DNA from: Haematobia irritans
Taxonomy: Eukaryota; Arthropoda; Insecta; Diptera; Muscidae
Reading direction: 5' to 3'
Length of the DNA stretch: 64,000 nucleotides
NCBI RefSeq assembly: GCF_050003625.1
Contig: NC_134397.1
Span: 225,742,537-225,806,536 of the forward strand
This document shows, in pieces, positions 1 through 64,000 of this stretch (position 1 is the stretch's first letter; every line of letters begins with the position of its first letter). A program made the translations under genes and the position numbers. Under the pieces are notes generated by a model. That model saw nothing but the letters and a program-made list of their open reading frames with translations, searched no databases and was not told where the DNA came from.

Positions 1-452
1 TCGGCTTTGATGTAGGTTTCGTCGTCCATCAAACTTCGTCAGCATCGTCGTGTACAGCCTCCGGGATCGCGCTTTGGCCGACGTATTTTGTTTATCATCG
101 CGATTTGGAGTCACTACCTTCTTGTAAGTCGATAGTCCGGCTCGTTTTTTGGCTCGATGCACGGTTGTAGACGATACACCCAGCTTATTTGCGGCATCTC
201 GGAGAGAGAGGTTAGGGTTTCGCTTGAAACTACCGGCAACTCTCTTTGTCGTCTCAGCGGCTTCCGGTTTTCGATTTCCCCCCGATCCAGACTTCCTGGC
301 TGTCGACAAACGTTCCCCAAACACTTTAATTACATTTGTAACGGTTGATTATTAACTTTTAGCGATTTTGCCAGCTTTGCGTGCGAGTAGCTCGGATTTT
401 GACGATGCGCGAGCAAAATTTTGTTACGCTGCTCTTCTTGCTTGGACGGCAT
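1..452 (-). pseudogene. Tc1/mariner (DD37E) transposase, N-terminal part, broken
   Basis: The start is the ATG at 452 (minus strand), giving MPSKQEEQ followed by a helix-turn-helix-like DNA-binding region, shared with the copies at 12534 and 47965. The frame breaks near 350, where the copy-2 wording tgatttggcaac is altered to tgattattaac. Relative to copy 2 about 10 bases are missing near position 30, close to the first catalytic Asp. The C-terminal half is outside the window. It cannot make a functional transposase. Confidence 0.8.
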
Positions 453-607
453 TTTGACAACTGAAGAGTGAATTCCAAATTCAAAATAGGAGCAACATAC
501 TACACACAAACACACCTTCAAAATGAGGGGTGTTCAGGTTTTTTAAATGCAAAATTGAAAGAAATACGTCAAGTTTATATTGACCAAATTTTGACCGTAT
601 CACACTT
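1..607 (-). mobile_element. DD37E-type Tc1/mariner element, copy 1 (cut by window edge)
   Basis: This is the 5' (N-terminal coding) end of a Tc1/mariner element, nearly identical to the fuller copy at 11450-12686. Its outer end reads accgtatcacactt on the plus strand, followed by a TA at 608-609, as expected for TA-targeting elements. The rest of the element lies beyond base 1. It sits inside a fragment of MITE family E (608-682), which joins it directly. Confidence 0.85.
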
Positions 608-682
608 TAATATTTTGTAAATTTCGCATCCTAAAATATAGGTTGCGTAATCTTTAATATCACGTAAATATTTTTTTCAGTG
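608..682 (+). mobile_element. MITE family E, 3' end fragment
   Basis: It matches the last ~75 bp of the family E copy at 18711-19348 (aatttcgcat, ggttgcgtaatcttt, cacgtaaatattttt) and ends in cagtg followed by TA at 683-684. The DD37E element appears to have inserted into it at a TA. Confidence 0.7.
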
Positions 683-684
683 TA

Positions 685-960
685 GAGGAGATTTGAAACC
701 CTCAGAAATGTCACCAGCATTACTGAGGTGGCATAATCCATCGCTGAAAAACTTTTTGGTGTTCGGTCGAAGCAAGAATCGAACCCACGACCTTGTCAAT
801 GCAAGGCGGGCATGCTAACCAGTGCACCACGGTGGCTCCCTGGTAGCATTGAAAGCTCTCTAAGTGGTTTTACCGTAATGTGAAATGCCATTCGGAAAAA
901 CCTAGTCCGATGTCATTGAGCTAAACATGGAATCCAGAAGTGAGAAGTTCTCCTGCATAA
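685..960. mobile_element. SINE alpha, copy 1, with its 5' half inverted
   Basis: Bases 685-840 are the minus-strand tRNA-like head and first body segment (B-box region gaatcgaaccc, A-box region near 825). Bases about 848-960 are the plus-strand middle of the same SINE (ctctaagtggtttta, cattgagctaaacatgg). Read in element order the minus piece ends at gtttcaaa and the plus piece begins at tgaaagctctc, so the two halves are adjacent in the consensus (compare 63568-63910) but one is flipped. The LINE-like 3' tail is not recognisable. Confidence 0.75.
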
Positions 961-1760
961 ATCAGGAGATGAGTGTCAGTGCATTATCAGGGTGAAGGGT
1001 TATTTTTTAGAAAAGTCCAGATAACCGAAACGGATCGCACCTTGCCAATTCCATAAAACATGAACCTATGGGGCATACTTCGTACTATCAGTCAACTGTT
1101 TCGTGTTTTGATTGATGTCCCTAGTTCATAATGGCTCATAAAATTCCTCGGCTTAAGTTTAAACATCAAACATTCAAACACTGCTTTGAAATGGTGGTAC
1201 GGCTATGCTCGTTGTCTTCAGTTATCAAACGTGGCACCCATTGTGCCGAAAGGTAAAAAATTCGAATGCGGCTCATTAGGCCCTAACAAAGTGTAATCCA
1301 CTATGGCTGATCTGTTATCTCTGCTACAAATTTTTGCAAGATCAAATCCCATTTGTAAAATTCGTGGACTTCGGGCAAGGTTAAATATTATTACTGCAGG
1401 TTTTACTATTCAATCACTGAGACTTATGGCAGCAGTTAAAGAGTCGAAACTATTAGTGTTCTCCAATCTGAAGATATAGCGATCAAATACATAGACCATT
1501 CACATCCGAGAAAAAAAAACTGGAAGTTGATCCACAAACATTTCTTTTTTAAGATGTTGGGATATTTGCGGAAATTAAATATCGCAAAAAAAAATATATA
1601 AACTCAGCAAATAGGTAAAGAAATTATGAAAATAATATCAAAAATAGATAGACGGAGATTTGAACATGTTAATTTGCAAATTACTATAATTTTAATTTTT
1701 TTTCTTGAGTTTAAGAAAAAAATATATTTCTACAAAACCATACACCAAAATAACAAAATA
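961..1760. other. No recognised feature
   Basis: AT-rich sequence with A-runs (1511-1520, 1586-1600). I see no convincing open frame, RNA gene or match to another repeat in the window. Confidence 0.5.
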
Positions 1761-3489
1761 ACAAGTATATACAGCAGTAAGTTCGGCCGGGCCGAATCTT
1801 AAATACCCACCACCATGAACCGAATATTAGGGTTTCCTTTGAAATGTCAGGAGGGATTGAGGACTTGAGGACACTTCCCGAAGATAAATTTAAGGATTTC
1901 ACCTATGAGGACTATATCAGATTCTGGATTTATAAGAACCATTTTTGTTCGAGTTTTAGAGGAATCGTTAACATCTCTTGTAAGTGTGCAAGAAAATTAT
2001 TAAATAACGTCTTGATTTAAAATCTTAAATCTGTAGAAGTAAAATCTGGAAATTTTACATTGAGTTTCAAGCAATTTTCATGATCAGTGCGCCTTCTACA
2101 CCCTCAAGAAGTGAAGTCGGTCTATATGGAGGCATTACCAAATGGACCGATAAAAACTTAATCCGATACACGTTTTTGTGAGCCTAAAATACCAGAATAT
2201 TTACAATTTCAGGCAAATCAGATAAAAACTACGGTTTCTAGAAACCCAAGGAGTTAAATCGGGAGATCGTTCTTATGGGGGCTATACTAAAATATGGACC
2301 GATACTCACCGTTTTCGGCACACCTCTTTATGACCCGAAAATACCTCTAGATTTCCAATTTCAGGCAAATAGGATAAAAACTTCGGATTCTAGAAGCTCA
2401 AGAAATAAAATCGGGAAATCGGTCTATATGGGGGCTATACCAAAATATGGACCGATACTCACCATTTTCGGCACACCTCTTTATGGTTTTAAAATACCTC
2501 TAGATTTCCAATTTTAGACAAATTGGATAAAAACTACGGTTTCTATAAGCTCAAGACCCCAAATCGGGACGTCTTTTTATATGGGGACCATACCAAAACA
2601 AGGACCGATACTAACAATTTTTGGCACACATATTTGTGGTCCTACAATACCTCTAGATTTCCAATTTCAGGTAAATTGAATAAAAATTGCGGTTTCTATA
2701 AGCCCAAGAAGTAAAATCGGGAGATGGGTCTATATGGGGGCTATACCAAAATATGTACCGATACTCACAATTTTTGGCACACGTATTTGTGGTCCTACAG
2801 TACCTCTAGATTTCCAATTTCAGGTAAATTGAATAAAAACTGCGGTTTCTATAAGCCCAAGAAATAAAATCGGGAGATGGGTCTATATGGGGGCTGTACC
2901 AAAATATGGACCGATACTCACAATATTTGGCACACGTATTTGTGGTCCTACAGTACCTCTAGATTTCCAATTTCAGGTAAATTGAATAAAAACTGCGGTT
3001 TCTATAAGCCCAAGAAGTAAAATCGGGAGATCGGTCTATATGGGGGCTATATCAAACCATGGACCTATACTCACCATTTTTGGCACACCTCTTTATGGTC
3101 ATAAAATACCTCTAGATTTCAAATTTCAGGCAAATTGGATAAAAACTACGATTTCTATAAGCCCAAGACCCCAAATCGGGAGGTCGGTTTATATGGGGAC
3201 TATATCAAAACCTGGACCGATATAGCCCATCTTCGAACTTGACCTGCCTGCAGACAAAAGACGAGTTTGTGCAAAATTTCAGCACGATTGCTTCATTATT
3301 GAAGACTGTAGCGTGATTACAACAGACAGACAGACAGACAGACGGACATCGTTATATCGTCTTAGAATTTCTCCCTGATCAAGAATATATATACTTTATA
3401 TAGTCGGAAATCGATATTTCGATGTGTTACAAACGGAATGACAAACTTATTATACCCCAGTCACCATTCTATGGTGGTGGGTATAAAAA
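1761..3489 (+). mobile_element. Family A long tandem-unit element, copy 1
   Basis: The head is acaagtatatac, then the palindrome TTCGGCC-G-GGCCGAA at 1782-1796, then ATACCCACCACCAT at 1803-1816. A ~450-bp leader is followed by about seven units of ~152 bp, with repeated gatcggtctatatggggg and ctctagatttccaattt starting near 2259, 2411, 2563, 2717, 2870, 3022 and 3174. The tail has gcgtgattacaacagacaga, a CAGA microsatellite, a ccctgatcaag core and a TA-rich stretch. It ends with ATGGTGGTGGGTAT at 3471-3484, the exact complement of the head motif. Short open frames inside are by-products of the repeat. The (GTCY)n-core-(TA)n tail resembles dipteran mini-me/Helentron-associated elements; that assignment is inference. 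Confidence 0.8.
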
Positions 3490-3526
3490 TGAAGAACAAC
3501 ATAAAAAACATCCTTTAAAAAAAAAA

Positions 3527-4880
3527 ACAAGTATATACGGCCGTAAGATCGGCCAGGCTGAAGCTTATGTACCCTCCACCATGGATTGCGTAGAAACTTC
3601 TACGAAAGACTGTCATCCACAATCGAATTACTTGGGTTGTGGTATCTTAAAACTTCTTAACATCGTTTTCTAAATTGTGAGTTAGTCCATACGTGGTAAA
3701 TATTAGACCAAAAAGGTATGTATAGGTAAGTCTACAAATAATTACGAATCGACATGGACTTTTGCACGGTACGTAGAGAGTCAGAATTGAAATATGGGGG
3801 TCGCTTATATGGGGGCTATATAGAATTATGAACTTGATATGGACCAATTTTTGTGTGATTGGAATCGATTTATCTGAGGGCTATATATAACTATAGACCG
3901 ATATAGACCTAGTTAGGCATGGTTGTTAACGGCCATATACTAGCACAATGTACCAAATTCCAACTGACTCGGATGAAATTTTCTCCTCCAAGAGGATCCA
4001 AAACCAAATCTCGGGATCGGTTTATATGGGGGCTATATATGATTATGGACTGATATGGACCACTTTTGGCATGGTTGTTAAATACCATATACTACCACCA
4101 CGTACCAAATTTCAGCCAGATAGGATGAATTATGCTTCTCCATAAGGCACCGGAGGTCAAATCTGGGGATCAGTTTATATGGGAGCTATATATAATTATG
4201 GACTGATATGAACCAATTCCTGCATGGTTGTTGGATACCATATACTAACATCACGTACCACATTTCAACCGAATCGGATGAATTTTGCTCTTCCAAGGGC
4301 TCCGGAGGTCAAATCTGGGGATCGGTTTATATGGGGGCTATATATAATTATTGACCGATGTGGACCAAATTTTGCATGGGTGTTTGAGGCCATATACTAA
4401 CACCACGGACCAAATTTCAACTGAATCAGATGAATTTTGGTCTTCCAAGAGGCTCCGGTGGTCAAATCTGGTGATCGGTTTATATGGGGGATATATATAA
4501 TTATGGACCGATGTGGACCAATTTTTGCATGATCGGATGAACTTTCAGCCGGATCGTATGAAATTTGCTTCTCTTATAGCAATCGCAAACCAAATTTGGG
4601 GGTCCGTTTATATGGGACTATACGTAAAAGTGGACCGATATGGCCCATTTGCAATACCATCCTACCTACATCAATAACAACTACTTGTGCCAAGTTCCAT
4701 GTCGATAGCTTGTTTCGTTCGGAAGTTAGCGTGATTTCAACAGACGGACGGACGGATCGTCTCAGAATTTCACCACGACCCAGAATATATATACTTTATG
4801 GGGTCTTAGAGCAATATTTCGATGTGTTACAAACGGAATGACAAAGTTAATATACCCCCATCCTATGGTGAAGGGTATAA
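3527..4880 (+). mobile_element. Family B long tandem-unit element, copy 1
   Basis: It starts 37 bp after family A copy 1, at the end of an A-run. The head is homologous to family A (acaagtatatacgg, a diverged hairpin, then the accctccaccatgg motif). Internal units of ~150 bp carry ggatcggtttatatggggg, gaccgatgtggacca and catatactaacaccac. The tail has gttagcgtgatttcaacaga, GACG repeats, cagaatatatatacttta and a degenerate closing motif (tatggtgaagggtat at 4864-4878). It is non-coding. Confidence 0.8.
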
Positions 4881-5340
4881 AAAACTATGTTTACTAAGAA
4901 GGTTAAAATATTAAATATTTTTAAAGAATAATTTGGATCTCAAAATTTAAGAAAGATGTTTGAAAAATTTTATATAATTAAAAAAATATATTTAGCAAAA
5001 TTCAAATTTAGTAAAAAAGTGTACTTCAATTCTATTATTTCTCATCAATTAATGTCCGTCAACTAAAATAAAGTTAAATTGGCTAACGCAATTTTCCTTG
5101 ACTTTTGGAATCTCGTTTTTTGCTGGATTATTTTGCCATCCTACTGAGGTAAGTATGTCATGCAAGGAACAAAAAAAACTTCATTTCAAAATAATTTCGT
5201 TTTGATCGTTATACATAATCATCCAACGAAACCACTGTACAACGACTTAAAAAACAATAAGAATTAACTTTGTAATGCGATTAATCGATTACCGGTTCAA
5301 TTTCGATTATACGCAAAATTAAATACAGAAATGTTTTAAT
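4881..5340. other. No recognised feature, very AT-rich
   Basis: Contains A/T runs and phrases such as aactaaaatatagttaaattg-like text at 5055-5085, which vaguely recall MITE family F (22226-22731), but not enough to assign. Confidence 0.4.
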
Positions 5341-5560
5341 TGCATTATAACAACGACCTACATTAACATGTCATACTCTTTTACAAACATATATTCACAC
5401 ACACACAAACGCATACACTTGCACATCCCAAAACCCCATCGTTTACCTTTTGACAATCTGTAAAATATCATTGAGCCAAGGATATTTAACCGCATGATAA
5501 TAATAAAATGATATACACAAACGGATATACTATACAAACAAAATACACTCAAACACATGC

Positions 5561-5578
5561 ACACACACACACATACAT
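5561..5578. repeat. CA microsatellite
   Basis: An (ac)n run followed by catacatac. A shorter interrupted CA run lies at 5396-5408. Confidence 0.8.
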
Positions 5579-5738
5579 ACACTCCCATGGAAAAGGCGCG
5601 CAAATAAACGGGCTATGACGTTGAACTTTTTGGGAGGACAATGGAAAATCAAAAACACACAGAGTCACAAGGAGAATTGCGAAAAAAAGAGTAAACATAA
5701 AACCGAAATAAATTTCATTCATACGCAACAGTACGAAT

Positions 5739-5776
5739 ACAACAACAACAATAGTAATAACAACAACAACAACAAT
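5739..5776. repeat. AAC trinucleotide repeat
   Basis: An interrupted (aac)n tract, including a continuous caacaacaacaac stretch. Confidence 0.85.
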
Positions 5777-6558
5777 AAGAAGGAAGACAACAACAGTAAA
5801 TTGCATAAAACACGTTGTTTGCTACACAAAAGGCAGGGTCAGAGATGATGAGATTTGCAAAGGCTACATAGCATATGTACAGAGAGAAAGAGAGTAAGAT
5901 GGTAGTTAAGAGTTACATTTTTTAAGAGCGTATTTTTTTTTAGCTTAGATTCAAGAGAGTTTTAGAAATGCACTAGCAGATAAATTCTTAGATAAATTGG
6001 CCCAACAATTGTAGGCGTATGAAAGGATGGTAGATTTCGTAAACATTGTATCAGACCAGAACTCATGTTTAGATGCATGTAAGCTGCCTCTAACAATGGT
6101 TTGGTTAAGAGAGGGAAAGAGGGGTTGTGTATGTGTGTGTGGGGGGGGAGGTATGGTTAGGGTTTTGTATTTTGGGGGGGCCCGAACATTGTTTTTAACG
6201 AAGATGATGATACGATGCGACGGCTGCTGTCTCTGCTGCTTATGTTGCATGTTTGTTAAGCCAAGTCAACTATTTTAGAATTCAGTCTTAGCCGGCATTT
6301 CATAGCGTTTGGACGTGTTTCGCAAAAACAAAAACGTAAAATTGGAAAATTTCTCATCACCATCATCATTATCATTCTCACCAGAATAGATAGTTGTTGG
6401 AGTTCTCCACTACTACTACCACCACTACAACATATTATCAAAATCAAAAGCAAGGAGCAATAGAAGGCAAAAAAGACTCATAGGACTTGTTTGAATTGAA
6501 AGATTAATGGTTGTGATGCTGTAGGCCAACATTATCAGTTTTAGTGCGAGAGTGGGGA

Positions 6559-6574
6559 GTGTGTGTGTGTGTGT
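6559..6574. repeat. GT microsatellite
   Basis: A run of gt units. A similar run followed by a G-tract lies at 6126-6150. Confidence 0.8.
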
Positions 6575-8350
6575 ACAAGTGTTTTTGTATGAAAGGCCAT
6601 TAGACAGAAGGCAGCAACAGAGCTGGCCATCAACCAGCCAGTCAGCCAACCAGCAAGTATTGTTAGACTTTAACATCAAAGAGGAGTGGGAGGTGACAAG
6701 GCCAAGAGATAGTAAATTGTGTAGATGAGTCTATGGAATACTTATCTGTCTCGGTGTGTATGTGTGCGTGTGTGCATGTAAACTTACATGTATAGTATGT
6801 CCAATGATAGTGAAATATTAGTGATATGTACTAGGGCAAAATCAAAATAGAGGCCCCCACAAACACTCATACACCCAGACACTATCTCACATTATAAATA
6901 ATTGAATTCATTCGAGTGTAGTCGTGTGTATAAAAGTCCTAACATATGCAAGGGGTTAATGTGCCCAAATGTATGCTACAAAAATTTCATTTGTTATGTG
7001 AACTTAGAACAAACAGCATCTCGGTTACGGACATTGTTTTTGGAAAATAAGGACAACGGTCGTAAAGTGTAGACCAGTTATACGATAAACGAAAGGATTA
7101 TGGTCAACAGAGTATTGGCCTATCACGGTACGGTTATTCTTTGCGGAAACTTCGGTCAGTGTTTCCTAGTTCTTTTTTTTTGTTGTTGTGATTCAGTAAT
7201 AACGGTTCAATGCCTTTTTGTCTTTCTCATTAGTATGCGAAAATACACAGTAAGGCAGTAATAGCAGGAAGACAAAAGCAAATACGGTTTATTTGCTTAA
7301 ATCCTAAAAGTAGGCAATAAAAACAAAAGGAAAAAAATCTTTAGTCCCCAAATACTTTGCCCTCCTAGTGCTAGTGGATGAGAACAACGAAATTGAAATT
7401 GATAAAAAACGCAACTGTTGGTATTTAGATATCCCAGATTCGGGCTATAAAAATGAAAATTGTAAAAAAACCAGCCTAAAAATAGGCAACACCTAAAAAA
7501 TTTAAATTTCTAATGTGAAAGGAAAAAACAACAAGAAAAAGAGTAAAAAATCTTAATATTAAGATAAGGATCTCAATCTTAAACGAAACATTTGTGACAT
7601 ACTAATCGCCAAGAAAAAGGAAACGAAAAAAGAAATCCCAAAATTATCCAAAATATGTAAAGAAACAAAATATTTCTAAACTCCCTACAATCCTCAACCT
7701 AAAGCAAAAAAGGTGTGAAAATTGTTTCGCTTCATCGATTATCGAAAGACCAAAACAAATAACAAAACAATCATTAAAAACAAAACTGAAACATTACAGC
7801 GCGTTTTATATCCGTTTTTTTTTTTGTGAAAATTCCTGGAAAAGGAGAAAAACCAAATTAATTCCGAAACCTGGTCCATTTTGTCCTCTGTGGCTTTTTT
7901 CTATCATAGCTGCTGCTTACCCTAAGGGATCCTAGGGCATGACAAAAGTGTAATAAAGTTAATTTTTCGTATCCCTCAGCCCCATGCCAACAAAAACTTC
8001 AAATGTACAACGTGAACGTGAGTTAAATTGGAAATGATTTGACGCAAGAAGACACAAAAAAAAACATCACGAATTTTAATAGACTTTAGTTGTTGGGAGA
8101 CAAACATTTATTGAGTGAAAAAACATAACAACTTACATTCAATCCCCTGTGTAAAATTGGATAAAAACGTGAAAAAATTTGTTGAGGAAAAAAAAAAAAA
8201 AAAAAATAAAATAAAAAAGGAAATTGAATTTTTGCTACTGATTTGAGTGAATTTATGGTACATTGATTGTCGCTAACCTACGTAGACAGTGAAAAGACGT
8301 TTTCAATCTTTTCTCATTTGTTCGCAAAGTGTTTATTTCATTACTCTACA

Positions 8351-8375
8351 ATGTGGAAACTGTCATGGAAACGAA
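8351..8375 (+). other. Possible first coding exon start of a host gene (weak)
   Basis: An ATG in acceptable context (ctacaATGt) opens MWKLSWKR and runs straight into GTAAGT at 8376, a perfect 5' splice donor. It is preceded by ~1 kb of A-rich, repeat-free sequence of the kind seen in fly 5' leaders. No acceptor exon can be matched downstream in the window, and such a short match is expected by chance now and then. I do not recognise the peptide. Confidence 0.15.
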
Positions 8376-8559
8376 GTAAGTCAATTGTGTTAATCTTGTA
8401 AATAACCCAGAAAATTTAGTCTTAGATATTGTGTAAGCAAATGAATAATTTCGTGAGTTATTTTTGCTGAAAATTGTTTAATTTTCTGATAATAATGGCT
8501 CTACAACCTTTTGATAACATTTTTGTATACAGAAAAAAATTAAGAATGTGATTGCATTT

Positions 8560-8973
8560 TAAGATTGATGATTTATTTGATTGAATTTTAATAAATGTTT
8601 ATAAAATGTTAATTCGAAAATTAGAAATAAAATTGGACCAAATATCGGGAAAAGTAGCGAATCTTTGTCTAGACATAACCCCAAAGCTTCCCTGAAAATT
8701 TCAAGCAAGTCGGATCCAATCCGGAAAACCGTATTGAAATTGAAGTTGAAAATTAACTGATATAATAATGATACAAAAATGAAGTCAATGTCATACAAAG
8801 TCCAAATGGGCGCTTCTGTGATAGAATTTCAAAATTTTAAGAAATTCTGAATTATTCTGTGGGTATTTTGGACATATTTTCCCAAATCGGATAAGCATAT
8901 ATACGTGGGCTTTGTATAAATCTGAGCCGATTTTGACTAAATTTGGTACACATTACAAACATTTTAGTTGAAA
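8560..8973. repeat. Relics of families I and C
   Basis: Bases ~8630-8720 (gaccaaatatcggg, gtctagacataacccc, tgaaaatttcaagcaa) match the family I wording at 24910-24990. Bases ~8870-8965 (cccaaatcggataagcatat, ctgagccgattttgac) resemble family C units. Both are heavily decayed. Confidence 0.5.
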
Positions 8974-9819
8974 ACAAGTATATACAGCAGTAAGTTCGGC
9001 CGGGCCGAATCTTAAATACCCACCACCATGAATCAAATTTAATAGTTTACTTTGTATATTCTTCCACGTAGCGGGTTTCTTGATAATATATATAATTTTA
9101 GGGGGTTTGATGATACATTTTCTCCCAAGCAAATCAGTTCAACCTGATTCTACCTATGAAGACTAGATCAGATTTATGAGAAACAATTTTGTTCGATATT
9201 TAGAGAAATCATAAACATATCGTGTATATGATGAAATAACGCCTTGATTTGAAATCTTAAATCTGTAGATTTTTCCGACATTATTTAAATGATAACGAGG
9301 AGTAAAATCTGGAAATTTTACTTTCAATTTCAAGCAATTTTCAAGATCAGTGCACCTGTTATACCCTGAAAGGAGTGTTTTCTTTTATACCTCTAGATTT
9401 TCAATTTCAGGCAAATCGGATAGAAAATACAGTTTCTGGACGACCAAGAAGCAAAACCGGGAGATCGGTCTATATAGGAGCTATACCAAAACATGGTTTT
9501 TATAAGCCCAAAACCCCAAATCAGGAAGTCGGTTTATATGGGGACTATATCAAAACTTGGTCCGATATAGCCCATCTTCGAACTTGACCTGCCTGCAAAC
9601 AAAAAACGAATCTGAGCCAAATTTCAGGACGATAGCGCCATTAGTGAAGGCTGTAGCGTGATTACAACAGACAGACGGACATGCTTATATCGTCTTAGAA
9701 TTTCTCCCTGATCAAGAATATATATACTTTATATAGTCGGAAATCGATATTTCGAAGTGTTACACACGGAATGACAAACTTATTATACTCCCATCACCAT
9801 TCTATGGTGGTGGGTATAA
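8974..9819 (+). mobile_element. Family A element, copy 2 (short form)
   Basis: It has the same head (acaagtatatac, TTCGGCC hairpin, atacccaccaccatg) and tail (gcgtgattacaacagacaga, ccctgatcaag, ATGGTGGTGGGTAT at 9804-9817) as copy 1. It has a diverged leader and only about one and a half internal units. The drop in unit number against copies 1, 3 and 4 shows the array changes by whole units. Confidence 0.8.
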
Positions 9820-10422
9820 TGAAACCATGTCCTCCGTGGTCATATGAATTTAAATCAGTGGAAAGATATATATGACATTCATAGAAATAATGTTAATTCC
9901 ATTCCCTGTGCACAATTTCAAGAAAATCGAAGTGAAATTTTGACATACTGTTGTCGTATTAGTGTAAATCGCGGGAAAGATATGTATGGGAGCTATATCC
10001 AAATCTGAACCGATTTCAATCAAATTCGGTATTTCTAACGTTAATTCTACTCCCTGAGCAGTATTTCACGTAAAGGTGGGTATTAAGTTTGAGTTTAGCC
10101 TCTAAAATCGTAATTTTTTCACGATTACTTTTCTTTAATAATCTATTTTAAGAAATACAAACTTTGGAAAAATTTGCTGTGGACTATTCCCCATTAAGTT
10201 TTAATAGAATTTGCAACAAATATGTATAATTTCATGCCTTTTTTACTGATTTAGTTTTCACTTTAGCGGCTAAACTCGAACTTAGTACTAAACTTAAATC
10301 TGAGTAAAACTTTGGCCTCTGGGGCCATAGGTGTGTAGTTAAATGGGTCAAATGCTATATATGGGTGCTATATCAAAATCTGAACCAATCTAAATCAAAT
10401 GCGACATGTATGCTTATAATAA
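9820..10422 (+). repeat. Family C relic
   Basis: Phrases such as gaaagatatgtatgggagct, atccaaatctgaaccgattt and attctactccctgagca match family C units (reverse complement of 20900-22200). Together with the part left of 8974 this looks like an old family C copy interrupted by family A copy 2. Confidence 0.55.
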
Positions 10423-10500
10423 AGGGTGGTTAAAATTTCAAGGGCCGATGTTGATTTTGAATAAACACAAACTATTTAGGAAATTATTGTAATTTTATTT
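10423..10500 (+). mobile_element. Possible Tc1/mariner end fragment
   Basis: The text aagggtggttaaaatttcaa followed by gggccgatgttgattttg resembles the terminal repeat style of fly Tc1/mariner elements (compare aagggtgatacgg at 11450). No matching second end or transposase is present, so this stays tentative. Confidence 0.3.
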
Positions 10501-10904
10501 TATTTTGATATATTGGTATTACTCAATTATGTACACTAAGAGAAGAGTGAACCCATTAGCGGGTTATTTTTAACTAACCAGTGTTAATATTGAACTTCGT
10601 ATGTCGCTAAAGAAGCATGTACCCATAGTAAGTTCAACATTTTCCTATCGGTTAGTAATTTGTTTTAACTTTTGTCAAGTTCAAATTTAATTGTTCAGAA
10701 GTAAAAAATTAACTAAATAATACATTTTTTGAAAACGAAATGTTCCGGATTTCCTAGACCACCTGGTGACTTGGAGCAAGGAGACCTCAAGGGGGAGGAT
10801 CTCCATTTATATATGTCATATTATATTTAGTACAAACCACTTACTCTTCTGTAGTACAAATCCTTTAGAATCATTTATTCGACTTTTTTATCATTTTATA
10901 AATT
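10501..10904. other. No recognised feature
   Basis: AT-rich. Sequence around 10550-10680 (gttatttttaactaacca, agttcaacattttcc) loosely recalls text at 11350-11450 and MITE family F; not enough to assign. Confidence 0.35.
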
Positions 10905-10990
10905 TTTACCTTTTGTCCGGACGGAGGATCGAACCGCGTACCATCAGTTTTCGAACTAAACACACTATCCACTGGGCTACTTAGCTCTTA
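10905..10990 (-). mobile_element. tRNA-derived SINE head (SINE beta), copy 1
   Basis: On the minus strand a pol III A-box TAGCCCAGTGG (plus 10969-10979) and a B-box GGTTCGATCC (plus 10926-10935) are spaced as in a tRNA gene, followed by gtccggacaaaaggtaaaa. The copy at 34384-34475 has the same B-box region and the same aaaggtaaaa continuation. The tRNA arms do not pair well enough for a working tRNA. Confidence 0.6.
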
Positions 10991-11447
10991 CACTCATCAA
11001 CAACCAAATGTGACTTTATTTATTCTTTCCTTGCTTGGCTGCATGTATTCATTAACACATACAGTCAAGGGTGTCTATTTTTAGAAACACCACACGAGCA
11101 CATGTTTCGGAGACGAACTATTGTCTAGAAGTAGATTCACTCAAAGGTAGTTAGAATTGACATTCATCGTTAGTTTATTTATACCAAAAATTGAAATTTC
11201 ATGTCCAACTAGACTTCGTAATATTGCACAGTAATAGTTCAGTAACGCTGAGAAACTTCTTCGTACGTTGGAGAAAATACGTATTCGCTATTATTATATT
11301 TGCTTCAGTCTATTTACGCACCCATTGGGAGTTCTTAACCATTTTGCTGGTAATGGCCGTAAGTTCAATTTACTTCCACTGAGTTAATTTTGTTCATCAA
11401 TAGTTAAATTTAGCTAACTGTGAGTAAAATTTTGAACTACTCAATAT
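10991..11447. other. No recognised feature
   Basis: Low-complexity AT-rich sequence. A 63-residue frame at 11191-11382 has no recognisable family. Confidence 0.35.
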
Positions 11448-11449
11448 TA

Positions 11450-12686
11450 AAGGGTGATACGGTGAAATCGTTTATTTAAAAAATCATATTAAATTTCTTT
11501 TTCAAGTTCAATTAGTATAAAGTTCAGGAAAAATATTCAGTTAGGCTTTCGCTTTTCCAAATCGGAATTGCCGGGCCTCACGCTTGACACCTGCCATCAG
11601 ATTTTGTACAGCCACCTTGTCCACCTTCTTCGCCGCAGAAAGCCAGTTTGCCTTGAACTGCTGCTCGTCCTTAGCAGTTTTTTTGGTCTTCTTTAGGTTC
11701 CGCTTGACAATAGCCCAGTATTTCTCAATTGGGCGGAGCTGTGGCGAGTTGGGAGGGTTCTTGTCCTTGGGAACCGCCTGCACGTTGTTGGCGGCGTACC
11801 ACTCCATGGCCTTTTTACCGTAATAGCAAGATGCCAAATCCGGCCAAAACAGTACGGAACAACCGTGTTTCTTCAGGGAAGGCAGCAGACGTTTATTCAA
11901 ACACTCTTCCACGTAAATTTCTTGGTTGACAGTCCCGGAAGCTATGAAAATGCTGCTTTTCAAGCCACAGGTACAGATGGCTTGCCAAACCAGATATTTC
12001 TTTGCGAACTTTGACAGTTTTATGTGCTTGGAAATATCTGCTACCTTTCCCCCTTCCTTTCGCCTTATAAAACCCCTGTCCCGGAAGCTGCTTTGACGTA
12101 GGTTTCGTCGTCCATTACCACACAGTCAAACTTCGTCAGCATCGTCGTGTACAGCCTCCGGGATCGCGCTTTGGCCGACGTATTTTGTTTACCATCGCGA
12201 TTTGGAGTCACTACCTTCTTGTAAGTCGATAGTCCGGCTCGTTTTTTGGCTCGATGCACGGTTGTAGACGATACACCCAGCGGAGAGAGAGGTTAGGGGT
12301 TCGCTTGAAACTACCGGAAACTCTCTTTGTCGTCTCAGCGGCTTCCGGTTTTCGATTTCCCCCCGATCCAGACTTCCTGGCTGTCGACAAACGTTCCCCA
12401 AACACTTTAATTACATTTGTAACGGTTGATTTGGCAACTTTTAGTGATTTTGCCAGCTTTGCGTGCGAGTAGCTCGGATTTTCGCGATGCGCGAGCAAAA
12501 TTTTGATACGCTGCTCTTCTTGCTTGGACGGCATTTTGACAACTGAAGAGTGAATTCCAAGATTAAAATAAAAGCAACATTCTACACACACACACCTTCA
12601 AAATGAGGGGTGTTCAGTTTTTTAAATGCAAAATTGAAAGAAATACGTCAAGTTTATATTGACCAAATTTTGACCGTATCACCCTT
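11450..12686 (-). mobile_element. DD37E-type Tc1/mariner element, copy 2 (nearly full length)
   Basis: A 1.24-kb element with TA duplications at 11448-11449 and 12687-12688. The inverted ends share aagggtgatacggt (left end, plus strand; right end, minus strand). It encodes a broken transposase on the minus strand and lies hard against the head of family C copy 1 (12689), so its TA target was next to that element. Confidence 0.92.
11541..12534 (-). pseudogene. Tc1/mariner DD37E transposase, frameshifted
   Basis: This would be the cut-and-paste transposase: DNA-binding N-terminus, then a DDE catalytic domain. It starts MPSKQEEQ at 12534. The first catalytic Asp is in VVMDDETYV (near 12100), the second in LFWPDLAS (near 11850), and the Glu in RPIEKYW (near 11735). 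I count 37 residues between the second Asp and the Glu, which is the DD37E signature. Relative to copies 1 and 3 it has a 16-base deletion near 12280 (loss of cttatttgcggcatct) and another frame break near 12080. The C-terminal block (11541-11963, 140 residues, ending GKAKA) is intact, with a stop at 11541. It is not functional as it stands. Confidence 0.9.
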
Positions 12687-12688
12687 TA

Positions 12689-13236
12689 AAACAAATAAGG
12701 AAAGTCTAAATCTATATTATACCCTGCGCCACTTTGTAGATCTAAATTTTCGATACCATATCACATCCGTCAAATGTGGTGGGGGCTACGTCTGTCCCAA
12801 ATACATACATTTAAATATCACTCGATCTGGACAGAATTTGATAGACTTTTACAAAATCTATAGACTCAAAATTTAAGTCGGCTAATGCAGTAGGGTGGAA
12901 CACAATGTTAGTAAAAAAAATATGGGAAGCATTTAAATCTGAAGCAATTTTAAGGAAACTTCGCAAAAGTTTATTTATGATTTATCGCTCCATATATATG
13001 TATTAGAAGTTTAGGAAAATTAGAGTCATTTTTAAACTTTTCGACTAAGCAGTGGCGATTTAACAAGGAAAATGTTGGTATTTTGACCACTTTTGTGGAA
13101 CTATATCTAAAGCTGAACCGATTTCAACCCTGAGCATTTTTGCCAAAGACACCATGTATCTATCTCGTCTCCTTTTGGGTGTTGCAAACACATGCACTAA
13201 CTTATAATACCTTGTTCCACAGTGTGGCGCAGGGTA
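12689..13236 (+). mobile_element. Family C element, copy 1 (short form)
   Basis: The head is aacaaataaggaaagtc, then TACCCTGCGCCAC at 12720-12732. The tail is GTGGCGCAGGGTA at 13224-13236, a perfect 13-bp inverted match to the head motif. Between them is a leader (gataccatatcacatccgtc, aatttaagtcggctaatg, gatttatcgctcc) but almost no ~150-bp units. Its sequence is the reverse complement of much of 20703-23182. Confidence 0.75.
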
Positions 13237-14272
13237 GAAAATGTAAAATTAAAATTAAATAGTCTCATTCAACAAAGCTATTTTTGAGCTTCATCCCTGT
13301 GTTCCAAGGATATGCTCGTAAATCATTGAATTAAAAAGACAAAAGGTGCTCACACTTATATCCATTGCTTTTCAAAGTTTACATTTACATTTGTACTTGT
13401 ATATATTACCAAACTAAGGTAAATGGATGCTAGTGACAATAAAACACAACACAATTGAGAAAGTGCATCAAATTGTCCAACGGCTCTATTATGCCATAAG
13501 CTCATACACCTAAAAAGGTATTGTATTTGGGAAGGCAATAATCATAAAATGTGGTCTAATTTGTTCTTTAAAATATTTAAAAAACAGATACATCTCAAGC
13601 AAATTAAAGACGTGATCATTGTTCACAACATGAGGTCTAACTCTAACACCTCTAGTATATTTAAGTGAATAAATTTATTTTGTTCACACTGACCATATAT
13701 TGATGTAGGGTATGATGAAAAAATAAAACTTCTGTTGCCAACACTAAGTGTGTAGAATAAAATTTATTACAATTGCCATATGTTTTTGCAAAGTCACACA
13801 CAGTTTGCCACCATCTCTAAAACAGATGTGAGCAAAGAACACAAAAAACTATGGTATAATTTCAACATTTTTCATTTTCCATTTGTAAAAGTAGTTCATA
13901 GTGGATAAATATTTTTTATGTCTGGACTTGTGAGCAATTTCAACAATGGGACACAAAATACATATATACTCACAAACACACACTTCTCATTATATAGCGG
14001 TTTAATGAAATTAATTGTTTGCTGTATTGTTTTACTAATCTCTTCACTGAAAAGCTAGAGCATTTTATTCACAAAAAAAACCAAAACAACCTTGTCTACC
14101 ATGACACTTCAAATGTAAGAGTACTTGAGGGTGAGTGATTGATGTTCAACGACTATGTCTACAGTAGGTATTCGATTTAAGATTTATTTAAAAGGGTAGA
14201 TGGTTTAAAGTCAATTTAATTTATTTATTCCACTTTAATGGGTCTTGGAATTACATATTTTAACATTTTTGG
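13237..14272. other. No recognised feature
   Basis: AT-rich sequence without clear repeats or coding potential. A short CA-rich stretch (acacacttctc) is near 13980. Confidence 0.4.
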
Positions 14273-16632
14273 AAACAAATTGACAAAATTTTCTATAGAA
14301 ACATTTTGAAAAAATTTTTCAATAGAAAGACAATTTCTAAAACAATTTTCAATTGAAATAAAATTTTGACTAATTTTCTATAGAAATAAAATTTTGTATC
14401 AAAATAAAATTTGGACAAACTTTTCTATAGAAATAAAAATTTTTGATAAATTTTTTTAAAGAAATAAAATTTTGACAAAATTTTCTATAAAAAGAGATTT
14501 TGACAAACTTCTCTATAGAAATAAAATTTTGACAAAATTTTCTATAGAAATAAAATTTTGACAAAATCTTTTATAAAAAATTAAAAAAAAATCTATAAAA
14601 TTTTGACTAAATTTTATATAAAATTTTGACTAAATTTTCTATAGAAAAAAATTTTGACAAAAGTTTTCTATAGAAATAAAATGTTGGACAGAAATTTTCT
14701 ATTGAAATAAAGTTTTGTTGAAATTTCCTATAGAACACAAATTTGAAAAAAAAAATCTATATAATTTAAATTTTGACAAAAAATTTCTAAAAAATAAAAT
14801 TTTGACAAAACTTTCTATAGAAATAAAGTTTAGACAAAACTTTATACAAAAGTAAAATTTTAACAAAATTTTCTATATGAATAAAATTTTGACAGAATTT
14901 TCTATAGAATTGAAATTTTGAGAAAATTGTCTATAGAAATAGAATTTGGAAATATTCTTTAGAAGTAAAATTTTGACAATTTTTCTATAGAAATAAAACT
15001 TTGACACAATTTTCTATAGAAATAAAATTTTGACAAAATGTGCCATAGAAGTAAAATCTTGACAAAATTTTCTATAGAAATAAAATTTTGACAACATTTT
15101 CTATAGAAATAAAATTTTGACAAAATTTTCTATAGAAATAAAATTTTGACAAATTTTTCTATAGAAATAAATTTTAGACTAAATTTTATATAGAAATAAA
15201 ATTTGTTAAAATTTTCTATGGAAATAGAATTTTGACAACATTTTCTATAGAAATTAAATTTTATAGAAATAAAATGTTGGACACAAATTTTCTATTGAAA
15301 TAAAGTTTTGTTGAAATTTCCTATAGAACACAAATTTGAAAAAAAAAATTCTATAGAAATTAAATTTTGACAAAAATTTCTAAAAAATAAAATTTTGACA
15401 AAACTTTCTATAGAAATAAAGTTTAGACAAAACTTTATACAAAAGTAAAATTTTAACAAAATTTTCTATATGAATAAAATTTTGACAAAATTTTCTATAG
15501 AATTGAAATTTTGAGAAAATTTTCTATAGAAATAGAATTTGGAAATTTTCTTTAGAAGTAAAATTTTGACAACATTTTCTATAGAAATAAAATTTTGACA
15601 AAATTTTCTATAGAAATAAAATTTTTACAACATTTTCTATAGAAATAAAATTTTGACAAAATGTGCCTTTGAAGTAAAATCTTGACAAAATTTTCTATAG
15701 AAATAAAATTTTGACAACATTTTCTATAGAAATAAAATTTTGACAAAATTTTCTATAGAAATAAAATGTTGACAATTTTTTTTTATAGAAGTAAAATTTT
15801 GACAAATATTTCTATAGAAATAAAATTTTGAAAAATTTTTCTATAGAAATAAATTTTAGACTGAATTTTATATAGAAATAAAATTTGTTAAAATTGTCTA
15901 TGGAAATAGAATTTTGACAACATTTTCTATAGAAATTAAATTCTATAGAAATAAAATGTTGGACAAAAATTTTCTATTGAAATAAAGTTTTGTTGAAATT
16001 TCCTATAGAACACAAATTTGAAAAAAAAATTCTATATAATTTAAATTTTGACAAAAATTTCTAAAAAATAAAATTTTGACAAAACTTTCTATAGAAATAA
16101 AGTTTAGACACAACTTTATACAAAAGTAAAATTTTAACAAAATTTTCTATATGTATAAAATTTTGAGAAAATTTTCTATAGAAATAAAATTTGGAAATTT
16201 TCTTTAGAAGTAAAATTGTGACATAAAATAGAAAAAAAATTTTGACAAAATGTACCATAGAAGTAAAATCTTGACAAAATTTTCTATAGAAATAAAATTT
16301 TGAACATTTTTTTTATAGAAGTAAAATTTTGACAAATATTTCTATAGAAGTGAAATTTTGAAAAAAATTTCTATAGAAATAAAATTTGTTAAAATTGTCT
16401 ATGGAAGTACAATTTTGACAACATTTTCTATAGAAATTAAATTGTGACAAAATTTTCTAAAGAAATCAAATTGTGACAAAATTTTCTATATACAAAATTT
16501 TCTATAGAAATAAAATTTTGTTAAAATTTGTTATAGAAATAAAATTTTGTTAAAATTGTTTATGGAAATAAAATATTGAAAATAATTTCTATAGAAATAA
16601 AATTTTGACAAAATTTTTATATAAAAATAAAG
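14273..16632 (+). repeat. 29-bp minisatellite array M1
   Basis: About 80 degenerate units of ~29 bp. The unit core is ttttctatagaaataaaa followed by ttttgacaaaa. It contains the perfect 12-bp palindrome TTTCTATAGAAA. A marked variant block (aaaatgttggac, tctattgaaataaagtt, ttgttgaaatttcctatag) recurs near 14683, 15271 and 15954, showing a higher-order repeat of roughly 0.6-0.7 kb. Open frames here are artefacts of the repeat. Confidence 0.95.
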
Positions 16633-16730
16633 TCTTGCAGTCTATAGGACTTTGCCCAAATAAATTTGACAACCGTTCTTTTCCTCTATTGCTTAAGCTA
16701 CACTTGTAGTTTAGTCGATGCATGGTTTTA
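16633..16730 (+). mobile_element. Family D fragment (right-arm outer part)
   Basis: Matches the outer part of the D right arm: cttgcagtctatagg, gcccaaataaatttgacaa, cttaagctacacttgtagt, catggtttta. It begins inside the 3' strand of hammerhead stem I and lacks the catalytic core. It joins array M1 directly. Confidence 0.8.
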
Positions 16731-16965
16731 ACCCTCTAATGCCCAATCCCTCCTTTATGCGGGCTTCATTTAATAAGGAAGCTTTTAGTAAAACGCACTT
16801 TAAGACGACAAAAATGGGTAAAATAAAAAGAATATTTAGTTAAGACTGTTCAAGAGGCTTTGCTGCATATATTGAATTTTACCGTATAAATTTTTCTTAT
16901 TTAGTTTTCTTGCTTTTGTGTCGTTAACATTGAAAATTTAATCAGGTGGCAAAAAAATTGGGGCA

Positions 16966-17766
16966 TTAAAATTTTGACAAAAATACAAAAAGTAAAATAT
17001 TAGCAAAATTTTCTATATGAATAAAATTTTGACAAAATTTCCTATAGAAATGAAATTTTGACAAAATTTTATATTGAAATGAAATTTTGACAAATTTTCT
17101 ATAGAAATAAAATGTGGAAATTTTCTTAGAAGTAAAATTTTGACACGATTTTCTATAGAAATACAATTGTGATAAAATTTAGAATAAAAATAAAATTTCG
17201 ACAAAATTTTCTATAGAAATACAATTTTGATAAAATTTTCTATAGAAATAAAATTTTTACAAAATTTTCTATAAAAATTTTGCAAAATTTTCTATAAAAT
17301 TTTGACTAAATTTTCTATAAAATTTTGAATAAATTTTCTATAAGATTTTTCCTAAATTTTCTATAAAATTTTTCCTAAATTTTCTATAAAATTTTGCTAA
17401 ATTTTCTATAAAATTTTGCCTAAATTTTCTATAAAATTTTGCTTAAATTTTCTATAGAAATAAAATTATGACAAAACATTTCAATTGAAATAAAATGTCG
17501 AACAAAAATTTTCTATTGAAATAAAGATTTGTTGAAAGTTTCTATAGAAAACAAATTTGAAAAAAAATTCTATGGAAATAAAGTTTCGACCAAATTGTCT
17601 ATAGAAATAATATTTTGTCAAAATTTTCTATAGAAATAAAATTTGGCAAAAATTTCTATAGAAATAAAATTTTGACAAAATTTTCTATGGAAATAACATT
17701 TTGACAAAATTTTCAATAGAATTAAAATTTTGACAACATTTTCTATAGAAATAAAATTTTTTCATT
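16966..17766 (+). repeat. 29-bp minisatellite array M2
   Basis: Same unit and orientation as M1. It includes a run of shortened units (ctataaaattttgc repeats at about 17270-17450) and one copy of the variant block seen in M1 (about 17490). It runs up to the D1 palindrome. Confidence 0.93.
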
Positions 17767-17921
17767 CGTTTTGTTTTGTTATTGTTGGTTTTGTTCTTTA
17801 GGCATTGTTGTTGTTTTTTTATTTCAGCTTAAAATCATGCATCGACTAAAATACAAGTGTAGCTTAACCAACAGAGGAAAAGAATGTTTGTCAAATTTAT
17901 TTGGGCAAAGCCCTATAGACT

Positions 17922-17986
17922 GCAAGATGGTTGGATGGACGCACGTTTCGGAATTACCACATTCCTCATCAGCTTCCTCTACTTGC
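17922..17986 (-). ncRNA. Hammerhead ribozyme motif, D1 left arm
   Basis: Minus-strand order: GCAAG, bulge, inner stem I GGAAG, core CTGATGA, stem II GGAAT-GTGGTA-ATTCC, GAA, stem III ACG-TG-CGT, then C completing the GTC cleavage triplet, CATCC, bulge, CTTGC. All conserved core bases are present. Inner stem I has one mismatch (GGAAG against CATCC). Predicted self-cleavage is between 17938 and 17937 on the minus strand. Confidence 0.85.
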
Positions 17987-18127
17987 AGCAAAACTATCAA
18001 CCAACTATCAGAATAAATTCAGGCAGTTCAATAAACCCAAGGTGAACCACACTTGAACCTTCCGAAAAAAGGCTTGGGTTTATTGAACTGCGTGAATTTA
18101 TTCTGATAATTGGTTGATAGTTTTTCT

Positions 18128-18192
18128 GCAAGTAGAGGATGCTGATGAGGAATGTGGTAATTCCGAAACGTGCGTCCATCCAACCATCTTGC
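18128..18192 (+). ncRNA. Hammerhead ribozyme motif, D1 right arm (perfect)
   Basis: Outer stem I is GCAAG 18128-18132 with CTTGC 18188-18192. Inner stem I is GGATG 18137-18141 with CATCC 18177-18181. The core CTGATGA is at 18142-18148. Stem II is GGAAT 18149-18153 with ATTCC 18160-18164 around the loop GTGGTA. GAA is at 18165-18167. Stem III is ACG 18168-18170 with CGT 18173-18175. The cleavage triplet GTC ends at 18176. Every pair is Watson-Crick. This is a type I hammerhead with the minimal stem III typical of Penelope-like elements and schistosome SINE-like repeats. Confidence 0.92.
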
Positions 18193-18290
18193 AGTCATTC
18201 AAACAAACATTCTTTTCCTCTGTTGGTTAAGCTACACTTGTAGTTTAGTCAATGCATGGTTTAAGCTGAAATAAAGAACAACAAAATAAA

Positions 18291-18708
18291 AATTAAATTT
18301 TGACAAAACTAAAGAAAATACAATTTTAACAAAATTTTCTATAGAAATTTTGGCAAAATTTTCTATAGAAATAAAATTTGGAAATTTTCTTTAGAAGTAA
18401 AATTTTGATAAAATTTTCTATAGAAATAAAACTTTGACAAAATTTTCTATGGAAATACAATTGCGATAAAATTTTGAATAAAAATAAAATTTGGACAAAA
18501 TTTTCTATAAAAATACAATTGTGATAAAATTTTGAATAAAAATAAAATTTCGACAAAATTTTCTATAAAAATACAATTTTGTTAAAATTTTCTATAGAAA
18601 TACAATTTTGATAATATTTTCTATAGAAATAAAATTTTGACTAAATTTTCTATGGAAATCAAATTGTGAAAAAATTTTCTATTGAAATATAATTTTGACA
18701 AACTTTTC
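18291..18708 (+). repeat. 29-bp minisatellite array M3
   Basis: Continues M2 in the same orientation after the D1 palindrome. It is interrupted by MITE E1 and resumes for ~85 bp at 19351-19435. Confidence 0.92.
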
Positions 18709-18710
18709 TA

Positions 18711-19348
18711 CACTCAAAAAAAGTTTACTTGGATCCAAAGATTTTGACCTTCCCTTAAGGATTTTGGTATTGATTCCGAGCCAAAAATGCGGCTTCTTTA
18801 AAATAAAGAAAATTTTTAGCGACATGTCTGTCTTTAAATCTAGGACCAATAAAATTAAAATTAGGATACAGATATCATTTATCAAATTATAGTCCTCTTT
18901 TCGCGGTTTATTAAAAAAGGTACTCACGTACAAACAATGCCAGTTTAAATATCCAAATTATAACGGATATTTCAAAGTAAAAAATGCTCTCTTATTAAAA
19001 AAAAAACTTTAAACCAAAGACGCTAAATCCGCAAAATAAGTCTTAGTCTATATTTGAAGCATTTTTCTCTTAAATCTAAAGTTTCAATAAAGTTTCAAAA
19101 ATGTGTTTCTTTACATTAAGGAAAATTGACCTTAGTTTAAAGACATGCGACTTTAACGGAGGGACGCAAATTTACAAAATTTGTGTCCTAAATTTAATGA
19201 AAACAATTTTTGAAGCAAAGATTATAAACTTTATTTTAATTAAAATTTCATTATTTTAAAGAAAATTGTTTTTAGTATTGTGTAAATTTCGCATACTAAA
19301 ATTTAGGTTGCGTAATCTTTAATATCACGTAAATATTTTTTGTCAATG
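18711..19348 (+). mobile_element. MITE family E, copy 1
   Basis: Starts CACTCAAAAAAAG and ends TTTTTTGTCAATG, with TA at 18709-18710 and 19349-19350. The flanks rejoin to a normal M-array unit (ttttc-TA-cagaagtaaaa), which confirms the boundaries. The interior matches the inverted copy at 61086-61650 and the fragment at 608-682. No transposase. Confidence 0.8.
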
Positions 19349-19350
19349 TA

Positions 19351-19435
19351 CAGAAGTAAAATGTTCATAAAATAGAAACAATATAAAAATAAAATGTTGA
19401 CAAAAATTTTCTATAAATTCAATATTTTAGTTTAC
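19351..19435 (+). repeat. 29-bp minisatellite, remainder of M3
   Basis: Degenerate units (cagaagtaaaatg, gacaaaaattttctata) that continue the array after the E1 insertion. Confidence 0.8.
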
Positions 19436-20702
19436 GTGTTCTCTCTTTTTTTTTAGAGGTAGTAACTTTCCCTTGTTAGTGCCAGCCAAAATTGTTAATA
19501 ATATCATAATGGCAACAAGTGGCCATGTGAACGATTCAAAACAGACTTTAGTCTTCGGAAAATTAAGGTCCAATGATGACGTAATTTCTATTTGTCCAAT
19601 GTGAAAGGACTCCTCGGTTACAGCTTCAAAAATGAGACACATACCGTAATACCGGGTGATTCAAAATAATACTCACATTCATTTATACTAGAGTGAAATC
19701 TTTTAAACTTGGACACTCTGAAAACCTAACACTTCTCAAAAGGGGACAATTGTAGTGAGACTTTATATTTATCCTCTCAAAATCCCAAAATTTTATCCCA
19801 AATATGGATAAAATTTAAGCGACCGTGGATGTCCAATACACGCAGAGAAGGAATATGATCACCTCAAACATGTTTCAAGAGCAAAATGTTATTTTTGTAT
19901 GGTGACCATGTGACCTTCTCTGGGTGTACTGAGATATTTCACTGTATATTCTTATTACCCTCATTTATTGACCTTCATTTTTAAATTTTACACTTGATAG
20001 TATTTTCTGAAATTTTAATCTGTTCAGATTTCAATGTTCTTCAAATTTATATCTTTATCACATTTTCAACAAATGATTCTCTACTGACGGTTCTCTTTAA
20101 TAATCACATTTAAATCGACAAACTACTGTATCCTGTACCCAGCTATTTCGACATCAATTGTGACACTGTTACAAGGTTATTTCGTTCAGAATTCAATTTC
20201 AATGGTAAATGTGCTCGTTTATCAAGTGATGTGATTTATTTATATTTTGTTATTAATTAATTTTATTACCGAACATGTAATCAAATTAATTCACATATAT
20301 ACGAGTAGTGGTGATCCACTCATTGTGCCCGTGACCAAAGGAAGAAATAAAACGCAAAGTGGATGGGACGATACTGACATCATTAACAGAGTAGGGCCAA
20401 TGCGACAGAATGTCTCGCATGAAAAAAATCAAATTGGCAAACAAATAACAACAACATTGAAAGTTGATGTTACTTTTTATTATGATTGGAGGAAAAATAA
20501 AACTAACATTTAGTGTGTCCATGGCAGTTTTTGTCTTCTATTGTATTTTTGCAGAGTACGTCAATAGTAATTAATGTTAAATAAATCAATTACAAAGTAC
20601 CACGGTGTTCAATCAAGTTTAAGTGCCTTAAAACATCTCACTAATATGATTATCTCACTAATATAAGTGTAAAGTAGGTAGTTACTCACATTTTTACACC
20701 CT
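19436..20702. other. Low-copy region, no recognised gene
   Basis: No match to other repeats in the window. An 88-residue plus-strand frame (20247-20513) and a minus-strand frame opposite it are open but match no family I know. I do not call either as a gene. Confidence 0.45.
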
Positions 20703-23182
20703 TCAAAACTACTGTGGTACAGGGTATTATAAGTTAGTGCACATATTTGCAACACCCAGAAGGAGACGAGGTAGACGCATGGTGTCTTTGGCAAAAATGG
20801 TCAGGGTGGGCTCCTGAGTCGATATAGCCATGTCCGTCTGTCCGTGAACACATTCTTGTAATCAAAGTCTAGGTCGCAGTTTTAGTCCAATCGACTTCAA
20901 ATTTTGCACAAATATGTGTTTTGGCTCAGAATAGAACCCTATTGATTTTGGTTGAAATCGGTTCAGATTTAGATATAGCTCCCATATATATCTTTCGCCC
21001 GATATGGACTAATACGATCCCAGAAGCCAGAGTTTTACCCTAATTTGGTTGAAATTTTGCATTGGGAGTAGAATTAGCATTGTAGATATGCGTGCCAAAT
21101 TTGGTTTAAATCGATTCAGATTTAGATATATCTCCCATATATATGTTTTTCTGATTTCGACAAAAATTTTCACAATTTCCCATATTTATAACCTGCGCCA
21201 CACTGTGGAACAGGGTATTATAAGTTAGTGCATATATTTGTAACACCCTGAAGGAGACGAGATAGACAAATGGTGTCTTTGGCAATAATGCTCAGGGTGG
21301 GTCCCTGAGTCGATATAACCATGTCCGTCCGTCCGTCCGTCTGTCTGTGAACACATTTTTGTGAGCAAATTTAAGTCCAATCGCCTTCAAATTTGGCACA
21401 TGTTCCTAATTTGGGTTAGAATAGAACCCTATTGATTTTGGAAGAAATCGGTTCAGATTTAGATATAGCTCCCATATATATCTTTCGCCCGATATGCACT
21501 AATATGGACCCAGAAGCCAGATTTTTGGCTGAATTTGGTTGAAATTTTGCACTAGGAGTACAATTAGTAGTATAGTAAAGTGTGCAAAATTTGAAATCGG
21601 TTCAGATTTAGATATAGCTCCCATATATATCTTTCGCACGATATGAACTAATATGGACCTAAAAGCCAGAGTTTTGGCCAAATTTGGTTGAAATTTTGCA
21701 CAAGGAGTAGATTTAGTATTGTAGCAATGCGTGCCAAATTTGGTTGAAATCGGTTCAGATTTAGATATAGCTCCCATATATATCTTTCGCCCGATATGGA
21801 CTAATATGGTCCTAGAAGTCAGAGTTTTGGCCCAATTTGTTTGAAATTTTACACTAGGAGTACAATTAGTAGTGCACTTAAGTGTGCAAAATTTGATTGA
21901 AATCGGTTCAGATTTAGAAATAGCTCCCATATATATCTTTCGCCCGATATGGACTAATATGGTTCTAATAGCCAGAGTTTTGGCCCAATTTGGTTGAAAT
22001 GTTGCACAGGGAGTAGATTTACCATTGTAGCTATGCGTGCCAAATTTGATTGAAATGTATATATATCTTCCATATATAGCTTTCACCCGATTTACACTCA
22101 TATGACCACAGAGGCCAATTTTTAACTCTGATTTAGTTGAAATTTTGCACAGGGAGTAGAATTAGCATTGTAGCTATGCGTGACAAATTTGGTTGAAATC
22201 TGTTCAGATGTAGATATAGCTCCCACACTGAAAAAACAGGAACCCACCAGGAAGAAAACTTTTGATTAATTTTAGAAAATTTTGAATAGTTTTAGAAATT
22301 TTTAACTAAACAGTATTACAAGCGCTGGCGTCACGCCGATATCACAAAAAAGTAAATATTTTTCGACAAATTCAAGAAAATTTATTAGACATATATGATT
22401 TTTTTCACTTTTTAAAGAAAATTGTGTAGGAAAAAATTGGAGTTCAAAATTGCAGGAATGTCTTTAGTGACATACGAAGTTCATGATGGACGCTGTTGTA
22501 ATAAAATTTACAAATTTGAAGAAATAATGAACTATTTTTTGAGAAGTACGAATTTAGTAAAACTTTTTACTTCATTTGTGTATAATTTTTTCCCGTCTTT
22601 TTGTTCATTTAACTAACGTACGCAAAAAATTATTAGAGTAAATGAAACTTTCTCCAAATATAATAATTTCATGAACTAAAATATAGTTAAATTGACTTTA
22701 GTGAAATAGTGAGTTCACTTTTTTTTGAGTGCATATATATGTTTTTCTGATTTCGACAAAAAAGGTCAAAATACCAACATTTTCCTTGTAAAATCGCCAC
22801 TTCTTAGTCGAAAAGTTGTAAAACTGACTCTAATTTTCCTAAGCTTCTAATACATATATATCGAGCGATAAATCATAAATAAACTTTTGCGAAGTTTCCT
22901 TAAAATTGCTTCAGATTTAAATATTTTCCCATATTATTTTACTAACATTGTGTTCCACCCTAGTACATTAGCCGACTTAAATTTTGAGTCTATAGATTTT
23001 GTAGAAGTCTATCAAATTCTGTCCAGATCGAGTGATATTTAAATGTATGTATTTGGGACAAACCTTTATATAGCCCCCAACAGATTTGACGGATGTGATA
23101 TGGTATCGAAAATTTAGATCTACAAAGTGGTGCAGGGTATAATATAGTCGGCCCCGCCCGAATTTTGACTTTCCTTACTTGT
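20703..23182 (-). mobile_element. Family C element, copy 2 (two tails, several units)
   Basis: On the minus strand the head is at the right end (acaagtaaggaaagtc from 23182, then a cggccccgcccgaa region, then ataccctgcaccac). Inside are five to six ~155-bp units (ggttcagatttagatatagc, cccatatatatctttcgccc, gaaattttgcac). Two tail copies occur, near 20703-20860 and 21190-21360, each with the gtggaacagggtattataa closing motif and gagtcgatata-ccatgtccgtc text with GTCY repeats. A MITE (22226-22731) is inserted in it. The 200-residue frame at 21499-22101 is the repeat read through and is not a gene. Confidence 0.75.
22226..22731 (+). mobile_element. MITE family F
   Basis: Begins CACTGAAAAAACAGG and ends TTTTTTTTGAGTG, with CA at 22224-22225 and 22732-22733. 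Removing it restores the family C phrase agctcc-CA-tatatatg found at other units, so the insertion is precise. The interior is non-coding (64-residue frame at 22422-22616 unrecognised). Confidence 0.75.
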
Positions 23183-23426
23183 TTATCGAATGTGTTTTAG
23201 TAGTTTATATAAATCACCCATTACAGGACGATAAAGTTTGCAATTTCGTTGGAAAAACATGCAAGTTTCAGCCCAAGAATATTTACTGGACATTTTTAGG
23301 AAATGTAGCGAATTATAATGTCGTGACCATGTGGTATTGTCAACTTAATGTAAATTTAAATTTTTTACTTAAAAAAGTCTGACAGGAACCTGTGGAAAAA
23401 TCATAAAATTATGTACAGAGTTCCCA

Positions 23427-23715
23427 CACACAAAAAAATTTCACGAAAAAATTTCCAATTAAAATTTTAATTGAGTTTAAAAAAAATATTCAATTAAAAA
23501 TTTAATTGATTCAACAAATTTTTTAATTGAAACAAAAATCAATCACAAAAATAATAGTATCAATTAATTTTTTAATTGGATAAATTAACTTTTTAATTGA
23601 CCTTCAATTAATTTTTTAATTGATACTACCATTTCTGTGATTGAAGACATTTCAATTAAAAATTAATTGGATCAATTAATTTCGCGATTGAATCAGAAAA
23701 ATTTTTTTTTGTGTG
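23427..23715 (+). mobile_element. MITE family G, copy 1
   Basis: Begins CACACAAAAAAATTTCACG and ends AATTTTTTTTTTGTGTG, with CA on both sides (23425-23426, 23716-23717). The interior is a string of aattaattttttaattgat-like palindromes. Two inverted relatives are at 57084-57373 and 57484-57835. Confidence 0.8.
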
Positions 23716-23930
23716 CATTTATCAACAATCCTCTACTTTCTATTTTCAAAAAATCAGGCAAAAACGGAACCCCCCTCTTTCGCTCCTCCCCGACATTTCA
23801 CAAACTACCCAACTTCACTATTCCCTATCTCCAACCAGACATCGAAAAATCATGTACCCTGTAGGGCAAGGAGAAGATTCCCGTCCAAATACCAAAAAAT
23901 CAAGTACACCATATTGATTTCATAACCTTA

Positions 23931-24138
23931 CACTAATAGAAAAAGTTTCGTTATATTAACGAAATGTGTCGTTAAAAGTCAGCCAATGAAACGAATTCGT
24001 TAATACAACGATTTTTTCGTTAAATCAAAGTAACGTTTCCTACTATTAACCAATATTTCCATTGTTTTAATGAAAATGTTTCGTTATATCAACGAAAATT
24101 TTTCGTTGGCTGACTTTTAATGAAATTTTCTTTGTGTG
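23931..24138 (+). mobile_element. MITE family H, copy 1
   Basis: Begins CACTAATAGAAAAAGTTTCG and ends TTTTCTTTGTGTG, with TA at 23929-23930 and 24139-24140. The interior has repeated aacgaaa/tttcgtt inverted motifs and gccaatgaaacg. Confidence 0.8.
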
Positions 24139-24663
24139 TACCCTACGGCCTTTGTAAATTTCAAGTAAATTGGAAACGTTTAATTGTTTCACGTAAATTC
24201 AAGTAAATCGGAAACGTGTAATTGTTGAGGAGAAAAAAGGTCTCCCTGTGTAATTTTTTCCCTCGACCAAATATTAAAAAATCATATAGCTCATATAAAT
24301 TTCATAATCTCCCCCAAGTTCACCGTAAAATTTCAGTAAGTCGACAAATTTTAGTTTTTTCACTGTACTTTAAAAAAAAGTCGGACAAAGGGGAGGCCAC
24401 CCTCCTTGACCAAATATGAAAAATAAAGTAGCTGTTCTTTGCGTAGACGCCCCTTTCCACCTTCCCTGAAAATTTCGATCAAATCGGATATTTTTTTTCC
24501 AATTTAAAAAAAAGTCGTGCAAGGGGGAGGTCCCCCTTCCCGTCCAAATATTAAAAAATTGGGTACTCCATAATAAATTCATAACCTCACGACGTGTTTT
24601 CTGTAATTCTCAAGTACATCAGAGAATTTTTACTTTTTTACAGTACTTTAAACAAAAGTAGTA

Positions 24664-24891
24664 CACACAAAGAAAATTTCATTAAAATTGAGCCAACGAA
24701 AAATTTTCATTGATATAACGAAACATTTGCATTAGGACAATGAAAATGTTCGTTAATAGTACGAAACGTTTCGTTGACTAACAGCAAATTCGTTATAATA
24801 ACGAAAAATTTCGTTATATCAATGAATTTGTTTCATTGGCTGAATTTTAATGACACATTTCATTAATATAACGAAACTTTTTCTACCAGTG
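24664..24891 (-). mobile_element. MITE family H, copy 2 (inverted)
   Basis: Reverse complement of copy 1: begins CACACAAAGAAAATTTC and ends TTTTTCTACCAGTG, with TA at 24662-24663 and 24892-24893. It lies ~525 bp from copy 1 inside the same family I array. Confidence 0.8.
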
Positions 24892-25062
24892 TATAAAGGG
24901 GTTGTCCACCCCCGCAACCAAATATCGAAAAATAAAGTAGCTTGTCATTGTCTAGACATCACCCCTAACTTTCCTTGGAAATTTCACCTAAATCGGAGAA
25001 CTTCGGACCAATTTTGAAAAAGTCGGACAAGGGGGATGTCCCCATCCCCCACTAGATATAAC

Positions 25063-26847
25063 ACAAGTATATAAGCAGTAAGTTCGGCGGGGCGAATCTT
25101 AAATACCCAACACCATGAACCAAATATTAGGGTTTCCTTTAAAATTTCAGGAGGGCTTGAGGACACTTCCCGAAGATAAACTTAAAGATTTCACCTATGA
25201 GGACTATATCAGATTCTGGATTTATAAGAACCATTTTTGTTTGAGTTTTAGAGGAATCACTAACATCTCTTGTAAGTGTGCAAGAAAATTATAAAATAAC
25301 GTCTCGATTTGAAATCTTAAATCTGCAGATTTTCACCCGAGAAGTAAAATCTGGAAATTTTACATTGAGTTTCAAGCAATTTTCATGATCAGTGCGCCCT
25401 CAAGAAATGAAGTCAGTCTATATGGAGGCATTACCAAATGGACCGATAAAAACTTAATCCGATAAAAATACCAGAATATTTACAAGTTCAGGCAAATCGG
25501 ATAAAAACAACGGTTTATAGAAACCCAAGGAGTTAAATCGGGAGGTCGTTCTTATGGGGGCTATACTAAAATATGGACCGATACTCGCCGTTTTCAGATC
25601 ACCTCTTTATGGCCCGGCAAATTGGATAAAAACATCGGATTCTAGAAGCCTAAGAATTAAAATCGGGATATCGGTCTATATGGGGGCTATACCAAAACAT
25701 GGACTGATACTCACCATTTGTGGCACACCTCTTTATGGACCTAAAATACCTATAAATTTCCAATTTCAGGCAAATTGTATATAAACTACGGATTCTATAA
25801 ACCCAAGATGTAAAATCGGGAGATCGGTCTATATGGGGGCTGTACCAAAACATGAAACGATACGGACCATTTTCGGCACACCTTTTGATGGTCCTCAAGT
25901 ACCTCTAGATTTTCAATTTCAGGCAAATTGGATAAAAACTACGGTTTCTATAAGCCCAAGACGGATTCTATAAACCCAAGATGTAAAATCGGGAGATCGG
26001 TCTATATGGGGACTGTACCAACACATGGAGCGATACGGACCATTTTCGGCATACCTTTTGATGGTCCTCAAGTACCTCTAAATTTTCAATTTCAGGCAAA
26101 TTGGATAAAAACTACGGTTTCTATAAGCCCAAGACCCCAAATCGGGAGGTCGGTTTATATGGGGACCATACCAAAACATACCTCTCGATTTCCAATTTTA
26201 GGTAAATTGGATAAAAACTGCTGTCTCTATAAGCCCAAGAAGTAAAATCAGGAGATCGGTCTATATAGGGGCTATACCAAAATATGGACCGATACTCACA
26301 ATTTTTGGCACACGTATTTGTGGTCCTACAATACCTCTAGATTTCCAATTTCAGGTAAATTGAATAAAAACTGCGGTTTCTATAAGCCCAAGAAGAAAAA
26401 TTGGGAGATCGGACTATATGGGGGCTATACCAAAATATGGACCGATACTCACAATTTTTGGCACACCTCTTTATGGTCATAAAATACCTCTAGATTTCAA
26501 ATTGGATAAAAACTACGATTTCTATAAGCCCAAGACCCCAAATCGGGAGGTCGGTTTATATGGGGACTGTATCACAACCTGGACCGATATAGCCCATCTT
26601 CGAACTTGACCTGCCTGCAGACAAAATACGAGTTTGTGCAAAATTTCAGCACAATTGCTTCATTATTGAAGACTGTAGCGTGATTACAACAGACAGACAG
26701 ACGGACATCGTTATATCGTCTTAGAATTTCTCCCTGATCAAGAATATATACACTTTATATAGTCGGAAATCGATATTTCGATGTGTTGCAAACGGAATGA
26801 CAAACTTATTATACCCCCGTCACCATTCTATGGTGGTGGGTATAAAA
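25063..26847 (+). mobile_element. Family A element, copy 3
   Basis: Same head, leader, ~152-bp units and tail as copy 1, with about seven to eight units. A partial duplication lies near 25960 (ggattctataaacccaagat occurs twice around it). The head hairpin has changed (gttcggcggggcgaat) and the head motif has one mismatch (atacccaacaccat), while the tail motif ATGGTGGTGGGTAT is intact. Confidence 0.8.
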
Positions 26848-27993
26848 ATGAGGTATCCTATTTCCACCACATGATTACCCTCAACCTTCTCCGAACATGT
26901 TTCATGTTAAAAAATAAAATTATTTTATAACAAAAGCAACTGCGATGAATTCAAATTATACATTTTTTAAGGTGCGCTGTGCTTGAATTTTCTTTGCTAT
27001 AAACCTCACGGAGCCCGAGATCTTTCCAACGAATGCAAAACCGTGGAAATCGGTTCGTGCGTTCTGGAGTTATTTCGACTTATTTTTATATAGTAGATAA
27101 TAAGAAATTCAGCCATGATAAATAGTATAGAGTTCCCTCTCGGCGAGTTAATTTTAGTATCTCACATATGTGTGTTTTATTTGGCTAAATCACCATTTTT
27201 TTTTTCTTTTCATACAATGACATTTTAATATAGTCACACACATATGTCGCGTTAATATTATTTTAAACTCTAAAGTGTAAGTGAACAAAAAACAAAAAAA
27301 AAAAGAACCATCATCATCATGATGGCGGTTTTTATGTGCCACAAAACTCATATAATGGCAACAAAGATAAAATATAACCTGTGTGACAACTATATTGGCA
27401 CTAGAATTTGTAACGTTTCATTTACACTGAGCACTATGTTAGCTTCAGTCTTTAGTGCTGGTTTTTAACGAGGGATATTTTCAAAGTTTAATTTAATGGG
27501 AGGACATATTTCGACATTTGCAAAATTCAACTTTGCGATTTTCTAACTTTTTTCAATTTTTAATTCATTGAAAAGTGGACTTTGTATCACGTTAAAAGTC
27601 GATTTGACTCGATTTTCCAAAGAAACTCAAGCTTAGTAAACTTAGTATTTAGCGAAATCTACATTTCATTTTTTTTTAATTTTTAGCAGATTCAACTTTT
27701 AAATTTTTTCAAAAAATAAAAAAAAAGAATTTCGACTTTTGCAATAAGGGATTTTCGATTACAACAACGTCATCAAAAAATCGAATTTCAAATTTTGCAA
27801 AAGTTGGCTATTCCAGTTAGTCGATTACCAACTTGACACACTAGATTTTTGTGATAAAATTTTTAATTTAGAGATTTGGTGGAAAAACCGAACAGAGTAC
27901 CCATCTTTAGAAAAGCGTCAGTTAATCGAAATATCGATTTTTAACTATTTTCGTATAACGTAAAAATACACAAAAAAAGCAAATGAGTAAACG
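26848..27993. other. No recognised feature, AT-rich
   Basis: Many A/T runs. Text at 27490-27830 about ttcgacttttgcaa and ttttcgat is reminiscent of 42300-42390 but too degenerate to define. Confidence 0.4.
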
Positions 27994-28005
27994 TACGGTT
28001 TGATT
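27994..28005 (+). repeat. LINE target-site duplication, left
   Basis: TACGGTTTGATT, repeated exactly at 30727-30738 on the other side of the LINE. Confidence 0.9.
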
Positions 28006-30726
28006 GAGACACTGACAAGATGAATCTGAGAGCATATAAACGAGAACTGAGATGGTCTCAACAAAACTCTTGGGATGATTACTGTAGCAATATTGAGAAT
28101 ACGTCAGAGGCTTCCAGAGTAGGGGAGGTACTAGCATCCACTAACACCGCTCCAGGTTTCATTAAAACATCGGAGGGAAATTGGACAACGTCCAGTGAGG
28201 AGACGCTGGAGGTACTATTGGACACACATTTTCCTGGAAATCAGACGGTTGAACCATGTACTGGCGGTGCCACAGTTGCTCAGCGGTCGTTTCCTGTCGA
28301 GGAAATTGTATCGGAAACTAGAATAAGATGGGCGCTAAATAGCTTTGGACCATTCAAATTCCCCGGATCTGATGGAATTACTCCGGCGGAGTTACAGTCA
28401 GTGGCTGAAAGAATTATCCCCTGGTTGACGGTGATATATAAACGATGTGTAAACTTAGCATATATTCCAGAAAAGTGGAGGGAAACAAAAGTCGTCTTCA
28501 TACCTAAAGCAGGAAAAGCCTCTCACTCGAGTGCGAAGGATTTCCGACCAATCAGGTTATCCTCATTCCTACTTAAGACCCTGGAGAGGATGATAGACAT
28601 GTATCTTAGAACTAGCGTGGATTCAAGTTTGCTCCCGAAACGACAGCATGCAAACTCGAAGGGCAGGTCTACTGAGACCGCATTGCATGAACTAGTCAGC
28701 TTTATTGAAAGCTCACTATCTCTCAAAGAATACACAATCGTGGCGTTTCTAGACATCGAAGGGGCGTTCAATAATGTCCATCCGAGCTCGATATTAAATG
28801 GACTGACAACTCTGAATGTTGATCCAGGTATACTTAGGCTGTTAGACGAACTTCTAAGGAAGAGACGCATTTCAGCCACACTAGGACAAGCAAACATACA
28901 AAGGTATGTGAACAGTGGCACTCCTCAAAGAGGAGTTCTATCACCTCTTCTTTGGAATGTTGCTATAAACAACCTTCTGGTTTCCCTAGAAAAAGAAAGG
29001 ATAAAAGTGGTGGCATACGCAGATGATGTGGCGCTAGCAGTCAGGGGAAAATTCCCATCCACAATCAGAGATATTATACAGAGAGCTCTCCGGATGACTG
29101 AGAAATGGGCGAAAGATAATGGTGTAAATCCAGCAAAGAAAGAACTAGTCATGTACTGCAAAGATCGCAAAACTCCCACGGTTAGGCCAATTTCCTTAGG
29201 GGGTACTGAAATTCCGTTTGGTGAATGTGCAAAATACCTTGGCGTTATTTTGGACAGGAAGCTGAATTTTAGGCTTAATATTGAAGAGAGGGCGAGAAAA
29301 GGCACGGTAGCTTTGTACTCGTGCAAAAAGGGGAAAAAGTGGCGACTAAAACCAAAAATTGTGCATTGGCTATACACGGCAGTAGTTAGACCTATAATGC
29401 TATATGGTGTTGTAGTCTGGTGGCCGGCACTTCAGAAACCGACTTGTTTAGATAAAGTTCAGCGTATGGCGAGCTTATGTATCTCAGGCGCATTTAGTAA
29501 GACAGGAACAGACTCCCTTAATGTCATGCTACATCTATTGCCTTTAGACATTTTGGCCAAACAGTCAGCTGCAACATCGGCTGTGCGGTTGCGCGAGCTA
29601 TCGCTGTGGTCGGAAAAAATGTACGGTCATAGTTCGGTCCTCAAAGTAATGCCAGATGTGCCTAACGTAGTGGATTACACCCTGGCAAAACCACTTTTCG
29701 ACAAAAAGTTTGAAACTCTAATTCCCAACAGTGAGGCGTGGTGTACACAGACCCCAGGGAATAAAAGATATATAGATTTCTATACTGATGGCTCCAAATT
29801 GAATGGACAAGTGGGGTTCGGAGTATATTCTAACGATCTGAAAATTCGAATAGCAAAAAGATTACCTAATCACTGTAGTGTTTTTCAGACTGAAATATTG
29901 GCAATAAGAGAGGTGGTGAATTGACTGAGAAGTAATGTTCCAACAAATATTTGCATTAATATATACTCAGACAGTCAACCTGCAATAAAATCCTTGGACT
30001 CTGTGTTCCTTAACTCGAAAACGGCCATAGACTGCCGCAAATCTCTCAACGAGATGGCTGAGCAGTACAATATTCACCTAATATGGGTACCTGGCCATAG
30101 GAACATACCGGGGAACTGCGAAGCAGATGTGTTAGCAAGGCTAGGAACTACCTTACATATTCCAGGGGAACTAGAATCTGTTGGTATGCCTCTGGCCACC
30201 TGCAAGCTCTTACTGCGTGAGAAGGCTGTTGTTGTAGCGACACCAAGCACATATGGCCCCATTTAAACTTAAACCGCACACTAGATATGCTAGTGTTCTC
30301 AATGCGTCAGATAGCACTCCTGATATCTGCTATAACGGGTCGCTGCCTGATAGGCGAATTTGCAAAAACTATAGGTGCGAAGTATAATGACTATTGTATG
30401 AGCTGTCACGATGTGGAGGAAAAGGAATCAATTAAACACCTCTTGTGTGAGTGTCCTGCTTTTTGTGTAAGGCGTAAGCGAATTTTAGGAGCATATAGCT
30501 TTAGATTACTGGATGACCTGGAAAACGTTAACTTAAGCAGTTTGTTAATGTTTTTGGAGCAATCTGGTTGGTTCCACAAAAGTAAATAATAGAGAAGGTT
30601 CAGTGGTTAAGACTAGAAGTGTCCATATGTAGTAGGTACTTTTAGTTAAATGTGGTATCAAAATGGACTGAATAGTCTAAGTGAGCCTGAAATTTAATCG
30701 GACTGCCACTTTAACCTAACCTAACC
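28006..30726 (+). mobile_element. 5'-truncated non-LTR retrotransposon (LOA/I-like, RT plus RNase H)
   Basis: A 2.7-kb insertion bounded by a perfect 12-bp duplication. It lacks ORF1 and the endonuclease, as expected of 5' truncation during target-primed reverse transcription. The 3' UTR (30590-30726) contains tggactgaatagtctaagtg and ctgccact and ends in repeated taacc units, not poly(A). The same 3' wording is found at the ends of the tRNA-derived SINEs in this window. Confidence 0.93.
28020..30589 (+). pseudogene. LINE ORF2 remnant: reverse transcriptase, RNase H, C-terminal CCHC-like segment
   Basis: The polyprotein would copy the element's RNA into DNA at the target site. The first frame (28020-29924, 634 residues) has RT motifs: VVFIPKAGK, DFRPIRLSS, DIEGAF (Asp 245), GTPQRGVLSPLLWN and YADD (residues 333-336). 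RNase H starts with FYTDGS (587-592) and TEILAI (Glu 625). A TGA at 29922-29924 interrupts it where a Trp codon is likely; the same frame continues with YSDSQPA and WVPGHRNIPGNCEAD, completing the RNase H set. A frameshift near 30260 separates the last part (30287-30589), which holds CMSC...KHLLCECP. RT followed by RNase H, and DIEGAFNNV, favour the LOA/I group. Upstream domains are missing, so 28020 is not the true start. Confidence 0.93.
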
Positions 30727-30738
30727 TACGGTTTGATT
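30727..30738 (+). repeat. LINE target-site duplication, right
   Basis: Exact copy of TACGGTTTGATT at 27994-28005, directly after the taacctaacc tail. Confidence 0.9.
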
Positions 30739-31350
30739 TGAAAACAAAAAAATAACTTGGGTTGTTTTATTTGTTTTTATTTGAGTTTGTTTTTATTTGA
30801 AAATACCATAAAGAATTCTTTAAAAGTTCTTCCAAGACCCCACGATCCCATACGCTAATTCGCATATCTTATGAGGGAAATCTCTTTGCACATATGAACA
30901 GAAATGAAATTTCAAACTGCACTTGCAATTCCAAGTCATGCTTTATTATTTTTTTTTTTTGGGCTGTAACTATGTTGCTCCGCTATTTTCGTTTCCTCGC
31001 TTCGAATCATTTTTATAGACTGCGCTGGTATGCATTCGTACGTGTTAGAGACAAATTGTTTTGGCATTTTGCCAGGAAATTATTATGGCATAGCCCCATC
31101 CATACACAGTCAGTGAGAGACAGAAAATATCACAGCCAAAAACTAACGACTGCAAAACAAAAAAATATGAGATAGGCTTATTCTGTAAGTTCAGGAAATA
31201 TACTCACATATATGGCCAGAGATGTAAAAAAATAAACTACAGCAGGACCTTAATAATCTGTAAAGGTGGAATGGTGGAAGAGGTCTTCTGTGAAATACTA
31301 CGCATATTGGTATGGATAATATCCTTGATGTCATCGATACTATATACTAA
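30739..31350. other. No recognised feature
   Basis: AT-rich. The 93-residue frame at 30894-31175 is unrecognised and starts in low-complexity sequence. Confidence 0.4.
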
Positions 31351-31906
31351 AACATTTCCTCAACATTTTATTTCTATAGCAAATTTTGTCAAAATTTTAT
31401 TTTTATAGAAAATTTTGTTAAAATTGTATTTCTATAGAAAATTTTGTTAAAATTTTATTTCTATAGAAAATTTTGTAAAAATTTTATTTCTATAAAAAAT
31501 TTTGTCAAAATTTTATTTCTATAGAAAATTTTGTCAAAATTTTATTTCTATAGAAAATTTTGTCAACATTTTATTTCTATAGAAAATGTTGTCAAATATT
31601 TATTTCTATAGAAAATTTTGTCAAAATTTTATTTCTATAGAAAATGTTGTCAAAATTTTATTTCTATAAAAAATTTTGTCAAACTTTTATTTCTATAGAA
31701 AATTTTGTCAAAATTTTATTTCTATAAAAAATTTTGTCAAAATTTTATTTCTATAGAAAATTTTGTCAAAATTTTATTTCTATAGAAAATGTTGTCAAAA
31801 TTTTATTTCTATAGAAAATGTTGTCAAAATTTTATTTCTATAAATTTTTTTTTCAAAATTTTATTTCTATAGAATAATTTGTTAAAATTTTATCAAAATT
31901 TTATTT
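31351..31906 (-). repeat. 29-bp minisatellite array M4 (left part)
   Basis: Highly regular units (attttgtcaaaattttattt then ctatagaaa), the reverse complement of M1 and among the least diverged arrays here. It runs into palindrome D2. Confidence 0.95.
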
Positions 31907-32096
31907 CGTTTTGTTTTGTTATTGTTGGTTGTGTTCTTTAATCATTGTTGTTGTTTTTGATTTCAGCTTAAAACCATGCATTGACTAAACTACAAGTGTA
32001 GCTTAACCAACAGAGGAAAAGAATGTTTGTCAAATTTATTTGGGCAAAGCCCTATAGACTGCATGTCAAACTTATTTGTGCAAAGCCCTATAGACT

Positions 32097-32161
32097 GCAA
32101 GATGGTTGGATGGACGCACGTTTCGGAATTACCACATTCCTCATCAGCATTCTCTACTTGC
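32097..32161 (-). ncRNA. Hammerhead ribozyme motif, D2 left arm
   Basis: Same 65-nt plan as 18128-18192, on the minus strand. Core CTGATGA, stem II GGAAT/ATTCC, GAA, stem III ACG-TG-CGT and triplet GTC are intact. Inner stem I is GAATG against CATCC with one A-C mismatch; the outer stem GCAAG/CTTGC is intact. Confidence 0.83.
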
Positions 32162-32242
32162 AGCAAAACTATGTACCAATTATCAGAATAAATTCAGGCA
32201 GTTCAATAAAGCCAATTCTGATAATTGGTTGATAGTTTTGCT

Positions 32243-32307
32243 GCAAGTAGAGGATGCTGATGAGGAATGTGGTAAGTCCGAAACGTGCGTCCATCCAACC
32301 ATCTTGC
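32243..32307 (+). ncRNA. Hammerhead ribozyme motif, D2 right arm
   Basis: Core CTGATGA, GAAA, stem III and GTC are intact, and both parts of stem I pair fully (GGATG/CATCC, GCAAG/CTTGC). Stem II has one mismatch (GGAAT against AGTCC). Probably weaker than the D1 right-arm copy. Confidence 0.83.
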
Positions 32308-32422
32308 AGTCTATAGGGCTTTGCCCAAATAAGTTTGACAAACACTCTTTTCCTCTGTGGGTTAAGCTACACTTGTAGTTTAGTCAATGCATGGTTTTAA
32401 GCTGAAATCAAAAACAACAACA

Positions 32423-33060
32423 AAATTTTATTTCTATAGAAAATTTTGTTAAAATTTTTGAATGCAATTTCTATAGAAAATTTTGTTAAAATTTTTGAAT
32501 AAAATTTCTATAGAAAATTTGGTCAATATTTTACTTCAATAGAAAATTTTGTCAAAATTTTATTTCTATAGAAAATTTTGTCAGTATTTTATTTCTATAG
32601 AAATTTTTTTAAAATTTTATTTGTATAGAAAATTTTGTCAAAATTTTATTTGTGTAGAAAATTTCAACAACATTTTATTTGTATACACAAGTTTGTCAAA
32701 ATTTTATTTGCATAGAAAATTTTGTCAACATTTTATTGATATAGAAAATGTTGTAAAAATTTTAATTCTATAGCAAATTTTGTCAACATTTTATTCTTAC
32801 AGAAAATTTTGTCAACATTTTATTTCTATAGAATAATTCGTTAAATGTTTATTTCTATATAATATTTTGTTAAATTTTTATTTCTATAGAAAATTTTATC
32901 AAAATGTTATTTCTATAGAAAATTTTGTCAACATTTTAGTTCTATAGGAAATTTTGTGAACATTTTATTTCCATAGAAAATTTTGTAAAATTTTTTTCTT
33001 TAGAACATTTTGTCCAATTTTTTTCTACAGAAAACTTTGTCAAAATTTTCTATAGAAATT
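32423..33060 (-). repeat. 29-bp minisatellite array M4 (right part)
   Basis: Continues M4 in the same orientation, more degenerate toward its right end (about 33050). Confidence 0.92.
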
Positions 33061-33092
33061 TGTATGTACCTCTCGCAAGCTTCATGCACTCA

Positions 33093-33180
33093 GAAAAAAA
33101 CGCTGAAAATTTTTTGGTGATCGGCCGAAACTGGGATCCAACGGCCCTTTGAATACAAGGCGAGAATGGTAACTATTCCT
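33093..33180 (-). mobile_element. SINE alpha head, decayed
   Basis: cgctgaaaattttttggtga, cggccgaaactgggatccaa and gaatacaaggcgagaatgg correspond to the minus-strand head of SINE alpha (compare 740-840). The A and B boxes are degenerate. Confidence 0.5.
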
Positions 33181-34059
33181 GCAATATTTCCATTTAAATA
33201 TCTGTTGTTGCAGTCTGGCCATGTACACCAGTAGCTATAAAAATCCCTGTCCCACTGTTTCGAGTTATTTCTCTACATAATATTGTGGCAAAATTGTTAC
33301 ATAGTCTCGAATGCCTAGGTTAACAGTTAGAGTAGAATCAGTAGAGGATTACTATCAAGCTCATTCAGCATATACACACAACTTTTTTTTTTTACTTTTG
33401 AGTTTAGTTCAAATTTTTCTCTCGTATATATGATGCTATTGTTGTAGTTGTTGCTTTTCTCTTAATCAAAATTGGAAATAATCTTATGAATTTTGGCATT
33501 TAGTTTGCATCACTGTGGCCAACAAAATAACGAGGTAATCATCTAAAATGATTTGTTATGTTTCCATATTAAAATATTATTTTTATGATTTTGGGGATAG
33601 CTTTTATTTTAGAATCTCATATATTTTTTTTTTGCTCGGTTCTTGTGAGGATTTGCCAGTGCTAACGAATTGTGAGTTATGGCTTTGGGCTATTAAAATT
33701 TGCCCATGTTTGTGTTTTAAATGATTTGCCAATATAGGATTATGAAGTAATATTTGGTTTAAGTTGTTAGTCAATATCTGCTGCGAGGAAATTTATGGTT
33801 TGGTATAAGGATTTGAACTATTTAGTAATCCATGGCAGTTGGACATTACAATAGTGTAGCATATTAAATGCTTCAATAGTTAGGGTGATTTAAATTTAAT
33901 TGGCAATGTTTTTGGTCTGATATTGTAATAATGAAGCTGACGATGTTAAACTTTTTTGAATTTCTATATGTAAAAATAGAAATTTTTGGGTGAAAATACC
34001 ATATATTTTTCAGAAAAAATGTAGTTGGTAATTTTTTTTAGGGAAACCACACGGATGAA
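33181..34059. other. No recognised feature
   Basis: AT-rich, with T-runs at 33385-33395 and 33627-33637. No coding signal or repeat match found. Confidence 0.4.
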
Positions 34060-34310
34060 AAAGACTGTTTTTCATATGTTTGGCTATAAACATTATATGT
34101 TTGGAACACAAATTTTTAAACACAATATTTTTGAGTGCAAGCATATAATGTTCATAAACTAGCATAACATGTTTGGGACATATATGTTAATATATTAGAA
34201 CATATTATGTTTGGGACATAAAATGTTTGTAAATATAATATGCTTGGATGCAAACATATATTAATTTAGAAATAGCCTATAAACATATATGTGTTTAGTA
34301 GCTTGGAGCG
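34060..34310. repeat. Family K repeat, part 1
   Basis: Repeated degenerate motifs acatataatgtttggga and gcaaacatatat. The same wording occurs at 36451-36745. Probably a short-unit AT-rich repeat; unit length is unclear. Confidence 0.55.
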
Positions 34311-34383
34311 CTATTTAACAGGGAGCGATATTGAATTAAGTTGGTGGTTGTTGCTTGTTATTACAAAATTAACATTTTATTTT

Positions 34384-34475
34384 CCCTTTGGCAATTGATC
34401 AGCTACTTCTTTGATCCTTACAAACTGTGTGGTCCGCTGTTCGAATCCCCGTCCGGCAAAAGGTAAAATTAAAAA
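34384..34475 (+). mobile_element. tRNA-derived SINE head (SINE beta), copy 2
   Basis: The B-box-like GTTCGAATCCC (34439-34449) is followed by cgtccggcaaaaggtaaaat, as in copy 1 at 10905-10990. The A-box is degenerate. The A-run after it is directly followed by family A copy 4. Confidence 0.5.
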
Positions 34476-34479
34476 AAAA

Positions 34480-36222
34480 ACAAGTATATACAGCACTACG
34501 TTCGGCCGGGCCGAATCTTAAATACCCACCACCATGAACCAAATATTAGGGTTTCCTTTGAAATTTCAGGAGGGCTTGAGGGCTTGAGGACTTGAGGACA
34601 CTTCCCGAAGATAAATTTAAAGATTTCACCTATGAGGACTATATCAGATTCTGGATTTATAAGAACCATTTTTGTTTGAGTTTTAGAGGAATCATTAACA
34701 TCTCTTGTAAGTGTGCAAGAAAATTATAAAATAACGTCTTAATTTGAAATCTTAAATCTGTGGAAGTAAAATCTGGAAATTTTACATTGAGTTTCAAGCA
34801 ATTTTCATGATCAGTGCGTCTTCTACACCGTCAAGAAGTGAAGTCGGTCTATATGGAGGCATTATCAAATGGACCGATAAAAACTTAATCCGATACACGT
34901 TTTTGTGAGCCTAAAATATCAGAATATTTACAAATTCAGGCAAATCAGATAAAAACTACGGTTTCTAGAAACCCAAGGAGTTAAATCGGGAGATCGTTCT
35001 TATGGGGACTATACTAAAATATGGACCGATACTCACCGTTTTCGGCACGCCTCTTTATGACCCGAAAATACCTCTAGATTTCCAATTTCAGGCAAATAGG
35101 ATAAAAACTTCGGATTCTAGAAGCCCAAGAAGTAAAATCGGGAAATCGGTCTATATGGGGGCTATACCAAAATATGGACCGATACTCACCATTTTCGGCA
35201 CACCTCTTATGGTCCTAAAATACCTCTAGATATCCAATTTCATACAAAATTGGATAGAAACTACGGTTTCTATAAGCCCAAGACCCAAAATCGGGAGGTC
35301 GTTTTATATGTGGGCTATACCAAAACATGGACCGATACTCACAATTTTTGGCACACGTATTTGTGGTCCTACAATACCTCTAGATTTCCAATTTCAGGTA
35401 AATTGAATAAAAACTGCGGTTTCTATAAGCCAAAGAAGTAAAATCGGGAGATAGGTCTATATGGGGGCTATACCAAACTATGGACCGATACTCACAATTT
35501 TTGGCACACCTCTTTATGGTCATAAAATACCTCTAGATTTCAAATTTCAGGCAAATTGGATAAAAACTACGATTTCTATAAGCCCAAGACCCCAAATCGG
35601 GAGGTCGTTATATATGGGGACCATACCAAAACATGGACCGATACTCACAATTTTTGGCACACGTATTTGTGGTCCTACAATACCTCTAGATTTCCAATTT
35701 CAAGTAAATTGAATAAAAACTGCGGTTTCTATAAGCCCAAGAAATAAAATCGGGAGATCGGTCTATATGGGGGCTATACCAAAACATGGACCGATACTCA
35801 CCATTTTTGGCACACCTCTTTATGGTCATAAAATACCTCTAGATTTCAAATTTCAGGCAAATTGGATAAAAACTACGATTTCTATAAGCCCAAGACCCCA
35901 AATCGGGAGGTCGATTTATATGGGAACTATATAAAAACCTGGACCGATATAGCCCATCTTCGAACTTGACCTGCCTGCAGACAAAAGACGAGTTTGTGCA
36001 AAATTTCAGCACGATTGCTTCATTATTGAAGACTGTAGCGTGATTACAACAGACAGACAGACAGACAGACAGACAGACGGACATCGTTATATCGTCTTAG
36101 AATTTCTCCCTGATCAAGAATATATATACTTTATATAGTCGGAAATCGATATTTCGATGTGTTACAAACGGAATGACAAACTTATACCCCCATCACCATT
36201 CTATGGTGGTGGGTATAAAAAT
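34480..36222 (+). mobile_element. Family A element, copy 4
   Basis: Complete copy with the TTCGGCC-G-GGCCGAA hairpin, atacccaccaccatg, a leader, about seven ~152-bp units, the longest CAGA microsatellite of the four copies (36049-36077) and ATGGTGGTGGGTAT at 36203-36216. Highly similar to copy 1. It follows an A-run of ten. Confidence 0.82.
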
Positions 36223-36349
36223 CATACAATTGAATAATTTCTTCTACAATGTTTGTATTACAGAAAAAGGTGCTAAGAACTAAAAAATCTCGTGGAAGTG
36301 AGAAAGATGTGGGGGAATATACAATTGGGCAGAAACAAAATTTTGAGCA

Positions 36350-36437
36350 TTCAGGTCGAAAACCTATGTTGTTAGCACCTATATTACCTGTTTATTTTCA
36401 TAATTCATTATGATTGTAAATATATAAATAAATAAAT
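36350..36437 (+). mobile_element. Short retroposon R, copy 1
   Basis: An 88-bp insert flanked by a perfect 13-bp duplication AAAATTTTGAGCA (36337-36349 and 36438-36450). It begins tcaggtcgaaaacctatg and ends in aaataaataaat-type tail. A 76-bp inverted copy lies at 57656-57731 with its own 13-bp duplication. The parent element is not identified; it could be a LINE 3' end or a small RNA. Confidence 0.8.
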
Positions 36438-36450
36438 AAAATTTTGAGCA

Positions 36451-36745
36451 CAATATTGTTTGGGAGAATTTTTTTTAAGCATATAATATTTTTGGGTGCA
36501 AAATGCTTCCAAACATATTATATGTTCACATAATAACATATTGTTTTTTGGAAGACAACATTATTAAATTTGGATGCAAAAATACAAAATGTTTGGAACT
36601 TAGACTACCCAAACATATATTGTTTAGACCAATATGCTTTCAAACATATTATATATTGGAAGAGATCAAACATATAAATGTTTGGGCAATACCCAAAAAT
36701 ATATATGCTTGAAGCAAAATATGTTTGGGAGTATATCTTACAGAA
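36451..36745. repeat. Family K repeat, part 2
   Basis: Motifs aaacatattatat, atgtttggaa and gcttgaagcaaaatatgttt recur, as in 34060-34310. Confidence 0.55.
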
Positions 36746-36759
36746 GCGATTTTTTGTGA

Positions 36760-37000
36760 GCGTGCACTTTTTACATTTTTGATACCATCTCAAATCCTTC
36801 AAACTTTTTGGGTGCTATGTTCCCATATACATGTAAATCGCATAGACATGTAAATAAAGTTCATTTATGATTTATCAGCCGATAGATATGTATAAGAAAA
36901 TGTGAGTTATGTTTTTTTTCGACTTAACAAGGGAAATGTGGTCATTTTGACCAATTTTGTCCAAATCGGAAGAACTCTGAGCCGACTTTGGCCCTACTTT
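36760..37000 (+). repeat. Family C leader relic
   Basis: gataccatctcaaatcct, aagttcatttatgatttatc, tcgacttaacaagggaaatg and tttggcccta follow the same order as family C copy 1 (12745-13130), heavily diverged. Confidence 0.55.
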
Positions 37001-37009
37001 ATTTATTAA

Positions 37010-37610
37010 TAAAATTTTGACATAACTTTTTATAGAAATAAAATTTTTATAAAATTTTGTATAGAAATAAAGTTTTGTCAAAATTTTGTATAGAAATAAA
37101 ATTTAGTCAAAATTTTCTATAAATATTAAATTTTGAGAAAAATTTGTATAGAAATAAAACAATGACAAAATATTGTAATGAATAAAATTTTGAGAAAATG
37201 ATGAATATAATGAATATAATTTTGTATAGAAATAAAATTTTGAGAAAATTTTCAGAAAAAAAATCGAGATAATTTTCTAAGAAATAAAATTTTGACATAA
37301 TTTTTTATAGAAATAACAAAATTTTCTACAGATATGAAAATTTGAGAAAATTTCCATTTTAAATTTTGAGAAAATGTTGTATAGAAATAAAATTTTGACG
37401 AAATTTTGTATAGAAATAAAAATTAGAGAAACTTTTCTAATGAAGTAAAATTTTGGGAAAATGTTCTATAGAATTAATTTTTTGAGACTAATTTCTAAGA
37501 AATAATTTCGACAAAATTTTCTAACAAATAAAATATTGCCATAATTTTTTATAGAAATAAAATTTTGTCAAAATTTTCTATAGATATAAAAATTTCATAG
37601 AAATTACATT
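37010..37610 (+). repeat. 29-bp minisatellite array M5 (left part)
   Basis: Same unit as M1, with its own variant block (gaaaatgttgtatagaaat, ttagagaaa, gttctatagaattaatttt) near 37366-37500 that recurs near 38158 and 38578. Confidence 0.9.
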
Positions 37611-38150
37611 TTTATTACATTTCATGCTAGCCTGATACCGAAACAGGCACGACTAATGTACGCGTTAGAATTGTTGTTGTATCCTGGAAACCAGTTTCTG
37701 TAAGTTGTCACATGTTTTTGTAGTTAACTGTAGAAACAATAAGCATTGTTCGGTTGTTCACCACTTAGGTGAATTCTAACAAATTAGCTTTCTAAAAATA
37801 AATTTCGTGTTGTTGCATTACTATGTAACAAAACGAAATAAAAATAAGATTAAAGGACTTGTAAGTTATACGAAAAGATGATGTACAGTGGGAGAAAAGA
37901 TGATTAAATTTGTAACAGGAAAATTCCTAGATGTTTTCTCCATAAGCAGTTGGCATAAAGGGCCCAAAATTGAGTTATCTCTCCCAGCCAGATCTATACT
38001 AAAGGCTGTGGAAAGGTTCATTCGCCCGAACCGAAACATGTACAGTCCAGGCGTGTATAGATTTGTATCTGGCGTTTTCTTTTCAATGGCTCTATTAACC
38101 ATGTTCCTTAATCTATATCTGTCCATAAACTTCGAAAAATAATTGTATAA
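37611..38150. other. Non-minisatellite segment inside M5, unidentified
   Basis: A ~540-bp block of ordinary base composition splits array M5. Both strands are open for over 80 codons around 37866-38142 (plus-strand frame from 37888, minus-strand frame from 38126). Neither protein is recognised. It could be an unrecognised insertion or the ancestral sequence of the array. Confidence 0.4.
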
Positions 38151-39041
38151 TTAGAAATGAAATTTTGAGAAAATGTTGTATAGAAATAAAATTTTGACAA
38201 AATTTTGTATAGAAATAGAAATTAGAGAAAATTTTCTAATGAAGTAAAATTTTGAGAAAATGTTCTATAGAATTAATTTTTTGAGACAAATTTCTAAGAA
38301 ATAATTTCGAGAAAATTTTCTAAGAAATAAAATTTTGACAAAATTTTCTATCGATATAAAAATTTGAGAAAACTTTCCATAGAAATTAAATTTTGAGAAA
38401 ATGTTGTGTAGAAATAAAATTTTGACAAAATTTTGTATAGAAATAAAATTTTGAGAAAATTTTCTATAGAAAAAAATTTCGAGAAAATATTCTAAGAAAT
38501 AAAATGTTGACATAATTTTTTATAGAAATAACATTTTTACAAAATATAAAAATTTTAGAAAACTTTCCATAGAAATTAAATTTTGAGAAAATGTTGTAAA
38601 AAATAAAAATTAGAGAAAATTTTCTAATGAAGTAAAATTTTGAGAAAATGTTCTATAGAGTTAATTTTTTGAGACAAATTTCTAAGAAATAAAATGTTGA
38701 CAAAATTTTATAAAGGAACAAAATTTTAGATAAAATTTTCTATAGACATAACATTTTGACAAAATTTTCTATAGACATAACACTTTGATAAAATTTTCTA
38801 TATAAATAAATTTTTGACAAAATTTTCTATAGATATAAACAATTGAGAAAAATTTTTATAGAAATTAAATTTTGAGAAAATGTTGTATAGAAATAAAATT
38901 TTGAAAAAATTTTGTATAAAAATAAAACTGTGAGAAAATGTTCTATAGAAGTAAAATTTCGAGAAAAATTTCTAAGAAATAAAATGTTGACAAATTATAC
39001 AAATCAAATTTTAGATAAAATTTGCTATAGAAATAAAATTT
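38151..39041 (+). repeat. 29-bp minisatellite array M5 (right part)
   Basis: Repeats the variant block seen left of the unidentified segment (near 38158-38290 and again near 38578-38690), so higher-order duplication included that block. Confidence 0.92.
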
Positions 39042-39089
39042 TGTTTTGTTATTGTTGGTTTTTGTTCTATAATCATTGTTGTTGTTTTT
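39042..39089 (+). mobile_element. Family D fragment (outermost left end)
   Basis: ttgttttgttattgttggtt and aatcattgttgttgttttt match the first ~50 bp of D1 and D2, after which family B copy 2 begins. No hammerhead remains. Confidence 0.75.
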
Positions 39090-40832
39090 ATACCCACCAC
39101 CATAGGATGGGGGGTATATTAACTTTGTCATTCCGTTTGTAACACATCGAAATATTGCTCTAAGACCCCATAAAGTATATATATTCTGGGTCGTGGTGAA
39201 ATTCTGAGTCGATCTGAGCATGTCCGTCCGTCCGTCCGTCCGTCCGTCCGTCTGTTGAAATCACGCTAACTTCCGAACGAAACAAGCTATCAACTTGAAA
39301 CTTGGCACAAGTAGTTGTTATTGATGTAGGTCGGATGGTATTGCAAATGGGCCATATCGGTCCACTTTTACGTATAGCCCCCATATAAACGGACCCCCAA
39401 ATTTGGCTTGCGAGGCCTCTAAGAGAAGCAAATTTCATCCGATCCGGCTGAAATTTGGTACATGGTTTCAGTATATGGTCTCTAACAACCATGCAAAAAT
39501 TGGTCCACATTGGTGCATAATTATATATAGCCCCCATATAAACCGATCCGCCGATTTGGCTTGCAAGGCCTCTAAGAGAAGCAAATTTCATCCGATCCGG
39601 CTGAAATTTGGTACATGGTATTAGTATAGGGTCTCTAACAACCATGCAAATATTGGTCCACATCGGTCCATAATTATATATAGCCCCCATATAAACCGAT
39701 CCCCCGATTTGGCTTGCGAGGCCTCTAAGAGAACCAAATTTCATCCGATCCGGCTGAAATTAGGGTCTCTAACAACCATGCAAAAATTGGTCCTCATCGG
39801 TCCATATTATATATAGCCCCATATAAACCGATCCCCCGATTTGGCTTGCGAGGCCTCTAAGAGAATCAAATTTTATCCGATCCGGCTAAAATTTGGTACG
39901 TGATGTTAGTATATGGTCTCTAACAACCATGCAAAAATTGGTCCACATCGGTCCATAATTATATATAGCCCCCATATAAACCGATCACCAGATTTGACCT
40001 CCGGAACCTCTTGGAAGACCAAAATTCATCTGATTCAGTTGAAATTTGGTACGTGGTGTTAATATATGGCCTCGAACTCCCATGCAAAAATTGGTCGATA
40101 TCGGTCCATAGTTATATATAGGCCCCATATAAACCGATCCCCAGATTTGACCTCCAGAGCCCCTTGGAAGAGTAAAATTCTCCCCATTCGGTTGGAATTT
40201 GGTACGTGATGTTAGTATATGGTATCCAACAACCATGCAGGAATTGGTTCCTATCAGTCCATAATTATATATAGCTCCCATTTTAACCGATCCCCAGATT
40301 TGACCTCCGGTGCCTTTTGGAGAAGCAAAATTCATCCGATCTGCTTGAAGTTTGGTACGTGGTGGAAGTATATGATATTTAGCAACCATGCCAAAAGTGG
40401 TCCATATCAGTCCATAATCGTACATAGTCCCATATAAACCGATCCCGAGATTTGGTTTTGGAACCTCTTGGAGGAGCAAATTTCATCCGAGTTGAAATTT
40501 GGTACATTGTGCTAGTATATGGTCGTTAACAACCATGTATAACTAGGTCCATATCGGTCTATAGTTATATATGGCCCTCAGATAAATCGATCCCCAAACA
40601 CACAAAAATTGGTCCATATCAAGTTCATAATTGTATATAGCCCCCATATAAGCGACACCCATATTTCAGTTCTGGCTCTCTACGTACAAAAAGTCCATAT
40701 CGATTCGTAATTATTTGTAGACTTAACTATACATAACTTTTTTGTCTAATATATACCATGTGTGGACTAAATCACAAGTTAGAAAACGATGTTAAGAAGT
40801 TTTAAGTTACCACAATCGAAGTAATTCGATTG
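39090..40832 (-). mobile_element. Family B element, copy 2 (head missing)
   Basis: On the minus strand the tail is at the left: ATGGTGGTGGGTAT complement at 39090-39103, taaagtatatatattctggg, and a GTCC/GTCT tract at 39221-39253. About nine to ten ~150-bp units follow (cggatcggatgaaatttgct, ggatcggtttatatggggg, gttgttagagacc). The leader follows to about 40832, where it stops ~110 bp short of the usual head, so the hairpin is absent. The 194- and 164-residue frames inside are repeat by-products. Confidence 0.8.
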
Positions 40833-42410
40833 GCAAAAGTGCGAAAAGGCTTCGAATTCTGTTGTGAAAATAGCGCCACGCATAGAGGCAAATTACGGGC
40901 ATTTTCAGCACTGCCAACAAACGAGAGTGCTGCCATTGCCCTGTTTCCTTCTTCGAATTCTTTTCTGCCCGCTGAAATGATAGAATTTTTTTAGGTTTCT
41001 GGTAACATTTTAAAAATGCGCATTCTGTACAGACAAAATGAAGGCAAAGCACTTTTTTCAGAAAAGAAAAAACCATTAGAATTCAGGGGTATATATACAC
41101 CAAAAAAAATTGTCGCTAATAGGGGGATCATCCATTCATTAGATGACAAAAAAAAAAAAACATTTTTTCATACCAACCGCAAAGATTTTTATCAAAAACT
41201 TCAAAATAAGATGTTTTTTAATTCTTTCCTTATAATGAAGGGAACATATTAAGACCACTTGTATACTTGTATGGATTACGTTTTCAATTCCAATCTAAAG
41301 AATGATAATCTGAGGAAGCAAAGTAGAAATTAAGAATCTGGGCCCGAACACAAGGCAATATGTCGAGTGACGTTTAAAAAAATCTTTATACGCTAACTAT
41401 TTTTTCTCCTTCAAAGTTGGTTTTAAATACCCATTTGGATTTTACTGTTTTGCATCCTTTTGGAAGTTCGACCAAAATAAGAGAATATTTTTGGTCACAG
41501 ACTTATGAATGCTGGCCACACTGAAGAATACTTAGACATCAATATAGTCCTGCTTAGCCTATTTGATTATTTACTTACTTTAAATTGTTCACTTATTCCA
41601 TTATCTAAAAATTTCGGCTTCCCCACTTTACACGCAAAGTTAATTAAGTCTCCTCTCTATGATTGTATACGAACAATTTATTATTTTGGTGTCCACGTTA
41701 ATCATTTGTTTGTGCAAATTCAATTAAGAATTTCAAGCCAACTTTGCGAACATTTACTTCGAAATATTTTCTGTCATTATTTAAATCCATCATCAAGCTC
41801 TGGCCAAGTGTTGACATTAACAACTTTATCTTAACCGACTTTAAGAGAAGCTAACCAAGACAGATATCTTGGAAGGACGATATTGTGTTTCAAAATATTC
41901 TTTCCAAATGTCGGCTGACACCCTGCATTGTTTAGCAGAGTTTTTGTTCAATTGTGATATGATGTGAATATTGTAGCTGTAAACCTCAGTTTCCTTTGAT
42001 AATGAAAACTTGAATAATTCAAGAATATTTACATTTGTCTCGACGACCAATACCTTCTAAGGATTGTTAGCACAGAGTCTTGAAGCTTCTTGCTTGCAAT
42101 GTTAGCACAACTACCATATCGTATTATTGTCGACTACATTGCCCTTAATGTTAGGCTGGGTTTTATGTTCATTGAGGAGGCAAATCTTATTGTTTAGGGG
42201 TTTTTTTTTCGTTTAGTTGCGAAATAGGGATGTCAATATAGGATTTGTTGTTTTAATTTCAATGGGTTCGAAATGTTTTATGCCAAAAATGAAAACTTGA
42301 AATTCGCGCCTTCAAAAGTAGCAAAAGTCTACTTTTCAAATTTTGAAGTCGAAAAGTAGGTGTTTCCAAATTTTTAAAAAGTCGACAAGTCGACTTATGG
42401 ATGCTCAGGA
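40833..42410. other. Low-copy region, no recognised gene
   Basis: A 109-residue plus-strand frame (41505-41834) and a few shorter ones are open but match nothing I know. An A-run lies at 41149-41160. Possible host intergenic or intron DNA. Confidence 0.45.
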
Positions 42411-43442
42411 GATTGGTCCTATACCGATACATGGACCTATATAAAACATATTTCGCATATACTTTACTGGGTTAGTAAATCCTCATGATCAGTGTTTCCA
42501 TTATTGAGAATTTTCCTTCGAGGATGGGTACTAAGTTTTTAAGTTGGCGACTTGGGGAGTTTCAAGAAATTGTTGGGATATTTTGAAACCGTTCTCATTG
42601 AATTAGGTCACGAAGTATTACAAATGGAGCATGTGGACAGAATTGGATGCAGAAGTTATTTTACCTACTATGGTAAAATAACTTCTGAAGGGTTTCAGCT
42701 CTAAATTTCCTTGACTATATCCTGCCATATATCCCATAAATATAGATATGACGAAGATGATTCATCGATCGATCGACTATTTTTTCGTGCAATTTAAAGA
42801 AGAAAAGATTTTTCGGACATACGAATCAGAAAACATTCGGTTTGTACCGATTGGTATTTTTATCACCGGTTCCCCTGGTTTTCTGGTCGGAAAGGTTGAT
42901 CATATTGAAACTCGTGATCTGATATTACAAAGGCATCAGACTTTTAATTCATAAGTATGAGTTTATTCTCTAAAGGAACGTCCACTTCCACGATCAAATG
43001 CCAACAAAAAAGAGGGGGACTTTTGTCGACCAATTTCAACTTTGCTTCAAGTTTAAAAGTCGGACAAGGGGAATCCCGTCCCAGTCAGGCCAGTCAAATG
43101 TTGCAAAAATTGGGGGATTTTTCTTCCAAAGACCACTATTAACTTTCTTCAAGTTTAAAAATATCGGGCAAAGGGTTAGGTCCCCCTCCCCCATCCAAGT
43201 ATCATAAAATCAGATAACCTATAATAATTTCATAACCTCCCCCCCACGTCAGTTCAAAATTTAAAACATTTTTAATTTTTTTTTTTTGGTGAAAGCATCC
43301 CAATTTGGATACAAGAGCTAGCAAAATACTGGCAAAAAATTGCGGCATGGAGACAAGGGCTATAGAGTCGAGCCAAATTTACTCGATTCCGAAATTTTTA
43401 TCAGACTCGTCTACGAGTACAAAGCCGACCCCATGTTATGCA
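42411..43442. repeat. Relics of families A and I with unassigned sequence
   Basis: 42411-42450 (gattggtcctataccgatac, atggacctatataaaac) is a family A trace. 42960-43260 (gtcggacaaggggaatcccg, catccaagtatcataaaat, ataatttcataacctcc) is family I. The stretch between has no call. Confidence 0.5.
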
Positions 43443-43625
43443 ATTAAATTCCATTTTTATACCAACCATTAAAGGTGATGAGAGGAAGGTGATGACAGTA
43501 CGATTCCATTTGTAACACATGGAAAAATTGATTTTCGACTATACCAAATATCAGGGAGAAATTCCAAGACAATCCAACGATGCCGTCTGCCATTCTGTCA
43601 GCTATAGCTTTGAAATTTGTCACGA
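43443..43625 (-). repeat. Family A tail relic (inverted)
   Basis: atttttataccaaccatt, ccatttgtaacacatgg, gattttcgactatacc, cagggagaaattccaagac and gtctgccattctgt follow the reverse-complement order of the family A tail (compare 3310-3485), with many substitutions. Confidence 0.6.
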
Positions 43626-43659
43626 ATTTTTTTTGATCTGGCAGCAGGTCCATGTTTTT

Positions 43660-43900
43660 GAGATAGTGAAACATGTTTATGACATCGTGACAGGTGATGA
43701 ATCATGGATTTACGTGTATGATCCCGAAATTAAACAGCAGTCCACTGTTCGACATCTGAAGAAGCGGTTAATGCGTTCAGATTCAGATGTTTTTGAGATA
43801 CCTCAGTTAGAGTGGCAAAAGTGTTCGAAAATTGGTTCAAATGCACGCAAAAGTTTACAGATCTTAATGGGGAAATATTTAGAAACCTTATAAAACGCTT
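43660..43900 (+). pseudogene. Mariner-family transposase relic
   Basis: In the frame covering 43519-43893, HVYDIVTGDESWIYVYDPE and then IKQQSTV match the strongly conserved mariner block holding the first catalytic Asp (TGDESWIY). After it the sequence jumps to a stretch resembling the C-terminal end (LEWQKC), so most of the catalytic domain is deleted. It differs from both the DD37E and Himar1-like elements in this window. No terminal repeats found. Confidence 0.6.
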
Positions 43901-44001
43901 TTCGATAATTAATATTTGTTTTGTTCTCTAATCCCGAAATATATATTATGGTTGGTATGAAAACCGCTAGGTAAAGTCCATCTTCAAGTCTATACCCTTT
44001 G

Positions 44002-44200
44002 TTAGGTTGGGTATGGTGACACTCTCAGGCTCACTAAGAATATTCTGTTCATTGTGATACCACAGTGGCACAGTGAACTTTTCTCGCTCAATGGTAAGAG
44101 GAGTTCCTCTTTATTGTCGGCTTTTCACATTACCGTTAAACCACTTAGAGAAGCTTAAAACTCAGATGGTACACCAGTAATACTGAGCGGCGGTAATTCA
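44002..44200 (-). mobile_element. SINE alpha, copy 2 (body and tail)
   Basis: Minus-strand order: ctgg-gtaccatctgag region, ttctctaagtggttta, gtgaacttttct-type middle, then gaatattctta-gtgagcctgag and a diverged taacctaac-type end. The tRNA-like head is missing or beyond recognition. Confidence 0.6.
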
Positions 44201-44364
44201 CTGTTGTGACTCATAAGTCTGACCTACGTAAGGAATCCCCATTATTGTAGGTTTCGACCCAATTCCAACTGACGATAGGTCGTCACTGATAGATCGCCGT
44301 TGAATTTAACCCTGAGGTAGGCGCCACAGTTTTAAGACTCGTACTTCGGCTCCAACAAAATCCA

Positions 44365-44480
44365 TGCCTCTATAGTCTTGGTAGGGACTACATCAATATA
44401 TGGAACCCTACTACCCATCTGCGAAGTTAACATGCCTGCACAAAAATAAAAATCTTTGACAAATTTCAGGACTATCCCCC
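44365..44480 (+). repeat. Family A tail relic
   Basis: gggactacatcaatatatgg, acccatctgcgaagttaaca, tgcctgcacaaaa and gacaaatttcagga match the unit-to-tail junction of family A (compare 3190-3280). Confidence 0.5.
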
Positions 44481-46744
44481 ATGTCCGATATTCGAAATGG
44501 CAAATAGCAAAATTTTCATATGGCGGTATTTTCATAAAACATATACCCCCAGATTCCGATATTTGGAATCGAAGGAATTTATTTTTCTTACAACGAACAA
44601 ATCGAGATACTCTTTAACATCATTCGAATTTTAATTTAAACATCTCATTAGAGAGAATTTATTGCCAAATATTAACTTTATATATTTGCGCTTTCGAATA
44701 TCACCAGCATTACCCATATGGCATTAGCCATTGTTCGGTCGATACTGTGTTTACACCCAAGACACTTTTTATGTCAAACTGACCATTGGATATAAGGATA
44801 TGAAATATATCCTTCGTCAAATTTATTCCCTTCTTCCATATTTCTCAATTGTCACCCCTATTTGGCCTGCTTTTGTATTTTGGTGTATAATAAACATAAT
44901 AGACACCCAAACACAATTGAAGCTGATGAAATTTCGCGACTGACAACGTCAAGCCAATGGCAACGACAATGACAACATCATCATCAGCACCACCAATAAC
45001 AATGCCTCTTTGCTGAAGCTTAGCTTCCGGTCTATTGTTAAGGAACGTTGATCTCCCTCACTACCAGCAAGACGCACAGGCAAGATGTGGCGTATGCCAA
45101 GGAGTAAAGAAAGAAAATCCTTAAAAAAATGTGGAGAAATAAATATCCACTAAAACTGCTCGTTGAGGTTGGTCACCACCATGAAATGTCTGAGATATAT
45201 TAGGGGCCTTATGGATGTCTCTGGGAACATTAGTAATTCTAACTACCCACCGTAGTGGGTTTTTTTCTGACACCCATCCAACAAAGAAGAACGGAAAAAT
45301 AAACCCCCCTATGCTGCACAGCACCACGAGTAGCCCTTAAGCTTTTTGCTTTCCTCCCTTCTATTGTTATTGGTCTAAGCCGTCCGCGTATCCTGAAAAA
45401 TCGTCAGCGATGGGAGAACCGACCAAAGTGGATGCAATTATTTGTATGGACGACAAAATGGAAACGGGAATAGGATGAAACCATATCGTTGGGTGTGAGA
45501 GCGTCAAAATGTTGTTTGCAATTTGAGTCAGCGTCACCTTCATGTCCGTCATTACTTTCCTTTTGCTTAGTGGTAGTAGCTTTGGGCTGACGATTGTTAT
45601 GCTGGATTGTCAATGCTTGCGTTATGCGGGCGAAATGGCTGACTGCTAATACTAATAATGTTGTAGTCGCTGTTTGCTTTAGCGTTAAAAGTTGAGTGAG
45701 GTGAAGGAGGAGGATGGTGAGGAATGGTGAATAGGATGACGACTATTCGCTTGACTCGAGGCCATCATCCATTGTGTATTTCTTTGTTAAAAGGATTTGT
45801 TTTGTTTTGCAAAACTCTTTTGTGAAATTTTCAATCCTTTTTTGTCACAAGGCTCATTCATATACCCGCAGGGATCGTCTAAAGTTTGTATAGAATTCTG
45901 GTTTAGTTAAAATGATGTTATGTTATGATGCTTGGCTTGTGCGAAGCATTGGGAGGTTATTAAATTATAGGAATAATCTACGTATTCTAACATACCTAAG
46001 AGGATGAATCATTGGATTTGTAAAAAAGGTCCTTCGAGCTAAATTTCAGATTGATATTTTTTCAAAAGTCAATGTAAGCGATCTTTGTCAAGGTATGAGG
46101 CTCATCTTGTATTTTGTCTAAGAGCAACTGACACACCATTATAGAACACTCTTTACGCGACACTTAATAATATGTGAAATAGTGGACTGCACTTGGTCCC
46201 ATCAGGATCTGATGCAGTGCAGTCGTTCGGGATCTGAAAACTTCATCGATTTGCAGTAAATCAGGAACTGTTGTCTTCGCAGAGATTGAAGTTCTCGTCG
46301 GATGTTGAACTCTTTGTATGTGGCGATGACCGTATAGTGGTTGATTTCTAGAGGATAAATAACTGGCAAAAACTTTGTTTCGTAAGTGATTGCTGGTTCG
46401 AGAGGACTTTTATTAGGTGGTGATCGTCAATTTCAAACTCTCAACTTGTAGTTGGTCAGGATTCATAGGTTATTGAGACTACTCTCATTGTCCTCATGTT
46501 CCCTTCGGTTTAAAGGCGTACGAGTATGTTAAGGTTTCTAGATGATAGGTAGTTGGTGTAACTTATGTATCTTGACAATCGGAAACTGTTGCATCCCTAG
46601 GTATCCGCCGGTTTCGTGTGTCCGTAGTAGTTTCTGTTACTGCATAAGGGATGGCTTATGGAAGATGACAAGGCTCAGCTTTGGTAGTGATAGTAGTGTG
46701 ATAATCGTTTTGCTTCGGCTATGGCTTCAATTCTGTTCGATGAT
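44481..46744. other. Low-copy region, no recognised gene
   Basis: More balanced base composition than the repeats. Several 60-70-residue frames on both strands are unrecognised. Possible host intron or intergenic DNA, or old repeat. From about 46150 onward the text drifts toward the satellite N motif. Confidence 0.4.
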
Positions 46745-47809
46745 AGGTTAGGGTCGAAGAACTCAGTACGACATCGCAAGAGCATCATAGTGTAGATCTA
46801 ACGAAGTCACCGGCGAAATTATAGATTCGAAAAACTGAGTGGCGAAACCGTTTCAAGGACTCAGCAAGGGATCCGAAGAACTCAGTGGTGAAATTATGGA
46901 ACCGAGAAACTCAATGGTAAATTGCTATGTCAGAAGAATTCAGACGGGGAAATAGTAGATCCAAGGAGCCCAGTGGTAAAACTTTAGATGCAAATAACTT
47001 TGTAATGTAACCGTGGATACGAGAAACTCTGTGGTGGAACCGTAAATCTGAAGAACTTTATATTTGAAACACTTATAGGAGGAAAAGTAGATCTTATATA
47101 CTCAGAGGGGGAAACTACGCAATCTGTAAATCCGAAGAACTTAGTGTTGTACATCTGAAGAATACAGTGATGGAACTGTAGATTCAATAAAATCAGAGGA
47201 GAAAGTGGATATGTGAAGATCTTAGTGGGGCAAGGTTGATTCGACTGCGGATTCGAAGAACTCAGTGGTGGAATGCCAGATACGAATAACTCTATTCTGA
47301 GGCTGTGGATCCGAAAAACTCAGTGATCGAATTATAGATTCGAACAATTTTGTATTTGAACGGTAGGCCCGAAGCCCTCTATAGTGAAACTGTAGATCCG
47401 CAGAACTCAGTGGTGGAATTGAAGTTCCCGAGAATTTAGCTTTGAATCTGAAATACCCCGTTGCGGATTTGTAGATCTGAAGAACATAGTGGTGGGATCG
47501 AAGAACTCAGTAGTTGAACTCAAGTTCTTTAAATGTAAGTGGAGTAACTCGCTTCAGACCTTCTGTGGTGAAACTGTGGCTCCGAAGAACTCTGTGGTGG
47601 GACTACAGATCCCAAGAACTCAGCTGTCTATCTCGATGTTTCGATTTACCAAGTGATGGAATGGTAGATCTGAAGAACTTAGTGGTGGAACTGTTGGCCT
47701 GAAAAACTCAATGTTGGAATTCAAGTTCCTAAAAGCTCTATGGAGAAACTCTAGACCCGAATAGTTCTGTGTTCGAACTGTAGATCCGGAGAACTCAGTG
47801 GTGGAACTA
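46745..47809 (+). repeat. Satellite N, ~30-bp degenerate units, segment 1
   Basis: Dozens of diverged units built around gatccgaagaactcagtgg and tggaactgtag. Spacing is about 30 bp (for example 47257, 47287, 47318). It continues at 50531-51246 and 52158-52625 beyond two transposon insertions. No open frame runs through it. Confidence 0.85.
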
Positions 47810-47964
47810 TAAAGGGTGATACGGTCAAAATTTGGTTAGTATAAACTTGACGTATTTCTTTCAATTTCGCATTTAAAAAACCTGAACACCCCTCATTTTG
47901 AAGGTGTGAGTGTGTAGAATGTTGCTCTTATCTTGATTTTGGAATTCACTCTTCAGTTGTCAAA

Positions 47965-50401
47965 ATGCCGTCCAAGCAAGAAGAGCAGCGTATCAAAATT
48001 TTGCTCGCGCATCGCGAAATTCCGAGCTATTCGCACGCAAAGCTGGGAAAATCGCTAGAAGTTGCCAAATCAACCGTTACAAATGTAATTAAAGTGTTTG
48101 AGGAACGTTTGTCGACAGCCAGGAAGTCTGGATCGGGGGGAAATCGAAAACCGGAAGCCGCTGAGACGACAAAGAGAGTTGCCGGTAGTTTCAAGCGAAA
48201 CCCTAACCTCTCTCTCCGAGATGCCGCAAATAAGCATCGAGCCAAAAAACGAGCCGGACTATCGACTTACAAGAAGGTAGTGACATAAAACTGTCAAAGT
48301 TCGCAAAGAAATATCTGGTTTGGCAAGCCATCTGTACCTGTGGCTTGAAAAGCAGCATTTTCATAGCTTCCGGGACTGTCAACCAAGAAATTTACGTGAA
48401 AGAGTGTTTGAATAAACGTCTGCTGCCTTTCCTGAAGAAACACGGTTGTTCCGTATTGTTTTGGCCGGATTTGGCATCTTGCCATTACGGTAAAAAGGCC
48501 ATGGAGTGGTACGCCGCCAACAACGTGCAGGTGGTTCCCAAGGACAAGAACCCTCCCAACACGCCAGAGCTCCGCCCAATTGAGAAATACTGGGCTATTG
48601 TCAAGCGGAACCTAAAGAAGACCAAAAAAAACAAGTACATACGGCCGCAAGTTCGGCCAGGCCGAATCTTATGTACCCACCACCATGGATTGCGTATAAA
48701 CTTCTATGAAAGACTGTGATTTAGTCCATACATGGTATATATTAGACAAAAAAGTTATGTATAGTTAAGTCTACAAATAATTACGAATCGATATGGACTT
48801 TTTGTACGTAGAGAGCCAGAATTGAAATATGGGGGTCGCTTATATGGGGGCTATATACAATTATGAACTTGATATGGACCAATTTTTGTGTGATTGGGGA
48901 TCGATTTATCTGAGGGCCATATATAACTATAGACCGATATGGACCTAGTTAGGCATGGTTGTTAACGACCATATACTAGCACAATGTACCAAATTTCAAC
49001 TCACTCGGATGAAATTTGCTCCTCCAAGAGGTTCCAAAACCAAATCTCGGGATCGGTTTATATGAGGCTATGTACGATTATGGACTGATATGGACCACTT
49101 TTGGCATGTTTGTTAAATATCATATACTTCCACCACGTACCAAATTTAAAGCAGATCGGATGAATTTTGCTTCTCCAAAAGGCACGGAGGTCAAATCTGG
49201 GGATCGGTTTATATGGGAGCTATATATAATTATGGACTGATAGGAACCAATTCCTGCATGTTTGTTGGATACCATATACTAACATCACGTACCAAATTTC
49301 AACCGAATGGCAAGAATTTTGCTCTCCCAAGGGGCTCTGGAGGCAAATCTGGGGATCGGTTTATATGGGGCCTATATATAATTATGGACCGATATCGACC
49401 AATTTTTGCATAGGAGTTTGAGGCCATATATTAACACCACATACCAAATTTCAACTGAATCAGATGAATTTTGATCTTCCAAGAGGTTCCGGAGATCAAA
49501 TCTGGTGATCGGTTTATATGGGGGCTATATATAATTATGAACCGATGTGGACCAATTTTTGCATGGTTGTTATAGACCATATACTAACATCACGTACAAA
49601 ATTTCAGCCGGATCGGATGAAATTTGCTTCTCTTAGAGGCCTCGCAAGCCAAATCGGGGGATCGGTTTATATGGGGGCTATATATAATTATGGACCGATG
49701 TGGACCAATGGTTGCATGGTTGTTAGAGACCATATACTGACACCATGTACCAAATTTCAGCCGGATCGGATGAAATTTGCTTCTCTTAGGGGCCTCGCAA
49801 GCCAAATCGGGGGATCGGTTTATATGGGGGCTATATATAATTATGGACCGATGTGGACCAATTTTTGCACGGTTGTTAGAGATCATATACTAACATCATG
49901 TACCAAATTTCAGCCGGATCGGATGAAATTTGCTTCTCTTAGAGGCTTTGCAAGCCAAATTTTGGGTCCGTTTATATGGGGGCTATACGTAAAAGTGGAC
50001 CGATATGGCCCATTTGCAATACCCTCCGACCTACATCAATAACAACTACTTGTGCCAAGTTTCAAGTCGATAGCTTGTGTCGTTCGGAAGTTAGCGTGAT
50101 TTCAACAGACGGACGGACGGACGGACATGCTCAGATCGACTCAGAATTTCACCACGACCCAGAATATATATACTTTATGGGGTCTTAGAGCAATATTTCG
50201 ATGTGTTACAAACGGAATGACAAAGTTAATATACCCACCATCCTATGGTGGTGGGTATAAAAAACTGCTAAGGACGAGCAGCTGTTCAAGGCAAACTGGC
50301 TTTCTGCGGCGAAGAAGGTGGACAAGGTGGCTGTACAAAATCTGATGGCAGGTGTCAAGCGTGAGGCCCGGCAATTCGGATTTGGAAAAGCGAAAGCCTA
50401 A
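47965..50401 (+). pseudogene. Tc1/mariner DD37E transposase, deleted and interrupted
   Basis: Start ATG at 47965 (MPSKQEEQ). The N-terminal DNA-binding part is open to about 48286 and keeps DAANK, lost from copy 2. A deletion joins gtagtgac to ataaaactg, removing the first catalytic Asp. The catalytic block with LFWPDLAS and RPIEKYW is present (48345-48625), then family B copy 3 interrupts after KKTKK. Coding resumes at 50265 and stops at TAA 50399-50401. Inactive. Confidence 0.9.
48631..50264 (+). mobile_element. Family B element, copy 3, nested in DD37E copy 3
   Basis: Head acaagtacatacggc, hairpin TTCGGCC-A-GGCCGAA, then TACCCACCACCAT. About eight ~150-bp units. The tail has GACG repeats and cagaatatatatacttta and closes with ATGGTGGTGGGTAT (50245-50258). 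It sits within the A-run of the transposase gene: copy 2 has seven A's at this point, while here there are eight before and six after the element. This is the best-defined insertion of the family. Confidence 0.9.
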
Positions 50402-50530
50402 CTGAATATTTTTTCCGAATTTTATACTAATTGAACTTGAAAAAGAAATATAAATTGATTTTTTAAATAAACGATTTCACCGATTTACACGCGTTTTCCC
50501 TTTACCAAATTTTGACCGTATCACCCTTTA

Positions 50531-51246
50531 GAATCGAACAATTCTGTGTTGAACCAGTAGGTTCTTCTGATCCGTGATGGGGAAACTGTAGATCTTTGAG
50601 TTTCCAAGAACTGTAAATCGGTTTATCCGACAAACCCTGTTGTGAAATTGTAGATCCGACGGACTTAATGATGTGCTTAGAACTGTGGACCAGTGGTGAT
50701 ATTCGAGTTCCTATGAACTCTGTGGAGAAACTCTAGACCCTAGATTTGCAGTACCCAGTAGTGGAAATGTAGATTCAAACAATTTGAATTTTAGATCTTC
50801 TCGGAACGTTTGTGATGAGGCTCTAGATTCGAAGAACTCAGTTGTGGAACTTAAGTTCCTAAGAACATAGCTGTGAAAATCTAAATACCATATACTCAAT
50901 GTTGGTACTTTGGGCCTCAAGAACTTAATGCTGAAACTTTAATGGTGGTATTGTGGGCCCCAAGAACTCAGTGTGGAACTAAGGTTTCTAAGGATTTGGT
51001 GGAGAACCCTTAGACCTGAAGAATTCTGCGTTGGAAATGTGGAACAACAGGACTCACTGGTGAAATCGTAGTTCCGAACAATTCTGTATTGGAGGCACAT
51101 AGCCAATTGTGGTGAGAATTTTATATCCGAAGAATTCAATGGTGGATGGTAGAAGAGCTCAGTTAAGTTCACAAGAGCTAAGCTGTGAAACTCTAGATGT
51201 GAAGTATTCAGTGATGGATTGAGGCCCGAAGAACTCAAGTTTCTAA
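50531..51246 (+). repeat. Satellite N, segment 2
   Basis: Same ~30-bp motif as segment 1 (gaagaactcagttgtggaac and variants), between DD37E copy 3 and the Himar1-like mariner. Confidence 0.8.
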
Positions 51247-51248
51247 TA

Positions 51249-52155
51249 ACAGGTTGGCTGATAAGTCCCCGGTCTAACAAAGAAAAACACATTTTTTTGT
51301 CAAAATTCGTTTTTATTATTCAACATAGTTCCCTTCAAGAGCGATACAACGATTATAACAACCTTCCAATTTTTTGATACCATTTTGGTAGTACTCCTTC
51401 GGTTTTGCCGCAAAATAGGCCTCAGTTTCGGCGATCACCTCTTCATTGCAGCCAAATTTTTTCCCTTCGAGCATCCTTTTGAGGTCTGAGAACAAGAAAA
51501 AGTCGCTGGGGGCCAGATCTGGAGAATACGGTGGGTGCGGAAGCAATTCGAAGCCCAATTCATGACTTTTTTCACTTTTTTCTTCTTCATATGGGGCCGT
51601 TTTGCCGCGATTTCGACCTTCAAACGCTCCAATAATGCCTGTTGATTGTTTTTCCCTTCTCAAGATAATCGATACGTTCCTTTGATATCTTTAAGGCCTC
51701 TGCTATCTCGATCAACTTCATTTTACGGTCATTCAAAATAATTTTGTGGATTTTTTGATGTTTTCGTCGGTAACCACCTCTTTCGAGCGTCCACTGCGTT
51801 CACCGTCCTCCGTGCTCATTTCACCACGCTTGTATTTTGCATACCAATCAATTATTGTTGATTTACCTGGGGCAGAGTCCGGAAACTCATTATCAAGCCA
51901 AGTTTTTGCTTCCATCGTATTTTTCCCCTTCAGAAAACAGTATTTTATCAAAACACGAAATTCCTTTTTTTCCATTTTTTTTTACAATAACAAAAGTTGC
52001 TTCACAAAAGACGCGCTATCTCACAAACTAATTGACTTACAGAAGTCAAACTTTGACACGAATCATATGAAGGGTGGTACTATATAAAAATAATATGCAT
52101 TTAATACTAGCGACGCCATCTATGTGTCAGACGGGGGACTTTTCAGCCAACCTGT
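51249..52155 (-). mobile_element. Himar1: Himar1-like mariner, internally deleted (907 bp)
   Basis: The left end is acaggttggctgataagtcc plus ccggtct (51249-51275). The right end 52129-52155 is its complement with two mismatches. TA duplications are at 51247-51248 and 52156-52157. The full-length family is about 1.29 kb, so roughly 380 bp is missing. The ends, both UTRs and both transposase termini are well kept, as in elements that could still be moved by transposase made elsewhere (inference). It is inserted in satellite N. Confidence 0.93.
51316..51975 (-). pseudogene. Himar1: Himar1-type mariner transposase, deleted
   Basis: Start ATG at 51975 gives MEKKEFRVLIKYCFLKGKN and the helix-turn-helix region through DENIKK. 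There an A-run has lost one base (six instead of seven, near 51755) and the frame shifts. One deletion joins KER to IDYLEKG, removing the linker and the first catalytic Asp (TMDETW block). A second joins KKKKV to HELGFELL, removing the second Asp (HQDNAPCH block). The third Asp region (SPDLAPSDFFLF, DD34D type) and the C-terminus GNYVE with stop at 51316 remain. It is catalytically dead. Confidence 0.92.
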
Positions 52156-52157
52156 TA

Positions 52158-52625
52158 ATTCTATGTTGTAATTTTAGTCCTAAAGCCCTCTGTGGTGAAA
52201 TTATAGATCCGAAGGAATTTAGATACGAAGTACACTGTGGTGAAATTGTAGATGTGAAGAACTAAGTGGTGGAAGTTTAGACCCGAGGAACTCAATAGTG
52301 AAACTGTAGATCCGAAGAACTCTAGATACGAAATGTTCTTTGGTGAGATTGTAGATCTGAATAACTTAGTTGCGGAATTTTTGGCCCGAAGAACTCTGTC
52401 GTGGAACTCAAGTTCATAAGAATGCAGTGAAGAAACTCTAGACCCGGAAAATTCTGTGTTTGACATGTAGGTCTTAAGAACTCAGTGGAGGAATTCTGTT
52501 CTGGAAAAAGTGGCTCGAAGTCTTCTGTTGTAAAACTGCAGATCCGAAGAACAAAGTTGTGGAATTCAAGTTTTCAAGGACTTAGCTGATCCGAACTGAA
52601 GATCCGAAGAATGTTGGAACGGTAA
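52158..52625 (+). repeat. Satellite N, segment 3
   Basis: Continues the ~30-bp motif (gtagatccgaagaactctag, gaactcagtggaggaatt) to about 52625, where it fades. Confidence 0.8.
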
Positions 52626-52950
52626 TACATAGTAATACTAAAAAAAATTTAAGACCAACACTGCAATGTCTGTCTCTCTCCTTTCGGAAATAAGTACGGC
52701 TAAGTCTATGGACACGGTTAAGAATTAAATCTTCTTGTAGCCATTTTCCTTCTTAACCAAAATCATGCTAGTGTAGTTGACCACAGTCGCCAAACTGCCT
52801 TTTTTTGGTAATCAATTGAAACGCACGTTCCATAGCGATTAAGTTTTAAATATAGCTCCCATCTATATATTGGCAACATAGTATATCTTCCAAATATACG
52901 AATTGGTGCTTATTAAGCAGGGTGGATTCAGGGTAAAAGATTTTCAATTA
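52626..52950. other. No recognised feature
   Basis: Short AT-rich interval. atagctcccatctatatatt near 52853 is a trace of family C. Confidence 0.4.
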
Positions 52951-53226
52951 CTGTTGTTTTTTGATTTCAGCTTAAAACCATGCATTGACTAAACTACAAG
53001 TGTAGCTTAACCAACAGAGGTAAATTTATTTGGGCAAAGCCCTACAGACTGCAAGATGGTTGGATGGACGCACGTTTCGGAATTACCACATTCCTCATCA
53101 GCATCCTCTACTTGCAGCAAAACTATCAACCAATTATCAGAATAAATTCAGGCAGTTCATTAAACCCAACAATGAACCACACTTGAACCTTCCGAAAAAG
53201 GGTTTTGCATTGATAGCCGGCTTACC
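52951..53226 (+). mobile_element. Family D, single left arm (D3)
   Basis: tttcagcttaaaaccatgca, ctacaagtgtagcttaacca, caaagccctacagactgc, then the hammerhead region, then caggcagttcattaaaccca and gaaccacacttgaacctt. It continues past the palindrome centre into gatagccggcttacc, text also found inverted at 56215-56240. No right arm and no flanking M array. The 110-residue frame from 53030 is not a known protein. Confidence 0.8.
53051..53115 (-). ncRNA. Hammerhead ribozyme motif, D3 (perfect)
   Basis: Minus-strand copy with all stems fully paired: GCAAG/CTTGC, GGATG/CATCC, GGAAT/ATTCC and ACG/CGT. It has CTGATGA, GAAA and GTC. As no opposing arm is present, a transcript of this strand could fold the ribozyme without a competing long hairpin. 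Confidence 0.9.
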
Positions 53227-54319
53227 TACACCTAACATTAACTTTTTCTTATTTGTCATCATTCGAAATATATCTTCACTAGATGATTTTGTTACACTCT
53301 ATATAGAATTCGTATTCGATGTCCTGTTTTCTATTCTAAACACAGATAAAACAAACCAGTAAAATCCCTAATTCTACACAATTGGTAAATATTCTTAAGA
53401 ATCCTTAGTAAATATCCTTAAGGCAAAATCTCATACAACGTAGACCCCTCGCATTTAGCCACCATTGTGTGGTTGGTTGCATTATAATGAAACCCAGGTT
53501 TGGGGTTACTCTTTAGAAAAAAAAACGGGGAAATAAAAAACAAAAAAGCCCAGCATGATCTGAGGAGCATGTGGCAACTGCACAATTCCATTGGTTATTG
53601 TTTCCATATTTTAAGTGCAAATGTCTTTTGTTTTTTTTTCGTATAACTTGAGGTGCTCTGCCACACTTCTCATGTAGGACATGTATCGTTTGCCCTGTAT
53701 TATGTTTCCATTTTGTATTTCCAGGGACTCTAAAGCATTTTGTTAGCATATTTGTTTGGGTGTTCGTTTGTTCATCTCCTTTTCAAGTGGGTGACAAAAT
53801 TCAGGAAGTTCTTTGCAATGTTCTTCAAAGGTGTCGTGTGTAAATATTATTTTAATCTTGCATCAGAAAATATATAAGGCAATGTGTATGCTATGCATAG
53901 GTCGGAGCAGGGATGGATTTTGATACGTGGTGGCACAAATAAACAGCAAACAGAAAAGAACCACTTTTTTCTACTTGACAAGGCTATGCATATGTTCAAG
54001 AGGACTTTCTTGAAATTGATTCGAAAGCAAAAAAAAAAAGGGCGAGAGTGTTTTTTTTTCTTTTTTAAAATAGTCCAAAAAACGCGAAGGGGAGAACTAA
54101 TGGGCTTTGCATCATCGGCGTAATATATTTTGTTGATTTAAATCAACTGAAAAAATAAATCTCATGATTTTGAAGAGTTTGATTTTTTAGAAGAGAACTT
54201 GCAAAGGAAGAAAGTTTTGTTAATATAATGGGTATAAGTCATTTAATCTTTCGCAATACGAAGTTGTGGTAGAAGGATGATAGCATCTATGTACTAAACA
54301 ATTGAAGGTAGGATACCAA
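53227..54319. other. No recognised feature
   Basis: AT-rich with poly-T and poly-A tracts (53630, 54031, 54050). Frames at 53513-53749 and 53884-54123 are unrecognised. Confidence 0.4.
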
Positions 54320-54450
54320 TTTAACAAGAATATGCGTCTGAAAATTCGGTCAGGCCGTATCTTATGACTCTCCACCAAGGATTGCGTACAGAGTTCTACT
54401 AAAGATTGTTATAGAAAATCGAATTACATGGGGTTTGGTATTGGTTTGGT
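54320..54450 (+). repeat. Family B head relic
   Basis: aaattcggtcaggccgtatc, ttatgactctccaccaagga, ttgcgtacagagttctacta, then aatcgaattacatgggg match the family B head (3530-3650) with substitutions. Confidence 0.65.
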
Positions 54451-54464
54451 ATCAAGTGTAGTTT

Positions 54465-54550
54465 GTGCTGCCCGATTCTATGCTAAGCAATGACAAGGGA
54501 TCTCCGAACGGCGTTCCACATAGCGGTGAAACCACTTAGAGAAGATTCGT
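54465..54550 (-). mobile_element. SINE alpha, copy 3 (body fragment)
   Basis: gctgcccgattctatgctaa, caatgacaagggatctccga, acggcgttccacatagcggt, gaaaccacttagagaag: the middle of SINE alpha on the minus strand (compare 63705-63815). Confidence 0.75.
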
Positions 54551-54597
54551 CACAGTAAAGTTTGTTAATATGACCTAACACGTAAATTAATTTGACG

Positions 54598-55890
54598 TGA
54601 ATTTACAGAAAATTTCGTCAAAATTTTATATCTATAAAAAATTTTGTTACAATTTTATTTCTATAGACAATTTTGCCAAAATTTTAATTCTAGAGAAGAT
54701 TTCGCCAAAATTTTATTTCTATGGAAAATGTTGTGAAAATTTTATTTCTGTAGAAAATTTTGTCAAAATTTTATTTCTGTAGAAAATTTTGTCAAAATTT
54801 TATTACTATAGAAAGTTTTGTCTAAATTTATTTTCTATAGAAAATTTTGTCAACATTTTATCTCTGTAAAAAATTTGGTCAACAATTTTATTTCTATAAA
54901 AAATTTGGTCAAAATTCTATTTCTATAGAAAATTTTGTCAAAATTTTATCTCTATAAAAAATTTTGTCAAAATATTATTTCTATAGAAAATTTTCTCAAA
55001 ATTTTATTTCTATAGAAAATTTGTCAACATTTCATTTCGATAGAAAAATTTTATTCCTATAGGATATTTTGTCAAAATTTTATCTCTATAAAAAATTTTG
55101 TCAAAATATTATTTCTATAGAAAATTTTCTCAAAATTGTATTTCTATAGAAAATTTGTCAAAATTTTATTTCAATAGAAAATTTTCTCAACATTTTATTT
55201 CGATAGCAAGTTTTGTACAAAATTTATTTCTATAGAAAGTTTTGTCAAAATTTTAGTGCTATAGAAATTTTTTTCAAAATTTTAGTGCTATACAAAAATT
55301 TTATTTCTATAGTAAATTTTGTCAAAATTTTATTTCTATAGTAAATTTTGTTAAAATTGATTTCTATAACAAATTTTGTCAAAATTTTATTTCTGTAGAA
55401 AATTTTGCCAAAATTTTATTTCAATAGAAAATTTTGTCGAAATTTTATTTCTATAGAAACTTTTGTCAAAATGTTATTTCTATAGCAAATTTTGTCGAAA
55501 TGTTATTTCTATAGAAAATTTTGTCAAAATTTTATTTCTATAGAAAGTTTTGTCAAAATTTTAGTGCTATACCAAAATTGTATTTCGATAGAATATTTTG
55601 TCAAAATTTTATTTCTATATTAAATTTTGTCGACATTTGATTTCTATTGTAAATTTTGTTAAAATTTATTTCATTGAAAATTTTGTCAAAATTTTATCTC
55701 TATAAAAAATTTTGTCAAAATTTTATTTCTATAGTAAAATGTGTCAAATTTTTTTTTCTATAGAAAATTTTCTCAACATTTTAATTCTATAGAAAATTTT
55801 GTCAAAATTTGAAATTTTGCTAAAATTTTATTTCTGTAGAAAATTTTGCCAAAATTTTATTTCTATAAAAAATTTTGTCGAAATTTTATT
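54598..55890 (-). repeat. 29-bp minisatellite array M6 (left part)
   Basis: Same orientation as M4. About 44 degenerate units ending at palindrome D4. Confidence 0.93.
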
Positions 55891-55892
55891 TT

Positions 55893-56515
55893 ATTTGTTG
55901 TTTTGATCTCAGCTTTAAAACCATTGTGTTGACTAAACTACAGGAGTAGCTTAACTAACAGAGGAAAAGAACTAAATTTGACAAACATTCGTTTCCTCTG
56001 TTGGCTAAGCTACTCTTGTAGTTTAGTCAACACAATGGTTTTAAAGCTGAGAGCAAAACAACAAATATGATTGAAGTACAAACCCACAATGAAAAATAAA
56101 ACACAGATGAAGTAAGAGGAAGCCCGCTCAAAATAAACCCAGCCAACTGCACTCAAATTGATGATTTGATGGTGACAAAGGAAAAGAGAAATATTTGTAT
56201 GAATTTATTTCGCCATAAGCCGGCTATCATAAACCTTTTTTCGGAAGGTTCAAGTGTGGTTCACCATGGGTTTAGAGAACTGCCTGGATTTATTCTGATA
56301 ATTGGTTGATAGTTTTGCTGCAAGTAGAGGTTGCTGATGAGGAATGTGGTAATTCCGAAACGTGCGTCCATCCAACCATCTTGCAGTATATAGGGCTTTG
56401 CGCAAATAAATTTGCAAACATTCTTTTCCTCTGTTGGTTAAGCTACTCTTGTAGTTTAGTCAACACAATGGTTTTAAGGCTGAGATCAAAGCAACAAGTA
56501 TGATTGAAGTACCAA
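55893..56515. mobile_element. Family D palindrome D4 (subfamily, left arm shortened)
   Basis: 55893-56063 is a compact palindrome of the outer arm only (tagcttaactaacagagg against cctctgttggctaagcta). It is followed by internal sequence (56064-56225) and a long right arm with a hammerhead (56320-56384), ending at 56515. Both arms share changes absent from D1 and D2: cacaatggttttaa in place of tgcatggttttaa, and gctgagatcaa in place of gctgaaatcaa. The stretch caacaaatatgattgaagta occurs at 56060 and, as caacaagtatgattgaagta, at 56490. Confidence 0.8.
56320..56384 (+). ncRNA. Hammerhead ribozyme motif, D4
   Basis: Core CTGATGA, stem II GGAAT/ATTCC, GAAA, stem III and GTC are intact. Inner stem I is GGTTG against CATCC with one T-T mismatch; outer GCAAG/CTTGC is intact. 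Predicted cleavage is after 56368. Confidence 0.83.
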
Positions 56516-56529
56516 CCCACAATGAAAAA

Positions 56530-56745
56530 CAAAACATGAAATTTTCTTTCTATAGTAAATTTTATCGAAATTTTATTTCTATAGAAAATTTTGTCAAAAT
56601 TTTATTTCTGTAGAAAATTTTGCCAACATTTTATTTCTGTAGAAAATTTTGTCAAAATTTTATTTCTATAGAAAATTGTGCTAAAATTTTATTTCTATAG
56701 AAAATTTTGTTAAAATGTTATTTTTATATAAAATTTGAGTGACTC
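56530..56745 (-). repeat. 29-bp minisatellite array M6 (right part)
   Basis: Same orientation as the left part. Ends at the L boundary sequence (56746). Confidence 0.9.
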
Positions 56746-56825
56746 TTAGTTGGAGAGGAATATTTTGGAAAAACGTCAAACACTAAAAAATCTACCATTT
56801 TTGGTAGAATTCTACCAATTGTGGC
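56746..56825 (-). repeat. L boundary sequence of the M array, copy 1
   Basis: ttagttggagaggaatatttt, then ctaccatttttggtagaatt and ctaccaa. The same text, inverted, borders the M array at 63523-63965. It includes the palindrome TTGGTAGAATTCTACCAA. Confidence 0.65.
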
Positions 56826-57060
56826 AACCGTGATTCAATCCCCGTTTCGACCAAGCATCAAAATGCTTTTCAGTAGTAGATTATCCCCTCTCAGTTATGC
56901 TGGTGAAATTTTTGAGTACTTCAAAGCTTCTCTAGGTGGTTTCACCGCAACGTGGAACGTTATTCGGAATTGGCTTTGAAAAAGCGGTCCCTTGTCATTG
57001 AGATAAATATAGAATCCGGCAGTGGTCAGTGGTTCTTCGTCAGTTTTGCCCCACTTCCGG
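56826..57060 (+). mobile_element. SINE alpha, copy 4 (head truncated)
   Basis: Starts in the B-box region (gtgattcaatccccgtttcg) and runs through atgctggtgaaattttt, cttctctaggtggtttcacc and gtcccttgtcattgagataa to about 57060. The A-box and LINE-like tail are missing. Confidence 0.75.
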
Positions 57061-57083
57061 ATCCAAAAAGAACATTTTCACTA

Positions 57084-57373
57084 CACACATTTTTTTTCTG
57101 ATTCAATCACGAAATTAATTGATCCAATTAATTTTTTAATTGAAATTTCTTCAATCACAGAAATGATAGTATCAATTAAAAAATTAATTGAAAGTCAATA
57201 AAAAAATTAATTGATCCAATTAAAAAATTAATTGATACTATTAATTTTTGTGATAACCAATCACAATTGTTTCAATTAAAATCTTTTTTGAATCAATTAA
57301 ATTTTTAATTTAATATATATTAAAACTCAATTAAGACTTTAATTGGAAAAAATTCGTGAAATTTTTTTCTGTG
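57084..57373 (-). mobile_element. MITE family G, copy 2
   Basis: Ends CACACATTTTTTTTCTG and TTTTTTTCTGTG, with TA at 57082-57083 and 57374-57375. The interior matches copy 1 (23427-23715) in reverse. Confidence 0.8.
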
Positions 57374-57483
57374 TACTTTTCTGGCGACTCTCGTTTTGCT
57401 AGAGAATATTTCTAATTTTTTGTCCTGAGGTTTCATTTAACAAATGTTTTTACCTTTTTATTGACATATACTCGTATTGTATA

Positions 57484-57835
57484 CACACAAAATTTTTTTT
57501 CTGATTCAATCACGAAATTAATTGGTCCAATTAATTTTTTAATTGAAATGTCTTCAATCACAGAAGTGATAGTATCACTTAAAAAATTAATAGAAGGTCA
57601 ATTAAAAAATTAATTGATCCAATTTAAAAATTAATTGATACTATTATATACTATTTATATATTTACAAACATAATGAATTATGAAAATAAACAGGTAATA
57701 TAGGTGCTAACAACATAGGTTTTCGACCTGTATTATATACTATTGTATTGTTTCAATTATAAAGTTATAAAATATAATTTTTTAAAACTCAATTAAAATT
57801 TTAATTGGAAAAATTTTCTTGAAATTTTTTCTGTG
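57484..57835 (-). mobile_element. MITE family G, copy 3, carrying retroposon R
   Basis: Ends CACACAAAATTTTTTTTCTG and TTTTTTCTGTG, with TA at 57482-57483 and 57836-57837. It is 62 bp longer than copy 2, chiefly because of the R insertion at 57656-57731. Confidence 0.8.
57656..57731 (-). mobile_element. Short retroposon R, copy 2
   Basis: A 76-bp insert between perfect 13-bp duplications ATTATATACTATT (57643-57655 and 57732-57744). On the minus strand it begins acaggtcgaaaacctatg and ends tttgtaaatatata; it differs from the copy at 36350 by very few bases. Confidence 0.85.
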
Positions 57836-57837
57836 TA

Positions 57838-60110
57838 CGTAGGTCTCCTACTCAACATCAAATATATGCCTTTCAAGGTAGAACAAACATTTTTCGAAAA
57901 AGAGCTTCCGCATGAGATAGGCAAACCAGGCATTGGGCTACTTCTGTACCTTTTTGGGGCTTTTGAATCGATCACAAATATTGTCAATCAAATCACCCCA
58001 ATTCAATTGCAATAATTTGTAGTTAAAATTATTACTCAGGGTATGACAAAATTTTTATAGCTGTCATTTTTTGTTCAAATTTAGAAATTGTTTTTATTCA
58101 CATTTTGTGATGACTCCTTTAAACACTCAACATCTATATATATTTTACTTAATGGAACTTTACTAGTATGAGTATTTAAATATCTCAATCACCCTAAAGA
58201 AACCGTTGTGTGATTTAACACTAGCATAGTTTAATCTAGAATTAAAAAAAGTGTGGTCTATTTAAAGCAAGTCTCTTAATCCCAAAGTCAGAAATCATTT
58301 AATCTTGTGTGCTCCCCTATAGCCAGACACACTTTATACCTTATGAATCAAATAAATTTGCACCCTTTTAGAGTCAATTTATTATAAAATATGGATATGC
58401 ATTTATAAATAACGAAAAACGTCAGTCAGTGACTCATACCCTTACCTCTCTCCACCAAAACTTTAGCTATGTTCATATACAAGTTAGCTAGCTAGCTAGC
58501 GAGCACTTAACAAAGAGGTAATCAATCTTAACATCCAAACTCATTATGGCACTCAGATAAAGTAGACTGACATCATCCCGAGGCAAACATACAAACACAC
58601 ATATACAGACACACGTATACTCTCCATCATGTTTAAACTCTTACACTCACCATACTCCAAGCACTCACATTTTTAAATACTCGTTAAACTTTTCGTAGAG
58701 AAATTCTTGCTTGCTTTTCTCATGTATGCAATGTGCAGCACATGCAGCACACACACACACACACCCGAACCCAATGCAAAAGCATTTTAACAAACTCACT
58801 AACATTCATAGAATGGTTGATGATGTTGTTTTTTTACTTGTTTTTTTTTCGCTGACTGCCACTTTGCTTTTTCTCTGACTCTGACCCTTCTCTAGTCCAT
58901 TCATTTTTCTAGCTGATGGATGCATCAGAAAGTGCTGGCAACACCTTTAGCATGTACAAAAAGGAAAAAAAGAGGATATGAACCCGGTCATGTGTGAGTG
59001 TGAACAATTGCTATTAGAAAAAAATCCAGTTGAATAGCTGCTTTTTCCTGCATTTTAAGTGGATGAATGAAGAACATGGATGTTGCAATATTTTCAAGTG
59101 TTTTCCCACCATTAAAGACCTAAGTGTTGTACATGGTGGTGTACATGGAGAATCTGAGCTATATGGGATATGCTTGTATTGAGACAATCCACCAGAGAAC
59201 AGCAACAATGTCCTAAAGTGAGGGTAGTAAGGATTTGCCTGAATAGTGTGTCCTAAATATAGACTGAGTTACCGGCACCTTGTACATTTTGCAATCAATT
59301 TTCAAAATTGGCATTTTCTTTGTGTTTTCTTCGACTTTCGACGTATTCCCTATAGTTGAATGATTAAAGGATTTTCTCAGAATTTCGTGACGCTTTTGTC
59401 ATTGATGTATTGATGAGTATCAATGTGCAATCAAGCAATGTCCCACCGTGTCAAAAATATTAAATGTAATAGGAACTCTATCATATATTGTAATCGCATC
59501 TAGGGACACAAAATTTTACTTTTGTCTAAATGAATATTTCGCAGTCGTCATTTGTTTGTTTTTTTTTTAATAGCGTGACAATTCGACATTTTATGCTGGC
59601 CAAAATCGAGTAGACGGCCTTCGACTAATCGAGTTTTCACAACAAAAAAATTAATTTTGACTCGAAATGAGAAAACTCTTTTATGCTGACAAGTCATCAA
59701 GTCTCTGTCCCTTTTCAATAATAGCAAAATCAAAAGGTGACTTTTTAATATACTTAAGAAAATAACATTTCCAAAGTTTTGGAAAATTATTTCCAAAATT
59801 TGGATAGTCGGACAATCGATAATAAGATCATATCAAAAATGAGTGATTTCTTTTTTTGCACCTAGCAGTCCCCTCTCACAGCACAGGGGAGGGATAATTT
59901 ACATAAACGGAAGGGGCAGTAATTTCGTGATTGGAATTGAGGAAATATGAGGTCTTTTATAGAAAGGTGATGGAGATGGAAGCCTTGTTATAAAGGGTCT
60001 GGATTAGGTCTCTTTGTATACCTTGATCAAACCAAACGCAGGGTGTTCTTCAAGACCAGAGCAAAGGTCTAAAGATGACTTTTTTTATAAAAACAAAAAT
60101 ACTTTTCAGA
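57838..60110. other. Low-copy region with microsatellites, no recognised gene
   Basis: A (CA)n run lies near 58747-58763 and a gctagctagcta tract near 58487-58500. Short frames (57833-58015, 59014-59208, 59548-59796) are unrecognised. Looks like host intergenic or intron DNA. Confidence 0.45.
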
Positions 60111-60298
60111 CAAGAAAACATTTCGTCTAAGTGTGCAAGAAATCCCGATGTGATAATATATTTCGTGTAATTTTAAATCTAAATTCTATGTATTTTACCC
60201 GCATTACTCAAATGGGCACGAAATTTTACTTCTACTTTTGTGTAATTTGGATGATCAGTGCGTATATCTATATCCGTAACGCGGGTTATATTGAAACA
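60111..60298 (+). repeat. Family A leader relic, left of SINE copy 5
   Basis: taagtgtgcaagaaat, ttaaatctaaattct, gaaattttact and gatgatcagtgcg follow the family A leader order (compare 1980-2090). It continues on the far side of the SINE at 60599. Confidence 0.6.
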
Positions 60299-60597
60299 CC
60301 GAGCCACCGTGGTGCAATGGTTAGCATGCCCGCCTTGCATACACATTATCCTACACAATATTGAGTATCCAACTCCAGTAATGCTGGTGACATTTCTAAG
60401 GGTTTCAAAGATCCTCTAAGTGGTTTCACTGCAATGTGGAAGGCCGTTCGGACTCGGCTATAGCAAGGAGGTCCCTTGTCATTGAGCTTAACATGGCATC
60501 GGGCAGCACACAGTGATAGGAGAGAAGTTCACCAATGTGGTATCAAAATGGACTGAATAGTCTATGTGAGCCTGATACATGGGGCAGCCACCTAACC
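60299..60597 (+). mobile_element. SINE alpha, copy 5 (complete, with target duplication)
   Basis: Head gagccaccgtggtgcaatgg with the A-box TGGTGCAATGG. The B-box region is decayed. The body has atgctggtgacatttctaag and gtcccttgtcattgagctta. The 3' tail is tggactgaatagtctatgtg, then cagccacctaacc. It is flanked by a 12-bp duplication tatattgaaaca / tatactgaaaca (60287-60298, 60598-60609, one mismatch). It is inserted in a family A relic. Confidence 0.88.
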
Positions 60598-60835
60598 TAT
60601 ACTGAAACATGGACCGATACACAGCAAAAATTGCTGGAATAAATACTCGAGACTCCAAATCGGGGCATATGTTAATATGGGTGTTTTATCAAATCTTAGA
60701 CATATATATAGTCCATCTTCGAAACTGACTTGCTTGCAGAATAAAAAGAATCTGCGCCAAATTTCAGCATTATTACAACAGACATGCGGGCACGTTTATA
60801 TCGCCTTAGAATTTCTCCCTGATCAAGAACCATAC
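60598..60835 (+). repeat. Family A unit and tail relic, right of SINE copy 5
   Basis: actgaaacatggaccgatac, ctccaaatcggggcat, agtccatcttcgaaactgac, ttacaacagacatgcgggca and atttctccctgatcaagaa follow the family A unit-to-tail order. The closing motif is lost. Confidence 0.7.
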
Positions 60836-61085
60836 AAATTACCATTTGTTTTGTGTCGAATATGCCACAAAAATTCTATTGTTTGAATGGGAACCTAATG
60901 ACAAAAAGAAAATTAAAAAAAAAGAAATGAAATGAAAAAGGAAAAAAATGAAATTTGTATATTTTGCAACCTTTTTTTGGTTTTACGAGTAATTAAAAGA
61001 CCTCTACCAATACCTACACAAAATATTTAACTTGGCAAAAATCGAACCATTCGTTCTTTTACACCATCCACATAATTTAACCCCA
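60836..61085. other. No recognised feature
   Basis: A-rich spacer; no call. Confidence 0.4.
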
Positions 61086-61650
61086 CACTAAACAAAATAT
61101 TTACGTGATATTAAAGATTACGCAACCTAAATTTTAGGATGCGAAATTTACAAAATATTAAGTACAAATTTCTTTAAAATAATTAAATGTTACTTAAAAT
61201 AAAGTTTATAATCTTTGCTTCAAAAATTTTTTTCATTATTTAGGACACAACTTTTGTCCCTCCGTTAAAGTCGCGTGTCATTGAACTAGGGCTAAATTCC
61301 TTAAAGTAATGAAGGACATTTTTGATTTCAAGAAATTGTCTTTAAATTAACTGAAATATTGAAACTTTAGATTTAAGATAAAAAAGCTTTAAATATAGGC
61401 TAAGACTTATTTTGAGGATTTAGCGTCTTCGGTTTAAAGTTTTTTTTTGGAATTAAGAAAAAAAAAATTTACCTTGAAGTATCCGTTATAATTTGGATTT
61501 TTAAACTGGCTTTTGTTTGTAAACCGCGAAAAGAGAATGAAAATTTGATAAATGAGATCTGTATCCTAATTTTAATTTTATTGGTCCTAGATTTAAAGCT
61601 AGATAGGGGAAGGTCAAAATCTTTGGATCCTAGTAAACTATTTTTGAGTG
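61086..61650 (-). mobile_element. MITE family E, copy 2 (inverted)
   Basis: Reverse complement of 18711-19348 throughout. Ends CACTAAACAAAATATTT and CTATTTTTGAGTG, with CA at 61084-61085 and 61651-61652. Confidence 0.8.
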
Positions 61651-61652
61651 CA

Positions 61653-61929
61653 TTTTCGACCAAATAAGGCTTAAAATTTAAATATTTTTTTTTAATATTT
61701 CTAGTCAATTATAGAAAACCCTTATTTTTGTATTCGATATCATAAACTAATAAAAACAAAAAATATAATAAAAGTCGGAGCACATATGTTTTTTGCCGCT
61801 TTCGAAGCGCTGTGCGATGGTGTTATCGAATTTTCAAGACTGAGAAACTCCTATTCAAAATCTACACCAGGACTATTGTAGACAATAGATTACGTGTAGT
61901 ATATCCTGTCATCAGAAAGTTGACAATTA
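61653..61929. other. No recognised feature
   Basis: AT-rich; no repeat match or coding signal seen. Confidence 0.4.
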
Positions 61930-62400
61930 ACCCGGCCACATATGAATAGTTTCTTATTTCAACAGAATCGGATGAAATTTGGAGATCCAGGAAGCTTCGC
62001 TGCCTATGCTAGCTTTCAATAGGATAAGATCAAATTTGGTCCCCCCAAGTGTCTCCGCAAGCCAAATTTGTGGATCGGTTTATTTGAAGGATATATTCAT
62101 AATTATGATCCGATGAGAACCAATTTATGCATGATACCAAATTTCAACCGGATCGGATGAAATTTACGCCAAATTTGGTATTCAATTTCCAGGTGCCTAT
62201 CTATAATTATGGATCGATTTTGACTCGTACCAAGTTTCCATAGCCTCTTTCGTTCGAGAGTTAGCGTGTTTTCAACAGACAGACGGACGAATGGGCATCG
62301 CTATATCGACTCAGAATTTCACCATGGCCCATAATATATACCGTATGGGGTCTCAGACTAATATTTCGATGTTGTAAAAATGGAATGACAAAGTTAATCT
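61930..62400 (+). repeat. Family B relic
   Basis: aatcggatgaaatttggaga, gccaaatttgtggatcggtt, gcatgataccaaatttcaac, then the tail gagagttagcgtgttttcaa, cagacagacggacga and gactcagaatttcaccatgg. The head and the closing motif are decayed. Confidence 0.7.
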
Positions 62401-63522
62401 ATGGCTGTTAACACTGGAATATCCTTCTTCACATTGCCCGTCCGTCTTGACAAAATATCATCCATAATTGCTTATTTAATATTATTGCCCAGAACTCCTT
62501 AATATACATCTGTATGGTCATAAGTAGATTCATAGTTACAATTACTAACTACCTAAAACATCGCATAGAACATCCTCTATCCGTTGTGGATGGTCTAAAC
62601 TCATACAAAAACAAATAGAAAATATTTCAAATTCACCCCAAGGCAAACTGCATTTTACTCTAATCCCACACCGAGAAATAAATATGAATAGAGTTCCTTC
62701 CATATGAATGTGTTTGCAGTCTTTGCACAGCTATTATTTAGGATCATGTGTGAAGGCAGACATCCCTAGAGTTCGTTTAAAACAATAAATTGTGAGTTTC
62801 CGTGCAACAAATATGGCGAATTGCTTTGGGACATTGGGTACATTAAAACATTTTAGATGAATGTTTTGGTTAAATTGTTCTTTGAAAAGCGTATATAGAG
62901 AAATAATGACAGCATGTGGGTATTTGCCATCATTATTAGATAAGGGAATCTTTTTGAAAAAATTAAAAAAAGATCTTTCAATGCAATGGCATCAGATTAA
63001 AACATTGAAGTTTCCTTATTCTCCCATGGAGACTTCTCATATTTAAAATTCAAATGTATATGTATTTTCTATGGTTATGAACTTCAATTTAAAAAAAAAA
63101 GAAAGCTACAAATGTAAAATGGAGATGAAGAAGAAAGTCTATAAATTTCAACTCGGTTACATTTCTATTATATCCTTTTTGAAAAAAAAAAGAAAAAAGC
63201 TTGTGTTAAGCAAACCAACCAACCGAGCATACACGTTTTAACACTTTTTCTTCATTCATTCATTCATTCTTTCATTCACTCGATGCAATCATTCATCCAT
63301 TACGAACACATTCAACATAATACAGTCTCGTACAATCTTTATGCATACATACACACACATATACCTGTGGTGTATTCATATGAAAAATTCGCTTATATGC
63401 AAGACATTTATGGAAGGCAAATCTTTGGTGTTTGACAGACACTGAATGCGACTCTTGAGCATTAAACTGTAACAAGTAAGAAAGGCACTAAGGTCTTATG
63501 AACACGTTTGCCGCAGTTGGTA
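62401..63522. other. Low-copy region, no recognised gene
   Basis: A CATT-type tetranucleotide tract lies at about 63252-63285 and a CA-rich stretch at about 63348-63358. Short frames at 62861-63046 and 63293-63475 are unrecognised. Confidence 0.45.
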
Positions 63523-63965
63523 GAATTCTACCAAACAATGGTAGATTTTTTACTGTGTGGTAGGTTGGGGAGCCACCGTGGTGCAATGGTTAGCACGGCC
63601 GCCTTGCATACACAGGGTCGTGGGTTCAAACCCAGTTTTGACCAAACTCCAAAAAGTTTTTCAGCGGTGGATATCCCACCTCAGTAATACTGGTGACATT
63701 TCCGAGTGTTTCAAAGCTTCTCTAAGTGGTTTCACTGCAATGTGGAACGCCGTTCGGACTCGGCTATAAAAAGGAGGTCCCTTGTCGTTGAGCTTAACAT
63801 AGAATCGGGCAGCACTCAGCGATAAGAGAAAAGTTCACCACTGTGGTATCACTATGGACTGAATAGTCTAAGTGAGCCTGAAATGTCGGGCTGCCACTAT
63901 ACCTAACGTAATGTTTTGGCAGATTTTACAAAATATTCCTTTCCAACTAAGAGGTACTGAAATTT
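63523..63965 (+). repeat. L boundary sequence of the M array, copy 2, split by a SINE
   Basis: gttggtagaattctacca, aatggtagattttttactg, then (after the SINE) cagattttacaaaatattcc and tttccaactaagaggtact. It is the inverted form of 56746-56825 and again abuts a 29-bp array. Confidence 0.65.
63568..63910 (+). mobile_element. SINE alpha, copy 6 (best preserved)
   Basis: tRNA-like head with a perfect A-box TGGTGCAATGG (63579-63589) and a B-box-like GGTTCAAACCC (63623-63633). The body has cagtaatactggtgacattt, cttctctaagtggtttcact and gtcccttgtcgttgagctta. The tail is tggactgaatagtctaagtg, agcctgaaat, ctgccact and a diverged cctaacg, matching the LINE 3' UTR at 30651-30726. Inserted in the L sequence. 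Confidence 0.88.
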
Positions 63966-64000
63966 TCTATAGAAATATAATTTTGACAAACTTATCCCTA
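63966..64000 (+). repeat. 29-bp minisatellite array M7 (cut by window edge)
   Basis: ttttctatagaaatataatt then ttgacaaac: the first unit of a further array that runs out of the window. Confidence 0.85.

What the first reader, a model, noticed from the sequence alone, without database searches (positions are those of the whole stretch)
18128..18192. Hammerhead ribozyme motif in a fly palindromic repeat, fully paired
Seen directly: 65 nt with every invariant hammerhead base (CTGATGA, GAAA, GTC triplet) and four stems, all Watson-Crick, in the right order for a type I hammerhead. The very short stem III (ACG-TG-CGT) is the form known from Penelope-like elements and schistosome SINE-like repeats. 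Six copies at five arms-worth of loci keep the core, while changes fall in stem I or stem II. A chance match of this quality is very unlikely.
Basis: partly seen in the sequence, partly recalled or inferred. Interest (0 to 1): 0.9.

Follow-up and report, generated by a model that had tools for sequence, protein, structure and literature searches.

The report
Hammerhead ribozyme in Penelope-like repeat
A repeated DNA element in an insect (likely fly) genome carries the complete sequence pattern of a hammerhead ribozyme, an RNA predicted to cut itself, and its insertion scars look like those of Penelope-type jumping genes, which likely copied it into AT-rich satellite DNA.

Summary
The 65 nt at 18128-18192 show an intact type I hammerhead core, a 3-bp stem III with a 2-nt loop, a 5-bp stem II and a two-part stem I. 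Six copies exist: all keep the core, two pair perfectly, four each have one broken pair, and none is compensatory. Rfam Hammerhead_1 is the best family at all six, but below its gathering score (14.6-16.1 versus 34 bits). Chance is very unlikely.

The "palindromic repeat" is better read as a non-autonomous Penelope-like insertion. Inserts A, B and D are 5'-truncated copies joined head to head, with a 38-40-nt AC-rich tail at one of the two outer ends and a 29-bp-satellite core repeated on both sides. Inverted pseudo-LTRs, the optional tail and AT-rich targets are published for Penelope-like elements. No Penelope gene was found in the stretch tested.

Energy folding does not favour the hammerhead fold, even in the short RNA, and buries it in the palindromes. 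Self-cleavage is untested. The rest of the genome could not be searched (genome search did not complete).

The parts
18128..18192 (+). Hammerhead motif A_R, fully paired; predicted cut between 18176 and 18177
   Evidence: RF00163 16.1 bits, below cut-off
17922..17986 (-). Hammerhead motif A_L, one stem I mismatch; predicted cut after 17938 (read on -)
   Evidence: RF00163 14.6 bits
32097..32161 (-). Hammerhead motif B_L, one stem I mismatch; predicted cut after 32113 (read on -)
   Evidence: RF00163 16.1 bits
32243..32307 (+). Hammerhead motif B_R, one stem II mismatch
   Evidence: RF00163 16.1 bits; missed by the descriptor
53051..53115 (-). Hammerhead motif C, fully paired, in a single-armed copy; predicted cut after 53067 (read on -)
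   Evidence: RF00163 16.1 bits
56320..56384 (+). Hammerhead motif D, one stem I mismatch; predicted cut after 56368
   Evidence: RF00163 16.0 bits
17765..18284 (.). Insert A: two 5'-truncated copies head to head (3' ends outward)
   Evidence: ends read by eye, a few bases uncertain
17765..17804 (-). AC-rich 3' tail (40 nt) on the left copy of insert A; absent from its right copy
31905..32422 (.). Insert B: two 5'-truncated copies head to head; left copy has an internal 36-nt duplication (32028-32099)
   Evidence: ends a few bases uncertain
31905..31944 (-). AC-rich 3' tail (40 nt) on the left copy of insert B; absent from its right copy
52952..53216 (-). Copy C: single arm, no tail, not in a satellite array
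55894..56536 (.). Insert D: inverted fragment, direct partial copy, and a copy with the ribozyme; the two direct copies are 433 nt apart and 91% identical over 129 nt
56499..56536 (+). AC-rich 3' tail (38 nt) at the right end of insert D; absent from the inverted left end
17748..17760 (-). Satellite core AAAATTTTATTTC (13/13) at the left edge of insert A; partner (11/13) just right of 18284
31895..31907 (+). Satellite core (13/13) at the left edge of insert B; partner 32422-32434 (13/13)
55880..55892 (+). Satellite core (11/13) at the left edge of insert D; partner 56538-56550 (11/13)
16633..16731 (+). Fragment E: 3' part of the repeat without the ribozyme

Best explanation
The window carries copies of a short non-coding retroelement, likely derived from the pseudo-LTR (pLTR) of a Penelope-like element, whose RNA contains a complete type I hammerhead motif predicted to cut itself after GUC (18176). 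Shown by sequence: the motif and its six copies; copies cut short at their 5' ends and joined head to head; an AC-rich tail at exactly one outer end of inserts A, B and D; a 29-bp-satellite core repeated on both sides of these three inserts. Inferred: a Penelope-type enzyme acting in trans nicked AT-rich satellite DNA on both strands, started copying the element RNA at one of two nearby 3' sites (with or without the tail) from each strand, and the two incomplete copies were joined, giving the palindrome. Inferred: the ribozyme trims tandem transcripts to unit length at a point about 110-130 nt before the tail-less 3' end. Predicted: a transcript running through a whole palindrome would form a long hairpin that hides the ribozyme, so RNAs holding only one arm are the likely cleaving form.
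For: Complete core at 6 of 6 copies and chance odds. RF00163 best family at 6 of 6 copies. The 65-nt motif varies less than the rest of the arm: 4 changes in 390 sites against 42 in 1015, Fisher p 0.002, and no gaps; without copy D 3 in 325 against 24 in 823, p 0.051. Tail at exactly one outer end in 3 of 3 two-ended inserts. Satellite core on both sides in 3 of 3; 4 of 5 loci lie in or beside 29-bp arrays that cover 12% of the window, p 0.001. Published for Penelope-like elements (passages seen): ORF-flanking pLTRs with an inverted pLTR, mostly head to head, a 31-bp optional tail, 8-10-bp duplications, a liking for simple AT-rich targets, pLTRs enough for mobilisation in trans (PMC3846280); cleavage and extension of both target strands, start of copying at two sites in an AC-rich region that bound the 30-40-bp tail, and a hammerhead in the element (PMC11167929).
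Against: No reverse transcriptase or GIY-YIG domain was found beside copy C (53200-54619, six frames); the other loci leave no room for one, and the parent element was not found. Energy folding of the 65-nt RNA prefers another structure (-18.6 against -11.9 kcal/mol for the hammerhead drawn with a 2-bp stem III) and gives stems I and III almost no probability; the program allows no 2-nt hairpin loop (recalled) and no tertiary contacts, so this is weak evidence. No covariation: all four helix changes break a pair. Rfam scores are below cut-off. The flanking repeats (about 11-17 bp by eye) are longer than the 8-10 bp published for the rotifer and sit in an array that repeats anyway; coincidence of the three phases has p 0.04. 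Copy C has neither tail nor satellite. Penelope hammerheads are described as minimal, without helix III (PMC6155905, PMC7761336), unlike this one.
Confidence: 0.7

Rival explanations
1. It is an animal (non-LTR) retrozyme: a tandem-repeat element with a classical type I hammerhead whose cut-out units circularise and are copied by some LINE or Penelope enzyme. The ribozyme would release and close 433-nt circles.
For: Stem III of 3 bp and a two-part stem I resemble classical more than minimal hammerheads; direct repeats 433 nt apart at D fall in the 150-450-bp range given for animal repeats (PMC7229834); the authors name Penelope-like elements as candidate movers.
Against: No locus in the window holds two ribozymes in direct tandem; at D the upstream copy lacks it. 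Head-to-head joins with one tail are a Penelope trait.
Confidence: 0.2
2. A fold-back or MITE-type DNA transposon whose inverted arms happen to carry a hammerhead-like sequence.
For: Long inverted arms, 124 nt at 97% in A, and flanking direct repeats.
Against: The joint differs at A, B and D; C is single-armed; outer ends differ by a tail. A terminal inverted repeat would have fixed, equal outer ends.
Confidence: 0.06
3. A fossil or chance motif: the sequence looks like a hammerhead but does not cut, and the repeat spreads without it.
For: Four of six copies have a broken pair, sub-threshold Rfam scores, unfavourable energy folding.
Against: All catalytic positions intact in 6 of 6 copies and two copies perfect; chance rate 0.0013 per window or less; motif less variable than its flanks.
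Confidence: 0.12
4. A long hairpin RNA gene (microRNA or small-interfering-RNA source), as the palindrome suggests.
For: Sub-threshold match to RF04209 (MIR7533), 110 bits against a cut-off of 230, over the palindrome; folding energy about -340 kcal/mol for insert A on either strand.
Against: The match reflects any long hairpin and is under half the family's cut-off; single-armed copy C cannot form it. It could still be a side effect of transcription.
Confidence: 0.04

Closest known systems
Penelope-like element pLTR with hammerhead (Poseidon of Anolis, PMC11167929; rotifer Penelope, PMC3846280; passages seen)
   Same: Head-to-head inverted and partial direct copies, optional 30-40-nt AC-rich tail at one end, AT-rich target, type I hammerhead upstream of the tail
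   Different: No Penelope gene found here; stem III of 3 bp and a longer two-part stem I rather than the minimal form; insertion at about one phase of a 29-bp satellite
Animal non-LTR retrozymes (PMC7229834; one part and passages seen)
   Same: Short non-coding AT-rich repeat with a type I hammerhead; 433-nt direct spacing at D
   Different: No tandem ribozyme units in the window; inverted joins and one-ended tail
SMalpha SINE-like element of Schistosoma (PMC8490949, PMC6155905; passages seen)
   Same: Type I hammerhead with very short stem III in a short retroelement
   Different: No tRNA gene in the window; different insertion architecture
Dipteran hammerheads of Drosophila pseudoobscura, Musca, Rhagoletis and Hermetia (PMC7936874; passages seen)
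   Same: Hammerheads in fly genomes
   Different: Those are described as type III; here stem III is the closed one, so type I

Membership tests
Type I hammerhead ribozyme | CUGANGA, GAAA and NUH in order around three helices | tested here: met
   6 of 6 copies
Type I hammerhead ribozyme | Open end at stem I, stems II and III closed | tested here: met
   Stem III ACG-TG-CGT and stem II closed, stem I open, in copies A_R and C
Type I hammerhead ribozyme | Covariance-model score at or above the Rfam gathering score | tested here: not met
   14.6-16.1 bits against 34, though best family at 6 of 6 copies
Type I hammerhead ribozyme | Compensatory changes in helices | tested here: not met
   Four changes, all break a pair; only six close copies
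Type I hammerhead ribozyme | Self-cleavage at the predicted site | not testable with these tools
   Needs an in-vitro assay
Penelope-like element | Inverted and partial direct pLTR copies, head to head | tested here: met
   Inserts A, B and D
Penelope-like element | Optional 30-40-nt tail at one end | tested here: met
   3 of 3 two-ended inserts have it at one end; C has none
Penelope-like element | Insertion in AT-rich DNA with target duplication | tested here: inconclusive
   Satellite core on both sides in 3 of 3, but the target is itself a repeat array
Penelope-like element | Reverse transcriptase plus GIY-YIG gene | tested here: not met
   None in 53200-54619, six frames; ten selected ORFs of the window gave one LINE-type RT and no GIY-YIG. 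So at most a non-autonomous derivative
Animal retrozyme | Tandem units each with a type I hammerhead | tested here: not met
   No direct tandem of two ribozyme-bearing units in the window
Animal retrozyme | Circular RNA | not testable with these tools
   No RNA data

The most novel reading that the evidence does not exclude
A retrozyme-grade type I hammerhead unit moved by Penelope machinery: the inserts record two-sided target-primed copying, one copy from each strand of a single break at a fixed place in a 29-bp satellite, one start with and one without the tail, which turns the ribozyme unit into a palindrome that silences its own ribozyme. This would be footprint evidence for the proposed, so far co-occurrence-based, link between retrozymes and Penelope-like elements.
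Probability: 0.35. Interest if true: 0.65.

Novelty: new variant of a known kind. Interest (0 to 1): 0.48.

Why it matters
The role of hammerheads in Penelope-like elements is called unknown in the review passages seen (PMC7761336), and the mover of animal retrozymes is only proposed (PMC7229834). Here one short element has both a fuller type I hammerhead and Penelope-type insertion scars, in six copies small enough to clone, so both questions become directly testable. The one-ended tail and the satellite phase also bear on how these elements insert.

Tried and rejected
Fold-back or MITE transposon: rejected because joints and ends differ between loci. Type III hammerhead as reported for flies: rejected because stem III is closed by a 2-nt loop and stem I is open. 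A Penelope gene beside copy C: none in six frames with X at stops. Homology of the regions upstream of C and D: none beyond nine shared bases; score 18 against a shuffled mean of 18.4. Homologues of the translated arm: 5 candidates, none at E 0.01. A tRNA-derived SINE head: ARAGORN found no tRNA; a B-box-like word at 56247 was not pursued. Exact 21-mer of the core in viral and in bacterial/archaeal contigs: 0 and 0, as expected for an insect repeat. Genome-wide copies: the genome search was asked nine times with the same request and never answered. Rfam microRNA matches to the palindrome were set aside as hairpin effects. Two key papers were not held (PMC4209133; PMC5785218). Paper searches on hammerheads with Diptera, fly fold-back, Musca, Penelope, retrozyme and satellite/insect terms listed no paper that I recognised, from titles and abstract starts, as describing this element; several lists were capped.

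Full report
What is there. The 65 nt at 18128-18192 (+) form a complete type I hammerhead motif: distal stem I GCAAG/CTTGC, internal loop TAGA/AACCAT, proximal stem I GGATG/CATCC, CTGATGA, stem II GGAAT/ATTCC around GTGGTA, GAAA, stem III ACG-TG-CGT, and GTC with the predicted cut after 18176. The 8 nt of stem and loop III can also pair with a second copy of themselves (by eye, two G-U pairs), as proposed for dimeric hammerheads with weak helix III (passage in PMC7761336).

Copies. BLAST of the arm against the window and the motif pattern show six ribozyme-bearing copies in four loci: insert A (two), insert B (two), copy C (one), insert D (one). Pieces without the ribozyme lie at 16633-16731, 55892-55971 and 55975-56103. 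All six keep the core; A_R and C are fully paired; A_L, B_L and D have one stem I non-pair each and B_R one stem II non-pair. None of the four changes is compensatory, so there is no covariation support.

Chance and models. The descriptor found 5 of the 6 copies and nothing else in the window; the rate in 100 Mb of matched random sequence was 0.0013 per window for stem I of 4 bp or more, and no match had stems I and II of 5 bp or more. Rfam Hammerhead_1 is the best family at all six copies in 101-nt pieces but scores 14.6-16.1 bits against a cut-off of 34. It is absent at gathering threshold in the whole window and was not listed in a 441-nt piece. The motif has 4 changes in 390 sites and no gaps, the rest of the arm 42 in 1015 (p 0.002); without copy D, whose differences may be of subfamily origin, 3 in 325 against 24 in 823 (p 0.051). 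Sites in related copies are not independent, so this is suggestive only.

Folding. Energy folding does not favour the hammerhead even in the 65-nt RNA: -11.9 kcal/mol for the hammerhead with a 2-bp stem III against -18.6 for the best structure, with stem II formed but stems I and III at 0.01 or less. The program does not draw a 2-nt hairpin loop and knows no tertiary contacts (recalled), so this neither proves nor excludes activity. For the whole of inserts A and B on both strands, every hammerhead helix has probability 0.00 because the arms pair with each other at about -340 to -365 kcal/mol. For copy C the distal helix and stem II form; for D stem II has 0.15.

What carries it. In A, B and D the 3' ends of the copies point outward and the 5' ends meet inside, each cut at a different place. 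The outer ends differ: one carries an AC-rich extension of 38-40 nt (A 17765-17804, B 31905-31944, D 56499-56536), the other stops at AACAACAA or nearly so. Insert D also has a direct partial copy 433 nt upstream, 91% identical over 129 nt. The 29-bp satellite has the same orientation on both sides of A, B and D, and its core AAAATTTTATTTC stands at both edges of each insert, 11-13 of 13 bases matching. The three junction phases fall within a few bases of each other; three random phases would do so with p 0.04. Arrays of this satellite cover 12% of the window, and four of the five loci lie in or beside them (p 0.001). Copy C lies outside and has no tail.

Comparison. For Penelope-like elements the passages seen describe direct and inverted pLTRs, mostly head to head, an optional tail at one of the inverted pLTRs, 8-10-bp duplications, a liking for AT-rich simple sequence and mobilisation of foreign sequence through pLTRs in trans (PMC3846280); and, for the Anolis element, cleavage and extension of both strands, copying started at two sites in an AC-rich region that account for the 30-40-bp tail, and a hammerhead that needs the protein in vitro (PMC11167929). 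Inserts A, B and D fit this pattern closely. The rotifer paper prefers self-priming on an antisense template for the head-to-head form; two-sided target priming is my inference from the Anolis data. What is missing is the Penelope gene: none beside copy C, and of ten selected ORFs in the window only one RT, of LINE type. I therefore call the element a likely non-autonomous, Penelope-type derivative, not a Penelope-like element proper.

How the ribozyme differs. Reviews describe Penelope hammerheads as minimal, without helix III and the tertiary contacts, and classical type I hammerheads as the mark of animal retrozymes (PMC6155905, PMC7761336, PMC7229834; passages and one part of the text seen). 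This motif has a 3-bp stem III and a two-part stem I with an internal loop opposite a 6-nt loop II, which leans to the classical form; tertiary contacts were not tested. Published fly examples seen are type III (PMC7936874), besides an Aedes aegypti motif in a figure legend (PMC3088659). The two main papers on Penelope hammerheads were not available, so a fly Penelope hammerhead of this same shape may already be in print.

Host. The LINE ORF at 28020-29921 finds named relatives mostly in insects, among them Drosophila, Anastrepha and Episyrphus (listed best 120 of 284), so 'fly' is likely but not shown.

Verdict. The hammerhead motif is real; the palindrome is an insertion product; the carrier is likely Penelope-type; self-cleavage is predicted but untested.

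Noticed in passing
14272-16631, 16967-17760, 18286-18710, 31360-31893, 32421-33049, 37008-37595, 38152-39043, 54607-55891, 56539-56736: 29-bp AT-rich satellite arrays (unit like CAAAATTTTATTTCTATAGAAAATTTTGT), about 12% of the window; some without the ribozyme repeat.
   Followed up: partly
2183-3222, 3864-4531, 21437-22225, 34926-35949, 39348-40596, 48895-50012: Several arrays with a unit of about 153 bp, some with long open frames (MGAIYNYGPMWTNF...), nature unknown.
   Followed up: no
28008-30263: LINE-type reverse transcriptase ORF followed by an RNase H piece.
   Followed up: partly
11544-12597 and 47902-48719: Two related broken transposase-like pairs of ORFs (helix-turn-helix and DDE_3, both below Pfam cut-off for the first pair; the second pair was judged by eye).
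   Followed up: no
37596-38151: A non-satellite stretch that interrupts a 29-bp array, with no other copy in the window.
   Followed up: no
18711-19310 and 61123-61598: Inverted copies of another repeat, 79% identical.
   Followed up: no
32028-32099: A 36-nt tandem duplication inside the left copy of insert B, just after the ribozyme.
   Followed up: no
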